From Catenaria anguillulae PL171 (taxonomy: Eukaryota; Blastocladiomycota; Blastocladiomycetes; Blastocladiales; Catenariaceae), in NCBI GenBank assembly GCA_002102555.1, contig MCFL01000115.1, positions 1-64,000 of the forward strand: 64,000 nucleotides of DNA. Direction: 5' to 3'. The notes beneath the pieces are model-generated. The model was not told the origin of the DNA, searched no databases, and saw only the letters and a program-made list of their open reading frames with translations. Within the stretch, counting starts at the first letter, position 1. Each line of letters opens with the position of its first letter. This document shows positions 1 through 64,000 of the stretch, piece by piece. Both the position numbers and the translations under genes were made by a program.

Positions 1-840
1 GCGGTTGTGGGGGAGGTGGGAACGGATCGAGCCGAGGGAAAGCATGTCGCGTTGGTGAATGCGAAATCGTTTGTTGTCCATGAGTGTGGGCAGGTGAACG
101 TGATACGGGCGATGTGGGAGAAGCGACGGTGGCACCTTTACCCTTGACGTAAACAACCGGCTTCAAAGTAAACGCAGGCGAGTGTGACTGATTGGACTGA
201 CATGGCACGGTATCGTCAGACGTTGGTGATTCGGGTATCGCTGGTGGAGGTATGAATGTAGGTCTGGCAGGATTCAGAGGAGCAGGCGTCTCTGACAATG
301 AACGGGAGGGCGACGGAGGGGCAAGCGACGCTCGACGTTGGCGAGGCATGGCTGATGAGTTTTGAGACCCAGCGCTTGAGGGAGACCCTGGGATCAGGTC
401 AGACAGGTCACCATTCTCTTGCGCCAACACGTTGCGTCGACGGCGGCGCGTCGACTCGAGGATGGATTTGGTTCTGACCGCTGGTGCTTTCCTACGACAA
501 CTGCGGGTCCGTCGCCACTCGCTTGAGAGCTTGCTTCATCTGGCTTTTCACTCCGTGTTCTACCGTTCCCACTGATTCCTCGCGCTTGTAAGGCCTGCAC
601 GATCCCCGCCTGTTGACTTGCTCGCCTGCTGGCAATTACCGACAGGGATAATGGCTTTGCTGATACAATGCTTGTAAATGACTCTGTTGGCTTGTTTTCA
701 GGCAACTTTGGGTCTGGAACATCCGCAAACCCAGAGTTGCGCAGAATGCGAGTAAGCTCGTCGGCGCGAACAGCGCGACGTGCCATGGGACCATGCGGGC
801 TCGCGTTGCGGTGAGGTGAAGATGGGTCAGGGTTGAGCAT
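1..840 (-). CDS. Partial unrecognised protein, frame change inside
   Basis: Minus-strand coding sequence that runs off the left edge of the window, so the C-terminus is missing. The first part (840 or 786 down to about 490) begins MARRAVRADELTRILRNSGF and is Ser/Arg-rich. From about 505 to 1 a different frame is open to the window edge. It reads RRRRRNVLAQENGDLSDLI, then a long Pro/Ser-rich low-complexity stretch. The two frames do not join through an intron with obvious GT-AG sites, so a small indel near 440-505 is the simplest reading; a short unrecognised intron is the alternative. I recognise no family. The basic cluster followed by an acidic or Ser/Pro-rich disordered tail would suit a nuclear or cytoskeletal regulatory protein, but that is only a guess. 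It is divergent from the Sho1-like gene. Confidence 0.45.
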
Positions 841-1356
841 GGATGAGAGTGGACGTTGCTTGATCTCGTCATGCGAATGGCGATTGCCAAGTTTCTGTCC
901 TCAGGGCAAATGGTCTGTGCGAGCTACCGTAACGCGACGTTGCATGTGAACCCGTGCACCTGCGCCTCAGCCACACGGTTGAATGATCTCATTTCGGTGA
1001 TGAAACCTGTACAGGCTTGAAACAGGCTTGAGACATCCAGACGGTCCCTTTGCTGAGACCTTGTGTTGCTCTTGCTCTTCGCCACCCCATTGACTTCAAG
1101 AGGAACGAGAACGAACGCCCTGCCCGAATGCAAGGGTGCCTCTCTCAACGCATGCACTTAACATTTACCAAGAAGTCAGACACAGACGAAACTGTTCACC
1201 TTGCTTTGCCGGCCTCCGCTCACATCGAAGACCAGGCATTTGTAGAGTATGCCCTCGCCATCCCCTCATGCATCAACGTCCGCCTTCTGTCTGCTGACCT
1301 CACAGACTGTCCCAAAAGTTCTGACAGGTTGAACCTCCGCCCAATCGACTCACACC

Positions 1357-2522
1357 ATGTCTTTCCTAAACCGACTGCGAGACACTGTCGGCCTGGGGGT
1401 CGCCATCCGACAACCAACAACAGTACAAGGCTGAGCAGCCCACTACTGGTCATCCCCATGCCCACCCTCAGCCGACCTATGCCATCACGGACGCCTTCTT
1501 TATCTCTCATCACAACCGCCGTCAACTTCATTGGCTGGTTCCTGTCCCTGGTGTGCATGTTTGCGATTGAATCCACCACCTCCCGTGGTTCTGCCATTGG
1601 CTGGGTGTCCGTCCTCTTCACCCCCGTGGTCATGGCGGCCGTTCTCCTGCTCGCTCGCCAAGGCAACTTGCACCCCGGCACCTACCGCTATGCCCTGGCC
1701 CAAGTGCTCGTTCTTTTGACTGCCCTGCAAGCCATCTTCACCGATAAGATTGTGATTGCCCGATTCCGGTGGTTCCACTACCTGTACATCTTTGCGGCGT
1801 GCCTGCAAATGGGCATCCAATCGCTGTGGGCCGTGTACCTCGGATGCGACGGAGACACGCTCGTGGTGCAATACTTGGAACGCTTTGACTCGTCACGCAT
1901 CAATGCCGAGCGCCGCGCCAAGCGCCGCACCATCATGTCCATCATGCAAGGTGGCATCCCGCAGTTGCCGTACGCGGCGCCCGTGTCGCCCATCATGATT
2001 CCCATGCCCAACCACGGCGCCGGCCAGCAGCCCGTGCCGCCCATGCCCGCCATGCCCGAGGCCGCAGGGTACGGGGGTGCGCCGCAGTATGCCACTTTGG
2101 ACAATGGGTCGCCCGTACCCAATGGCAAACAAGCGTATGAGCACCAGCAAGGCGCCATGAACCAGGTGGCGCCGGCCGCGTTGGAGGGGGCCGCTGGCGC
2201 TTCGGCGGCCGCGGCAGAGTCGCCCGTGCGGTTGTCTGAGGTGTCGACCAACGAGCCGCCCACGTTTAACTTTAAGGCAAAGGCGCTGTACCCTACACGG
2301 CGGATCCCAATGGTATGTCTTGTTCTTGGTCACTATCGTTCAATTGGAACAAGGTTTTCACCCCCACTTTTCTGTCCCGCAGATCCCACTGAGATCTCGT
2401 TCGAGATTGGCGAGGAGCTTGAGGTGGCTAACCCGCATGGTAACCGGTGGTGGCAAGCGCGCAAGAAGGACGGCACTGTTGGCATTGCGCCGAGCAATTA
2501 CTTGCAGCTCATCCAAGAGTAA
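1357..2522 (+). CDS. SHO1: Sho1-like osmosensor with SH3 domain (two small indels)
   Basis: Plasma-membrane osmosensor of the HOG MAP-kinase branch: four membrane segments and a cytoplasmic SH3 domain that recruits Pbs2 in yeast. The start [14 protein letters not shown] (1357) fits Sho1-size proteins. A 49-nt intron (1423-1471) is plausible. DAFFIS then [11 protein letters not shown] form the first membrane helix but lie in different frames, consistent with loss of one TC unit near 1505-1508. Further hydrophobic segments follow to about 1845, then a Pro/Met-rich linker. The SH3 starts at [10 protein letters not shown] (about 2265-2294) and continues after an intron (2313-2382) as [22 protein letters not shown] and [11 protein letters not shown]. 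The two halves join only if one C is added to the CCC run at 2291-2293. The indels are either assembly errors in simple repeats or real lesions. Family assignment is firm; functionality is not. Confidence 0.8.
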
Positions 2523-2835
2523 AAACGTGGCTGCCGTTCGATTGATGAGAGAGTGATTTCATAGACCTAACCAACGGCGAGGGGTGTGTGTATTGGTCGG
2601 ACATTTTAGCCTGGATGCTAATTTGATTTGCGAAAGAGGTGCCCCTTTTTGTCTCTTTTTTCTTTTTTCTTGCGGTTGTATCTTGCATGTGTTCCTCCCG
2701 TTTTTGTTCTTTCCTGGCCAGTTGCTACCCACCCTTGCCATTCCGGTCCCCTTTCGAATATGTTCTATTGCATTTTGCCACCAAACATAAACATACACAC
2801 ATACACATACACACGTTGTGACCTCGTAATACTAG

Positions 2836-4557
2836 TTACTTGCTGTTTTTCCTGATCCTCTCAATGTCGTCCTCGACCCTCTCCAAATTGCCCATGGCCT
2901 CCCTCCTCACGTCCACCATTCCGGCCTTCCTCGCCTCTGCCACGGCCTTTTTCAAATACTTGACCGCCCTTTCGCGATCGCCACGCATCTCCGCCACCTG
3001 GCCCAAGTTATTCAGTGCAATCGCACGACACTCTGTACACTCTGGCGCCGCCTTGCCCTCGGTCGCATCCCTGGCGCGAATCAGCCACTGGCGTGCGCCC
3101 GCCAACAGCTCGTCGCGGCGTTGCACGTCCGTGGCAGGCTGGTCTTGTGCGGCCGCAGCAAGATCCTCGGCAAGGTTGTTCATGACGGTGGCCCGGCGGC
3201 AGTACAGGTCCCTGGCATCACTGCCCGGCATGTACCCGAGCAATGCGCGGCGCAACGTCGCGGCGTATTCGCGGGCGTTCTGCTGCGAGTAATAAGCGGC
3301 CATATCTTCAAGCAGCGACACGAGCTGGTCGGTGCCTTGATGCGCAGCCGAGTCGGATGAGGACGTTGCAGGCGCGGCAATGGTGACTTGCGGGACTTGC
3401 ATGCGGAGCAGCGCACCAAGATGTGCATCCACGGCCTTGCGCGCGCGTGCCTCGTCCGGCACACTTGAGAGCCGTGTGGCGAGCAGCATGGTTGCCAGTG
3501 CCATGGAATAGTACGCGTCCACCGACACCTTGGGCAGAGTTTCCTCCGTGGCGCCCGGCGCAACGCGCTTGGCGCTGTCGGGATTGGCCGCCGCATACGC
3601 CTTTGCCCTGGCCATGTACGCCAACACGCCCGCCACACGTTCGAGTTTGGCCTGGCCATCGGGCGTGGCCCACTCCACGGCACGTTTGCGGTGATTGTTG
3701 CGCTCGTCCTTGTCGGCGTACCACCCCAAAAGGCGTTCGAGGCCCAAATGGTACCAGCGGAGCGCAGGCACGGGCGCGTCTTGATCGGCATAAAAGCGTG
3801 CGAGTTGCAGGGCAATACCTGCTTCGAGATCGAGCGCGCCGAGGGCGCGTGCAGCGTCCCAGGCCGTCAGGTAGCTTGCCTCGGCCTTTGCCGGGTCCGG
3901 AACGACAACATGGTACACAAGCGCAGATCGGAGCGGGGACCGGATCGACGATGGGTAGATGAAAAGGTTCTGGATGCGTGCCCAGAGGGTGGAGGACGAC
4001 AGGGCAGCGAGGTTGAAGAGTTTGGATTCGCGGGCGGCCGTGTCGTCACGGTCCGAGGAGACGCCAAAGACGTCAAGCCCTGTGGTGGCGGCGGGTTGCG
4101 GTTGGGTCGGGTCGAGCTTGACCGAGGATTGGTGCTTGACGTAGTAGATGGAGCCAGAGATGAGGGCGGCAGAGAGGAGGTAGATTGGGATAGACCCTGA
4201 GAAAGTAGGAAGTAAAGTGATCTGTCAGATGAAGATGAAGATGAAGATGAAGATGAAAACAAAGAGCAACGAGAAGGAGGTGCTGGCTGACACAGTACAA
4301 GGATTGTCTTCCGAGACGTAGGCCTGCTCTTGCTGTTGTTGCTGCTGCCCCTGGGAGTGGATGGGCGTGGAAGTGGAAGTGGAAGTGGAAGTGGAATGGG
4401 GGTTGTGTTGTTGAATGGACCAAGCGGGGGCCTGATCCAAGTCGACTTTGGGCGGGCGAGGGGTTGTTGTAGAAGTCGAAGTGGACAGAAGGGCCTTGGA
4501 GTGGATCATGAGGCCTTTGGCAACTTGAAGGCGGCGAATGGCAGCAGTGGACAGCAT
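2836..4557 (-). CDS. Mitochondrial inner-membrane TPR protein, Mgr3-like
   Basis: Two exons, 4557-4299 and 4196-2836, give 539 aa; the 102-nt intron begins GTACTG and ends CTCAG. The N-terminus (MLSTAAIRRLQVAKGL) looks like a mitochondrial presequence. It is followed by a Ser-Thr dipeptide repeat and a Gln run. Exon 2 opens with a single membrane helix (IPIYLLSAALISGSIYYV, about residues 88-105). The C-terminal third carries TPR-type helices with paired Cys (CTECRAIALNNLGQVAEM) and ends with a basic coiled segment. This order (presequence, one TM, C-terminal TPRs with ECxxC..ALNNLG) is that of fungal Mgr3, which delivers substrates to the inner-membrane i-AAA protease. I infer the same role. 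It could be another TPR protein of the same fungal family. The intron contains a GATGAA microsatellite at about 4226-4257. Confidence 0.65.
4226..4257 (+). repeat. GATGAA microsatellite inside an intron
   Basis: About five tandem copies of a 6-bp GATGAA unit lie wholly inside the intron of the Mgr3-like gene. A second simple repeat, GGAAGT at about 4367-4396, is in exon 1 and encodes its Ser-Thr dipeptides. Confidence 0.8.
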
Positions 4558-6800
4558 GGTTGCATTAACTTTGCATCAATTCATTCAATATTCACATGGA
4601 CCAGGGTGGGATTTATTTCTCGTTATCGTTACTTATAATGTAATACTAGCGCGACCCGCCGGCGTTGCCCGGCCACAGTCAGCTTGAAAGATCGGGGTGA
4701 AGGTGACTGTTCCAACGTGGCCGTCTCCGACTCGAGTCAGTCAAGGAGCACCCCAACGGATTTCCAGACAGATTGATGCTCCATTGCAAGTGAAAGTTGT
4801 ACATTGACAGACACCGCATTGGCAAGGATGGTAAATTAGTCCCACAGCAAGAAACACATGAATGGAAGTGGAACAGATATTGGCAGATACATGGACAACG
4901 AAACCAACATCAATCCGCATACTTCCACAACCGTCTTGTCACCCATTCATGCCTGCGACCGATAAACAGGCTCACCACCTGCTCTTGCGTCGACCCTGCA
5001 AACTCTCTTGTACCACCAACGTATTCCTCTGAAAACTGGCCAACACTCATCCAGCACGCTCATCACACATTCCAGTTACCGAACAGCAGCGCCTGACCCA
5101 ACGCATCCCGCGTGTCCTACTGGTCCCAATGATTCCGCGCCCGTGTCACCCACCAACTGGCGTTGCGTATCCAGTGCATCCCAGTGCGACCCAACCATCC
5201 CACGTATCGCGCGGATCGCGCAAGCATTCCCTTATTCAAGCACGACCCGTGCAGCCCGTACAACCCGTGGTCCGTGTATTGACCGCCTCGCAGGCATGAG
5301 CAAATCCTTGACCAATCGGAATCGTCGTCCTTGACGGAAGTGAGTAAATGCTTTGCCGCTCAGGCGCCCGACCAAATCATACCGTCAATGAGTGCCGTCC
5401 CACGCATCCATTACATTGCCAACGTATCCTTGCCCGCGTCAATACGCATACCAACACGGCGTGCACAGACACGCGACCCACACATTTCCCGTCACTTTTC
5501 GTCACATCTCAACGAAGAAAACCGCGTCGTAGACGTGTGAAAGCGTGCCTGCAACTCCCCGGTCGATCCAACAGTGGCCGACAACAGGAACAGACACGAC
5601 TGGTCGCTTGTGGACGGTGGGCGAGACGGATAACGCAAGTCCGAGGATCGAATCGAGACTGGAAGCGCCAACTGAGGCGTTGACTCGGGCTTCAGCGTGG
5701 TGGAAAGCAGGGCCGAGAAACCAACCGAGGACGCATGCTGGCCAGCCGTCGAAGCGATGCGGGGCGCCGCCGAATCGGGATCAAAGGGAGGGAGAATAGT
5801 TCATGGCAGGTAGGAAAATCGTTGGTGTCGGCCGCTGAAGCGAGTGAGCGGGGGGGGGGGGCGGTGGCGGCGCCCGGCGTTGGGGGCGTCGGCTGGCGGT
5901 GATCGATGCGCAGTGCCCGGCCGGTTTGGACGCAGAGGTAACCGCAACGTCAACGGATCATGATCGAATGGAGTGCGCATCTCAGTTCATTGGCAACATG
6001 CGCAAAAGAAGAGCAAGCCAAGAGATGCAGAGGTTTGAATGGGATCAGCGTGAATGAGAAGCAACAATGAGAAGGCTCGCCGATTTCTTCCAAAGCAAAG
6101 AGTGAGTGAAGAGGTGATGCAATCCGTGATGCAAACATCAGCTGCTTCAGTTGGATGGATCTGCGATGATAAATTCATTTAAATCACCAATGTATGCGCA
6201 ATTAATGAGGTGATTAATCAGCATTGAGGGGATCGACACGAATCCGCGCTTCTGATTGGTTGGAAGTCAGGGGATCGACGCGAATCCGCGCTTCTGATTG
6301 GCTGGAGGCGATCGACCCTTGTCGCCTTAATGATGAGATTTCACGTTATGTCATGTTCACGCTTTATGCATAAATACAGTACTTCCTTCTCTGAGTCCAC
6401 GGTCGGCAGATCGGCGGATCGGCGGATCGGCAGACCGTTTCCTAAAGTGTTGCCATGTCGTGTTCTGTCCGCACTTGTGATGTGGAATAAATATGAATAT
6501 TGATAACATATACAGTATCATTATGTCTGCGTCACATTGTATAGGTATATATAACTGCAAGCACACAATAACACTCGGCAAGCACTCAGGCTCGATGAAC
6601 GCTTGACCCACATCTGCAGCTGTCTCTGTGCCAATCCCGCCCACCACTGGCAATTCCACCAATTCATGCCCCACCTTCTTGGTTTGGCGGTGACCTCACA
6701 TCATGGCCCATACAAGTCTCATTGATATCGACTCGGACACTCCCTCCCACATTCACTTCCACAACCCTCGACATTCCTCCTCCTAATTCGTCGCTTCAAC
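4558..6800. other. Intergenic region, no gene seen
   Basis: The open frames here are short and overlap on both strands without protein-like composition. The stretch holds a 12-G tract (5850-5861), a two-copy 42-bp tandem repeat (6227-6306), short GGATCGGC repeats (about 6402-6434) and AT-richer sequence from 5950 to 6560. The last 100 bases should contain the promoter of the permease-like gene. Confidence 0.5.
6227..6306. repeat. Two-copy 42-bp tandem repeat
   Basis: A 38-base unit beginning AGGGGATCGAC and containing CCGCGCTTCTGATTGG occurs at 6227-6264 and again at 6269-6306, differing at two positions, with a short spacer. It contains the pentamer ATTGG (inverted CCAAT), so it could be a duplicated upstream element, but nothing shows a function. 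Confidence 0.85.
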
Positions 6801-8671
6801 ATGGTCCGCGCCGCCACGGCCCTGGCCGACTCGTCGCCCTCCACCTACCTCGAAAAACGGAAGCTCGCCCCGCCCTTTGTCGGCCCTCTGCAGCTCGCCG
6901 GCTTTATCATTGGCATTGTCATTTCCGGCGCCTTCACCGGTTGGAACACGGGCCTATCCTTTGGCTTCATCAACATGGCCGTCGCCGTGGGCCTCGCCAC
7001 CGTCATGTACCTCACCCTGGTCCTCTCCGTGTGCGAAATGTGCTCGGCCTTGCCTTTTGCGTCCGGTCCGGCCTCGTACGCTCAGGCAGCCCTCAACTCG
7101 GGCTCTGCGCACTCACAGGTGGAGTCTATGCGACAAGCTACACACTCCTGTCAGCCACGGTTTCTTCTCGCTCGGCAACTTCATCACTGCCGCTCTCCCA
7201 CAAGAACTCAGGCCATCCCTTCTGTCGTGTACTGGATCCCGCTGGCCGCACTTGTCTTGGCCCTCAACTCTCGCCACGCCTCTTGTTCCGCGCCGCCATT
7301 GTTCTCTCCTTCTACTCTTGCCTGCTTCTGCTCGCCTACCTCACCCTCGCCTTCATCATCTTGCCCACAAAGCGCAACACGCCGCCCAACCCAATCGATG
7401 GCCGCACAGACCTATACTACAATGACGGCCAAGGACGCGCGTCCATTGATACATCCCAGTTGTCTGTGCGTGGCGTCATTGCAGCATTTCCATTTGCTTG
7501 CTGGCTCTATGTTGGCATTGAATCGTTTCCAACAGCGTCCGAGGAGGCAAGAAAGATCTTTCGCACCGCGCCGACCGCAGGGTTGTATGCCACCTTCTTC
7601 TTGGCGTTTTTCGCAGTGACACTCCTTACGACGGCACCTCAGCTCGGCGGTAGCCAGATTGTCAGCGGGGTGGTTTCGGCAGGTGCTGCCAGCATGCAAC
7701 ATCTGGTCACTGCAAATGGCACAAGTGTCGCAGTCGCAAATGCAACGGCGCCGCATGTCACCCTTGCGGATTTCTCACACTCGAATCACCCGCTGCTCGA
7801 CAATGTCCTCAACTTGGTGTGTTCGCGCTACCAAAGTCCACTCCCAACCTGGTGCCAACCATCCCCATCCCCGTTAACGCCCTCGTCGACCGACTTTTTC
7901 CACAAGGGCCATCCACTCATCACGATGCTTGTCCTCCTCACACTCCTGCCGCCGCTTTTCCTTTCACTCATCACGGCACGTATGCAGCCGCACGCCACAT
8001 CTATACCTTATCACGAGCAGGCGTCCTTCCACGCGCATCTCGAAAACCTCGCCGCACGGCGCGCCAAACTACTCGACTCTCATCACACTTGCCGCAGGCA
8101 TGGGCGTTGCGGCTATCATCAAGCTGCTCAGCAAATCCAACATGGGCGGCCGATTGTTTGCAACGATTGCCTCGTCGGGCCGTTTGGCAGCACGGGCGCG
8201 GGTGGGGTAGTGGCCACGGCACCGGGCCATGAGGATGGCGTCGGGGGCTTCTTTTGCCCGACGGGTGACGCAGAAACGTCCTTGGCCATTTTGCAAGTGT
8301 CTGCATGGCTCGCTTGCGTGTCGTATGTGCTCGAGTTTGCGTCTTACATCTTGTTGTATGTGCGCGTGGCGCAGCTGCCCAGGCCCTTTGTCTCGCCGCT
8401 GGGTGTGGGTGGGGCGGCGGCAGGACTCGTGTTGGCGTTGGCCTTGGGGGTCGTTGGTCCCATGTTTGTGGATCCCTTCTTTTATGGAATCTTGCTTGCG
8501 TGCGTCGGCGTGTGGGGCGTGGGCGCGGTCGTGTATTGGGTGTGGATTGCAAAGGCGAGGATGGCGGATTCACCCGAAAAGATCTTTGTGCGGTATGTAC
8601 AGACGCCTCGTTCATAACGTTCTCGTTTCGAACGAGCGACCAACTTATCGGTATCCCGGGCTCTACTTACA
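6801..8671 (+). CDS. APC-superfamily permease, ethanolamine-permease type, frame-disrupted
   Basis: Polytopic amino-acid/ethanolamine transporter. The start MVRAATALADSSPSTYLEKRKL leads to the first helices (FIIGIVISGAFTGWNTGL, then VMYLTLVLSVCEMCSALPFA), which match APC permeases: the substrate-binding GxxxxxGW segment and a SLAELSTALP-like helix. Later diagnostics are FPFACWLYVGIESFPTASEEA, HGTYAAARHIYTLSRAGVLPR and the final helices near 8290-8560. These pieces lie in different frames. I see about four frame changes between 7100 and 7290 and at least three between 7975 and 8250. The peptide sequence stays family-like across each break, so indel-type assembly errors are as likely as a young pseudogene. 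After EKIFVR an intron (8594-8671, GTATGT to TTACAG) is likely and coding continues downstream. Confidence 0.7.
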
Positions 8672-9589
8672 GGTTACAAATCCAGCAACTTTACGGCCGT
8701 CGCGTGCCCGGCCCAGTCCGCTCGCACCCTCCAAGCGATAGTGGCCACGCCCCAGACGCGAACGGCGACAACCTGGCCCCGACCGGCGCCTGGACGGCTC
8801 GGACCGCGGCCGCGACTCTGGGACACGCACTGTGCTCCTTAGCCCGCACGCCCACTCGGTCACCCAGCGCCTTGCTGGCGCTCACCCTCACCGGCATCGC
8901 CACGAGGGGCCGCGCGCCGCCTCGTCATCATCAGGGGTCGCAAGGCACTCTTCGCGTGCACGATCATTCGATGCCGACACTTGCCGTGCACTCGCTTGCG
9001 GGCACGCCAATGTCGCCGCCGTCGCCCATGTGCATTCCACCAGCGTTCCCGTGTTTCACATGCCGCCGCCGCCCGCGTCGCCTGCGCCAACAGGCGTGAC
9101 GCCTGCAGCCAATTCGCCGGGCCACGATCGGTGGGACTGGTCGTCACACGCAGGCTCCCGGCATTGCTGCGTTACGGGTCGGCGTTCGCATATCGACCTG
9201 CGGCAACCAGCGAAGTGCGCACCGTGGATACGCTTTCAGCAAGTGGAACGCTCATGGATCACACGTCGACGCTGCCGCTACGACGGGAGTGGACTGCAAG
9301 ACATGTGGATGAAGTGACCGTGACTGTGTCGCAGGCAAGCGACGTGAGCCATGACGACCAATGCGATAGCGAGCACAGAGCAGCCGCGCCCGTGCGTGCG
9401 GCAACGTATCCGGATCCTAGATTTGATGTTGCTTCACCTGCCATCAAGAGGTTGACGGCGTCGTCCGAGGCCATGTTGACGCGCGATTCGGGCGTAACAG
9501 ATGTGTCAAATGGGCGGCCGTTATCAATGGGAACTGGGCCGCCTGCGCCGGCAGCGGAGGGAGCGGCGGACGGACGGCCCAATGACTAG
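8672..9589 (+). CDS. Probable C-terminal tail of the permease gene, frame-disrupted
   Basis: After the likely intron at 8594-8671 the sequence keeps coding-like, GC-rich composition in successive frames. The last about 330 bases read as a clean Ser/Ala/Thr-rich peptide containing MDHTSTLPLRREWTARHVDE and ending AAEGAADGRPND, with a stop at 9587-9589. I interpret this as the long cytoplasmic C-terminal tail of the permease, broken by at least two indels. It could instead be a separate small gene. No domain is recognisable. Confidence 0.35.
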
Positions 9590-9811
9590 ACTTGTTACTG
9601 TTGCTTGACATTTAGCGCGTGTCCTCTTTCTTTAGACTCATTTCTGTCACTTTTTTTTGTCCTCCTCCCAGTATTTATCCTCATTCGAATCACATCATAC
9701 CCTATCTTCATCCGTGCTCCACAAAACTCTCATGGGTTTTCGCACTTCCAATGTACATACATGCCAATGACAGAGAAACAGGATGAAGCCGATGGATCGC
9801 CTTGATCCCCC

Positions 9812-10545
9812 TCAATACAACTTGCTAAACGGTCCACCCGGCAACCGCCTCAAGACCTTCCCGCGCTGCTCGGGGCTCATGTTATAAAACGCCTGCATGA
9901 CCGGCACGCCCGTGCGATCCCTGACCGCCCCGATCCTATACCCCGCCACACCCCAAATGCCGCTCCAGGTATGCTTGCGACCATGAACCCAACAACCATG
10001 CCCGACAAGAGTCCGGCCATGGACCACGTGGACCCGGCCGTGCCAGGAAGCGCGTCAATACCAGCTTCTTTGGCCATGGCTTCCATTTCGGCGGCAATCA
10101 GCGTTCAAAGACCTTGTCGAACATGTGCGTGACGAGTGGATTGACGCCAAGGTATGCCTGGAGTGCTGATTCGAGGGCAGAGTACTCTGCGCCCTCTGCA
10201 CTTCGAACCAACAGGTTGTCCATGTCCGCGTCCATTTCACTTTCGGTGCTTTGTCTGCATCGTTCGCAGCTGCACGTGCACGTTGCTCGGCCATGGCCGC
10301 GTCGTACGCCGCGCGCCGGTCCGGGTCGGATAGAATAAAGTATGCTTGGTTCAGGGCGTGAATGCAGTGCGGATGGCCGCCGAGGATTGGCGCGAAGTGT
10401 TGCGCATGTGGGTGTAGAAATCGGGTGCGCGTGTAGAGCTTCATACTTGTAAGATTCAAGGAGCTTGTCCTGGTCGGCGGTAGGCGGGCGTGTAGGATCT
10501 TGTACAGGTCCGGGAGGGTTTGGGGCGCTTGGACACAGATGTCAT
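9812..10545 (-). pseudogene. J-protein paralogue 1, frame-disrupted
   Basis: Remnant of the same J-domain protein as the intact gene at 12503-13165. Recognisable pieces are LPDLYKIL, LNQAYFILSDPDRRAAYDAA, LGVNPLVTHMFDKVFE, AGSTWSMAGLLSGMVVGF and AVRDRTGVPVMQAFYNMSPE, ending near SKLY with a stop at 9812-9814. They lie in at least three frames. A base is missing after KVFER, where a TGA results, and there is another shift in the glycine-rich membrane segment. The J-domain HPD region is scrambled across frames. The similarity to copy 2 is high, so the decay is recent or is partly assembly error. Confidence 0.7.
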
Positions 10546-11018
10546 ATTGCGTTGACTTGAGTTGAATGGGTCGAACTGAAAATCTGCTCTTGGGGCGACA
10601 ATGATCCATTTTGCTCGTCTGTGCTCGAAAGTGGATATGGATCTGTGTCGCAGTCTCTTTCAAACCGTCTATCAAGTCCAACATGCTTCGCCCTTCGCCG
10701 CCACGACCTGGCTCCCAACACCATAGCCCTCAAGACAACCAATCCGGCCATACTCGCCACACGATCCACGTCCACTGCCTCGCCTCGGCCCGATGCTTGA
10801 GCTCATATAATACCTCGCCGGCGTATCCACAATCGGCGTGAGGGCCGTCTTGACATCGATCGCTTTCCCCTTGCCGGCGCAGTTGCCGGCAACACTTTCC
10901 CTCGGCTGTCGCTTGGGAATAGGTGTCATTGCACTGATTATGAAGAGTACGGCGTTCTTCTGTCCACACATGGGCTTCTCACAACAAGAACGATCCGGTT
11001 GATGTTCTTCAAACATTG

Positions 11019-11035
11019 AAAAAAAAAAAAAAAAA
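11019..11035 (+). repeat. 17-base A tract
   Basis: A run of 17 adenines between J-protein copies 1 and 2. It could be the tail of a short retroposed sequence on the plus strand or a simple slippage tract; no target duplication was found around it. Confidence 0.9.
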
Positions 11036-11082
11036 GTTGGACGAGGGACTCCAACATCTCTACTACCATGACCTGCCCAGCA

Positions 11083-11848
11083 CTACCCACTCTTCCCACC
11101 ATCGGGCTGATCGCTGGCAACTGGCTTGGCCTGATCACGTTGATACAGCTTGTCCAAAGAACGGCCTGCCACACGCCGCAGCACTGCTCCCCGTTGCTCT
11201 GGGCTCATGTTGTAGAATGCCTGCATCACTGGCACGCCTGTGCGATCTCTCACCATCCCGATCTTGAGTCCGGCAACCCCACCGAATGCGGCGCCAGGAA
11301 TGCTTGCTACCATGAACCCAAAACACACCCGACACAAGTCCGGCCGCGGACCACGTGGACCCGGCCGTGCCAGGAAGTACGTCGACGCCTGCTTCTTTGG
11401 CCATGGCTTCCATTTCGGCCGCAATGATGGTTCAAGACCTCATCGAAAATGTGCGTAACAATTGGATTCACACCAAAGTATACCTGAACCGCATTTGGAG
11501 CGTGGATAAGATCGATGGGGAGGAGCGGTCAGAGTCCGCATGGACGGGCGATGCACATACGGCGAAGCGGTCGACAGCCTCAATGCGCTTGCGCTGCCAG
11601 GCCAATTCCTCGTCGTACACCGCTCGCCGGTGCGGGTCAGAGAGCGTAAAGTATGCTTGATTCAGTAGCGCGAAATGTGCGCGGGCAGACTCGATGGATT
11701 GCTTTGACGCGTCGCACATCAAGTCTGGGTGCGACCGGAGGGCATGGCGCATGTACGATTGACGAATTCTGTCCGAGTCGGCAGTTGGTGGGACGTCCAG
11801 GACCTTGTACAAGTCCGGGAGACGTTGCTGTCTGGATAAAGGGACCAT
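11083..11848 (-). pseudogene. J-protein paralogue 2, frame-disrupted
   Basis: Second copy of the array. The J domain is intact from MVPLSRQQRLPDLYKVL (start 11848) through RSHPDLMCD to LNQAYFTLSDPHRRAVYDEE, with the HPD motif present. Then AVQVYFGVNPIVTHIFDEV is followed by a frame change near 11440. Another change near 11330 falls inside the glycine-rich helix (STWSAAGLVSGVF, then GFMVASIPGAAFGGVAG). The C-terminus RDRTGVPVMQAFYNMSPEQRG is clean, with a stop at 11083-11085. The two changes lie at almost the same places as in copy 1. The gene is therefore either inactive or wrongly assembled. Confidence 0.75.
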
Positions 11849-11893
11849 TGCGTTGACTTGAGCGATACTTACCCTGTGTCGATGCAGGAGCAT

Positions 11894-12502
11894 TCCAGAT
11901 TGGATTTACGATCCTCATACGAAGTTTTCTCGCTTTTAATTTTCACCAGCAAAACTGACGCGTTCCAATTGGTTGCGATACTTGTATTAATACAAATGTA
12001 TATATCCGAAGCAGGCGTTCCCATTCTAGAATGCTGATATACGCAAGATATACCGAAGTAGTGTTCATCAAAGGCCCGAAGCAGACTTTTGATGGTGGCG
12101 GCGAGCGGGAAGCAGTTACCCTTGGCCATGATTGTCTGACGTTGGGTATGATTCCGCAACGGACAGGCGCACCGAGTCAAGCCGGTGAGTGGGCGGATGG
12201 TGTCGGACGTGGGTAAGGAGCGGGTAATGAGGTCGGATGGAGGCGAAGGTAGTGGCCATAGGCTGCTGAGATCTTGTGGCCTGAGGACGGTCCCATGTGA
12301 ACCGAGGCGAAATATTTGGGTGGCAAGACTAAGAAACGAAAACATCATTGGTAAATACATTGGACACCGGTAGTTCAGCAGGATTGTGAAGGGTGAAAAT
12401 ATACAAAACGAGTCTTGCTTGGGAGTCGTGATGATCGCCCAATTGAAATGCGTGGTAGGTATTGAGATGAATGAAAAGGGTTGTTGCAGAATGTCGGCAG
12501 CC
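11894..12502. other. Intergenic region between J-protein copies 2 and 3
   Basis: About 600 bases with only short overlapping open frames. I see no RNA gene or repeat here. Confidence 0.4.
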
Positions 12503-13165
12503 TCAAAAGATCAGCTTCCGGGCCAACCGCCCCAAAACCGTCTGCCTCTGCTCGCTGCTCAAGTTCCTAAACACATCCATGACCGCCATGCCCGTTCTAT
12601 CCCGCACATGGCCCAGCTTGTAACCAGCAACTGCACCCACTGCCGCACCCGGCACATTTGCGACAATGAATCCCATGATGATACCTGAGATCGATCCCAA
12701 GATGCCCCATGTGGACCCAGCGCCACCACCTGCCGCCGACCGTTGCCGATGCTCCTCGTCGGCCATGGCATCGAGCTCGGACGCAATCAGCGGCTCAAAG
12801 ACCTCATCAAACACTTTCATGACATGTGGATCTACCCCCAAAAATGCCTGGAAAGCGCGCTGGACATTGTCGGCGTCGGGTGCAGTGGTGAGCGAGGCGG
12901 TGGCGTTGTTTGACTTGAGGAGCTGGTTGCGGGCCTGGTCATAGGCTTGGCGGCGCTTTGTGTCGCTGAGGACAAAGAAAGCCTCGTTGACGAGCTCAAA
13001 GGCGGCAGACGTGACATTGTCTGTGGCGGTCGGGTGTGTGTCCGGGTGGAGCTTGAGGGCCTCGCGCTGGTATGCCTTGAGGACGTCCTTGAAGGGGGCC
13101 GAGGGTTGGATGTGGAGGACCGAGTAGTAGTCGGGAAGGTCGCGGCGGGAGGTGAGCGGGGGCAT
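12503..13165 (-). CDS. J-domain (DnaJ-like) membrane protein
   Basis: Intact 220-aa Hsp40-type co-chaperone. The start MPPLTSRRDLPDYYSVLHI (13165) is chosen because the J domain begins at once; the open frame extends 80 codons further upstream without coding character. The J domain spans about residues 9-80 and has the HPD tripeptide (KLHPDTHP) that stimulates Hsp70 ATPase. The C-terminal half has a Gly/Ala-rich membrane segment (ILGSISGIIMGFIVANVPGA) followed by GYKLGHVRDRTGMAVMDVF, a combination found in a common fungal family of small membrane J-proteins. Location (mitochondrial or endomembrane) cannot be told from sequence. It is the only unbroken member of a three-copy tandem array. Confidence 0.8.
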   Translation of the reverse strand: MPPLTSRRDLPDYYSVLHIQPSAPFKDVLKAYQREALKLHPDTHPTATDNVTSAAFELVNEAFFVLSDTKRRQAYDQARNQLLKSNNATASLTTAPDADNVQRAFQAFLGVDPHVMKVFDEVFEPLIASELDAMADEEHRQRSAAGGGAGSTWGILGSISGIIMGFIVANVPGAAVGAVAGYKLGHVRDRTGMAVMDVFRNLSSEQRQTVLGRLARKLIF

Positions 13166-13635
13166 GATTCTGGATTGCAGGAAGCGTGTTTGCCTAGAGT
13201 GCCAAAACTTTCCGTCATGTATGTTTCCATCGCACGTGAATGCGTTGGCAAGAATATTAATTACATAACACGTTCGTGATGAGAAAATCGGCTGATCAGC
13301 GATCAGAGTGAGGAAAGTGATCAGATGCCCATGTTGGGTGCTGTAACTCATGATCAACGCCGACCTCGTGTTCAAGTCCAGTGCCCACAGTGCGCCGCAA
13401 TCCATGTCGCGAATTCATCCCAAAAAGGCAAAGTTGACCGCGCCTCTGTGAAGCGGTCTTGACGACTCGGACGACGACGACGGACTCCGACGAGATACAT
13501 CCCGCCAACCCTCAATGCAAGTATTGCAACATCCTTACATAATACCCTAGACTGTCCCGCATCCCTTTCTCCCCGGCGGCCACCCACTCGACCCAAAGAT
13601 CGATCACCGCCCCCTTTCCTTTCCAGCAACGAATC
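13166..13635. other. Divergent intergenic region
   Basis: This 470-base gap separates the J-protein gene (-) from the Cys-rich membrane protein gene (+) and must hold both promoters. No conserved site was recognised. Confidence 0.4.
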
Positions 13636-15698
13636 ATGCATTCAACCCACTCCCGGACCATGGTCCTCGCTGCCTTAGCGTTGGCGGCGGTCGCCCTGGC
13701 CATTTTGTCGGCTTCGACCGCCCACGCTGCTCCCCAAGTCCAGATCCCAAGCATTCCAAACTTGCCGCTGCCTGGCAACGGCAACAATAATGGCGGCAAT
13801 AACGGCGGCAACAACGGCGGCGGTAACAACGGCAACTCACCTGCTCCCTCGCAGCCTCGCGAGGACGAGTGTGAAACCAAGGGCAAGTGTGTTCCGCCCG
13901 GCAAGTCAAAGACATGCATTGTACCCTCATCTCAGTGGCGATTCAGGGGTGCATAGGGTTCTCCTCTCACCGAACATAGTGTTTGTCGTTCGCAACTTGC
14001 TCACTCATTATCCATTGCCGCACTGTCGTTTCGCACAGGTTTCAAGAATGCCTACCTCCCCGTCGACGTCAGTCCTTACTTCAAGGACCGTTTCGACGCT
14101 TTTGACGCAAGCACATTCCCGCGCGAACTCCGCAACGCATCGGATCTCATGGAGCTTTGGGGCAACAAGCCTTGGTCCTACTTTGGCGCTCAATGGAAGG
14201 AATTCAACCGCAAACAAGCAGGATGCGAATTGCCGACCCAGCGGTACTATTTTACGTGGGCCATTATCGACATGATCGAGTACTTCCAGTCCAAGGGCGA
14301 CCATTGTGCTTCGGGGGCCAACCTCGCGGTCTGTGCCGATACTCTTGACAAGCGCGCTGAGCGGGTCATGGAGGATATCAAGAACAAGACATTGTGCACC
14401 GGCCCGAAAGAGTACGAGGAGGCGGCAAACAAGTATGTGCAAAGGCTCAAGACCCATCCGTTCCGCTCAACGTCCTCGGGCTCGTGCATTAATGGGGCCG
14501 AGGCAGAGAGGGATTTGAACAAGTGCGGGTTTTATACCGAGTTTGCCGCTTGCCAATTCAAAGACGGCTGCCCGGATATCGATTCTGATTTGGCAAAGCG
14601 ATGCCCCAAGGTTCTTGCCGAGTACGCTCATGCCCATCTCTTCCCATCGCTTTCAGTAGTGATCCTTAACTCATCGTCCCTCACAACCCACACCCGCTTT
14701 CTCGGATCTATCTACCTAGTTTCCGCGCCGCCTACTCAATCGCCGAAAAGGAGCAAGAGGCCGCCAATGGCTCCACAAGCTCCAACAAAGGCCTCATTGC
14801 TGGCGTGGTCATTGGCATCGTTGCGTTTGCCATCGTCATTGGTCTTTGCATGCTCAAGCGCACGCGTGTCAAGTCCTCCAATCTCAAGGAAACGCTCGGC
14901 CGCATGACCTTTGGCCGCACCTTTGGCCGCCAGCAATCTCAGTCCAATGTGAATTCGCAGCCGCCGCCCCAAATCCATTTCGCCAACTCGACATCCGCGG
15001 CCGCCACCCCTACCATGATGCAGCAGCCTCAGCACTATCAACAGCAGCAGGATGCCGCACACCTGATTCCCCAGGAGCAACCGCCTGCGCACAAGCAACC
15101 GTCGCCCATGGCCTCTCCGCACTTTTCGCCGCGCGTATCGTCGTCGCCCGCCCCTGCCACACCCATGGCCGGTGCTCCGCTCGCTGCAGGCGCTGCCGCC
15201 GCAGGCATCGTTTACGTTGACGAATACGGCCGCCCCGTGTCACCCATCATGTCGCCCACGTCTGGTCCTATGGTGACCCCGATCGCTACCCAACCCGCAT
15301 ATCTTGGCACCGGCCAACAATACCAGCAGCAGCATGCCAACCACCAATCCGCACACGACCATAGCAACAGCGTCCTGACGCCAGCCGCGTCGACGGCCGC
15401 CCTCGTTGCCCCCACTGCCTCGGACGCGGCCGACGCCCAGCAGATGCTGACAACGACAACGTCGACACAAGTCGACACGCATACGCACACGACGCACCAG
15501 TCGCAAGTGCATCATCAAGTGCACGAAGAGACATATGTGACGACCACGACAGCCGTCGAGGAGTTTGTCGTGTACATTGACGAGAATGGCAATCCGTGTG
15601 ACGAGCAAGGCAACCCGTTGCCTGAGACCATGCCAGAGGTCATGGCCATGCGGGCAGCGCAGAGGGGCGAGGCGGGTGTTAGCATGGGAACTCGGTAG
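13636..15698 (+). CDS. Cys-rich single-pass membrane protein, paralogue A
   Basis: Three exons: 13636-13948, 14039-14621, 14720-15698. The order is signal peptide (MVLAALALAAVALAILSAST), Asn/Gly-rich linker, Cys-rich ectodomain, one TM helix (LIAGVVIGIVAFAIVIGL) and a disordered Gln/Ala/Pro/Thr-rich cytoplasmic tail. The ectodomain starts CETKGKCVPPGKSKTC and includes SPYFKDRFD, WKEFNRKQAGCELP and YVQRLKTHPFRST. The last 35 residues (VEEFVVYIDENGNPCDE, then PEVMAMRAA) recur almost unchanged in the paralogue at 17339-22453. An internal VYVDEYGRPVSP looks like a degenerate copy of the same motif. I do not recognise the family. Conserved Cys suggest a folded, disulfide-bonded extracellular domain, and the conserved tail end suggests a cytoplasmic docking peptide. 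The second intron lies at the same place in both paralogues. Confidence 0.8.
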
Positions 15699-17338
15699 AG
15701 AATGGGAGTCGGTGGATCGGTGAGGTTTTGTTTGTTATTGCCATGATTGTTGTCAAGTAGTTGTCGCTTCGCACGCAGTTGTTTGTATCCGTTCCATTTG
15801 TGTGATTGTTATTGTACACAACCCTCGCATTTCTTGCTTCATTGCTTGTGTTTTCCTTTCATCATCCAATATCGTGCCGTGCTGCCACCGGCCGGCCGCC
15901 TGTGAAGCAATCGAGACGACAAAGCGAGCAAATGAAATGAGGAGACACAACCTCCTCTCGAAAAACTCATTTCAAAAGATGGAACAAATCGCGGCGGTAA
16001 GTAACATGGACTGCATGTCCAAACAGGAATGCGAGAAGGTCAGGCCTGCGCACGACAATGCAAGTATACCGGTATTCAGCAGTTGCCAGCAACGATAACT
16101 TGCGAATAAGCCTGTATCATTCCTCAATCCCTCGTACAATACTCCGTTTTGCAAGGTCCAAAGCCAAGTCAAGCAACGAAGGCAACTTGAGAAAGAGGCG
16201 GAGGCAATCGAGCCTCGCTCGTCACACACAGAATCGGCAGAGCAGCGCAGCCGAACGAGTCATTGGCAGTGTCAGCGACACTATGAACGTCAATGGCAAT
16301 GTGGCTTCTCAATACTTCTGGCCGGTGACCATGATGGACCGCCAGAGTGGATGTGATTGAAGGTTGCCTTCGGCCAGGGCAAGTAAGTTTAGTCCCCCTG
16401 CTTCGGCACTGGTTATCATTACATGCAGTGACGTTGGCACTCAATTTGGCAGTATCTCTGCACCGACGAGCTGCGTCTTGTGGTTCTGTGCCACTGTATA
16501 CCTTGTGCTGAGGTCGGCCGTTCAGGTGACCGCCTTGCAAGTCCGCGGAATCGACGGACATGTGTTGTCGACTTGGATTCGTTTCGTGCGACAGCCGACG
16601 AGGACGGAGCAAGACAACATCGGATGTCTCGGGGACAGAGGTGGGACTGGGCTAGTTACCGAATCTGCCTCAAGATGGTACATTTCGAGCCCTGACTCGG
16701 AGCTTGCGTGGTGGGGCCAAGAAACGGAACATGTGACATGGTGACGCATGAGTGCAGAGATACGATGCCTGATGAAAGGTAGTCTGCGGAGAGAAGTGCC
16801 AAGTGGTATATTGTACGAGCGACATTGCTCATGTCGCAAGCGACTGGAGTGGGAACAAAAAACGATCCCAACGAAGGTAAGGATCGCCTGGCCAGTATCG
16901 CTTGGCAAGTTCATCACCGCGGCAATGCCTGTTGCGTTCGCGATCGCCCTCAAAAAAAGTGCTGATCGCGTTTGTCTCAATTGAAGAGATCACTGTTCAG
17001 TATCGCTTTGCCTTCGAGAGACAAACACTCCAGCCTCCAGCCACAGGCTATAAAGTGACCAGAGAGGCTGGGGTAGCCAACACACTGCAAATTCCAAAAT
17101 CAAAGGCTCGGTCCAATGAAGTGGACAACAGAAACGGAGCTCCGCTTCCTCGCTCTGCCCACCGGACCTCTGCCGACAGCCACCCGCCCTGGATACGATC
17201 GGATTCCCGAGTAGAATTGAATCACTAGACGTCATAGACACGGACATACCTACCTCGGCCTGGCATTTGCTTGCACCTCTCCACTTACTACTCGATTGTG
17301 GCCTTGCCTGCCGTTTGCCAACAACAACAACTACCGCG
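15699..17338. other. Intergenic region between the two paralogues
   Basis: About 1.6 kb. The open frames are short and lack protein-like composition. Nothing else is recognised; the 3' part should be the promoter of paralogue B. Confidence 0.4.
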
Positions 17339-20300
17339 ATGCCGGCCCGCAACTCTCACGCCCGGCCTCGCCACTACCCGCTTCTTGTGGCGCTCGCGGG
17401 TCTCGCGCTTTCGTCGTCCTATGTCGCCGCAGCACCAACCTACACCAAACCCCACCCGGTACCGGCTCCTGGAGGCAGCCACACAAAGCCCCCTCGGCCG
17501 GATCCCAACAACCCAGGCACCGGCACCATCCCGCCCTCACTTCCCTCAGATCCAAGCAACCCGAACCAGCCGCCCAACAATGGATCAACGCCTCCCAACC
17601 CATCGCAGCCCGGTAACCCAAGTAATGGCTCGCCAGGCAATGGTGGTTCGCCGGCTGCCGATGGTTCGACTCCCGGAAGCCCGGGCAACCCGTCAACCGG
17701 CGGCGGAAGTAACGGTGGCGGCTCTCCTGGCTCGCCAGGAAACGGGAGCGGCGGTGGCGGTGGCGGTGGATCAGGAACCAATCGGCCGCCGAGGGATGAC
17801 CCTGTTGCCAAGCTTCCCGAATGTGCTGCCAACGGTGGCAAGTGCGTTCCGCCGGGGAAAAATTCTACCTGCATTGTCGTCTCGTCCGAGCCCAAGCTCA
17901 AGGAATTCATCAACGTGTTCTTACCGCTCGACCTCAGCCCATACTTCAAGGACCGCTTTGACTCTTTCAAACCCGACACGTTTCCCAAGGAGATGACCAA
18001 GGCGGCCGACGTTTGGGATTTGTTTGGTAACAAGCCGTACTCGTATTTTGGCAATGGCTGGAAAGAGTTCAACCGCAAGCAGGCCGGTTGCGAGTTGCCA
18101 TTGCAGCAGTACTATTTGACGTGGGCCGTTGTCGACATGGTCGAATTCTTCCAGTCCAAGTCGGATCCGTGCACTGCTGGTGTGCGGATGGACATTTGCG
18201 CCGAGACGTTTGACAAGCGTGCGGATCGGGTGGTCGAGGACTTCAAAAACAAGACGCTGTGTGCCGTGGGTCCCAAGGACGCCGACGAGCTGTCGAAAAA
18301 GTATGTCCAGCGGTTGCGGACGCATCCCTTCCGCTCGACCAATGCCTCGGTTTGCCTCAGTGGGGCTCTCATTGAGGGTCAGTTCCAGAAGTGCGGGTAC
18401 GTCCATCATCATGTTTTTCTCCTGCTTCCAATCAGTCGTTTTTGGGGCCTAATAGACCTGATTCGCTTTGCCCACCTCTCCGGATGTCCAGCTATTTCAA
18501 CGATTTCGCAGCTTGCAACTTCAAGGATTCGTGCAAAGAACTTGATTCCAACATCGCTCCTCGGTGCCCAAAGATCCTCGAAGAGTACGCCTGATTCAAC
18601 CCAGTCTACACGCGCTCTCCAGCTCACCTCCTTTTCCCGTTTTCCCCACAGTTTCCGTGCCACCTACAACATCACGGGCATTGCCACCGGTGCAACCGAC
18701 GGGTCAAACTCGTCGTCTTCCAGCGGCATGTCAAGTTCGGTGATTGCAGCCATTGTTGCAGCTGTCATTGCTGCAACGCTCGCCACCTTCTTCCTCTGGA
18801 GACGTGCAAGCAAGCGCACGGGTGGTTCAACAACCGAAAAAGAGGTTGTCCCTGATTCGCAATCGCCTGGAACCGGGTCTTCTTCGTCGGTTGCATACGG
18901 GTCCACAGCGCCCGCCACTGCTTCCGGCACAGCGGCTGCAGCCGTTGAAGCGGGCGCTGGAGCGGGCTCCACTGCTACTGCCGCAAATGGGGCAACGTCT
19001 GGTCAAACCGAACAGCAACAGCAATCGGGATCGTACGCCAACGCCTCAACCTCGGCATCTGCCTCGCAAACCCAGTATGGAGGTGGCTACTCCTCGTCCC
19101 AATCTGCCTCATCCACTGGCCATGGCACTGCAACCTCCAGTGCGGCAATTGGAGCTGCTATCGTCGCCGGATCGGTGGCCACTGCTGGTGCGGCCACGTC
19201 TGCTACTAACAACAATGGCAAGACTTCATCGGCTAGTACCCAACAAGCTTCTACGTCCTCTTCGTACTCTGGTTCCGGTGCGGCAGGTCAGCAGTCGACC
19301 TCGGCCGCTGCTCAATACTTGTCGACGACGACGACTTCCAGTCAAAATGTTACCGGTGCGACTGTTGGCGCTGCTCAGTCTGGCGCAGCAGTTTCATCCT
19401 CGGCAACCTCCACTGTCACACACAGTCATTCAGCCGCAGCGGCATCGAATACGATTAGCGACCAATACCAACACGCCATCACGGCCATTGGTCTCTCGAC
19501 CGCCGCCGCTGTCGCCGCTGGCGCTGTTGCAACTTCCTCGTCGACCTCAACCTCGACCTCGGCCCACCATGGCCACGCTACCGCCTCTGCCACCAACAAT
19601 CAGCAAAAGTCCTCGTCGCCCGTCATCTCGACCCACTCTCACCTCTCACACGCGACCGGGACCAGTGGCGCTCAAACCTACTACCACAACCACGGTGAGG
19701 AGACGCACTTGACGACTGCCTCGGGTGTCATGGAGTACGAGAATGTGATTTCCCAAACGGCGGGTGGGAGCGCGATTCTGGGTGCGGCTGGCGTCGCCTA
19801 TGGAGCAGCCGGATCTTCCTCCAACAAGCAGGAACAGCAAAGTGTGTCGTCGGGTTCGATGCAGGCGCAAGCTATTGGCCAGTCCATTTCGTCGTCGTCG
19901 GGCACGCTCTACAAGCAATCCGAGTTTTACACCGGGTCCAAGATCAGCACGTCGCAATCGGCCCAGGTTCAGCAGCAATCGACCTCGACTGCACACTCTT
20001 CGTCCTCCGCCCAACAGCAATCCAGTTCCAGTCTCGCAGGCGCTGCCCTCCTCACTGGATCTGCAACTGCAGCAGCCCTTTCGCTTGGCGGCTACAAGAC
20101 GCAAACCCAGTCGTCGTCCACGTCCTCGTCGTCGGCTGCCGCCGCCGCCACTCAAACAAGTGCTTCCACCAGCGGCTCCAACCAGCAGCAGTCAACCACG
20201 CTGTCGTCGTCGCAACATCAAGCAATTGACGCAGGCAAGGTCTCCGAGACCACGTATATCACCACGACCACAACGAGTGGTACCAGCCACGCGGCTCCCG

Positions 20301-22453
20301 CCAAGATCTCAGCGTCATCGAGTGCACATGAATCCGCGACTTCGTCGTCGCAAGAATATCTACAAGGACACGCTCATTCCGCCTCTGGTTCCGCCGCTGC
20401 CGCCGGCTCTCATTCCTCGGCCAAGATCACGTCCGCCTCATCCTCGTCCTCGTCGACTGCTTCGGGTCTGGCGATCGCTGGTGGTGCAGCCCTCGCTACC
20501 GCTGCTGCTGGCGCGGCCGTGGCCGTTACCGGCTCCAAGGTCCATTCGTCCTCTTCGTCGACCGCATCTCAACAGCAACAGACAGGCATCACTGCGGGTA
20601 AGGTTCAGTCGTCTTCCGCAACCTCATCGGGTTCAAAGACCGAAATCACGACCACCGAAACGCGGTACGAGTACGAGACAGTTGAGTACGAGGAAGTTGA
20701 TGCCGCTGGCGCAAATGCCTCCCATGCAGTTCAATCCGTCGTCACTGCGGGTGATGCGACCTCGGGTGCTCTCGTCTCAAACTCCAACGTGCAGTCGTCG
20801 TCATCGTCGTCCTCTTCGCATGCGTCCCAGCAGCAGCATCATTCGTCGGCCGCAGCCGGCAAGGTCCAGTCTTCGGCCGCCTCTGCATCCAAGACCGAGG
20901 TTTCCACGACCGAGACCCGCTACGAGTACGAAACGATCGAGTACGAGGAATCGACTTCCAGCGGTGCAGGAGCCGGTGCTCAGGCCCTCCTGGTTGGCGG
21001 CGCAGCGGCAGCGGCGGCTGGTGTGGGAGCTGCAGGCTCCAAGATTCAATCTTCACTCTCATTGAGCGGCACTGCCACTGCTGGCGCCAAAGCGCAAGCG
21101 TCATCCACTGGGACCACGACGACTGAAACTCGTTACGAGTATGAGACCGTCGAGACCGTCTCGGGTGGTAACGGCCAGGACGCCATCATGTTGGGCAGTG
21201 CTGCCGCCTCGGGTTCAATTGGCTTGGCTGGGTCCAAGGTTCAATCGTCAAACTCCTCGACATCGTCGTCGTCCAAGACCGGAGCTGCGATGGCCGAGAC
21301 GCGCTATGAATACGAAACAATCGAGTATCAAGTCCCGGCTGTTTCCTCGGGTGCGGCGGCTGCGAATGGTCAAGTCGTTGCTGTTTCTGGTGAGGCCGCA
21401 GCTGCAGCATCGGGATCTCAAATGCAAGTTGTTTCCGGCACGACCAGTGGCGGTGCTGCATACCAGTCGTCCGCTGCTACCGGTGCGTCCGGTCAGCTGA
21501 TCACGAGCTCGAGCTCGTCGTCATCGGCTGCCGCTGCTCAGCAAGTGTCGTCGTTGGCGATGACAACCGAGCAAACTCAAGCCGAAGTGCAAACCGTGTC
21601 GGGCGGCAAGACCACCACCACGTACTACACCACAACCTACACGAGCGAGCCTGTTGTCACCACGACGACCACTCACACGACCGAGCCCGTCGTCACCACG
21701 TACACAACCCAGCCCACGGTTACAACGTACACAACGACTCAGCCCACTGTCACCACGTACGCGACGCAACCAACCGTGACACATTTCCAGACTTCGTCGT
21801 CAGCATCGTCTGGTGTCATGAGTGGCTCTGCTGTCCTCGCAAACACCTCTGCCGCCATGTCCTCGGCTGGCACGTACAAGGCTCAGACCGCCCAGGAGAT
21901 CGTGGCCGCGCAAGGCATGGTTGTATCGGGCTCCCAACCTAGTGCAGTGATGCTTGGTGGTGCGTCTGCGCAGGGCGCTGCCGTCAAGATGCAAACCGTG
22001 ACGACGACCACCACCACGACCACGTCGTCGTCTGGCTCGACCGGTGCTACCGTTTCCCAGCAGGAGGCGATTGTGGGCGGAACCAGTCAAGCTCAATCCG
22101 TTTTCGTCTCCCAGTCGCAGTCCGGATCTTCAGCTTCGAGCGCTGTCGCTGCCACCGGCGCTGCCGCAATGGCCGCGGGAGCCATCCTCACCACTTCCGC
22201 GAGCTCTACGGCCGCCGTTGAGCAACAAGCCAAGAAGCCAGCGCAAATGACAACCAGCTCGAGCGTGCACGAGCAAGTCGAGACTCAGCTTGTGACTGTT
22301 GAAGAGCTTGTCGAGGAGCAAGTGGAAGAATTCGTCGTGTATGTCGACGAGGATGGCAACCCTTGTGACGAATTTGGAAACTTGTTGCCCGAAACGCACC
22401 CCGAGGTCATGGCGATGCGTGCGGCAGAGGCGCGCGGGTCCGTGATGCATTAG
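17339..22453 (+). CDS. Giant Cys-rich single-pass membrane protein, paralogue B
   Basis: Three exons (17339-18396, 18492-18584, 18652-22453), 1650 aa. The two introns (95 and 67 nt) together keep frame, so the raw frame reads through them and hides them. Start at 17339 gives a good signal peptide (YPLLVALAGLALSSSYVAAA). Next come a Pro/Gly/Asn-rich stalk and the same Cys-rich ectodomain as paralogue A (GKCVPPGKNSTC, SPYFKDRFDSF, WKEFNRKQAGCELP, YVQRLRTHPFRST). One TM follows (SVIAAIVAAVIAATLATFFLW, then RR). The cytoplasmic tail is about 1200 residues of Ser/Ala/Gln-rich sequence with four ETRYEYETxE blocks and a Thr/Tyr-rich repeat (21600-21785). It ends in the shared motif EEFVVYVDEDGNPCDE. 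Function unknown; a surface receptor or adhesin anchored to an internal scaffold is a guess. Confidence 0.8.
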   Translation: MPARNSHARPRHYPLLVALAGLALSSSYVAAAPTYTKPHPVPAPGGSHTKPPRPDPNNPGTGTIPPSLPSDPSNPNQPPNNGSTPPNPSQPGNPSNGSPGNGGSPAADGSTPGSPGNPSTGGGSNGGGSPGSPGNGSGGGGGGGSGTNRPPRDDPVAKLPECAANGGKCVPPGKNSTCIVVSSEPKLKEFINVFLPLDLSPYFKDRFDSFKPDTFPKEMTKAADVWDLFGNKPYSYFGNGWKEFNRKQAGCELPLQQYYLTWAVVDMVEFFQSKSDPCTAGVRMDICAETFDKRADRVVEDFKNKTLCAVGPKDADELSKKYVQRLRTHPFRSTNASVCLSGALIEGQFQKCGYVHHHVFLLLPISRFWGLIDLIRFAHLSGCPAISTISQLATSRIRAKNLIPTSLLGAQRSSKSTPDSTQSTRALQLTSFSRFPHSFRATYNITGIATGATDGSNSSSSSGMSSSVIAAIVAAVIAATLATFFLWRRASKRTGGSTTEKEVVPDSQSPGTGSSSSVAYGSTAPATASGTAAAAVEAGAGAGSTATAANGATSGQTEQQQQSGSYANASTSASASQTQYGGGYSSSQSASSTGHGTATSSAAIGAAIVAGSVATAGAATSATNNNGKTSSASTQQASTSSSYSGSGAAGQQSTSAAAQYLSTTTTSSQNVTGATVGAAQSGAAVSSSATSTVTHSHSAAAASNTISDQYQHAITAIGLSTAAAVAAGAVATSSSTSTSTSAHHGHATASATNNQQKSSSPVISTHSHLSHATGTSGAQTYYHNHGEETHLTTASGVMEYENVISQTAGGSAILGAAGVAYGAAGSSSNKQEQQSVSSGSMQAQAIGQSISSSSGTLYKQSEFYTGSKISTSQSAQVQQQSTSTAHSSSSAQQQSSSSLAGAALLTGSATAAALSLGGYKTQTQSSSTSSSSAAAAATQTSASTSGSNQQQSTTLSSSQHQAIDAGKVSETTYITTTTTSGTSHAAPAKISASSSAHESATSSSQEYLQGHAHSASGSAAAAGSHSSAKITSASSSSSSTASGLAIAGGAALATAAAGAAVAVTGSKVHSSSSSTASQQQQTGITAGKVQSSSATSSGSKTEITTTETRYEYETVEYEEVDAAGANASHAVQSVVTAGDATSGALVSNSNVQSSSSSSSSHASQQQHHSSAAAGKVQSSAASASKTEVSTTETRYEYETIEYEESTSSGAGAGAQALLVGGAAAAAAGVGAAGSKIQSSLSLSGTATAGAKAQASSTGTTTTETRYEYETVETVSGGNGQDAIMLGSAAASGSIGLAGSKVQSSNSSTSSSSKTGAAMAETRYEYETIEYQVPAVSSGAAAANGQVVAVSGEAAAAASGSQMQVVSGTTSGGAAYQSSAATGASGQLITSSSSSSSAAAAQQVSSLAMTTEQTQAEVQTVSGGKTTTTYYTTTYTSEPVVTTTTTHTTEPVVTTYTTQPTVTTYTTTQPTVTTYATQPTVTHFQTSSSASSGVMSGSAVLANTSAAMSSAGTYKAQTAQEIVAAQGMVVSGSQPSAVMLGGASAQGAAVKMQTVTTTTTTTTSSSGSTGATVSQQEAIVGGTSQAQSVFVSQSQSGSSASSAVAATGAAAMAAGAILTTSASSTAAVEQQAKKPAQMTTSSSVHEQVETQLVTVEELVEEQVEEFVVYVDEDGNPCDEFGNLLPETHPEVMAMRAAEARGSVMH
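20640..21340 (+). repeat. Four ETRYEYETxE blocks in coding sequence
   Basis: Within the tail of paralogue B a tyrosine-rich block recurs at about 20650, 20908, 21118 and 21294: TETRYEYETVEYEE, TETRYEYETIEYEE, TETRYEYETVETVS and AETRYEYETIEYQV. Spacing is about 170-260 bases, filled by Ser/Ala/Gln-rich sequence. The blocks look like repeated phosphotyrosine-type or beta-strand sticker motifs in a disordered chain. Confidence 0.85.
21600..21785 (+). repeat. Thr/Tyr-rich short repeats in coding sequence
   Basis: Degenerate repeats of units such as EPVVTTTTTH, QPTVTTYTT and QPTVTTYAT in paralogue B. The DNA is a run of ACNACN triplets with interspersed CAGCCCAC. This type of repeat expands and contracts readily. 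Confidence 0.8.
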
Positions 22454-22879
22454 ATGGGAGTGTGTGTCGATTTTTGATGGATGTCGATGTGAATGTGTGT
22501 TGCTTTGTTTTGTGTTGTTGTGCGTAAAGGGGCTTGTATCACTTTCCCTTGACCGTAGACTTGTGTGTTTTGTTTCCCCCACTCTTTTCCGTTTCTTGCA
22601 CTCTTGTTCTCTTCACATTGGCTCAATTCATTGTGTCACTGCGAAATACACCCATTCATTCTCTACTGATTCGATGGCTCAACTTGCGATGGGCAAGGGA
22701 CTTGTATATTGTATCAATAGCTGGAAAAATGAGAACAAAGAAGGCAAAATCGAATGGCTCGACAAATGAACGAATGGAAACAAGTGTACAGGATGCAAAC
22801 TGAGCAAATGATACACAAAAAATCACAAAGGGAAACAGTACAGAGCCGCTGTGGCTCAAGCTCGCAATCGGTTAATCAC
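22454..22879. other. Convergent 3' intergenic region
   Basis: AT-richer 430 bases between the stop of paralogue B (+) and the stop of the subtilisin gene (-). It should hold both 3' UTRs and polyadenylation sites; no gene is seen. Confidence 0.5.
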
Positions 22880-25800
22880 TCAATACCGACCCTGATATGC
22901 CGGCCGCTGCCCACCAGGATGCCCCTGCCCCGGTCCCGGCCGTGGCCGCTGCGGGCGCTGTCCATACTCGACTTGGTCCGACGACAAGGGTCCGCGCGGT
23001 GGCGGCGGCCCACGGGATTCGTACGACTGCGGGTGCTGCTGAGGCGGAGCACCGTAGCTGCGCTCGTCGGCGGCGCCGCCGGTACGCCCGTCAAATTCGC
23101 CGCGGTTCCAGTCGTACCCGCGAGGCTGGTATCCGCCGCGAGAGGGTTCGTTGTACCCGCTGTTGTTTCCACCGCCGCCATAGTATCCACGATCATCGGG
23201 TCGTCCACCTGCATAGCCGCGGTCATCGGGCCGGCCACTACCGTATCCGTCGCGATCATAAGTTGGTTGCGGCGGCGGCGGTGCACCGTATCCTTGCTGG
23301 GCATGTGGCGGCGGGCCATACCCGTGCTGCTGCGGCGAATACCGTGGATCCACGGGTGATCCAGGGCCCCTCACACCAACCTGCGACCCGTTGAGCGACC
23401 GCTGCGGCGGGTAGTACAAGGAATCATTGGGCGACATTGGCCGCGGATGCCCCCGGTCCGTCAGCGACATGGGCGGCGCGCCGCCAAATCCAGGCTGGCC
23501 CTGGCCGGGCGCCAACCCGGGCATGGTGCGTGCGCTCGTGCTGGGGCTCTTGCTAAACAGCTCGTTGTGTGCGGCTTGGCGCACGGCAGGATCAAGGTGC
23601 TGGCCTGCGGTTGGCGATGATGCGGGGAACGCAGCCTTTTCGCCAAAGTTGCGCAGGTTGAGTGTGCCGAGGGCCGGGCCGCCACCAATGATCTTTGGCC
23701 CGGACTTTCTGCGCGCTCTGCACCGGAACCAACACGCAACGCCACATGTGAGTAGGACGGCACCCGTGATACCGCCAATCACAGCAATCATGCCGAGCAG
23801 CTTGTTCTTTTCGCTGGCCGCGTGCGCCGTGTCGAATGTGAATGCCGCAGTAATGGTATCGCGCTCGAGCGGCAGGTGGGCGGCTTTCTTGAGGTTCTGC
23901 TTGTCGACGACGCCTTCGATTTCTTCGACGCGGTCGACAGAGAAAGATGTCATGAGAAGATCCTTGACTTGACCGGGCGAAAGTTGCTTGCCGCCGTATT
24001 TGTCAAAGAGGTGGGCGACGATGCCAGAGACAAAGGGGGCGGCCTGCGATGTGCCGCGCTTCGATTCATACACATTTGTGGGCTTGTTTGACGTGGACTA
24101 CACCGCCGCGATACAGAGAAAACGAGGATACAGTGAGCTAACGGGTTGGAAACATCGGAAAAGACTGACTTTGGTTGACGTACCCAGATGTCAGAGCCGG
24201 GTGCGTACACATGAACACATTGGCCATAGTTTGAGTAGTCAACCGCGCGGGTGATCCTGGACATGTGCAACACAGGCCAAGTGTCAAATGACTTGAAATC
24301 CGACGGGCCTGATAATCAGACGCGGATGTGTACCTAGAGTTTTCATCATAAGTGGCGCCAGAGTACTTTGCCAATGCGCCAACCACAATGATATCCTGCA
24401 CATCGGCCATTGGCGAACACTTGTTGGATTTGTTATTTCCAGCAGCGACCACGACTGGCACCTGCAACCGCTGCGTGTACTCGTTGAGCATGTCATTCAA
24501 CGCCTGCGACTTCGGAAACTCGCCATCCTCCTTGAGCGCCGGACCCAGCGACATACTCAATACGGCCGGCCGTTGAATCTTGCCTGCAAGGTCGGAAAGC
24601 GCTTGTAAGATGTCGGCATTGGCAGCCTCACCAGGCAATTCGGTTCCATCGGGCCGTGTCTTCGGGCACCCAATCACACGCAGCATGTGGACCTGCGCTT
24701 CCGGCGCAACACCCGTGACGGCGCCCGAAATGATGCCCGAGACGTGTGTGCCGTGGCCAGAGCAGTCGGCGCCCTTGGCGATGTCGCCAGAGGCCGTGAC
24801 GGATTGGGCGACAAAGTCGGTTTTGGGTTTGGTTTTGAAATCGGGGTGTGATGATTCGACTGCATTTGTACAAATGGTTGGCGCATTGTCAGATCTTCGC
24901 GGTGACTGCAGCCTTTGGGGGAAAGGAATGAGAGAAACAAACCGCCAGAGTCGAGAACGTAGACATGCGCCGACTTGCCCGTGTACTCAAAGGAGAAACT
25001 TGAAAAAAGCGGTGAAACAGATCCAGAATCAGTTAAGTCTAAAAGCAGTTTAAGCCAATAATGGAAAAAAACGTACCGATCATTCTTGACTCCGTCAATC
25101 AAGTCCAATCCCCACAACTGAAATCCAGACGGGGCATTACTTGGCGTCTTGATTTCGCGGTGCTGTGCCGTGTATTTTGCCACCTTTTGCGGGTCAACAA
25201 ACTCGGGCTTGGGGAAGGCGGGCACACTGGTTTGCTGGGTTGGCGCAGGTCCCGCAGCAGGTTGCGTGCGGTTCCCGCCACCGCCGACGGGCGATTGCTG
25301 AGGAGCAGCAGGCGAAGCGGATGGCTGGGCACCCTGGCGCGGCACCGTGGGAGACGGCTGCGCTTGGTAGACGTATGACAGGGCATCCTCTTCAATGTAA
25401 CGCACACACGGCAGATGGTAGAGTTCGCAAGCAGGCAGGGAGGCGGGGAATGAAATGACGTGTGCGTGAATCAGGTCGAGCGAGTTGACGACTTTGCCGT
25501 CAAGGGCGGCGAGCAGTTGCGGCAGCTGCGATTGGACATTGGGGAACTTGCACTTTTCGGGCAACGTCTCAAAGGCGATGAAGTGGAAGCGGCGCTGCGT
25601 GCGGTGTTCGGGTGACGTCGAGTGGATGTTGAATGTTGGGGTGCAGGCACGTGGGTCGCCCGATTGCTGGAGCTGGCGCTTGTGGAGGAGGCGGGCAGAG
25701 AAGGTCGGGTCGTTGTGGGTGGCGTTGGCGAGCAGCGAGTAAAAGAGGTCTACATCCTTCTTGGCGTGGGCCACCGACACGATGCCACCGGGTGTGAACA

Positions 25801-25885
25801 AGAGGAGGAGGGCCGTCACCGCCAAGAGGGTGAAGAGCGAGAGGGGAGCTCTAGGGATCATGACGGGACAGCTGTGACGGCGCAA
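22880..25885 (-). CDS. Membrane-anchored subtilisin-like serine protease (S8)
   Basis: Five exons (25885-25077, 24998-24943, 24859-24334, 24256-24184, 24097-22880), 893 aa; MIPRAPLSLF at 25861 is an alternative start. Order: signal peptide (PLSLFTLLAVTALLLLF), an inhibitor-I9-like propeptide ending near RYIEEDALSYVYQ, a Pro/Gln-rich linker, and the S8 catalytic domain. Catalytic Asp is in YVLDSGVESSHPDF, His in CSGHGTHVSG, the oxyanion Asn in VVVAAGNN, and Ser in RGTSQAAPFVSG (Gln replaces the usual Met after Ser). A TM helix follows (LLGMIAVIGGITGAVLLTCGV), then a Cys/Arg stop-transfer and a long Gly/Tyr/Pro/Arg-rich cytosolic tail. Most fungal proteinase-K-type enzymes are secreted and lack a TM, so this architecture is unusual. 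A membrane-tethered surface or vacuolar protease is likely. Confidence 0.85.
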
Positions 25886-26690
25886 GTGGCAAGTGAAGTG
25901 TGCGGACGATGTCGCAAAGCGATAAGGGCAACCGGGTTGCCGTCTATGATATCAATCTGGGCGGGTTCTAATGGCACTGCGGGGGTTGTGAGACACTCCC
26001 GGAACGCCGACAGTTCGTCTGAGACACAGTAGAGTGAGACAGAGTCCTGTGGTGGTAATGTGGCAGAGTGAGACAGATTGCTGGTGGTGGTTGTCCCTGA
26101 CGATGGCGTTGACGGAGCAAAGGCAGGTCGTCAAGGTCGGTCTGCAAGTCGGCTGAGAGGCAATGACGGTGGATTCTTAGTCTAGGGCCGGGCCGGCGTC
26201 GTCTCCGGCAACAGTCGGTTTGCATGGGACAATGTGCATCCAAGGTAGAGAGTGAGGGTTGCTGCCTTTGACTATCGGTGGCCACCCAACCTTGACACAA
26301 GGCCGGTGGAAGCCGCCAATGACAATGGAAAGCGCAGTGTACATGTGGCGCGCGGTACATGATGTGCTTGCGATGCGAGCGGGATCGACGTCCACGTGGC
26401 GAAGGCGAGTGGCTTTACACTTGCTTTCAAGGCTTCCAGAACTTGGCTTGAAACCGTGGAGAGGCTGGTTCAACTTTTCGGCTGACTTCGCTGGATGACG
26501 CCCGATGCATGCGACGCACACCATCGCGGTCACAACTTCGATTTCAATCACCAACATGATCAGCATTGTTGCTGGAAAATGACGTCTTTTTCTTCCAATT
26601 GTGATGAAGAACAGTCCACCTGGACGGAGCTCGAGGCAGCCTCAAGGGTGTGCCTGCGGCAATGACAGGCAAGTGACTGGGATAAAAAAA
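25886..26690. other. Intergenic region
   Basis: About 800 bases upstream of the subtilisin gene. Open frames exist on the minus strand but have no recognisable content. Confidence 0.4.
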
Positions 26691-26762
26691 TGAGGCGTGA
26701 GTGATTCGAACACCCAACCTTCTGATCTGGAGTCAGACGCGCTACCGTTGCGCCAACGCCCC
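26691..26762 (-). tRNA. tRNA-Trp (CCA)
   Basis: Cloverleaf on the minus strand. The acceptor is GGGGCGT pairing with ACGCCTC (one G-T), with discriminator A. The anticodon stem is TCTGA/TCAGA around loop CTCCAGA, giving anticodon CCA. The T loop contains the B-box core GTTCGAATC. There is no intron. A run of seven T on the minus strand follows directly (26684-26690) as the Pol III terminator. Confidence 0.93.
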
Positions 26763-27290
26763 TTGGTGTGTTTTCCGTTCACAAAGTGGTTCCTTATATA
26801 GTTTCAACCGCCGAAATGTGGCTCGTGAAAGGAAAATCGCGCCGTCACCTTCCCAACGGAAAGTGCGAGGAACGAAAACAAATAACAACGAGAAGCCAGA
26901 GTCGCGCAGTCGATTGAAAGATCTATGCTGATGGAAGTGCGCTGAGTTGCAAACGAGTTCTGGGAATTGTTTTTCAATCATTCAGGTCGTTTGCATGCAT
27001 GCGCCACGCTGTACAAGCGAAGATCGGCGAACCCGTTGGTCCCATATCGATCGGCAGCAGCCAAGTCATCACCGCGGTCATGATTAATGCGTGTACTTGA
27101 AATGAAGAAAGAATGATTCACGTAGGCCAGCTGTTTTGAAATACGAAAACACTCGAGGAACTGAAATCGCATACTCGCTGCCAACCCAACTACGCCTCGG
27201 TTATTGCCTCACCCAAACACACGATACCGACGAATCATCACGCATTGCACCGATCACCTCAGCACTCCAACAACACAAACGCGCACCAAC
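26763..27290. other. Intergenic region between tRNA-Trp and the proteasome gene
   Basis: About 530 bases. No gene or repeat recognised; the right end is the promoter region of the proteasome beta5 gene. Confidence 0.4.
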
Positions 27291-28342
27291 ATGGCCACCC
27301 TCGACCTGTCGTTCCTCAACCCCGCCCCGCACTCTGCCCTGTCGCTCGCGCACTCTGCTGCGTCCTCGCTCGGCGGCCTCCCTTCGTCCGTGCACTCGTC
27401 GGCTGCCCCCGGCACACTTGATCTGTCCTTTGCGGTTGCCGGCGCAACTGGCGATCCGGCCGGATTTGCCCTCGCCAATGTCGGCACTGCCAAGCCATCC
27501 GGTGCGGAGCCCTCGACGGGTGCTACTGGTGATGGCCCACGCGTCAAGATGGTCCACGGCACGACCACGTTGGCGTTCAAGTACCAGGGCGGCGTTGTGA
27601 TTGCCGTGGATTCACGTGCGTCGGCGGGCGCGTATATTGCGTCACAGTCGGTCAAGAAGGTCATTGAGATCAACCCGTACCTGTTGGGGACCATGGCCGG
27701 TGGTGCGGCAGATTGCCAGTATTGGCAGCGTGAGCTGGGCAGGCGGTGCCGGTACGCTCTTTATGGTTGCTTTTTTTTACGTTGCTAAGCGACTCGTGCT
27801 CTGATGCGGCTCTCGTATCTCGGCGTATGTTTAGCCTGTACGAGCTTCGCAACAAGGAACGCATCTCGGTTGCAGCCGCGTCCAAGTTGCTCGCCAACAT
27901 GGTCTACTCGTACAAGGGCATGGGCCTGTCCATGGGCACCATGGTCACGGGCTGGGACAAGCACGGACCCGGCTTGTTTTACGTCGACAGCGATGGTCAG
28001 CGCCTGACGTCGGACTTGTTCTCGGTTGGTTCCGGTTCCACCTTCGCCTACGGTTCGCGTCGTTTACTTTTTTTTTGTCGACCTCGTGCCCACGGCATTG
28101 ACCCGAACCTGCCTCATTAATCAGGTGTGCTTGATGCCGAATACCGCTGGGACCTGACCCGCGAACAAGCGCTTGCTCTGGGCCAGCGTGCCATCATGCA
28201 TGCCACTCACCGCGACGCCTTTTCGGGCGGTGTGTGCAACCTGTACCACATGGGCGAAAACGGCTGGGAGAAAATCTCGTCCAATGATGTTTCCGAACTG
28301 TACTACCAGTCAAAGACCGAGCCCGTGCCGAGTTTGTTGTAA
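27291..28342 (+). CDS. PRE2: 20S proteasome subunit beta5 (chymotrypsin-like)
   Basis: Three exons (27291-27751, 27835-28052, 28125-28342), 298 aa. This is the catalytic beta5 subunit of the 20S core. A propeptide of about 88 residues ends HG, and the mature N-terminal nucleophile Thr starts [20 protein letters not shown]. Asp17, Arg19 and Lys33 of the active site are all present (AVDSRAS, SVKKV). The family signature [20 protein letters not shown] crosses the first intron, and [20 protein letters not shown] follows. The GSGS(T)FAYG segment crosses the second. Introns are 83 and 72 nt. Length and propeptide size match yeast Pre2. The downstream neighbour is the transposon insertion, beginning about 250 bases after the stop. 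Confidence 0.95.
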
Positions 28343-28591
28343 GCCTGACAAGAACCCTAAGGTCGCGTCAACGAGTTGCACAGGTGGTAAACCTCTGGAT
28401 GGTCGATTATTGCGCTGGGTCAGTTGTCCGTCATCTTTCTTGAACTTGAATGAATCTCCCTCATCAGGCATTTTGTTATGTGGAACGCTGGCGCACCAGC
28501 TCCCTGTTGCCACTCTTCACATTAACGAATCCTCCTCCACCCGACACTCTGGCGAGTCCGGTGAAATTCGAATTGGCGAAGAATAACACGG

Positions 28592-28608
28592 TCCCGTGGC
28601 CCAGGGGC
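28592..28608. repeat. 17-bp target-site duplication of the LINE, left copy
   Basis: TCCCGTGGCCCAGGGGC, identical to 40098-40114. The two copies flanked the LINE before the DNA transposon inserted at the LINE 3' junction. Confidence 0.8.
28602..28608. repeat. 7-bp target-site duplication of the DNA transposon, left copy
   Basis: CAGGGGC directly abuts the left terminal inverted repeat. The same heptamer directly abuts the right one at 34988-34994. Confidence 0.85.
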
Positions 28609-28679
28609 TATGGGTGGACACTAAGCCACCCCGTTCCAAACTTGTCGATCGTCGTGTTTCCGTTTCGCGTTTTTCGGTT
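28609..28679 (+). repeat. Left terminal inverted repeat (71 bp)
   Basis: Perfect reverse complement of 34917-34987. The outer 25 bases contain a small palindrome, GGGTGG then ACACTAAG then CCACCC, which could be a transposase binding or hairpin site. The inner part is rich in CG and T (CGTGTTTCCGTTTCGCG). Confidence 0.95.
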
Positions 28680-28919
28680 TTGCGCTTTTAAGAGAGAACG
28701 ATGTAAACATTTTGCATGTGACGGACAGTTTGCGACGATCAGAAAGCCTGACAATGAAGTCAAAGCCGACCAAGGCGCATACCGACGCATCTCGTGTACT
28801 CACGTGATCCTGCCATCATCTCGGCCACCAAACTGCCTCTGGATTCAAGCACTCCCGCCAGCCGAATCATCATTCAGTGCTCGACTTCGACATTAGCAGA
28901 ATCCAATGCGCCATGAAAA

Positions 28920-30650
28920 ATGAATGCCTTCCGCGATTCCGATTATATTCAAGCCATCGCAAGCGTCGTCACTGATGAGCAATTCCTCGACTTGTGCCAA
29001 GTATTCAAGAGCGACTCCGCCATCTCTGAGCACCTGAAGTCGTTATCAACCTCCAGCCGTACGTCGCCCCCATCTTGGTCCCATCTATGCACCCCAATCC
29101 CTTACGTGTTGGCTCTATTGCTGTTCCCAGGCGGCCTTTCTCCTCATAATGTTGGCCGACACCGACGCTCCCTCCACTATTCCTATCGGCTCCCATCTAC
29201 CGTCCTGTCGATTGCCTCTCGTGAACGCCTGCACGCCCTCTGCGAAGAAGGACTTACCGACTCCCAGATCGCCGAGCGCCTGAGTGAGCTCACTCCGACA
29301 ACCGCTGGACTTTCCACTCGCTCCATTGCCCGGGCTCGTCATCGTCTCGGCATTCGCCGCTTGATCCAGTACCCGTATAATTATGTCCGTGCGATGGTCA
29401 AGCTGCACTCCAAAGGGGTACATTCCGCGATTCCCTTCCAATGGCCGCTGCCGTACGTCTTGCTAACCATTTCCTCGCATTGCTCAGTTTGGCCTTCGCG
29501 CTGGCCGCAACTTTGTCACTGGCTATCTTTACGATAAAATCAAAAAAAGGCTTCCTGAGCGTCAAGTCGGTCGCGCGCTCAAGGAGCTCTTTCCGGAGCA
29601 TCATCAACTGCGGGTGCGATACGCTCGTAACCGCCTCGTCCGACGCCCTATCGAGACCTTTTTTGTCGGCGAGCAGCTTCACATTGACCAGAACGAAAAG
29701 CTGCAAGCGTATGTGCCGATTTCTTCATCGCATCACCTGATCATATACGTACGCTCGCTCACCCGTCCTTTTCCAATGCAAAGGTATTCGGTATACCTGT
29801 TCGCTGGTGTCGATGCTCATAGCCGTTATCCGGTGTTCCACGTCGCCGCAACTCGCAAGACCGCCATTATTCCGTACATGGCTTGGCGGTATGACATTAC
29901 AGCTTACCACTTCAGATGAATCCATTCTTTCAAGGCTCACATGCTCCACGTTTCCTGTGCTGATTCAGATGTGCGGTGCGCAAGTACGGCTTATGGTTCC
30001 GTGTCATTGGTGACAAGGGTTCCGAAAACGTTCTCGTTGCCCACTTCCAGCGCCAGATTGGCAACGTCATTTTGCCGCCACGGCGCCGATACGACGATCC
30101 ATACCGGGCTTTGCCGTCCACTTCCAACGTGCGCGTCGAGCGTTTCTGGGCATACTCAAACACAGCTGTTGCTCGCCCATTGCTGCCCACGTTGGACCAC
30201 CTCCGCGACCACGGCTACTTTGACTTGTCGGATCCATGCGAACGCTACTGCGTTGCTGAGGCAACGTGCATTGTGGCCGCTGTTTTGATTCGCCGCCTCA
30301 AAGGCCAAGTCACACACCATTACGTCGCTCGGGTCGGTCGTCCCGTGGAGATTTTCAACCAATTCCGCGGCAACGTCGCAGTGCCCGAAGAGATGCTTCT
30401 TAAGGTGGAGGACGCTGTTGCAGCATATCCGGGTGAGGTGGCCATGGACTGTGAATTGGAGGGTGACCCGCTGCGTGGGCATGCACATTTGCAAGAGCAG
30501 CGCTTTCAACTTCTTCAAGAGCAGGCTGATGTTGAGTTGATTGCAGATGATCTGTTGGCGTCCTACCATCCAAGGTACTCACAATCATTTGCCGATTTTG
30601 TCCTCTCTTTCATTACAGTGACGCAGCAACTCGTTGAGGACTATCTGTAG
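28920..30650 (+). CDS. DDE integrase-like transposase
   Basis: Five exons (28920-29058, 29131-29417, 29488-29708, 29784-29888, 29969-30650), 477 aa, introns 70-80 nt. The N-terminal half has a helix-turn-helix (LHALCEEGLTDSQIAERL, then STRSIARARHRLG). The catalytic core follows the retroviral-integrase fold: first Asp in LHIDQNEKLQAY, a strand with GVDAHSRYPVFHVAAT, second Asp in VIGDKGSENVLV, and Glu in SNVRVERFWAY. This is the integrase-core family whose members read WHIDGNHK, GGIDGFSR, SDxGxEN and NQRIERLW. All three acidic residues are present and no frame is broken once introns are removed. A further 44-nt intron near 30575-30618 is possible and would shorten the C-terminus. It lies inside the 71-bp TIRs, so it is the likely mobilising enzyme. 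Confidence 0.85.
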
Positions 30651-32104
30651 TTGTTGTTGCATCTTCCAAGTAAATACATGCTTTCACTCACTCATGTTTG
30701 TATGTCCGTGCGTTGCCAAATGTCAACATGATCAAGCCTTTCTCACCCAGACCCGACCACTCGCATCCCTTGAAGTAGCAATCAGGTCCTTGTCTGATGC
30801 TGAGGTCTGAGTCGTCAGCCCTGCTTAACATGGAGCGACGAGATGAGGCATGGTTGAGAATGTGGCACGTGAGCCAAGTTCAACGCGGACCATGGTCGCA
30901 TGCGACGAATGGCGACATTGGGCCAGACGGAACGATGGATAAGTTGTGGAAGTGGTATCCGTCACGGTGGAACAGGCAATGGGAACTTGATTTGAATGCG
31001 TTTGAGCCACGTCCCATGAAGTCGCCCATGGGAAAAAGCTTGGAACTGAGGTTGAAGCTGGATCTCAAGTGCAAATGGCACAATCAGTCGGAGACGATGG
31101 CCACCTACGTCCACGATGGACACACTTGCGATGAACGGAGCACAGGTGGGCAGCGGCGACATGGCAAAGCACTGCGATCGCAACAGGACTCCGTTTTTCG
31201 GACAGCACGACCTGGGCACGACCCGGGACATGCTCCGAATCTGCCGCGGGCCCTATCACGGCTTCATCTGCCGCTGTGGTCGCCAATGGAGACTTCCTTG
31301 GCCCCACCGTTACCCCGTTACCCGTTTTACTGACGCCCGCTGCTTGGCTCGGCTCCTTCTGCGGCAGCGGGAGCCGCTCGCTGTAAATGTCGTCGTCTGG
31401 CACGTAACGGCTAACAAACCCGGTGGACGCCGGGCGCACAGTAAAGAGAGCCATTCCATGACCCCCTCGTAGGCCCGCAGTGAATTGCCCAATAGGACCG
31501 CCGTTGGAGGAAGGCAGATCGCGCGGGCCGAGTGTTCCCAGGGTGCGAGTCAAGGATTGGGAGGCAAGTGTATGGCGGGTCTAGGATCGCAGTAGCCGGT
31601 GTGCCAGTTCGAATGCAGGTAGTATTAACGAGTTCGCATAAGTGGGTTTTGTGTACCATCCATGGTAAGATTGACCGTGATCCGTGATGCATGAGATGCC
31701 TTTCATGGTTCATTTCATGGTGAAATCACGAATTTCTCACGCATCACCCCACGCTTGTTCTCATGGATCATTCTCACTATTTTTGCAAGGCGGTGTGGTA
31801 CTACTGCGGAAGGAGATTACATCTGATCTGAATCATTTTAAAAACCCAAGTGTATCAGCAGATGTGGGCATTAAAAACCATTACCGAATGGAATATGTAT
31901 GCAAATGGGCTAGCTAGGAATACAGTTGCAACAGTATAAAGTGATTGAAACAAAATGGGAACGAAAAGGAAAAGCAGGTTCATGAGAGACGAAAACGTGA
32001 AAAGAATATCAAAATGAGAACAGCAAAGGTCGCAAGCATCAAAGCGAATCAGAGCAAGACACTGGGCAATACACCTCCACTCATGGCACCGCATCGCCAA
32101 CACC
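30651..32104. other. Internal non-coding part of the transposon
   Basis: About 1.45 kb between the convergent stops of transposase and cargo gene. An open frame at 30797-31333 (+, 178 codons, Trp-rich) has no recognisable motif, and several opposing frames overlap it, so I do not call it. The region should hold both 3' UTRs. Confidence 0.4.
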
Positions 32105-34156
32105 TCAATCGCCACCTGCCTCCTTATTCGGGAACTCAATCTCTTCCTCCTCGGCTGACTTGCCTCCACCTTGCTCTTTGGCTGACTCATCATCACTTGA
32201 CAACAAGTACGACTCAAGCGACTGTGTCCCCTCAACCGACATGCCATTCTGCTTGCCACCAAGAGCGCCCAAAACTGCGCCGCCGCTGATTTCTTGAACA
32301 CGACCACCATTCACGCGACCACTCGTCAATCCACCAATGTTGCCCGACCGACGGGAAAGTGAACGAGTGGGGGCCGGGGTTTGCCATGACTTGAACGTCT
32401 CCTCATTCTCGGCAACAGACGCGACAAAATCTTCAAAATGTCCAACCTCGTCCACACGCAAGAATCCGGTGCCGCCATTATCCATGGGCAGCAGGCGCTC
32501 CCACACGCGCTGGGCATCCTCGGGATCAAGCGACTGCAGGTACGCCATGTATGGGCGGAAGTGGAGGGTGGCCAACGATTCACCCCATGAATCTTGGTTC
32601 CCTGGGTAGGCGCTCAGGCCAGCCGTGCAATTGTCGCGGCAACGCGTCATGGACTTGGTTGGTTTGACCAACAAGCAGGTCGAGCACAAGTGTAGGTGAC
32701 AGTCATCATGGGCATACAGCGGGTAGGCCAGCAGCTCATGGCAACCATCACACTTCAGCATGCGCATGGACGTCTCGACGGCACGAAAGACGAGGTCGTG
32801 AAGGTGATGGTATGCACTGGTTGTTTCGAGCGCGCGGGACACTTCGCTTGACGCAGACACGAGCTTGCTGGCGAGAGAGAAAAACTCGTCGACGGCGATT
32901 GTGCTGATGAGTGCAGGAACAGCCAATGAGAAAAAGGGTCACACGTGTACATTGGATTGGATGATGTACCATGGGCCAGATGCATACGGCGTTTCCGACG
33001 ACGCCGGGGCGTCGTGCCTGCTTGCCAAATCAGACTTCTTGAACACATAAACAACCATGTCGAGCTTTGCCTTCTTGCTCGCGTTGGCAGAAGCCGCACG
33101 CTTGCCCAAGGTCTCGTCTGGTGAGCAGAGATGTAAAGAATTGAGCGTAAGCTGTGGAACAGACAAAGGTATGGCTAATGGGAACAGCGACAACACACCA
33201 ATCAAATTGGACGGAAGAAACGAGGTGGGCCGCCTTTTGCGGCTGTGGGGCGCCTCGAAAGACAAAAGCAACTGTGCTGGGTTCACTTGCTCGCCCGGGT
33301 ACACCTCAGCCCAAACCTCAACCAATCGGTCAAGGTTTTCTGGATCTGTCAATAGATCCAGAAAGGTCATGGCGTCCGGCTTGCGATAGGCATTGAAAAT
33401 GATCGGCGGGTTGTTGGAGGAGGCGGGGTTGGCGGCACCCATCTCAATGAGGTCTTTTGCTTGCGGAGTTGGGGGAGGAGAAGCGGTCCGCTTACGTGAC
33501 AGGCGCTGCTTGACCGTAGGAGCCCTGCCATAAAGATCCTCTGGCATTTCCGACGCCTTGGTCGGATGGCGACGGACAACCGTCATTTGCGACTTGGAAG
33601 CAGTAGGCGCAGCGGATCGCTCACGGGATTGCGTCGAGTTGGACGACTTGCTTGAAGCAGGTGGTTTCTGAGATGACGACAACAATGACGATGACGACGA
33701 GCGGGAAATGTGCAATGAGTACGACAAGTGCGACGAGGGCGGCGAGGGGGCAGGGTCAGAGTCGTTGGGTACTTTCAAACAGAGCAGCAAATGAAAAGTC
33801 AGTCAAGCGGCCAAAGAAAAAATAGAGCGGAAGGAAGGAAGGCCGCACCCTTCTCAATAATGTGAATTGATTCATCAAGCGCCTCGGCGGCCTCGACAGC
33901 GACGTCCATGTCTTTAACGGAGTACTTCTCGCCTTTGACAATGATGACGTCAGGATCCCAGGCGGCCAAAGCCTCGAACACATCGTCGCCCCCTAACGAG
34001 CGTGGCGACAGAGAAAAAGGGAAGTGAAATCAACATTGGGGAGAGAGAGAAAGATGAGAACCGCGTACTAACGGACAAGGACTCACGGGGGGAGCGGCGA
34101 AAGTACTTGGCCATGTCCGGGTAGACAGCCAGTTCGTACGAGTGTGTCGGCGACAT
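32105..34156 (-). CDS. Transposon cargo protein with RING-like zinc cluster
   Basis: Five exons (34156-34087, 33992-33849, 33771-33199, 33117-32970, 32903-32105), 577 aa, introns 66-94 nt. The N-terminal 70 residues (MSPTHSYELAVYPDMAKYFR, later WDPDVIIVKGEKYSVKDMDV) look folded. A Ser-rich and basic disordered stretch follows, then a conserved-looking segment around LLTDPENLDRLVEVWAEVY. Next is a cysteine/histidine cluster LKCDGCHELL, DDCHLHLCSTCLL and RCRDNC. Its spacing (CxxC, about 13 residues, CxHxxCxxC, then CxxxC) resembles a RING or treble-clef finger. The C-terminus is acidic, Gly/Ser-rich. It could be a DNA-binding accessory protein of transposition or an E3-ligase-like host modulator. 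The family is not recognised. It is transcribed from the right end of the element toward the transposase. Confidence 0.75.
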
Positions 34157-34916
34157 TCCTTGATTTTGCGGCTATGATACAGTACGTGAATGGAAGAAGG
34201 GTGGCGGGTGCGCGAGAACAAGGATATTTCAATTATTTGGGATGGGAGAGATCGGGACGGATCGGGGCAGCTGGAGCGTTTAAATGGCGAGCCGGGAATC
34301 AGAATCAATTAGGGGACGATGGGCGAGCACGTCTGGAAACACTCTGTCGACCTGCCCAACAGGACTCGAGGAAGGTCGGACAGGACCATTTCCGCTTGTT
34401 TGTTTGGTCGGCTGCCAGCATGTGATCGAGTTGTCATGTCAAGAAATAGCAAGATTCACGTGGCCGGTATCCAAGTGGTCCACGCCAGTGTGCTTGGCGA
34501 AGTGAGCTGAGGGGTGGACGGCGGGCGCGCTGGCGAGGTTAACAGCACAGGCAGCAGCGGCGCGAGAAAGAGCAGACGGCGTGAGACAAGGCAGACGGCG
34601 TGAGGAGAGCGGTCGGTGAAAGTGGAGGTCGTTTCAAACGGCTGCGGCCGTAGAAAGGGGACGGTCCCTCTTGACAGCGTGGGCTGAGTCGATTGGGACG
34701 TGGGACGTGTGTGTGAATGGGGGCGGCGAGGGTATGGAGAGAGCATGGCTTGACTTCGTCTCGTGGCATATCATAGTTCAATCGGCCAGTGGCCGCGAGA
34801 GGGGGCAATGTTTGTTTTGTGTGGGCGAAGGCAAACTGCCGGTTGTTGAAATCCAAGGCCTCTCATCCGCCGATCCAACGTTCAATCAAATCGATCTCAA
34901 AAGCTCAAAATCTCAG
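34157..34916. other. Right internal end of the transposon
   Basis: Non-coding 760 bases between the cargo start and the right TIR; likely the cargo promoter. No motif recognised. Confidence 0.5.
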
Positions 34917-34987
34917 AACCGAAAAACGCGAAACGGAAACACGACGATCGACAAGTTTGGAACGGGGTGGCTTAGTGTCCACCCATA
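34917..34987 (-). repeat. Right terminal inverted repeat (71 bp)
   Basis: Perfect reverse complement of the left TIR; its outer end (34987) abuts CAGGGGC. Confidence 0.95.
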
Positions 34988-34994
34988 CAGGGGC
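34988..34994. repeat. 7-bp target-site duplication of the DNA transposon, right copy
   Basis: CAGGGGC, matching 28602-28608. It is followed at once by the 3' terminus of the LINE. Confidence 0.85.
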
Positions 34995-37900
34995 GTAGAA
35001 CACAGAGTTTATTGAACTGGAGCACAATTATGGTAAGGAGTCAACAGAGAAAACGAATAAAGAACAGATTGGATGGGGCAACCCTCGCAACAATAATGGG
35101 CGCGCGCGCATACTCTTGGACCAACCCGCAGACCCCACTGCTCACCGACATGCCCAGCGGCACCTTGACGAACCAAACAAGAAACGGAACGACGTGAAAA
35201 GAAATAAAGAAGGGGGAAACGAAGCAATCAGACCGGAAAGGAAGTGATTGGGTGGCGGCAACATGGACCCGAGGTCAGGAAACAGAAGAAAAAGACAAAA
35301 CCAAAACCGAAACCAAAACCAAAACGAAAAACAAAAAGAACAATACTCATCAGTCGCGCACACAGCGCCCTTCCCTCTCCCACTCTCTCTCCCCTCCCCA
35401 CTCTCTCCTTCCACTACCTCCACTCACCACAAAGTGTCTAACCCGTGCATAGCACGAGTTACTCGGGAGTCTGCGTCGCTGCGCGTCGATGCGCCGCCAG
35501 TGTTGGGGCACTCGCCGTCCTCGTGTACGAGCAGGGAGAGGCGGCAGAGCGAGCAGAATCCAGCGTTGAGTCGTCTGTTCTTGGTTGCGCGTGGACGGCG
35601 CGGCTCGGTCGGGTCGCGCGGTGCAAGTTGGTCACGTTGCGGCGGCAGGGCGTCGCGGTTGGGTGGTGCCAGGTCAAAAAGCCGCTGGCAGTGGTCGGTC
35701 CACACCTTGGCGTGGAGCGCGTGGCCGAGGAGGGCGGCAATGCCACCAGCGAGGCGGCGCTTGTCCTTGGTCTGCTTGAGCAGTGGGTACACGACCTGGA
35801 ACTGCTCGAGCGACAAGGCGCCAGTGAGGACGCGGGGCAGCATGGCGGGCGTCCACCACAGCAACAAGATGGACGCGGCGGCGGCGGGAGGGTTGGCGTA
35901 GCCGCGCTCGGCAAGGATGCGTGACAGTTCTTGGTGGGCGTACTCGCGGGCTTCGTCGCGGGCAGGCGCGGTTGCAGGGCACTCAAGCCAGTGTGCGCTG
36001 TCATCGGTCGCGTCGCATGACGGGCATCTTGGGCTCGGGAACTTGTGCGGCCACCACTTGTGGTTGCGCGCTCTCGTCGGCAGCATGCCCACGAGGAACC
36101 GCGAGCGAAAGGCAATGAGCTTGTTGTGCTTGCGCGACGTGCGACGGTCGCGCCCGTTCCCACCCGCGTGCATGACCAGCGCCATCACACCCACATCCAC
36201 GCCGGCCAACTCGATGCCTGCGGCAGTGCTCTTTGACGCCAGCCACGCATGCACCCGCTGGTGCCACGCGTACTTGATGAACTTCCGCGGGTCTGTGCTC
36301 ACCACGTCCCCGCCGAACGCGACCACGTGCCGCATCTTGCGCCGGCCCAGCCCAAACGCCGGGTTGACCTTTGCCCGCGGGAGAGATGACTCGGCCCCTG
36401 CGTTCGCCAACCGATCCGCCGACTCATTGCCCACGTTGCCGGCATGCCCCTTGACCCAGTCGAGCGTTGCGCGCAGGCGCCTCTCGCGCACCACAAGATC
36501 AATCACATCCCACTCGAGCGACCCCACAGACCGCACGAGAGAACGCAAACCGGGCTTGCGCGAACCCAACACACGGCCAGCCGCCTTCACAGCCGCCATG
36601 GAATCGGACAAAATCTTGACGACCGACCCGACAGGCGCCAAACACACCGCAGCCAGTACGCCCCACTGCTCCGCACGCGTTGACGACACTAGGCCATGAA
36701 CCGGCCTCAACGACACCATATACGCCGCATCTTCATCAGCGGCAACTCGCTCCTCGTCTCCGGCGGCGATCTGCACCATCTCGCCGTTTTCCTCCTCATC
36801 CTCCACTCGCGCGCGGTCCCAGAACTCGGTCTCCACACGCGCCTTGTCCTCGTCCACACCCGTACCCACGAATGCGTGCACACCTGCGCCAATGGGCCGG
36901 GCGCCGCCACCCTCTGGTGTCTCCATCACGGACCCGTCCGTGTACAAGGTCACTGCGGCGCCATGTGCGACCGAGGGCAACGTGACGCCGTCACTATGCA
37001 CAGCGATTGATCCTGCGCCAGCTGCGAGGTAGCGGCTAAGCGTGAGCGCCGAGGACGGGTACAGCCATGGGCGGAACGGCTCCTCTGGCTGGGCCAAGAG
37101 TGGCCACGGCAGGTCGCGGATTGGATGGCGGCGAAGTTCTTGCACGCGGCGCAGCAGCGACTCGTGGAAAGGCATCCACGAGTTGAGGTTGAGCTTGGTC
37201 TCGACGTGTCGCCGGTAGACGGGCTGGCCCTCCGGCGCGAATTGGCTTGCCCAATACAGGCCGTACTTGCGTAGTTGCCTGACAACCGCCGGGTTGCGGT
37301 GGGCGAGCGAGTCGTCCTCGCTGAGGAAGAGCGGCGAGTGATGGCAGCCCGGGTCGACGGCAAATTCGCCGTGCGTGTCGACGACCGAGATGTTGGCAGC
37401 GTGCATGATCGGCAGCAAGTTGGCGAACCAGCACAGGGTCGAGGACGGGGCTTCGGGCGTCGGGTACGCGAGTGGGGAACACGGCATGGCCAGCGCCCAT
37501 GCGGCGAGTCCAAGGCAAACACGAGCAGGTGTACCAAGCGGGCCGCGGTCGTTGAGCATGACTGCCAGCTCTGTGACATGGTGACGCACAATCAGGTTTG
37601 AAAGTGAGTCAAGATCGTGAATCGACGGGTGGTGAATCAGAGCCGAGGACGTGGACCGATCGACGCCGAGTTTTTGCCGAATCAACGACCGAAACTTGGC
37701 ATCCCATGTATCAATCACGGTGGGCGGCGGCACAAAGTTGCTGGTGCGGTACAGCGCCGCCGGGTAAATCACGTTGTTGGCAAAGTAAACCGCCATCTTG
37801 CCCGTGATTGCCTTGCTCTTGAGGAGCCCATGCCCCTTGCGGAGCTCGTTCTCAAACGCCTCGCGCGCTGTGCGCGGCCAGTCCTCTGCTGACAACCACA

Positions 37901-40097
37901 CGCCCAGATACCGGAAAGGTTGCCGCCCATCCAGAAACGGAATCGGCTCCCCCTCAACCGTCAGCGGCTCGCCGCGGGCCTCGCCCTTGCAATTGAGGAC
38001 CAACATGGCACCCTTGGACGCGTTTGCCTTGACCGCCGTGACGCGGTTGAACGATGACACGATCCGGAGCAGTCGCTCCATCTCAAAACGGTTTGGCGCA
38101 AAGAACGCCGCGTCATCCACGTACGCCATGGCCGCCAACTGCGCGGCGTCGACCACCTCGCCATCCGCTCTATGTGGTGCGGTCCTCGATGGTGCCGGCT
38201 CTGGGTCGCCAGTCTCACCCTTGCGCGCGCACAACCTGACGCCTGGGCACGAGCGGTTGACCTTGCTCAGGAGCACGTCGTAGAAAATGGCCCACATGAG
38301 TGGCGACTCGACTGCACCCTGCGGGATACCGCGATGCATTGGGATCGGGTCGGTCAGGCCGTATTCGGTCTTGATGCGTGCCGTGCGGCCTGCGAGCATC
38401 GAGTCACAGTACAGCTCCACAAACTCGTCGGGCACGCGGATGCGCTTGAGGGCAAGGCGGAGGATGTGGTGTGGAACCGTGTCGAACGCCTTGGTCTTGT
38501 CCTCGAAGTACACCCAGAGTTGGGTACGGCGCGCGCGGGCCTGTGACATGGCGGCAGACAAGGTTGCAATGGGCAGCGTAGTACTGGTGCCGGGCAGGAC
38601 GCTGTGGCGGGCGCCAAGGAGCACGTCGTGGTTGGTGAGCACCTGCATCATTCGGGTGGTGAGTACCTTCATGAACAGCTTGCTGGCGCACTCGAGCAGC
38701 GTGATGGGCCGCATGTCGTCGGCTGACCCAGCGTATCCGACGGGCTTCTTGGGCACAAGCACCATGATACCCTCCTTCCATGCCCGCGGCACCCGTCTGG
38801 TGTGGAGGATGGCGTTGAACAACTTGAGTAGTGCCTGCCGGCAACCATCACCCGCGTCCCGTAACAAGCGGTATGTGAGGTTCGACTCGCCGGGCGCCTT
38901 GTCCAGCCCCACCTGCGCGAAAGCCTGGTCCAAATCCTTGGCCGCCATTTCCGCTGGCAAATCGGTCCAGATCGTCCCATCCACATCGTCCCGTCCGGCA
39001 AACTCGGGCTCCCACTCATCCAGATCGTGGTAGTTTTGCGGCCCAAACCACTTGCTCGCCTCATGCCAGATGCCCTCCTTGACCTCCTCTGGCTCTCGCG
39101 TCAACCGTTTGCGGCCGTCGCCCATGTCGCGCATATGGAACGAAATGCACGAGTCCGGGCGGAAGCGCTCCTTGACCCGGCTGATGACCGATGGCAGATT
39201 GGTGAGGAAATCCTCATTGCGCTTGTCGATCCGGGCTGCAATCCTGGCGGCTCGCTCCTGGTTGAACTCGACCGCAATCGCCATCCGGAGCACAGAGAGG
39301 GCTGCGCGCGCGTACTTGCGGTCGTCGGCGAAGTCGGCTCGAGGGCGGAGACCGTGCGACTCAGCGAGCTGGACGGCGCCTGCCGGTGCGGCGCCGCGGC
39401 GGCTGCGCCTTGACCACTGCTTGATTTCGGCGGCGGCCTTGTCGAGCGGATTGGACGAGTGGCGTGGATTTGCGAGGAGCTGGGAGAAACGCAGTTTGAC
39501 GGGGAGAGTATCCTTTGCTGAAGCTTGCAAGCCGTTGGCAAAAGAAACCCACGCACCGTCGACATTACCAGCCGCGAGCTGGGCATCAAGGTCGGGAGCA
39601 AGCCGCAGGTCAGATGTGCGCCGGTAATCCTTCCACTGCTCGTCGGTCGCGGCAGCTGTGTCGATGTGTTGGGAACGTGCAGCCCTGAGGGCGGCAACAA
39701 CTCGCTCTTGCTGAGCCCAGTCAAGCTGCTGGCCGAAGTTTGTGCAAATAGTCACCGCAGCGTGGTCTGTAAAGAAAGGGCGCGGGAGTGCGGGCCATGA
39801 CACTGTAGCCGAGTTTGTCGCTGCAAGCGTTTCGCCGCACCCATACCAGAAGTCGAGGCGGTTGGCGGCCTGGTGGGCATTGCGACGGGTCACGTCCAGG
39901 CAGTCATGCGCCGCAGCAATGTCGGCAAGCCCAATCTCAAGCGCGAGCATGTCAACTAGCGCCTCTGCCCCGGCAGCGTTTGGGTTGAGGTCGCCGCCGA
40001 GTAGGATGCGGTGGCCGAGGTCGCGGGCGCGTGTGATTTCGGAGCGCAACCAGGCAGTGAGGTCGGCGACGATGGAGGGCGAGCCGTGGGGTACATA
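34995..40097 (-). mobile_element. 5'-truncated LINE (non-LTR retrotransposon) inserted in tRNA-Arg
   Basis: About 5.1 kb on the minus strand, flanked (before the later DNA transposon arrived) by a 17-bp duplication of the tRNA-Arg A-box region. The 3' UTR (35423-34995) ends with AATAAACTCTGTGTTCTAC and no poly(A) tail. The 5' end is truncated inside the endonuclease domain. The remaining single ORF is unbroken, so the insertion is young. The EN-RT-RNase H order belongs to I/Tad/R1-like groups; exact clade assignment would need a tree. Two extra bases (40096-40097) sit at the 5' junction. Confidence 0.85.
35424..40094 (-). CDS. LINE polyprotein fragment: endonuclease, reverse transcriptase, RNase H, zinc finger
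   Basis: About 1,550 codons open from the 5' junction to a stop at 35424-35426, with no ATG near the start because the 5' end is lost. The endonuclease C-terminal half is present (GYVPHGSPS, then ILLGGDLNPN and FTDHAAVTI). RT motifs are KEGIMVLVPKK, RPITLLECASKLF, FEDKTKAFDTV (motif A), RGIPQGAVESPL (motif B) and AYVDDAAFF (motif C). RNase H has all four acidic residues: LYTDGSV, TRAEQWG, ILSDSMAAV and GNESADRLANAG. A C-terminal CCHC-like knuckle reads CPSCDATDDSAHWLEC. No ORF1 is present in this copy. It is not expected to be mobile by itself because the 5' end is missing. Confidence 0.9.
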   Translation of the reverse strand, partial: VPHGSPSIVADLTAWLRSEITRARDLGHRILLGGDLNPNAAGAEALVDMLALEIGLADIAAAHDCLDVTRRNAHQAANRLDFWYGCGETLAATNSATVSWPALPRPFFTDHAAVTICTNFGQQLDWAQQERVVAALRAARSQHIDTAAATDEQWKDYRRTSDLRLAPDLDAQLAAGNVDGAWVSFANGLQASAKDTLPVKLRFSQLLANPRHSSNPLDKAAAEIKQWSRRSRRGAAPAGAVQLAESHGLRPRADFADDRKYARAALSVLRMAIAVEFNQERAARIAARIDKRNEDFLTNLPSVISRVKERFRPDSCISFHMRDMGDGRKRLTREPEEVKEGIWHEASKWFGPQNYHDLDEWEPEFAGRDDVDGTIWTDLPAEMAAKDLDQAFAQVGLDKAPGESNLTYRLLRDAGDGCRQALLKLFNAILHTRRVPRAWKEGIMVLVPKKPVGYAGSADDMRPITLLECASKLFMKVLTTRMMQVLTNHDVLLGARHSVLPGTSTTLPIATLSAAMSQARARRTQLWVYFEDKTKAFDTVPHHILRLALKRIRVPDEFVELYCDSMLAGRTARIKTEYGLTDPIPMHRGIPQGAVESPLMWAIFYDVLLSKVNRSCPGVRLCARKGETGDPEPAPSRTAPHRADGEVVDAAQLAAMAYVDDAAFFAPNRFEMERLLRIVSSFNRVTAVKANASKGAMLVLNCKGEARGEPLTVEGEPIPFLDGRQPFRYLGVWLSAEDWPRTAREAFENELRKGHGLLKSKAITGKMAVYFANNVIYPAALYRTSNFVPPPTVIDTWDAKFRSLIRQKLGVDRSTSSALIHHPSIHDLDSLSNLIVRHHVTELAVMLNDRGPLGTPARVCLGLAAWALAMPCSPLAYPTPEAPSSTLCWFANLLPIMHAANISVVDTHGEFAVDPGCHHSPLFLSEDDSLAHRNPAVVRQLRKYGLYWASQFAPEGQPVYRRHVETKLNLNSWMPFHESLLRRVQELRRHPIRDLPWPLLAQPEEPFRPWLYPSSALTLSRYLAAGAGSIAVHSDGVTLPSVAHGAAVTLYTDGSVMETPEGGGARPIGAGVHAFVGTGVDEDKARVETEFWDRARVEDEEENGEMVQIAAGDEERVAADEDAAYMVSLRPVHGLVSSTRAEQWGVLAAVCLAPVGSVVKILSDSMAAVKAAGRVLGSRKPGLRSLVRSVGSLEWDVIDLVVRERRLRATLDWVKGHAGNVGNESADRLANAGAESSLPRAKVNPAFGLGRRKMRHVVAFGGDVVSTDPRKFIKYAWHQRVHAWLASKSTAAGIELAGVDVGVMALVMHAGGNGRDRRTSRKHNKLIAFRSRFLVGMLPTRARNHKWWPHKFPSPRCPSCDATDDSAHWLECPATAPARDEAREYAHQELSRILAERGYANPPAAAASILLLWWTPAMLPRVLTGALSLEQFQVVYPLLKQTKDKRRLAGGIAALLGHALHAKVWTDHCQRLFDLAPPNRDALPPQRDQLAPRDPTEPRRPRATKNRRLNAGFCSLCRLSLLVHEDGECPNTGGASTRSDADSRVTRAMHGLDTLW

Positions 40098-40168
40098 TCC
40101 CGTGGCCCAGGGGCTAAGGCGCCTGACTACGGATCAGGAGATCGGAGGTTCAAATCCTCCCGGGATCG
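40096..40168 (+). tRNA. tRNA-Arg (ACG), rebuilt at the LINE junction
   Basis: Anticodon stem CCTGA/TCAGG with loop CTACGGA gives ACG. D arm, T arm (GGAGG/CCTCC, loop TTCAAAT), A box (TGGCCCAGGGG) and B box are intact. TTTT follows discriminator G at once (40169-40172). The acceptor is TATCCCG against CGGGATC, so pair 1-72 is T-C, a mismatch. The first two bases come from the LINE junction rather than the original gene, whose 5' end GGTCCCG now lies at 28590. Promoter boxes are internal, so it can still be transcribed; 5' processing by RNase P may be affected by the mismatch. Confidence 0.9.
40098..40114. repeat. 17-bp target-site duplication of the LINE, right copy
   Basis: TCCCGTGGCCCAGGGGC, identical to 28592-28608; it supplies tRNA positions 3 onward and so regenerates the gene. 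Confidence 0.8.
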
Positions 40169-40494
40169 TTTTCTTTCATTTTACTTCGTCTCTGACCCAT
40201 TTTTTTGATGGCAAAACATTTCCCATCGTCTGTGTTGTATTTCTTTCTTTAACTCGAGCAAAGTTGGGTGGGTATCTGTCGAGGTACGCGTGATTCTGGG
40301 AGCCAGGAGGCAAGATCCAACAAGCTCGTGTTGCACAGAGGTCGAGTACAGTATGTTTATGACAGGTCAGACACAACTCATTTTCTGAATGCTGGGGCAA
40401 GGAAGGCACAGAACAGTTTGATGGTGCATCCAGGCCTATATTCGTGTCTGCCCGAAACATACAAAGGGCCATCCAAGTCCACACCATCGTTTCC
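40169..40494. other. Short intergenic region
   Basis: About 325 bases between tRNA-Arg and the end of the next minus-strand gene; begins with the Pol III terminator. Nothing else seen. Confidence 0.5.
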
Positions 40495-41367
40495 TCACTG
40501 TCTCCCGGTCATTTGCGCCGCCGCGGGTGGTGGCGGCGCCAGAATCAGCTCCTCGGTCATTGGCCGCGGAGCTGGTGCCGGCTTCCATCCGTCAATGTGG
40601 TTGTCGCCTGGCTGTTGATGCAACCTATGCGGCTTGGCCTGCCGGCCTGTTCCATCCGAGTCTTGCTGTTTCTGACGTCCAATGATCCTCAGTCGAATCG
40701 CCATGAAGGCGATGGCCACAGCATTGAGCACGGCAAACCCGGAAACAATGCCAATGATATCCCCAGCCCCGAGTCCCGCAGCACGCTCGGCAGACTGAGC
40801 GCCCGCGGCGGCTGTGCCCGTTGGTACCCCCAAAGACGTTGTGGCAGCCGGCAGCTGATCAGGGCACGCAAACCCAAGCGTGAGTGACGCCAAGTACGCT
40901 CCGGCTGCACTCGCCGACCCGCCAACCTCGCTCAGCACACACTCGCGCAGCACCTTGTCGTCGACCTGCCGCCACGACACATTTGCGTTGCCCTTGACAT
41001 AGTTGCTGTATCCGACATGATCAATCACTGCGCCGGCACCCACAACCACGTCGCGAATCCCGTTTGTGACACCGGGTCCATCGGACGAGTCGTTGAATGA
41101 TCCGGAATCCCAGTTGATGGATCCACGTGCGCGCAAGGGATCCGACGAGCAGTGCATCCGAAGTCCCTTGACGAATTGGCGGATGGGCGATGCGGTGCCA
41201 GAGTCGGCCGTGCGAATGTCGATGCGCGTGACATAGGACGAATCTGGGCATGAAATTGTCGGCAACTTGGCGTTTGTGGGGTCACCCAAGGTGATGGATT
41301 TGCGGAGCTTGAACGTGGTCGGGTCGCCTATGACAGGCCGAGTGGGCGAGGTGGCCGAAGTCGACAT
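40495..41367 (-). CDS. Single-pass membrane protein, unknown ectodomain
   Basis: 290 aa. The first about 180 residues look like a beta-rich globular domain with six Cys and repeated V-x-I/L patterns (SCPDSSYVTRIDIRTADSG, FVKGLRMHCSSDP, LASLTLGFACPDQ). One TM follows (GDIIGIVSGFAVLNAVAIAFMAI), then a basic stop-transfer and a Gln/Pro-rich tail. The pattern recalls jacalin-like or other beta-prism lectin domains but I cannot confirm it. The frame starts MSTSATSPTRP with no signal peptide. A short upstream exon carrying one is possible: an ATG frame at about 41456 reads MNSRGLGRRLTNTIV, but it is not hydrophobic. It is in tandem with the next minus-strand membrane protein. Confidence 0.6.
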   Translation of the reverse strand: MSTSATSPTRPVIGDPTTFKLRKSITLGDPTNAKLPTISCPDSSYVTRIDIRTADSGTASPIRQFVKGLRMHCSSDPLRARGSINWDSGSFNDSSDGPGVTNGIRDVVVGAGAVIDHVGYSNYVKGNANVSWRQVDDKVLRECVLSEVGGSASAAGAYLASLTLGFACPDQLPAATTSLGVPTGTAAAGAQSAERAAGLGAGDIIGIVSGFAVLNAVAIAFMAIRLRIIGRQKQQDSDGTGRQAKPHRLHQQPGDNHIDGWKPAPAPRPMTEELILAPPPPAAAQMTGRQ

Positions 41368-41996
41368 GGAGTTGAGGTTTCCTACTTGCTGCTGGTCGAG
41401 GAAGGGCGGTTGACGATTGTGTTAGTGAGGCGGCGGCCGAGTCCGCGAGAGTTCATGGCGGGAATACTTGGCGGAGAGGCTCGGTCTGGACTCCCCGTAT
41501 TTCTATTCGTGTCACAGGCTGCTGGTTCTCGGCGTTGACAGGTGCATGTCGGGTTACGTATGTACGCCACATGCATTCATGCGAGTTTTTTCCAGGTGAA
41601 ACGGGCCGTGGCGGTTGTTTTCAGGGTTCGTGGACTGTTTTCGGCCAAAAAGGTACATATACCCACTCGGTTCTCTCGTGCAAGCCGTCGTCATGCTGAC
41701 GGTATTCAGATGTCGGGGCAAGATGTTATGCTGTCGCGGCCATTGGATGAATTGGTAATGCGAACATGGCAGACGCGACTTGCCATCTTCTCCTGACCCT
41801 CACGTCCCAGGAAAATAATAATGGACCAGGGCGAACAATGCTGAGCATGGTCGAGCCACATTCATTGTAGAACCGGAGAGGAAAGAGGAAACACACACAA
41901 AACTGCGCAGGACACGTGAGCGCACAAATGCGCATGGGCACAAGCCTGGCTCGAGGAATTAGAAATCTATGTCACAAACTGCTGCAAGCTGTGCAG
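41368..41996. other. Intergenic region
   Basis: 630 bases between two minus-strand membrane protein genes; no gene or repeat recognised. Confidence 0.4.
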
Positions 41997-43859
41997 CTAA
42001 ACAACCACCCTGGCCTTGACCACCACGACGCCTCTGTCCTGGTCCACCCATCCCGGAAACACAACCGCCCTGACGACCCTGGCCACTTGCACCCCACTCT
42101 CGCTCTCACGTTCAAAGTACACGCTGGCCACCTCGTCTCTCCACTCTGCCCCTACCTCTGGCCACGCCAGCTTGAACCCAGGATACACCTTCCCAGTCCT
42201 CACCAACACATTGCGCATGGCATCCGCCAACTCGCCCACGCTCGCGTTGGCCGGCACTTGCTCGTGACCCCTAAGGACCTGCCACACGTGCACCATGACG
42301 GCCGCCATGTACTCTGCGCGGCACGCGCGCACTTGGGCTACGGGCACGTTGGCGGGCAGCGCCGTGCGCGCATGGGTTGTGGCCGAGTGTTCCAGAGACA
42401 GGAACTGCGCGTTCCAAGCGTCCGTCAGCGATTGCAGGGACACGTCACGGTCCATGGATGAGGGGCTTGTGGGTACTGCGGTGGATGTGGGTGCACGTGG
42501 GAATGGGTGCAGCGTGACGTTGGGAAACACGTGCGCCGGCATTTTCACGAGCGTCGTCGCGGTCTGTGGGGATGCGGGCACTGGCGACATTTCAGTGTGG
42601 CTGACAGAGGAGGCGGGCATGCACGTGACTGACGCCCGACGCAAGCGCATGGGCGATTGCGAGTCGGAAAGCTGGCGCGAGAAGCGCGCTTGTCTGCGCC
42701 TGTAGATGACGGCTGCAGCCGCGAGCTGTGGCAAAGCTAATGTGAGTGTTGAGTTGAGGGGACAGGGGAAGAAGGGAGATGTACGTACGAAAGCAATCCC
42801 AATGATGGGGACAACAATCAGAGCGGTCAAGGCCATCGTGCTCATTCCCTTGCCCGTTGCCTCGTCCGCAATAGCACCTCTACCTGATCCGGATGGATTT
42901 TCGCCATTGGATCCCACCCCACCTGATCCATGGCCGGTCTCGGCACCAAGTACACCCTCATTTAACAGGGCAGGCACCACGACCTGATCTGTTCTGGACT
43001 TGTTCTCACCCTTGCACGTAATAGTAAACGGAACTAGGCGGCTGACCTTGTCTGCACCCAAGCACGTCATGTTCGTGTGGAACTGGAACCACGAGCAAAA
43101 CTTCTCTTCTTCCGCCTCAATACACCCGTGCAAATGCCATTGACGAGAACCGGGTATGAAGGTTGTATTGACCATGGATTTGCGTGGTGGGCAGGTGGCA
43201 CAATCCTTGTGGAACGCGTCTGTCGAGACTTGTGGTACCAGCGGTGGGCCGTCGGGAAAAGTGCAGACGGGCGATGAAGGACTCGTTGTTCCAAGCGGTG
43301 GATCAAAGCGGACGTGCCGGTAGGAAAAGGGCGGCGGTGAGGGTGCTTCGGGCTGGTTACCAGTAGCGTAGTGGGTCCAAGCCAGTGTGAATCCTGGCTT
43401 GAGCGAAGGCTCCTGAGATTGTCTGGCAGGACACCACCAGTCGACGTGCCAGTTGGCGGATGAGTTGCCATTGTGACGGATGGGCGTGAGTTGAGTGATG
43501 CATCCGGTGAGCTTGAAGGACGTGCGTGCCGTGACTTCTTGGTTCCAGGGCAGCTTGGCGTTGGCTTGGATCGCGACCGACAGCAGCGAGTCGACGGCGG
43601 CGACCTGGCCGTTGGTGAGCCGTGAGGGCGTGACGGGCGGGAGCGGGCAGTGTGGTTGCTGCTGTGGCGGAACCCCTGCGCCCGCACCGGGACCACCTGA
43701 GCCGAGGTTTTCTCCGCTGCCACTACTACCTCCGGCGCCGTTGTCGGGCGTCGCGGAAGTGGTAGGCAGCGGCGATGACGATGCTAGGGTGGAGGCGGTT
43801 GGCGCCGGCGCCGGCGATGGCGGGACCACCGAAGACGAGGGCAAAGGGGACGATGACAT
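41997..43859 (-). CDS. Single-pass membrane protein, Cys/Trp-containing ectodomain
   Basis: Two exons (43859-42789 and 42725-41997); the 63-nt intron (GTACGT to CCACAG) keeps frame, giving 599 aa. Order: Ser/Pro/Gly-rich N-terminus, a putative extracellular domain with about eight Cys (CPLPPVTPS, SFKLTGCITQLTP, DWWCPARQ, CATCPPRKS, FCSWFQFHTNMTCLG), a Gly/Asn stalk, one TM split by the intron (MALTALIVVPIIGIAF then LAAAAVIYRRRQ), and a cytoplasmic domain of about 210 residues. That last domain looks folded (SLQSLTDAWNAQFLSLEHSA to the end). No signal peptide is visible at MSSSPLPSSSVV, so a first exon may be missing. The family is not recognised. Confidence 0.6.
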   Translation of the reverse strand: MSSSPLPSSSVVPPSPAPAPTASTLASSSPLPTTSATPDNGAGGSSGSGENLGSGGPGAGAGVPPQQQPHCPLPPVTPSRLTNGQVAAVDSLLSVAIQANAKLPWNQEVTARTSFKLTGCITQLTPIRHNGNSSANWHVDWWCPARQSQEPSLKPGFTLAWTHYATGNQPEAPSPPPFSYRHVRFDPPLGTTSPSSPVCTFPDGPPLVPQVSTDAFHKDCATCPPRKSMVNTTFIPGSRQWHLHGCIEAEEEKFCSWFQFHTNMTCLGADKVSRLVPFTITCKGENKSRTDQVVVPALLNEGVLGAETGHGSGGVGSNGENPSGSGRGAIADEATGKGMSTMALTALIVVPIIGIAFVRTSPFFPCPLNSTLTLALPQLAAAAVIYRRRQARFSRQLSDSQSPMRLRRASVTCMPASSVSHTEMSPVPASPQTATTLVKMPAHVFPNVTLHPFPRAPTSTAVPTSPSSMDRDVSLQSLTDAWNAQFLSLEHSATTHARTALPANVPVAQVRACRAEYMAAVMVHVWQVLRGHEQVPANASVGELADAMRNVLVRTGKVYPGFKLAWPEVGAEWRDEVASVYFERESESGVQVARVVRAVVFPGWVDQDRGVVVVKARVVV

Positions 43860-44189
43860 TACTGTGACGTCGACGTTATGAAGGATGTGCTGTCAGGAAC
43901 AAGATGTACAGAGGGAGAGACGGCCGAGGTTCACCGCCCGCCGCCCAGCCCGCCGCCACCGACGTCGCCGCCAGTCGGTTATGCGCGTGGGCCACTCTTG
44001 CATTCTGTAGGTTGATCTGAAACACGGGAAAACACGCGAAAAATCACGGAAAACACCAAAGATCCCTTCGATGAATGATCGCCAACCTTCCACTCATCAA
44101 CGCCAAGTTTGAATGCCCATCGCCTTCAGACATCGACCACCGCTCTCTGCTCCACGCCCATGCACATGCGACTCCCATCAACCACAACC
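43860..44189. other. Divergent promoter region
   Basis: 330 bases between the membrane protein gene (-) and the UMP-CMP kinase gene (+); no specific element recognised. Confidence 0.4.
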
Positions 44190-45156
44190 ATGTTCCGCGC
44201 CGCCTTCTCCCGTTCCACCACCGACACCCTGCGCCGGCAGGCCACCTCTTCGGCCTCGGCCTCACGCTCGAGCCTGCGCCGCACCCTGTCGACGCCCGCG
44301 GGCGAGCAAGGCGCACCCAAGCCCTCGTCCAACGCCGGCCTTTGGGTTGCCCTTGCCGCGACTGCTGCTGGCGGTGCGGGCTACTACTATGCCACGCGCG
44401 AGCACCCTTCGGAAACTCTTGCCAAGCTCAAGGCCAAGAACAAGGCTACCGAGGAGTCGCCAGTTACAGCCTCCTTGCGCCCGTTGCCCGCCAACTCGCC
44501 CTTCAAGGTCAAACCCACCGTCATCTTCGTTCTTGGCGGGCCCGGCGCTGGCAAGGGCACGCAATGCGCGCGCTTGGTTGCCGACTACGACTTTGTGCAC
44601 TTGTCTGCGGGCGACTTGTTGCGCGAAGAACGCAACCGGGCCGGGTCCGAGGTGGGCGAGCTCATCAACACGTACATCAAGGAGGGCAAGATTGTGCCCA
44701 TGGAAATCACCATTGGGTTGTTGCGTGATGCCATGGTGCGCAGCGGCAAGGACAGGTTCTTGATTGATGGGTTCCCGCGCAAGATGGACCAGGCAGAGGC
44801 GTTTGAGGACACGGTGGCTGGCGCAGATTTCATCTTATACTTTGAGTGCCCCGAAAAGGAGATGGAGAGGCGGTTGTTGAAGCGTGGGGAGACGAGCGGC
44901 CGGTCCGTTCCTCTGTTTTCTCGATCCTTGTCGAGCATCCTCACTCATTCTTTTTTTCTTCAATCTCAACAGCGTGGATGACAACATTGAGTCGATTCGC
45001 AAGCGCTTTGTCACGTTCCGCGACACCTCCTTCCCCGTCATTGACAAGTACCGTTCCTTGGGCAAGGTGCATGAGGTGTCGTGCTTGGACACGCCAGACA
45101 AGGTGTATTCCCAAGTCAGGGCCATCTTTGACAAGATGTTTGCGAAGTCGGCCTAA
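44190..45156 (+). CDS. URA6: UMP-CMP kinase with N-terminal targeting/TM extension
   Basis: Exons 44190-44902 and 44973-45156, 298 aa. It phosphorylates UMP and CMP with ATP in pyrimidine nucleotide synthesis. The nucleoside monophosphate kinase core has the P-loop [14 protein letters not shown] (about residue 115), the NMP-binding [12 protein letters not shown] and [28 protein letters not shown], and the lid [12 protein letters not shown] across the 70-nt intron. The core reads UMP-CMP kinase (Ura6) rather than adenylate kinase because of the short lid and [14 protein letters not shown]. The first about 95 residues are Arg/Ser/Thr-rich with a helix [18 protein letters not shown]: a presequence plus inner-membrane-type anchor, suggesting mitochondrial location. 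An in-frame upstream ATG exists at 44109. Confidence 0.88.
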
Positions 45157-45404
45157 GGATTTAGGTTGGCACATGTTCCCTAGACGAGATACTTAACGAG
45201 CGTTTCGTTGGGAGGTACATGATGGGAAGTATGGCGATGACTACATATTTAGCTCTTATCATGAACACTTTGATTCTGACTTTCAGACTCTTGACTCTTG
45301 AGTTTGTATACCACGAACCACAAGGGGAAATGTGATAACTTCACGTCGTCGGTCCTCACTCTGTATTTTCTAAAAAATCATATCAGTCAAATGCAACTTT
45401 CAAA

Positions 45405-46217
45405 ATGACAACCAGCTACTCTGTTGCCAGTGCCCGCAAACTGTACCCGTCGCACATCCCGACCCAAGCCTGGGAAAAGGCGTTTCTGACGGTGGCCTGC
45501 TCGCTCAAGGCCATCCACGATCCGCTTCGTGCTGGTACCTGCCTACACCCGCTTGCCATTGACATGATGATGAATGACCTGACCCGACTCTTGTAAAATG
45601 TAATAGATATGGTCGCAGCCGTCGGCGAAACCCTCGGCCCGCCTGCCCTTGGCCGCATGCGCCTGCAACTTCTCGCGACCCCAACGGGTCGGCGCATCCT
45701 GCGTGACCGTCCACTCATCTCGTCACAAACCTTATCGCCCACGTACTTGTCGTCTCTGTCGCCGTCGACCTTTGGCGGCGCCTACTACCACCACTTTATG
45801 CACCCGCACGGGTACTTGCCCGAATCGCGCGCGCCCGTGCGATTTGTGGACGATGGCGAGCTGGCTTACATCATGTTGCGATACCGTCAAGTGCACGATT
45901 TCTGGCACGCGCTCACGGGATTACCGCCAACGGTCGAGGGTGAGCTCGCACTTAAAGTGTTTGAGTATGTGCAAACGGGTTTGCCCATGACCTTGTTGGC
46001 GGGACTCGTGGCGCCAGTGCAGTTGGGCAGGAGGCAGCAAAAGAGGTTGTATGGCGAGCTGGTGCCCTGGGCCATTCGGGCGGGCATCAAGGCAAAGCCG
46101 TTGATGGGGGTGTACTATGAGGAGTGGTTGGAGAGGGATTTGAACGAGATGCGCCGGGAGTTGCGGATCGAGGTGGCGCCCGAGATTGAGGATTCGACAT
46201 TGACCAATGCCAAGTGA
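45405..46217 (+). CDS. COQ4: Coq4, coenzyme Q biosynthesis protein
   Basis: Exons 45405-45534 and 45607-46217, 246 aa, intron 72 nt. Coq4 organises the ubiquinone biosynthetic complex on the matrix face of the inner membrane and has been linked to C1 decarboxylation/hydroxylation. Diagnostics: YPSHIPTQAWEKAFL, AADMVAAVGETLG at the splice (RA-DMVAA), RRILRDRP, the zinc-binding HDxxH as RQVHDFWHALTGLP (about residue 139), and VEGELALKVFEYVQTGLPM. Only about 15 residues precede the conserved start and they make a weak presequence (MTTSYSVASARKL). It follows the UMP-CMP kinase gene on the same strand 250 bases downstream. Confidence 0.93.
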
Positions 46218-46306
46218 AGAAGAAAATTCAATTGTCAGAGTTGTGTCAAGTTTTATAGTTATAAGTTTGTGATCTACTACGTAACAAGAAGACAAGACAT
46301 TTCAAC

Positions 46307-46932
46307 CTAAGCCTTGACCTCACCGTCGGTCGTGGTTGTTGTCGCCTCAGCAGCAGCGGCAACTGGTGAAGGAGAAGCAGCAGCAGCAGCAGCACCCTTT
46401 TTGCGGTGCTTGAGGTTGCGCTGAATGACCTGGCCCTTTGCTTGCTGGATAAACGAGTAGGGCGATGTGGCGGGTTGAGCGTGGTGGACGAGTTCCCACT
46501 TGTCGCGGTAGCCGTTGGGAATGAGCTTTGGGATGGCGCGCGAAGTGTGGTCGACGAGGTGGCCGTCGTAGTACTTGTAGGCATAGACCTCGCCCTTTGT
46601 TGGGTTAGCCTGAGTGTTGGGAGTCGCAAGTGAGACACAAACTCGATCGAGAAGGAAAGGAAAAAAACAAGGGCGTATCATACGGGATCGATCTTTGAGG
46701 AGACAATCTTGTAAAAGGAGGCGGGCGGGTAGTTGCGGTCGGCGTACTTTGTGGGGCGGACAATGGCGCCGACGCCGTTGAGGGGCTGGCGGACGAGCAG
46801 GTCGTAGAGGTTGCGGGGCTGGGCAAAGCCTGGCTTGGTGACGGGCAGGCGCAGGGCAGCGAGGGCCTTTTGGATGGCCAGCTGGGCGTTGGAGGTGGCG
46901 GCGGAGGAAGACATGTTGTGCATTGGTTTCAT
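46307..46932 (-). CDS. Mitochondrial small-subunit ribosomal protein, mS34-like
   Basis: Exons 46932-46684 and 46609-46307, 183 aa, intron 74 nt. The block NLYDLLVRQPLNGVGAIVRP, SFYKIVSSKIDP then GEVYAYKYYDGHLVDH follows the pattern of mS34/MRPS34 (LLxRLPLxGxGxxVxR, xYWxLTRVxPD, GKAWGxLTxxG). The C-terminal tail is basic (RNLKHRKKG) followed by an Ala/Thr-rich run encoded by simple repeats. The start may be at the first Met or at MSSSAATS six residues on. It is divergent from the m-AAA protease gene with 370 bases between them. Alternative: another fungal mitoribosomal protein of the same fold. Confidence 0.6.
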
Positions 46933-47302
46933 GGATTCATGGAGTCGGGTTTAGGTTTGTGTGAGTGAATGAGAGCGTATTGAAGATTGAAAAGCCGCAC
47001 TGCACTGGCTTTTTGGGAGGTGGATCGACGGCCCTTGCGTTGTACCTAGGTGTGGTGATGCAGATCGTTTTTGGCATGACGACGATGACGGCCGACGGAA
47101 CGGATCGGGCCGTATTATGTATGGCATTTGTCATGTATGTATGTGGTCGTGGTCATGGAGCGTGCTCTGTATTGAGTGAGTGAATGACTTGGTTGTACTC
47201 AGTGAATTAATAGTATTACTCGATGCATCTTCACCTCTCCCTTTGACATTCTTCATTCCCCCCGTCTCATTCATTCATTCATTCTAAGTCAAAAAGTCAG
47301 TC
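46933..47302. other. Divergent promoter region
   Basis: 370 bases between the mS34-like gene and the m-AAA protease gene. CATT repeats (about 47267-47283) lie just upstream of the protease start. Confidence 0.5.
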
Positions 47303-49624
47303 ATGCTCTCCCGACTCTCGCTGCACGCTGCCAGGTCTCCGCTCGCAGCCGCTATTGCTGCCCGATCCGCCTCCCGCTCGGCGGCCGCCGCCACCGCCGC
47401 CGCCCCTTCCACTGCGGTACCCGCACTCCGCCGCTTCCTGTCGTCGACGCCCTCCCGCCTCGACGCAGACAACGAAAAGAAGCCGCCAAAGGGATTCGAG
47501 CACTTTTTCAAGAACGACAAACCATCAAAAGACCCCAAGGACTCGGAATCTTCTTCCTCGTCAAAGCAAAAGGACGACGACAATAGCAGCAACAACAAGG
47601 ATCACGATGCCGACGACAAGAAGGGCAACAAGCCCGATCTGCCCAAACCTCCGAAATCCACCGGCTCTGGATCCGGCGGCGGTGGGCCCGAAATCCACGA
47701 AATCAACATCAACGCCGTCCTGTCTGTTGTCGCTTCACTCGGCCTGCTCGCCTACTTTTCGTCGCGTGGGCCCGAATCTGCCGGCCACGCCACCACCTAC
47801 CAAGAATTCCGCGCATCCATGCTGGACCGCGGCGCTGTCGACCACCTTGAAATCGTCAACCGCGCCACCGTCCTCGTGTACCTCCGCCCAGACGCGCCGC
47901 ACTTTTCCGAAAACCCAACCTTGCGCCGCCAAGGCGCCCAGTTCCACTTTACCATCTCCAACCCGGACGCGTTCGAGGCTCGGCTCGACGAGGCCCAGCG
48001 CGAGCTCGGCATTCCTTCGCGCGAGCGCGTGCGTGTGTCGCACGTCAACACTACAAACATCTCGTCCATCTTGCTCGGGTTTGCTCCCACGCTCCTGTTG
48101 CTCGGTGGCTTCTACTGGCTCACGCGCCGCAGCATGGGTGGGGCAGGTGGGGCAGGCGGGCCTGGCGGCATTCTTGGCATGGGCAAGTCGCGCGCAAAGA
48201 TGTTCAACCAAGACAACCAGGTCAACATCAAGTTCAAGGACGTGGCGGGCGTCGACGAGGCAAAGGAGGAAATCATGGAGTTTGTGAAATTCCTCAAGGA
48301 CCCCGCAGTGTACGAAAAGCTCGGCGCAAAGATCCCGCGCGGCGCCATTCTTTCGGGCCCGCCGGGGACTGGCAAGACCCTGTTGGCCAAGGCCACGGCA
48401 GGCGAGGCCGGCGTGCCCTTCTTTTCCGTGTCGGGATCCGAGTTTGTTGAAATGTTTGTTGGTGTTGGCGCAAGCCGTGTGCGCGACTTGTTTACAACGG
48501 CACGCAAGCACGCGCCCTGCATCATCTTTATCGACGAGATTGACGCCATTGGCAAGGCCCGCGGCAAGCACGGATCGTTGGGTGGAAACGATGAGCGCGA
48601 GTCCACGTTGAACCAGATCCTGGTCGAGGTGGACGGGTTTGCGTCCTCGGAACACGTGGTCATCCTCGCAGGTACCAACCGGCCCGACGTCCTCGATCCG
48701 GCACTCATGCGGCCCGGTCGATTCGACCGCCACATCACCATTGATCGCCCCGACATCAACGGCCGTCAGCAAATCTTCCGCGTCCACCTCAAGCCCATCA
48801 AGATGGATCCCAACCAGGACATGGACCAGCTCGTGCGCAAGCTTGCAGCACTCACGCCCGGGTTTTCGGGCGCAGACATTGCCAATGTGTGCAACGAGGC
48901 CGCACTGGTAGCTGCGCGGTACCGCGCCGAGGCAGTGCACTTGGCGCATTTCGAGCAGGCCATTGAGCGGGTGATTGCCGGACTGGAAAAGAAGACAAAG
49001 GTGCTGAGCCCAGAGGAAAAGCGCATTGTGGCGTACCACGAGGCGGGGCATGCCGTGGCCGGCTGGTTCTTGCAACACGCTGACCCATTGCTCAAGGTGT
49101 CCATCATCCCGCGCGGATCCGCCGCTCTGGGTTATGCGCAGTACTTGCCCAAGGACATGTACTTGCACTCGACCGAACACTTGCTCGATCGCATGTGCAT
49201 GACGCTCGGTGGGCGGGTGGCCGAAAAGATCTTTTTCGGATCGGTCACGTCGGGTGCAAAGGACGACTTGGAAAAAGTGACCAAGCTGTCATATGCCATG
49301 ATTGCACAGCTCGGCATGAACGACAAGATTGGCACGCTTTCATTTGCGTCGCCCGACCAGGAACAGTCGTTTACAAAGCCCTATTCCGAGGAGACGGCGC
49401 GCATCATGGACAATGAGGCAAGGGCCATGGTCAAGCAGTCGTTTGACCGGTGTGAGGCCTTGTTGACAAAGCACCGCGAGGATGTCGAAAAAGTGGCTCA
49501 GCTGTTGCTCGAAAAGGAGGTGCTGAATCGTGAGGATATGATCAACTTGTTGGGCAAGCGGCCGTTCAAGGATCGCATGGTTTTGGAAGACTATGTTGAG
49601 GGCAAGCAAGAGTGGCATGTTTAG
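47303..49624 (+). CDS. AFG3: Mitochondrial m-AAA protease subunit (Afg3/Yta10-Yta12 type)
   Basis: Single exon, 773 aa. Membrane-bound hexameric AAA metalloprotease of the inner membrane, facing the matrix; it degrades misfolded inner-membrane proteins and matures some precursors. Presequence ([20 protein letters not shown]), a charged Ser/Asp/Lys-rich linker, TM1 ([17 protein letters not shown]), the FtsH-type intermembrane domain, and TM2 ([17 protein letters not shown]). Then the Gly-rich [14 protein letters not shown] typical of Afg3, Walker A GPPGTGKT (about residue 352), Walker [13 protein letters not shown], the second region of homology [18 protein letters not shown], and the zinc site [10 protein letters not shown] (about 579). 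Two TMs before the AAA module distinguish it from the i-AAA Yme1. Yta10 or Yta12 orthology is not resolved. Confidence 0.95.
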
Positions 49625-50446
49625 GTTCACCATGTGCCCCCCACCCCCGGTCAATTGCCTGGGTTGCTTAGCGTTTGTGTTTTTGAGTTGCCGTATGATA
49701 GCATGTATTGTTTCGATTTTCTTGTTCTGTTGTTGCGGATCATTCGTTTTCTTTGGTCCTTTTGCACTCCAGACTCACGCACTATGCAAGTTGTATGTAA
49801 ATGTAAGCAATGAGGAATTCGCGCATGACTCATGGCATTGCACGTTTTGCACACAGAATCGCAGTCCACGTTGACGCCGGCAAAGGCCGCAATTTGGTCG
49901 GAGATGAAGTCACCTTGGTCCATTGACTCCGCCATGGTGAACCCTTAGTGCCCACAAGGGCTCGTGACTGGGCGAGCAGAAAGAAAGTCAAGATCGTGTC
50001 CGCAGGGGACCACGCGTTCACTTCCAAGCCGGTCCCTGCCTTTATCGAGCCAACGACCAGCCCCTCCTGTCTCCAGCCTGATATTGCTTTCTTACTTATC
50101 CCACGTGTGCACACACATGTACGGCAGGCATGGGCTCAAGCCCACTAGCAAGTGCAGGGGCTGATCTCAATTTCCAGTGTGGTGGTGAGACACTTGTCCC
50201 ACGTGGTGATGTGAAATGGACTGTGAGACAACAGCTGCTGCGTGCCCGCTGATAAGCCTTTCACGGCTCGGGCCGAAGTGTGGTGATGGTGGCAGTATAG
50301 GGACAAGGTGACCCCTACGGTCGACACTGCAGGGTATAAAATGGGCGTGGGCTTCCCTCCCCCCTGCCCCCATGACCAGTCAGTCAGTCGGACTTCATCC
50401 TCTCTCTATGTTTCCTTCGCCCGACAATCCACACCGTGACTCCAAC
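49625..50446. other. Intergenic region
   Basis: 820 bases between the m-AAA gene and the carbonic anhydrase gene. Frames of up to 94 codons on the minus strand have no recognisable content. A TATA-like TATAAAA at 50335-50341 lies about 110 bases upstream of the carbonic anhydrase ATG and is a candidate core promoter. Confidence 0.45.
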
Positions 50447-51664
50447 ATGCATCAATCATTTTCCGTCGCCCTTGCCCTTTCCTTTGCAGCCCTCGCTCTG
50501 GCTAGCGGCGGCGCAAACGACTGGTCGTACAGCGGCCGAGATGGTCCGTTATCCGAGTCGCACGCCAGTTCATGGTTGGCCAAACGCTCATGTCCCATGC
50601 GAACCATTCAGGCCCACAACGCTGGGGCCTCAAGCCAGAATACTCGGCCTGTGAAAAGGGCAAAGCGCAGAGTCCCGTCAATCTTCTGTCCTCGCGCGTG
50701 AAAAAGGAGGGATTCCCGGAACTCGTCATGCCCTCGTTGAAAAAGGCCAATGTGAGCACGTCCAAGCACACGATCCAGTGGACACCCGCAGACGGTGCCG
50801 AGGGCGGTAACGACCGGTTCATGGTGGTCGGTGGCGCAAAATATTCCCTCGCACAGTTTCACAGTACGCATTTCTTTCTCTCACGTAACTTAAGTCTCAG
50901 GTTGCTGGCGTTTTCTGACACCTTCAATTGTTTCCCCAGTTCATACCCCAAGTGAGCACCATGTCGACGACAAGTATTATGATTCGGAACTGCACTTTGT
51001 CCACAAAACGGCCGATGGCAAGCTTGCTGTTCTTGGCGTGTTCTTGGAAGAGTCAGTCGCCGAAAATCCGTTGTGGAGTGCTGCCCTGAGCAAGGTTCCA
51101 GATGTCGGCAACTCGACCGTGCTTGACACGTTGCTGGACACGTCGGAAATCAAGGCGGCCGTCGGGAACGGGTATTACAATTACCAGGGTAGTTTGACTG
51201 TGCGTTTCCTTTTTCATCACTAAGTATGTTTGGGAACCTTCGTACTGATTCCCACTTGTTTTTGCAATAACGAAAATTCAGACTCCACCCTGCTCTGAAG
51301 GTCCGTTAACGTGCCAGCTCCTCCAATTCCGTGAGCCCCCAGACGGCTCACAGCTTTCTCTCTCGATAAAATAACAGGCGTTCAATGGTTTGTCGCATCC
51401 ACCCCGATCCGCATGTCCTTGGCGCAAATCAAGTCTGTGGCCAAGATCATTGGCTTCTCTGCGCGTCCAGTCCAGTACAACGAGGCCCTTGCTGCCCAAA
51501 GCGACGATGGTCACTCGGGCCACGATGGGCACGGTGCCCAGGATGACAAGGGGAAAGAGTCCGCAGCAAGTTCGCAGGATAAGCATAGTGGAGCTGCGAC
51601 GGGGATCGCAACGAGTGTGGCCAGTTTTGCTGGGTTGGCTGCTCTGTTGGCGTTGATGTTCTGA
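50447..51664 (+). CDS. Alpha-carbonic anhydrase, secreted and probably GPI-anchored
   Basis: Five exons (50447-50543, 50612-50863, 50940-51199, 51282-51300, 51378-51664), 304 aa, summing exactly to whole codons. It interconverts CO2 and bicarbonate with a Zn ion. Signal peptide MHQSFSVALALSFAALALA, then WSYSGRDG joined to PQRWGLKPEY, CEKGKAQSPVNL, the first two Zn ligands in QFHIHTPSEHHVD (splice inside), the third in SELHFVH, and TTPPCSEGVQWFV across a 19-nt exon. The C-terminal His/Asp-rich spacer and hydrophobic end (GLAALLALMF) without a basic stop look like a GPI signal. Alpha-type enzymes are uncommon in fungi compared with beta-type, and the surface location suggests a role in inorganic carbon or pH handling outside the cell. 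Confidence 0.93.
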
Positions 51665-52051
51665 ATGCTGTCCAACCAGAGGTTATAATACTTGATAGGA
51701 AGTGAGGACGATTTTTGATTTCTTCATGCACGGGCATGTATTTTTTGAGCTGAAATGGACCGATTCTTGTGAAATGGTGAAGGAAGTCACACGGATGCAA
51801 GCATGGTCGTGGGAACTGAAGGGGAATGTCACTGTCTTTGTTGACTCGCAGATAGGCAATTGCGTGCAATGGCCGACGAACCGGTTCGTGAGGAGTCTGA
51901 GTGCTTCTCGGCGCGAGATGGACGCAACCTACAAAACGTCAGAGAACGTGAATCGGATTTGATGTCCTCTCATTGGCTGCTGACATTCATCGGTACGTTC
52001 TTGCATATACATGTCATATATTTACACACGCATTCACAAAAAGGACTGGTG
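51665..52051. other. Convergent 3' intergenic region
   Basis: About 390 bases between stops of two convergent genes; AT-richer, no gene seen. Confidence 0.5.
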
Positions 52052-52723
52052 TCAAGTCCGACCAAACGTGGACCGAATCATTCGCATTAGTGCCCACGCC
52101 ACCGCAACCACCAGCACATCCATCCCCGGCGCAATCCTGACAATCACCTTGTTGCCGCCGCTGTACACTTTGGCCATCAACTCAATCTTGTCCTCCTCCA
52201 ACGGCCGCCGCTTATCGGGCGCCTGCTCGCCCATGAACAAGTACATGCTATCGGGCTCGACCACTTTGCCCGTCGCCACCATGGTCGGCAACCGCTTGGT
52301 CGATTCGATCACAAGGCGAATCGTGCTAAACTCGGTGCCCCAATGGGCCTTGATGTTGAGGACCGGCCCGGGGTCGGCGCGGTCAATAATCTTGGGTCCC
52401 GCAAACACGACAAATCTTGAGCCCGATTGCGGCACAGCTTCAAGTTTGCAAAGCCGCGGGCCACCGTTGGGCGGTTCAAAGTACGCTTCCCAGTCAAAGG
52501 CGCAGCGGACTGTCGTCTCAATCAGGGCCGGGGGGTCATGTGCATTGGAATCGGAGTATGGGTGAAATGAAAAGTTGGGGATTGAGACAAAGTCGTCGCG
52601 CATTTCCAGGCGCAGGATGTCTTGGCCGGCGTGGACATGGTTGGCGTCAATGTACGGAAGGCGGGAGTCAGCGTAGTGAGTGGTGACGGAGAGTGAATCG
52701 AATTTCGAGTATTCGGCGCCCAT
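52052..52723 (-). CDS. LURP-one-related / tubby-like domain protein
   Basis: 223 aa from MGAEYSKFDSLSVTTHYADS (52723), chosen over the longer frame from 52807 because the added residues have no coding character. A beta-rich sequence with alternating hydrophobics spans the protein. The C-terminus (NKVIVRIAPGMDVLVVAVAW) fits the end of the LURP-one-related (tubby C-like) fold, in which a hydrophobic helix fills a beta barrel after a V-x-V-x-P-x-x-D motif. The biochemical role of this family is unclear; membrane or phosphoinositide association is inferred from the fold. The N-terminal Met-Gly could be a myristoylation site. Assignment is tentative. Confidence 0.5.
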   Translation of the reverse strand: MGAEYSKFDSLSVTTHYADSRLPYIDANHVHAGQDILRLEMRDDFVSIPNFSFHPYSDSNAHDPPALIETTVRCAFDWEAYFEPPNGGPRLCKLEAVPQSGSRFVVFAGPKIIDRADPGPVLNIKAHWGTEFSTIRLVIESTKRLPTMVATGKVVEPDSMYLFMGEQAPDKRRPLEEDKIELMAKVYSGGNKVIVRIAPGMDVLVVAVAWALMRMIRSTFGRT

Positions 52724-52807
52724 GTTCAAATGTTGCGAAAAGTCATTGGTGAAGTTCAATCCGAGATCTATCCATTGCAAGAAAAATTCTCTGTATTTAC
52801 ATAACAA

Positions 52808-53011
52808 TACTTACTGGCTCTTGTCTCGCGTCCTGCAGGCTCTCACACTACGAGCATCATGCACACACTCCGAAGACTCCATCCCATCCAGAACACAACT
52901 GAATTGGGCACAATGTGGACATGGGCATTTACATAGTTACTCTTGCAAATGATTCTGTTTCTTGCAAATGATTCTGTTTGACGACGGGAATCGAGCATGC
53001 CTGGATGCGCA
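52808..53011. other. Short intergenic region
   Basis: About 200 bases between two minus-strand genes. A direct repeat GCAAATGATTCTGTTT occurs twice at about 52945-52979. Confidence 0.6.
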
Positions 53012-55707
53012 TTAATTTCCACCCTTACCCCGACCACCACCACGCCCGCCGCGACCTCCACGACCTCCGCGACCGCCACCACTCCCACCCCGTCCTGACG
53101 ACGATGATGATGCACTGCCACCTGCCCCGCCCCGACCTCCCCGCCCGCCGCCTCGACCTCCCCGCTTGGCCGCACCGCTGCTCCCGCCAATTTCCGACTC
53201 TGGTGCCTCCAAGTACGGGTTCCACAAATGCTCATCCTTCTTCTTGCCCGTTCGTGACCGCTTGTTCTTCCTGGCACCTGCGTCCTCTTCCTTGACCTCG
53301 GCATCCGCAGGCTTGCCTTCCTCGCCCGCCTCGTCATCCGTATCCTCGACGGCTTCGCCGCTCGTCAATTTGGGCGCAGCCACGGGCGCCATGCGTGCAA
53401 AGTCGTATGTGGCGTTGACCTCATCGAGCTTGCGCTTGCGGTTGGTGCTCATGACCACCTGGCCGTCTTCGTCTTCGTCGCCCGTCGGAATGGGAACCGC
53501 CGCGGCACGCTTGTTGATGACAATGACGGCGTCCTTGGCAATGCCACTGGCGGCGCCAGAATCAGAGTTTGTGCGGTCAGATGCGGGTGTGTAGATGTGG
53601 GTGCCGGGCGGTTCGTGTGGTGCCTTGTCAGACTCGTCATCGACTTGCATGGCTTCGGGGTCAAAGAGCTACACAGTGAGGCGGAGTGAGCAGCAGTTCA
53701 AAACTGGGTTGTCGGAAAAATGGAAAAAACTAGTACCTTGGGCAGCAAGGCTTCGACCGAACTAAGCCCGTCGAGGATCATGCGCACGCGATTCACGACC
53801 GCCGCGCTCTTTTCTGCCCTCAACACCTTCTCGCCACCCCACAAAATTGACGCATTGCCCAGCTGGACCACCACGGGCGTATTCTTTCTTACATACTCTT
53901 CAACGACGCTCTCCTCCTCACCTTCCGCATCGCTCTCGCCAAACCGAATATGCGTGGGCTGCGGCATGGCCGGCACCATGGTCTGCACAGCGACCGCGGG
54001 CACAGCATCGGCAACATCCTTGATCATCCTGGCAATATCTCCCGCATACAACCTGACAAGAGGTGGCACGGGCGTGCAACACGCCAAGACTCCGGCAATG
54101 TCGATGGGCAGCGTGTCAATCATGGAAAACAACATGTGGTTGGGGAGCACATAGGCGGGCGACTCGTCCTCATCTCGCGCCACCGTGTCGCGCCACTCGT
54201 GCAATGCCTTGAACACGGCAAATGTGCGCTGCGTGACGGCCTTGCGATACTTTTCCCACATGTTGCGCCACCCGTACCCGCCCTCGCCCGAGACTGCGTC
54301 GTACCTCTCCTTGGCAAACACCTTGAGGGCCACCTGTGCCGACGCGCGCAGCACAGCGTGCATGGGTCCCGTGCCCGAGGCCAACAGCTCGGCGCGCAGC
54401 CGGTCGTAAATGTAGATCAAGTAGCGCGTGTCCATGCGCGCATACTTGAGCATGTCGGCAGGCAAGGGGCGAACGCGCCAGTCGGCGAGCTGGAACCGCT
54501 TGTCTGTTTCGACGTGGCAGTAGTGCTTGAGTAAGTAGGCGTAGCCGTGCGAGGGAAAGCCAAGCACTTTGGTGGCATGGTAAGTGTCAAATAGGTTGAC
54601 TAGGTACACGCCCAGGTCGCGCTGCAGCCAGATCACATCCGAGTCGGCGCCGTGCAGAACCTTGACAATGGATGGGTTGGTGAAGACGAGGTTGAGCCGG
54701 TGCAGCTCCAGGCGCAGAGCGAGCGTGTCGACGACCCAGTCTTGCGTGGGAGACGAGATTTGCATTAGGCAGGTCAGGCCCAAGTAGGAGCGGTACGAGT
54801 GGTGTTCGAGATCAATTGCAATGACGGGCTCGTTAGCGAGGATCGCAATCATCTCCTCGAGGGCAGGCACCGTGTCAACCCAGTCGTAAGGTGTGGTTTC
54901 GATGGGGTTGGGTTTGGGCGCATCTTCGGGTGGGGCTTGGAACATGGCAGCTGGGTAATCCAAGTTTTCGATTTCGTGCGCGTAAGGGTGAGGGAAGACG
55001 TGGTCCACGGGCAATCCTTGGGTTTCGTCGACCGTGACGGGCGTCCAATCAACCTGCGCATTGGGCTTTTCCTTGAGCTTGGGCACAAACGGGACCGTGG
55101 TCGAGTTGTCAATGTCGCCAGAAAACAATTGCTGTGGGCGAACAAGGTTGTTTGCATGCACGACGCGCAGTGAAGACCCGTTGGGACCGCCAGCGATTTC
55201 GGCGCGCACGGCCCCTGCGACGCCAGAACCTCCAGCAAGACTCGACTCGGCTGGTGTGCGTCCATAGAACTCGTCGAGAGCTCGATCAGCCTTGTCGAGT
55301 GCGACATCGAGCACGTCCACAATGGAAGACCACCGGTCTTGGACGTCGAGGGCATTGGTGAAGGGGCGGATCGGGGCAGAGTTGTTGACATCGGTTGGGG
55401 TCATGAGCTTGAGCAGCGAGTTTGACAGGGATTGCAAGTGCAAGCTGGCGGATCCGAGGGCATTTGCAAAAGCCGGGTTCTCCGATCGATGCAACGTGAC
55501 CGTTTCGGGCGTCAAGGGCACGGTGGCCTTGGAAACGAGCGTGGATTTGGTCAAGACATCCCTTTGAAAAGTGGACACGGAGCCCAGGATGGTGTCGACC
55601 GTCGTTGCCGACGTGGGCGCCGGAGAGGAAGATGACGGCGCGGAGGAGGAAGATGACATTGCGGATGAATGCATAGAGTACTTGTTCGTGGCCAACTCGG
55701 TGAACAC
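53012..55707 (-). CDS. RRP6: Nuclear exosome 3'-5' exonuclease Rrp6 (EXOSC10)
   Basis: Exons 55707-53737 and 53668-53012, 875 aa, intron 68 nt; MHSSAMSSSSS (55671) is an alternative start. Distributive RNase D-type nuclease of the nuclear exosome, acting on rRNA, snoRNA and cryptic transcripts. An N-terminal PMC2NT-type domain (FQRDVLTKSTLVSKATVPL), then DEDD-Y exonuclease: AIDLEHHSYRSY (Asp, Glu), HGADSDVIWLQRD (Asp) and YARMDTRYLIYIYD (Asp, Tyr). An HRDC-like helical domain follows (FAVFKALHEWRDTVARDEDE). The C-terminal tail is acidic then basic (NKRSRTGKKKD, probable NLS) and ends in a long RGG/GRG-rich tract, suited to RNA binding. It is divergent from the ASNSD1-like gene. Confidence 0.94.
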
Positions 55708-55932
55708 GATGGCACAGCCAGGTCACGGGTGGCCATGGACGGTATTGCGGCATTGTCGCTGAGTTGATCGCAGCTCATCATGCCAAACGTGCGGCCGCAT
55801 GCGTGCAGACATCACGTGACTGTTCACTATGTACAAATCCGTTCTGTCATTCTGTGGCCGACCAGCACCGATCCGGCGAACGTGCATGAATGGCATGAGG
55901 ACGCAATCGTGCAATGAATGAATGAATGAATC
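55708..55932. other. Divergent promoter region
   Basis: 225 bases between RRP6 and the ASNSD1-like gene; GAAT repeats (55914-55930) abut the ATG at 55933. Confidence 0.5.
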
Positions 55933-57833
55933 ATGTGTGGAATCTCCGTCACCATCCTAAATGATCAGCCGCCCGTGTTCCCACCACCGGTATCGGCCGA
56001 CACCGTGACTGGTCCTGCCTTTGAGTCGGACGGCCCGATCGTCCCGCACCTGCTGCCGCGCCGTGGGCCAGACCACATGGCCTTGCACTCCATGCCCATC
56101 GATGGCGTTGCCGGCCGCACCATTCACCTGGCTGCATCCGTGCTTCACTTGCGCGGATCGTCCATTTGCCGCCAACCCGTCCTGCTTGCAGGTACCACGA
56201 GTGCACTATGCTGGAACGGTCAAGTGTACCACGGACTGGGCGTGAATGGTGACTTGCAACACCTGAACGATACGGCTCTAGTGGCCGTGCGACTGGAGGA
56301 GCTCGAGGCCGAGATCACGGCAAACAAGCATGCTTTCGCATTAGCGCTGCGAGACATGTTTGAGGAGATTGAGGCCGAGTTTGCATTTGCTTTCTATCAT
56401 GTATTATTGCTCATTTGCCACTTCGCTGATTCGGTGCTCTAACGGATGCTGACCAACATACATATCCCCGCTATTGTCAGTCTGGATTCAGGACACTGTA
56501 CTTTGGTCGTGACGTTTTCGGTCGGCGTTCGCTCCTCATTCGGTCCTCAGAGTCCAGCTTTTCGCTCGCATCCGTTGATCTCACTGGCAACTGCCAAGAG
56601 CTCGATGCCGACGGCCTGTACTATGTCGACGCAGCCACAGCCTCGTTCGCAGCTCCCGACTCGCTCACTCGGATACCATGGCGAACGTCACTCGTGCGAT
56701 TGCTCTCAATGTTGCGCCATGGCTTAACAGACTTAAATCCCTCACCCTCACAGACTTTCATTTGCATGTAGACGACGGTGAATCTCGCACCTACTCCGCC
56801 CTTGCCATCACTGGCTGATCCAGCACACTTCCCACCGCTTACCTCGATCCCATCAGACCAGCAACAGGCCATTGAGACGCTCTACAGCCATCTATCCGAG
56901 TCTGTCCGTGTCCGCGTCCTGGCACACCCACCAGACTCCCCCACCCCTGACCCACCCGCTCCCATCGCCATCCTCTTCTCTGGCGGCCTCGACTGTTCCA
57001 TCTTAGCTGCTCTTGCACACACGCACCTCCCACCCAATGTCCCCATTGACCTCATCAATGTTGCATTTGCCAATCCTCGCGCCCTCTCCGCCAAACAATC
57101 TAAATCGCACCAAGTCGTCGACCCCTATCTGGTTCCCGACCGCATCACGGCCCGCGCGCGCCTAACCGAACTCGAGGCCGTGTACCCGATGCGCCACTGG
57201 CGCCTGCTCGAGTGTAACGTGCCGTATGCGCGCGTCGAGGCCGAACGGGCGCATATCTTGCGCGTCATGAAGCCCACAAACACAGTCATGGACTTGTCCA
57301 TTGCACTTGCCCTGTGGTTCGCCGCGCGTCAAGAGGGCTTGGACCCTGCTACGCCACGGGCCAAAATCGTGCTGTCGGGCCTGGGCGCCGATGAGCAGTG
57401 CGGCGGGTACTCGCGCCATCGTGGCGCGTTTGACAATGTGCTCAAGGCGGACCCGGCGAATGTCGAGGGGGCGTGGGCGGCCCTTGCGCGCGAGCTTCAG
57501 GTGGATGTGGCTCGGATTGCCACGCGCAATTTGGGCCGCGACGACCGCATCATTTCCGATCATGGGCGGGAAGTCCGGTTGCCGTTTTTGGATGCGCGTG
57601 TGGTCGGGTACTTGAGCACACTGCCTGTGCATTTCAAGTGCGATCCGCGGTATGCCAAGGGAGTCGGGGATAAAGTCATCCTGAGGGTCTTGGCTAAGTA
57701 CAAGCTCGGCTTGCATTCCGCAGCAGAGGAGGAGAAACGAGCAATTCAGTTTGGGGCAAGGAGTGCAAAGTTGGAAGTGGGGACTGGCAAAGATACTGGT
57801 GGCATGGTAGTTGGGCGGGCGTCAATAGAGTGA
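55933..57833 (+). CDS. Asparagine-synthetase domain-containing protein (ASNSD1 type)
   Basis: Exons 55933-56400, 56481-56693, 56772-57833, 580 aa. It begins MCGISV, so an N-terminal Cys glutaminase-like (Ntn) domain is present, with LLPRRGPDHM and the GRDVFGRRSLL strand after intron 1. The C-terminal ATP-pyrophosphatase domain has the PP-loop ILFSGGLDCSILAALA, VLSGLGADEQCGGYSRH and DHGREVRLPFLDARVV. This layout, with the divergent RRGPD and the long spacer, matches the ASNSD1/YML096W family rather than true asparagine synthetase. Physiological function is uncertain. Introns 80 and 78 nt. The second acceptor (GCATGTAG) was chosen because it is the only one that restores frame; a nearby CCTCACAG would leave a stop. 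Confidence 0.88.
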
Positions 57834-58531
57834 TTTTGCGTGACTGGATTTTTCACTCAATGAATTCATTAGGAATTACCTACGTCTTTCGCCCATTTGC
57901 ATGACGCACTGCCGCATCGCGGCTTTCCTGCCCATCGCTCTTGCGACGCCGACCCCTGTCCCTGGCAGCCCCGCCTCGAAGAAGACAAGCTTGAGATGCT
58001 CGCAGAGAAGAGTTCTCGACCAAGTACTCGCCCATCCCCGCGCCTGAGTACAGTTTGCGTGCTACAACTGTCGCCTCAATTCCATTGAGTGGATTGTGCG
58101 ACCTCAATCTCCCAAATCCAGGGGAGTACAAATGGTATCAAGTTGCACCCTTGGCATAAGGCATTGTGGTTTGCTTGGCGGCACCGTCGCAGTCAAAGTT
58201 TGCGGGCGGCGCCTCTCGGCCTTGGCCAGTTCGCATGCTGCCCATGTAAAATAGATTCCAGACTGGGCTTTGTTCGCCACAATCTGAAGGTATGCGGTCC
58301 TGGTGCTGGTCACCAAGCGACAAGAACACGACGGCCGGGTTGCATGGTGAGGTCAAAAAGGATCATACCAAAAGCTGAAGGCCAACCAGTCAGTTTTCCC
58401 AGCAATTGGGATGCGTCGTCGTGATTTCGATTTGAGCTATGGCAGTTCATACACCAGCCATAAAATCACTGTATGGATAAACAGAATCATATTTCTGCCT
58501 GCTAGTGAAACACACGCCCACGCAACATACG
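57834..58531. other. Convergent intergenic region
   Basis: About 700 bases between the ASNSD1-like stop and the CLC stop. Minus-strand frames (57880-58131, 58138-58356) give mildly protein-like pieces such as GMGEYLVENSSL but no domain, so no gene is called. Confidence 0.35.
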
Positions 58532-61500
58532 CTACGGCCGACTCGCTCTCGACACTCCTCTGAGTGCAATCATGCCGCCCTCGTCCTCGCGATCCTGCTC
58601 CAGACTCGCCGACCCACTGCCCACATCCCCTGTCAACCGATACCCAGGCGCACCAACGCCGCTCGGTCGCAGCATGCCCATAAACCCGCCAGCCACGACC
58701 GGTCGGATCGTTTGCCCGCCAGCCACGGGATCGTCATCCATGCCACGTAATGGACCATACGCTCCTGCGTCCCTCGATATTCCGCCAATCCCCAGCGCAC
58801 TCACGACCTTGTCCCGCGTCCAATTCGCAGCCGCCTGCACGGGCTCTGGCGCCCATGAAAACAGCCGGGTGGGTGCCGGCTGCCCCGACGTGAAAAACGC
58901 CGTCGGCGACACTGCGCCATCGCCGGCCCCACCGCTTGAGCTTGAACTCGACACGGGCGACCCGGCACGCCCATGCTCACCCTGAGCGCCAGCCGCACGT
59001 TTCGCCCTGCGCCACGCGGCCTTACGCAATTTGCCCACGCGCCGCTGCAGCTCGCGCCCGTGCATGTCCAAGTCGGGTGCCGCGCCACGCTCGCGGTCGA
59101 CACCCAGCGGACCGCCAAGCGTCAGCTGGGTGGCGCGAATCATGTCCTTGCGTGTGATGAGCCCGACAATGGCGCCGTTGTCCTTGACAAAGATGTAGCG
59201 CAGGCCGAGCTTGGCAAATAGTGTGTAGATGAAGGAGCCGTTGGTGGTTGGGGCGACGGTGATGGGCGTTTGGTCCGTGAATGACCGGACGTCAATGAAT
59301 GTTTGCATGGCGGTCGTGGATGCGGAAGATGAGGCGGTGGGTGGAGAGGGCACAGGCGAGTAAAAGTAGATGGGTAAGTCTTGCGAGGTGAGCTGCTGCG
59401 AGGCCGGGTTGGTTGCTACATGATTGTGAAAAGATAAAGAGATGATTAAGCACAAAAGCCAAGAATGAAGCGAGATGGAGAATGAGTACCGATGGCAAAC
59501 AACAAATCCTCCCTCGCGACACACCCCTCCAACCCCATTCGCCTGAAATCGTCCACCACAGGAAACGTCGACACGGGCGATCGGTCGAGCACTTCGGCCA
59601 CTTGCTTCATGGTCATGCCGTTGCGCAGCACAACCAGCTGGTCGTCTGGACACATGACGTCCTGCGCCGTAAAGTCCAAGTGCGGGTCGTCCTTGTTGTC
59701 CATGTACGGGTAATGCTTGAGCTGAATGTGCAGGTTGGCCAGGCCGTTGGATGAGCCCCCAGACATGTCGGCTGCAAACTTGGCAATGACCACGGTAAGA
59801 ATCGTGGGCAGAACAAAGTTGAGGGCGCCCGTGAGTTCAAAAAGGACAACAACAACGGTGATTGTCAGTCGCTACAGAGAGACAAAGACACAGAGTGAGA
59901 GTGAGTGGGCGGGAAACTGCGCCAGAATTGAAGGATACGTACAGTCACGCCAGTCAAGGCCGCAGCTGCGCCGAGCAAGGCGTAGCTCCCCGGCGTCACG
60001 CAAACCTGATCGTAGATTTGACAGGAAGCAAAGATGGGCCAGTCCGGGAATGAGGATTGAAACGCAGACACCATGATGCCCAGAATGCGGCCAACGCACG
60101 CGCCAACGACCATATTGGGCACAAATGCACCGGCTGGAATGTGGGAGCCGTAGGTGAGAATCGACGTGGAAAACCGAAAAATGGCCGTATAGACGAGGAG
60201 AATGCAAGTGAAGACGAGTGATTCCTGACTATGTAAGAGAGCACAAGGCAGTCAGAACTTTGCCGATTTGGTCAACAAATGTCAAAGTAATGACGTACTT
60301 GCACATGCCGAAATAGTTTTCGTCCTTGCATTCGCGAAACAGGCCACCCAGCAACTCTAACATGGACCCGCTAAGAAAAAGTTGCCCAAGCGGTCAGCTC
60401 CGCATGCAATGCAACAACCGAAAACAACGATAAGCGGCGTACCGTGTAAAGCTTACCCAGTATCCAAACACGGACGTGAGAATCGCCAAATACACCACCT
60501 CCCTCCCCGGACGCTCCTGACAAAACACACTCCTTTCCCTGGCCAGCTGGATCCGGACATTCCACCGATTGTAATATGCCCCAATCAACCCTCCTGCAAT
60601 TGCCAGCACCGTAAACGGGAGAAGCTCAAACAAATGCCACGCGCGCGTGTGTGTCACTTGAAACATGACCATGGTTCCCGTGCGAAACGGGTCAAACGCC
60701 TCGAGCGTCAATGTCGCCATGAGACAGCAAAAGAAGGACACGCCCATGACGGGAAGCGGGAAAAAGGTCGAGACTTCCTCGAGAGCGTAGAGGATGCCAC
60801 CAATTGGGGACCCGAATGCAACGGCAAGGCCTGCGGCGCTGGCTGCCGAGAGCAAGTATGTTGATGCGGCGGGATCTTTGCGAAACCGTGGGATCAATTG
60901 CGTGATGGTTTGTCCGATACACGCGCCAATGTGGACAAGTGGGGCCTTATTGCCGATCGAGAGCCCAGAGCTGACAGAAAGGATCAGGGCAATAGCTTTG
61001 ACGAGACCAGTGTGTAGAGTCAGGGCACGCGACATGAGGAAGCCGCCGAGAACCGTCTTGACTTCCGGAATGCCCGAGGCCGGTCCATATGCGGGCGAGT
61101 GTTGCAGGGTAATGTGTACCGCAGCGGCGGCAAGAAGAGCCTGCGAGATGATTGAACACTTAGGGTTCAATGTTCAAATGCAGTAGAAGGGCAATCGAGG
61201 AAACATACGCTGATGCCGATGAACATGATAAAGTCAAATGGGAAGAAGGCGTGCAACCCAAAAACAACTCGGCTCCAAGTGTACCAATCGTCGCATCCAC
61301 CGTCTAACCTGGGGCGTACACAGTCAAGAGGATCAACAATGAGCACAATGTCAAAACTTGAGGAAGAAGAACAAAAAGAACATGCCAGGTCCCCACTGCT
61401 CCCAACAGCACTTTTTCTTGGACATGTAAATCTTGCCAGCATAACACACGCCCTCCTTCAAATCCGACGCCCATTCCAAAGCGACATCGAGCCAAGCAGC

Positions 61501-62160
61501 GACGCAACCGACGAGCAAACCAATGGCCAGCGCAGCCAGCCAGGTGTCGGGTGATTCGAACGAAGACGAATGCGTGCCGGAATTGCCGCGGCGCCGTAGG
61601 TCGTTCATCCAATCGAGTGTGGAGAATTCCACATAACGACGCCCACCTGCTTCTGCCGTGGCTGCGGCGGCTGCTCCCTGAGCGCCTGCAACGGAATCCG
61701 AAGAAAAGGAAGGCTCGCCCGGGTTTGGCGGATCGGATGCGCGTGTGGATTGAGCGGGCGGGAAAGCGAATGATTGCGGCCGGTCGGTTCCATTAGCAGC
61801 AAGTGGGTGCGCGGAATTTGGCGCTGAATTGGCGGCAGAGGCTGTTGCAGATGCTGCCGTAGAAGCGTGATGTCGTTGCAAGTGGTGAAGGTCTACGAAG
61901 GCGTCGGCCTCAAGTTGGGCGCGTAAAAAGGAAGTGGGCGATTTGGAGCGGTTGGATGGCCTGAGCGATGGCGGCAGCGGGATGGACGAGTCGCGCGAAT
62001 CATGATGGCCATTGCTGCCATGCTGGTCGTTGCCATGCCCGTTGGTGGCTGTGTCGAGGTGATCCCAGGCAGGCAATGGCGGCAGGCCAGCGGCGGAGAA
62101 CTCGGCATTAGCTTTCGCCTTACCCTTGCCCTTGCTACCATGAGGCTGTGTGTTCGACAT
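58532..62160 (-). CDS. CLC-family chloride channel/transporter with CBS domains
   Basis: Seven exons (62160-61397, 61308-61209, 61140-60443, 60370-60299, 60228-59943, 59871-59490, 59415-58532), 1061 aa, introns 68-88 nt, summing to whole codons. A long disordered N-terminus precedes the CLC fold: TWLAALAIGLLVGCVAAWLD, ASGIPEVKTVLGGF (anion-binding Ser-Gly-Ile-Pro), SGLSIGNKAPLVHIGACIG, GSPIGGILYALEEVSTFF, and SHIPAGAFVPNMVVGACVGR (GxFxP). A C-terminal CBS pair follows (VMCPDDQLVVLRNGMTMKQV; YIFVKDNGAIVGLITRKDM), interrupted by a Ser/Pro insert. Where most endomembrane CLC exchangers have GKEGP, this protein has GNKAP, so the gating glutamate is Lys. The proton-path Glu (YALEE) remains. Location is probably endomembrane or plasma membrane. 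Confidence 0.92.
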
Positions 62161-62652
62161 GGATACGTGGATCTGGTCGGTGGGTGGAGGAAAGGTGAAA
62201 GGCGATGGGCGGCGATGGAAGATGCCGATGGCCACTCGTTCCGCGCGTCGGCGGATTACTTGGAATCGAAAGTTGCGGGCGGCGAGATGGGTGGAATTCA
62301 GCAAGTAAGAGGTTGCGTATACGCTGTGCATGTCATGTCATGGAAATTCGGTTGACGACGAGTGCCCGCTCCCGCCTTCCAGGCTTCCCCACGCCGACTG
62401 TGTATAAATGAAGCGGATGCGGTACAGACAGAACATCCATATCATGCGCTGGCGCTGGCGGTGGCGGTGCGAAGCATGTGATCTATCACGTGACACTTGA
62501 CTAGAGGAACGCCGATCCATTCTCCTTTTCAAGTTGGCCTCGATATTTGTGCAAATGCTGTATATTCGCTCGCTCACACTCACCACTCTCGATGCATGCA
62601 TGGCCGCGACTGAGAAGAAAGTGACCGTATTCAACCAATTGTCCCTCTCGCC
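62161..62652. other. Divergent promoter region
   Basis: 490 bases between the CLC gene (-) and the MICOS gene (+). The CLC frame is open upstream to 62331 but without coding character. No element recognised. Confidence 0.4.
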
Positions 62653-63453
62653 ATGATTGCCGGCCGCCGCTTGATCCCGTCCCTGGCCGCCGCCGCCGCC
62701 GCCGCCGCCACTGTGGCCGGCACCACGCAACCCACTCTCCTTGAACCCTCAACCCCGACCTCCAAGGCCTCCCCCGCCAAGAAGGACGACCGGTTGCCCA
62801 TCTACGACCCTCCCCAGCCCACCCACGAGGTTGTCGAAATCCCTCCCACAACCCTCGAACTCGCCATCCGCGACTCGCGCTCCTTCGTCTCCACATCGCT
62901 TGCCTCTGCGCAGTCCTCGCTACAATCGCTCGTGTCTTCGTGGATCGCCGTCGAGGGCCGCGTGTCGAACGCCATCCACTCTGTCAAGTCGCCCGATGAG
63001 CGCCTCATGCCCGCGTCGCTCTACGTCATCACTTCGGCATTTGCTGGCTCGTTCCTTGTGCGCAACCGCTCCATTGTTGCCCGCTTCTTGGTCCCGCCCA
63101 CCTTCTTTATCGGATCCGCCGTTTACTTGCTTCCGTACACGTCCACAAACTTGTACAACTTGGTGTTCCGCAACTTGCCGCCCGAGGCACAGCAAGGCAT
63201 CACGGGTGTGGTTGAGGCAACCACCGAAAAGGTCCAGGTCGCGCAGCGTAAAGTGGCCGAGGTCCAAGGCAAGGCCCGCGAGTTGTCGACTGGGTTGAAG
63301 CGGGATGTTCAGGGCTTGGTGCCCAGGCTGGGCGAACAGTTGCCAAGCACGCAACAGGTGGTTGAAAAGGTCGAGGCAATGTACTCGACTAGGGGAAAGC
63401 CCGGTGTCAAGGAGGTGATTGAAGAGGATCGCAAGCAGGAAAAGGAAGCTTGA
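62653..63453 (+). CDS. MIC27: MICOS complex subunit Mic26/Mic27 (apolipoprotein O family)
   Basis: Single exon, 266 aa. Inner-membrane protein of the crista-junction MICOS complex that binds cardiolipin. The N-terminus (MIAGRRLIPSLAAAAAAAAT) is a presequence or anchor. Then comes the family sequence PIYDPPQPTHEVVEIPPTTL, a helical stretch RDSRSFVSTSLASAQSSLQS, and two adjacent membrane segments (LMPASLYVITSAFAGSFL; IVARFLVPPTFFIGSAVYLL) separated by RNRS. The conserved PYTSTNLYNL follows. The C-terminus is a long charged amphipathic helix. Fungal Mic26 and Mic27 are not separable here. Confidence 0.85.
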   Translation: MIAGRRLIPSLAAAAAAAATVAGTTQPTLLEPSTPTSKASPAKKDDRLPIYDPPQPTHEVVEIPPTTLELAIRDSRSFVSTSLASAQSSLQSLVSSWIAVEGRVSNAIHSVKSPDERLMPASLYVITSAFAGSFLVRNRSIVARFLVPPTFFIGSAVYLLPYTSTNLYNLVFRNLPPEAQQGITGVVEATTEKVQVAQRKVAEVQGKARELSTGLKRDVQGLVPRLGEQLPSTQQVVEKVEAMYSTRGKPGVKEVIEEDRKQEKEA

Positions 63454-63567
63454 TGGCCATTCTTGCTTTTTTTTTTTTTTCTTTTTGTCTTTACCCATTC
63501 CCAACAGTTTGCACTAGGTCCAACCAACATCTATGTATTCACATTAACCGATATGGCCACATCTACA
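63454..63567. terminator. 3' intergenic spacer with T tract
   Basis: A long T run (about 63467-63480) follows the MICOS stop within the short convergent spacer before the lipase stop; probably in the 3' UTR. Confidence 0.4.
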
Positions 63568-64000
63568 CTAACATGTCTGCTTTGCAAACCACCCGCTTGC
63601 TCCCAACAACCCACCGTGCCTGTCCTTGCTCAACCACGGCACACGCGCATTCGAACATGTGTCATCTTCTTGTCCCACACACGCCTTGACGCTGCGTGCA
63701 CCTTGCTCGCCCGTCACATACCGCTCGCCAGAAAAGTGCCGGTAGCCCGACCACATGGGCGGCAAGTGGGGTACCAGATCGTTTTCTTCAACCACACGTG
63801 CGACTCGGCCCGCCAACACTCGATCGACCAAGTTTGCGAATTGAACATTGCCCATGCGTGGCATACCAAACGAAACGAGCCGAATGCGGGAACGCTCCAC
63901 TGCGAAATCAGCTGCAGCCAAATCGAGTGCCGCCAGCGTCGCAACTGCGCCGCCAAGGGAATGGCCAGTGAACACAAGGGACCAATCGCTCGTATTTGCC
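63568..64000 (-). CDS. Class-3 lipase, C-terminal part (continues past window)
   Basis: Open to the right edge; about 144 residues visible. The nucleophile elbow is LVFTGHSLGGAVATLAALDL (Gly-His-Ser-Leu-Gly), the acid is in VEENDLVPHLPPMWSGY, and the catalytic His is in GYRHFSGERYV: the order and spacing of fungal triacylglycerol lipases (Rhizomucor type, lipase_3). SFGMPRMGNVQFANLVD is the usual strand after the elbow. A pair of late Cys may form a disulfide, fitting secretion. The N-terminus with any signal peptide is outside the window. Confidence 0.9.
   Translation of the reverse strand, partial: ANTSDWSLVFTGHSLGGAVATLAALDLAAADFAVERSRIRLVSFGMPRMGNVQFANLVDRVLAGRVARVVEENDLVPHLPPMWSGYRHFSGERYVTGEQGARSVKACVGQEDDTCSNARVPWLSKDRHGGLLGASGWFAKQTC

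Follow-up and report, generated by a model that had tools for sequence, protein, structure and literature searches.

Insertion of a LINE at the A box of tRNA genes in Catenaria anguillulae, with a DNA transposon nested at a split tRNA-Arg gene

The window, i.e. the whole stretch of DNA analysed, comprises 64,000 nucleotides of Catenaria anguillulae PL171 (assembly GCA_002102555.1, contig MCFL01000115.1, positions 1–64,000, forward strand). Within it, a tRNA-Arg gene is split by a LINE, here called LINE-A, and by a DNA transposon situated between the leftover 5′ half of the gene and the LINE. The features are:

28590..28608, + strand: leftover 5′ half of tRNA-Arg, GG plus a 17-mer, equal to bases 1–19 of the intact tRNA on C417
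28592..28608, + strand: upstream copy of the LINE target-site duplication, 17 bp
28602..28608, + strand: left copy of the DNA-transposon target-site duplication, CAGGGGC
28609..34987, strand unassigned: DNA transposon, 6,379 bp, delimited by terminal inverted repeats (TIRs) and a 7-bp duplication
28609..28692, + strand: left TIR, 84 nt
29482..30647, + strand: transposase gene P0001 with integrase core rva_4, in two exon-like pieces
34904..34987, − strand: right TIR
34988..34994, + strand: right copy of CAGGGGC, the end of the tRNA piece that adjoins the LINE
34995..40097, − strand: 5′-truncated LINE-A; element 3′ end at 34995, common to other copies
35424..40097, − strand: open frame of the LINE, encoding RT and RNase H, cut short at the element's truncation point
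40096..40168, + strand: rebuilt tRNA-Arg(ACG), beginning with two LINE-derived bases, TA
40098..40114, + strand: downstream copy of the LINE target-site duplication

Both copies of the 17-mer described in a preliminary account are present, the first directly preceded by GG and the second contained in tRNA-Arg(ACG); they are the only copies in the window at two or fewer mismatches, whereas shuffled sequences lead one to expect 0.04. The same account placed a LINE on the minus strand between them, and a frame containing RT and RNase H is indeed open from 40097 down to 35424. It also described a DNA transposon with a 7-bp duplication of its own. CAGGGGC alone is not rare (nine occurrences in the window versus 12.3 expected); it counts as a duplication here because its copies directly adjoin both TIR ends. 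The TIRs are alike at 80 of 84 positions, with the outer 71 identical, and the termini read TAT...ATA.

A search of the genome for an empty tRNA-Arg site, suggested earlier, located one at C417:47604–47676 (L001) with a 100% match to the tRNA. Both flanks of the window join at this intact gene, and C417 is collinear with the window on both sides. The proposed order of insertions, LINE into the A-box/D-loop of tRNA-Arg and then DNA transposon at the 3′ junction of the LINE, holds, because the duplications force it: had the transposon come first, the downstream duplication of the LINE would include the end of the transposon, yet it is uninterrupted tRNA sequence. The 17-mer is also not part of the LINE's own 3′ end, which had been named as a finding that would overturn this picture; in other copies, the LINE sequence breaks off at the identical position and different tRNA genes follow.

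As claimed, the target duplication recreates the gene downstream, tRNA-Arg(ACG) being largely rebuilt. That the host loses little is plausible, with the qualification that the rebuilt gene starts with TA instead of GG, has a non-standard first acceptor pair, and scores 52.5 bits as an Rfam tRNA versus 59.3 bits for the empty site. tRNA-Arg is multicopy in this genome (40 matches scored, some partial).

LINE-A is specific for the tRNA A box. Its 3′ terminus has 21 matches in the genome, of which 17 adjoin the 5′ half of a tRNA gene interrupted at base 19–20. This count includes the window's own copy (flank taken across the DNA transposon) and overstates independent events, because two insertion pairs may be duplicated loci (C13:471807 and C192; C298 and the L044 locus, the latter two with shared flanks). 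The break falls directly after G18-G19-N20, the end of the A box, and all 17 insertions have a single orientation, antisense to the tRNA. G18 and G19 are present in each of the 17 halves, and six isotypes have been identified at the junctions: Arg, Ser, Leu, Trp, His and Gln. This use of one defined site in a repeated gene family is what characterises a target-specific LINE. Background rates of tRNA-half junctions were 35 in 2000 random draws from fetched loci and 94 in 18,200 masked window sites, with a comparison tRNA set that includes some rebuilt copies themselves. The other four termini are without a clear tRNA: those at C212, C91 and C70, and one at C13:146155 that is tRNA-Gln-like but gapped. 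A T-arm insertion considered for C212 was discarded; Rfam found no tRNA in the 88 bases submitted.

Target duplications are readable at seven insertions and measure 17, 19, 18, 17, 18, 17 and 13 bp. For the His copy, an apparent long duplication was discarded, as similar sequence reaches further upstream on both sides. The duplication carries the A box; the tRNA is therefore largely rebuilt and open to repeat insertion, as seen in the serial LINE insertions at C45 and C357. Complete tRNAs lie at the LINE 5′ end in C19, C400, C33 and C13:140k.

The longest LINE-A copies reach ~7.36 kb. The element has the traits of a non-LTR retrotransposon: its 3′ end is fixed, 5′ truncation and target duplication both vary, and LTRs are lacking. 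Its reverse transcriptase is of the LINE/R2 type (RVT_1 domain; the PDB matches are R2 and LINE-1 ORF2 proteins). No endonuclease domain was matched in Pfam at E ≤ 0.01 in L057, the longest LINE-A frame scanned; Exo_endo_phos (APE-type, E 4.1e-6) is present in P0002, a relative with 62% identity across the RT region searched. A further family, LINE-C, at first served as a control without a tRNA link but was dropped once its positions placed complete tRNAs on the 5′ side.

Very probably, then, a LINE family inserts at one point of tRNA genes by target-primed reverse transcription and rebuilds its target, an integrase-type DNA transposon having arrived later. Given the observed fixed 3′ junction, single orientation, duplications and empty site, the LINE endonuclease would nick the tRNA-sense strand directly after G18-G19-N20, and the freed 3′ OH would prime reverse transcription of the element RNA, starting at the RNA's 3′ end. 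Second-strand cleavage would follow 13–19 bp upstream, close to where the tRNA begins. The resulting duplication should span the A box plus the greater part of the 5′ acceptor strand, so that the downstream copy would amount to an almost entire tRNA gene that keeps its internal promoter and is presumably targetable again. In the window, the copy was 5′-truncated, with the LINE replacing the first two bases of the tRNA; the integrase-type transposon subsequently entered the leftover half at the tRNA/LINE junction, generating its 7-bp duplication.

Recognition might instead be achieved by the Pol III machinery, with TFIIIC/TFIIIB bringing the LINE to tRNA genes and cleavage occurring where the complex leaves DNA open. 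This is a real possibility, if not a probable one. The six isotypes used have only A-box-type bases in common, and recruitment of this kind has been proposed for TRE5-A of Dictyostelium, like LINE-A a LINE on many tRNA genes (PMC5391098). However, TRE5-A inserts ~47 bp upstream of tRNA genes (PMC5391098), whereas LINE-A does not keep a fixed distance upstream and lies at a set base within the gene; a cut at one base within the box would better fit a sequence-reading endonuclease. The Pol III proposal differs from target-primed insertion by a sequence-reading LINE in the recognition step only.

The preliminary description saw tRNA targeting by two unrelated elements. This stands for the LINE, with its many copies; the termini of the DNA transposon were found at one locus only, and its position may hence reflect preference or coincidence. 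That the transposon is itself A-box-specific, behaving like Dada within another superfamily, seems rather unlikely. Its 7-bp duplication falls within the A box, with its end at the junction of tRNA and LINE, and A-box duplications are reported for Perkinsus Dada families (PMC3706591). Against this, it is single-copy by TIR: a genome search with the 84-nt TIR, or with a 24-mer allowing three mismatches, gave no other copies. Diverged transposase relatives occur in the same genome; none adjoined a tRNA in a partial list (63 of 1333 candidates scored), which says little.

According to PMC3706591, Dada transposons integrate within tRNA genes, in some cases at the A box, and produce 6–7 bp duplications; CAGGGGC in the tRNA-Arg piece is such a duplication in a small RNA gene. 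Their transposase group differs, being similar to MuDR/hAT/P/Kolobok/IS256, while P0001 has rva_4 as its sole Pfam match at E ≤ 0.01; a protein database returned only P0001 itself at E ≤ 1e-3, and PDB gave no match at E ≤ 1. Dada-U6 and -U1 are described there as without TIRs, in contrast to the 84-nt TIRs in the window. TA..TA termini and an integrase-like DDE transposase are shared with IS3EU/GingerRoot, whose duplication is usually 6 bp (PMC10045372), versus 7 bp in the one copy here.

It is highly improbable that the split gene stems from ectopic recombination among tRNA-Arg genes or from a false join in the assembly: tRNA-Arg is multicopy and the assembly contains near-duplicate contigs, but both flanks join at one intact, collinear tRNA on C417, and many other loci show this LINE/tRNA join.

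Among known LINEs with strict tRNA-gene specificity are the NeSL-related LIN15_SM (tRNA-Arg), LIN25_SM (tRNA-Glu) and NeSL-1_TV (tRNA-Pro). One isotype is named per family there (PMC4640811), whereas LINE-A uses at least six; the NeSL clade has a restriction-like endonuclease, whereas LINE-A has an RNase H domain and relatives with Exo_endo_phos. Single-isotype tRNA LINEs and A-box-hitting Dada elements are thus already known, and a many-isotype A-box LINE is, as far as found, new; none was seen among the literature matches listed, most subscription papers and Repbase reports lying outside that scope. More speculatively, and on balance doubtfully, these elements could represent a whole fungal LINE clade dedicated to tRNA genes, with families A and B at the A box and family C likewise at tRNA genes, that reuses self-rebuilt targets; the integrase-type DNA transposon, though unrelated, could have arrived at this A-box junction by convergence.

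For a LINE that uses a promoter box common to tRNA genes, targets are numerous and can serve again, since the duplication takes the box along and restores most of the gene. Whether a degenerate box is chosen by reading of DNA or via TFIIIC becomes testable in one system, because a single genome has an empty site alongside insertions that are truncated, long or serial. As a complement to R2, an enzyme with a fixed insertion point in a conserved multicopy gene would likewise be useful.

The 17-base piece of tRNA-Arg(ACG) reported in the preliminary description is indeed found twice, at 28592-28608 and 40098-40114, with no third copy in the window at up to two mismatches and 0.04 expected from shuffles. 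The locus comprises:

28609-34987: DNA transposon, between the 17-base copies
34995-40097, minus strand: LINE, between the 17-base copies
40096-40168: tRNA-Arg(ACG) (ARAGORN)

The LINE frame encodes a reverse transcriptase and RNase H. This copy is 5'-truncated (5,103 bp); the two longest copies cut out, on contigs C33 and C13 (C13:140k), measure ~7.36 kb. The terminal inverted repeats (TIRs) of the DNA transposon are alike at 80 of 84 positions and without difference over the outer 71, and CAGGGGC stands directly beside both ends. Close to the insertion lie a tRNA-Trp gene (26691-26762) and an open frame (27204-27788) resembling that of a proteasome beta subunit. Inside the DNA transposon, 31065-34170 holds minus-strand open frames, two of which have no Pfam match at E ≤ 0.1.

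Across the genome (41 Mb, 457 contigs), the 22-base LINE 3' terminus has 21 matches at up to three mismatches, versus 2 for the reversed-pattern control. Flanks were read at all 21, and the last 18 bases compared with 46 tRNA sequences from fetched loci, some being rebuilt copies themselves. The flank matches a tRNA at 14 or more positions at 17 of the 21 termini, and the tRNA always breaks at base 19 or 20 (ARAGORN numbering); this score is reached in 35 of 2000 random draws from the fetched, tRNA-rich loci and at 94 of 18,200 window sites with tRNAs masked. For the window copy, the flank was taken to the left of the DNA transposon, so that physical contact with the LINE is confined to its final 7 bases. 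All 17 flanks have G18 and G19 and 16 of them A14, and at each of the 17 the LINE runs antisense to its tRNA. Flanks scoring at least 16 correspond to Arg (6), Ser (4, two of them nearly alike), Leu, Trp, His and Gln (1 each); three score 14-15 (a second Trp-like flank, C414 and C298). Four termini fall below the threshold (C212, C13:146155, C91 and C70). The flank at C13:146155 is tRNA-Gln-like with a three-base gap. That at C212 (C212:263187; L065:288 in the excised locus) resembles by eye the anticodon-to-T-arm part of a tRNA, but an Rfam scan of 88 bases gave no tRNA match. The proposed targeting of tRNA genes is thus upheld in its LINE share and, judged from sequence, the window LINE is specific for the tRNA A box.

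A DNA transposon that arrived first would have left its terminal sequence in the duplication made by the LINE. The tRNA sequence of the downstream copy runs without a break, which excludes that order and bears out the one originally put forward. The DNA transposon entered second, into the left-over tRNA 5' half, and its duplication ends at the tRNA/LINE junction.

An empty tRNA-Arg site, which the preliminary description had suggested seeking in the same genome, is present among 40 scored matches to the window tRNA, some of them partial. At C417:47604-47676, the left window flank lies directly before the tRNA (97%, 593 aligned nt) and the right flank directly after (94%, 836); longer flanks align at 98.3% over 1,524 nt and 96.4% over 1,571 nt, and their junction falls inside the tRNA. 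Further out, C417:50513-57547 corresponds to window 43000-50000 at 97%, and C417:27183-34013 to window 8000-15000 in two pieces (96 and 90%). By these alignments, C417 is homologous to and collinear with the window and lacks the insertion. The other haplotype is our preferred reading, with a segmental duplication as the alternative. C24:550203-557114 repeats window 8000-14920 at 100%, where C417 is 90-96% identical. The window/C24/C417 repeats point to contigs of the assembly that overlap or are duplicated.

Duplications are readable at seven LINE insertions and span 13-19 bases.

Target duplications at LINE insertions
C19 (window): 17 bases
C400: 19 bases
C33: 18 bases
C13:140k: 17 bases
C46: 18 bases, one mismatch
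C45:675: 17 bases
C357:1131: 13 bases

No clean duplication is assigned to the His copy (C13:523k), because similar sequence runs upstream on both sides. As had been claimed for the window, the duplication recreates the tRNA downstream: ARAGORN finds a complete tRNA at the 5' end of the LINE there and in C400, C33 and C13:140k. In C46 and C45, the tRNA after the LINE is altered further down; in C357, the duplicated piece lies directly beside the 3' end of another LINE, with a complete tRNA-Trp further on. The 19 bases in C400 restore the tRNA from base 1. In the window, 17 bases leave TA for GG and a non-standard first acceptor pair; the rebuilt copy scores 52.5 bits in Rfam versus 59.3 for the empty site, above the gathering score of 29.

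Some tRNA genes carry more than one LINE end. In C45, LINE-B, a second family (70% amino acid identity), and a fragment of the window family lie in series within a single tRNA-Arg, separated by 16-17 bases of tRNA sequence; judging from its two ends, the intervening sequence would be one LINE-B copy. C357 has two consecutive LINE 3' ends, each preceded by a tRNA-Trp A-box piece, and further LINE-B ends occur at a tRNA-Ser (C2) and an A-box-like piece (C414). Identity to the window LINE is 99.7% in C400 (3,663 bp), 99.5% in C357 (1,345 bp), 97.5% in C13:140k, 91.8% in C418, 90.0% in C33 and 87.9% in C13:146155; young and old copies therefore exist side by side.

The single Pfam match of the transposase (P0001) at E ≤ 0.01 is integrase core rva_4 (3.5e-7); we take D113, D153 and E195, assigned by motif, to fit a DDE triad. 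Relatives in the same genome are 30-60% identical by piece, and the TIR was found in the genome at this locus alone. The TAT...ATA termini agree with the TA..TA rule of IS3EU/GingerRoot elements, whose duplications are usually 6 bp (PMC10045372). Some Perkinsus Dada families duplicate part of the A box, but Dada has another transposase and its Dada-U6 and -U1 families, unlike the window transposon, have no TIRs (PMC3706591).

The LINE protein has at least 74 relatives at E ≤ 1e-3 (best 8000 candidates scored). Nearest among these candidates are unnamed environmental proteins (62, 46 and 42% among them) and Blastocladiella emersonii (37, 42%). A more distant group, LINE-C (36-45% at the amino acid level), has an 18-base 3' motif with 28 genome matches (control 0). 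Among 61 listed tRNAs (best 63 of 1333 candidates scored), at least 6 of the 28 have a complete tRNA 8,167-8,281 bases off on the 5' side (C21, C279, C379 [L071], C413 [L072], C128, C404). At C418, C13:81564 and C112, the distances are 5,604, 676 and ~610-670 bases, as would be expected for truncated copies. At C13:518472 (L060:4479-4530), bases 1-33 of a tRNA-Gln and six other bases precede a LINE-C 3' end; the break in this tRNA falls within the anticodon loop instead of the A box. Seven of the 28 ends adjoin a 19-base flank found nowhere else, to which no tRNA match is assigned. The pattern suggests that LINE-C targets tRNA genes, and it stands outside the main claim. Among the same listed tRNAs (best 63 of 1333), groups recur every ~5.66 kb in C178 and C341, possibly as tandem units.

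Published tRNA-gene-specific LINEs include LIN15_SM, LIN25_SM and NeSL-1_TV (PMC4640811); Dewa is located in a tRNA-Leu spacer (PMC3706591), and TRE5-A uses many tRNA genes, ~47 bp upstream (PMC5391098). No LINE using the A box of many isotypes was found within the limits of the literature searched. Within those limits, what is new is the use of the A box of many isotypes by a LINE, tRNA-specific LINEs as such being already known.
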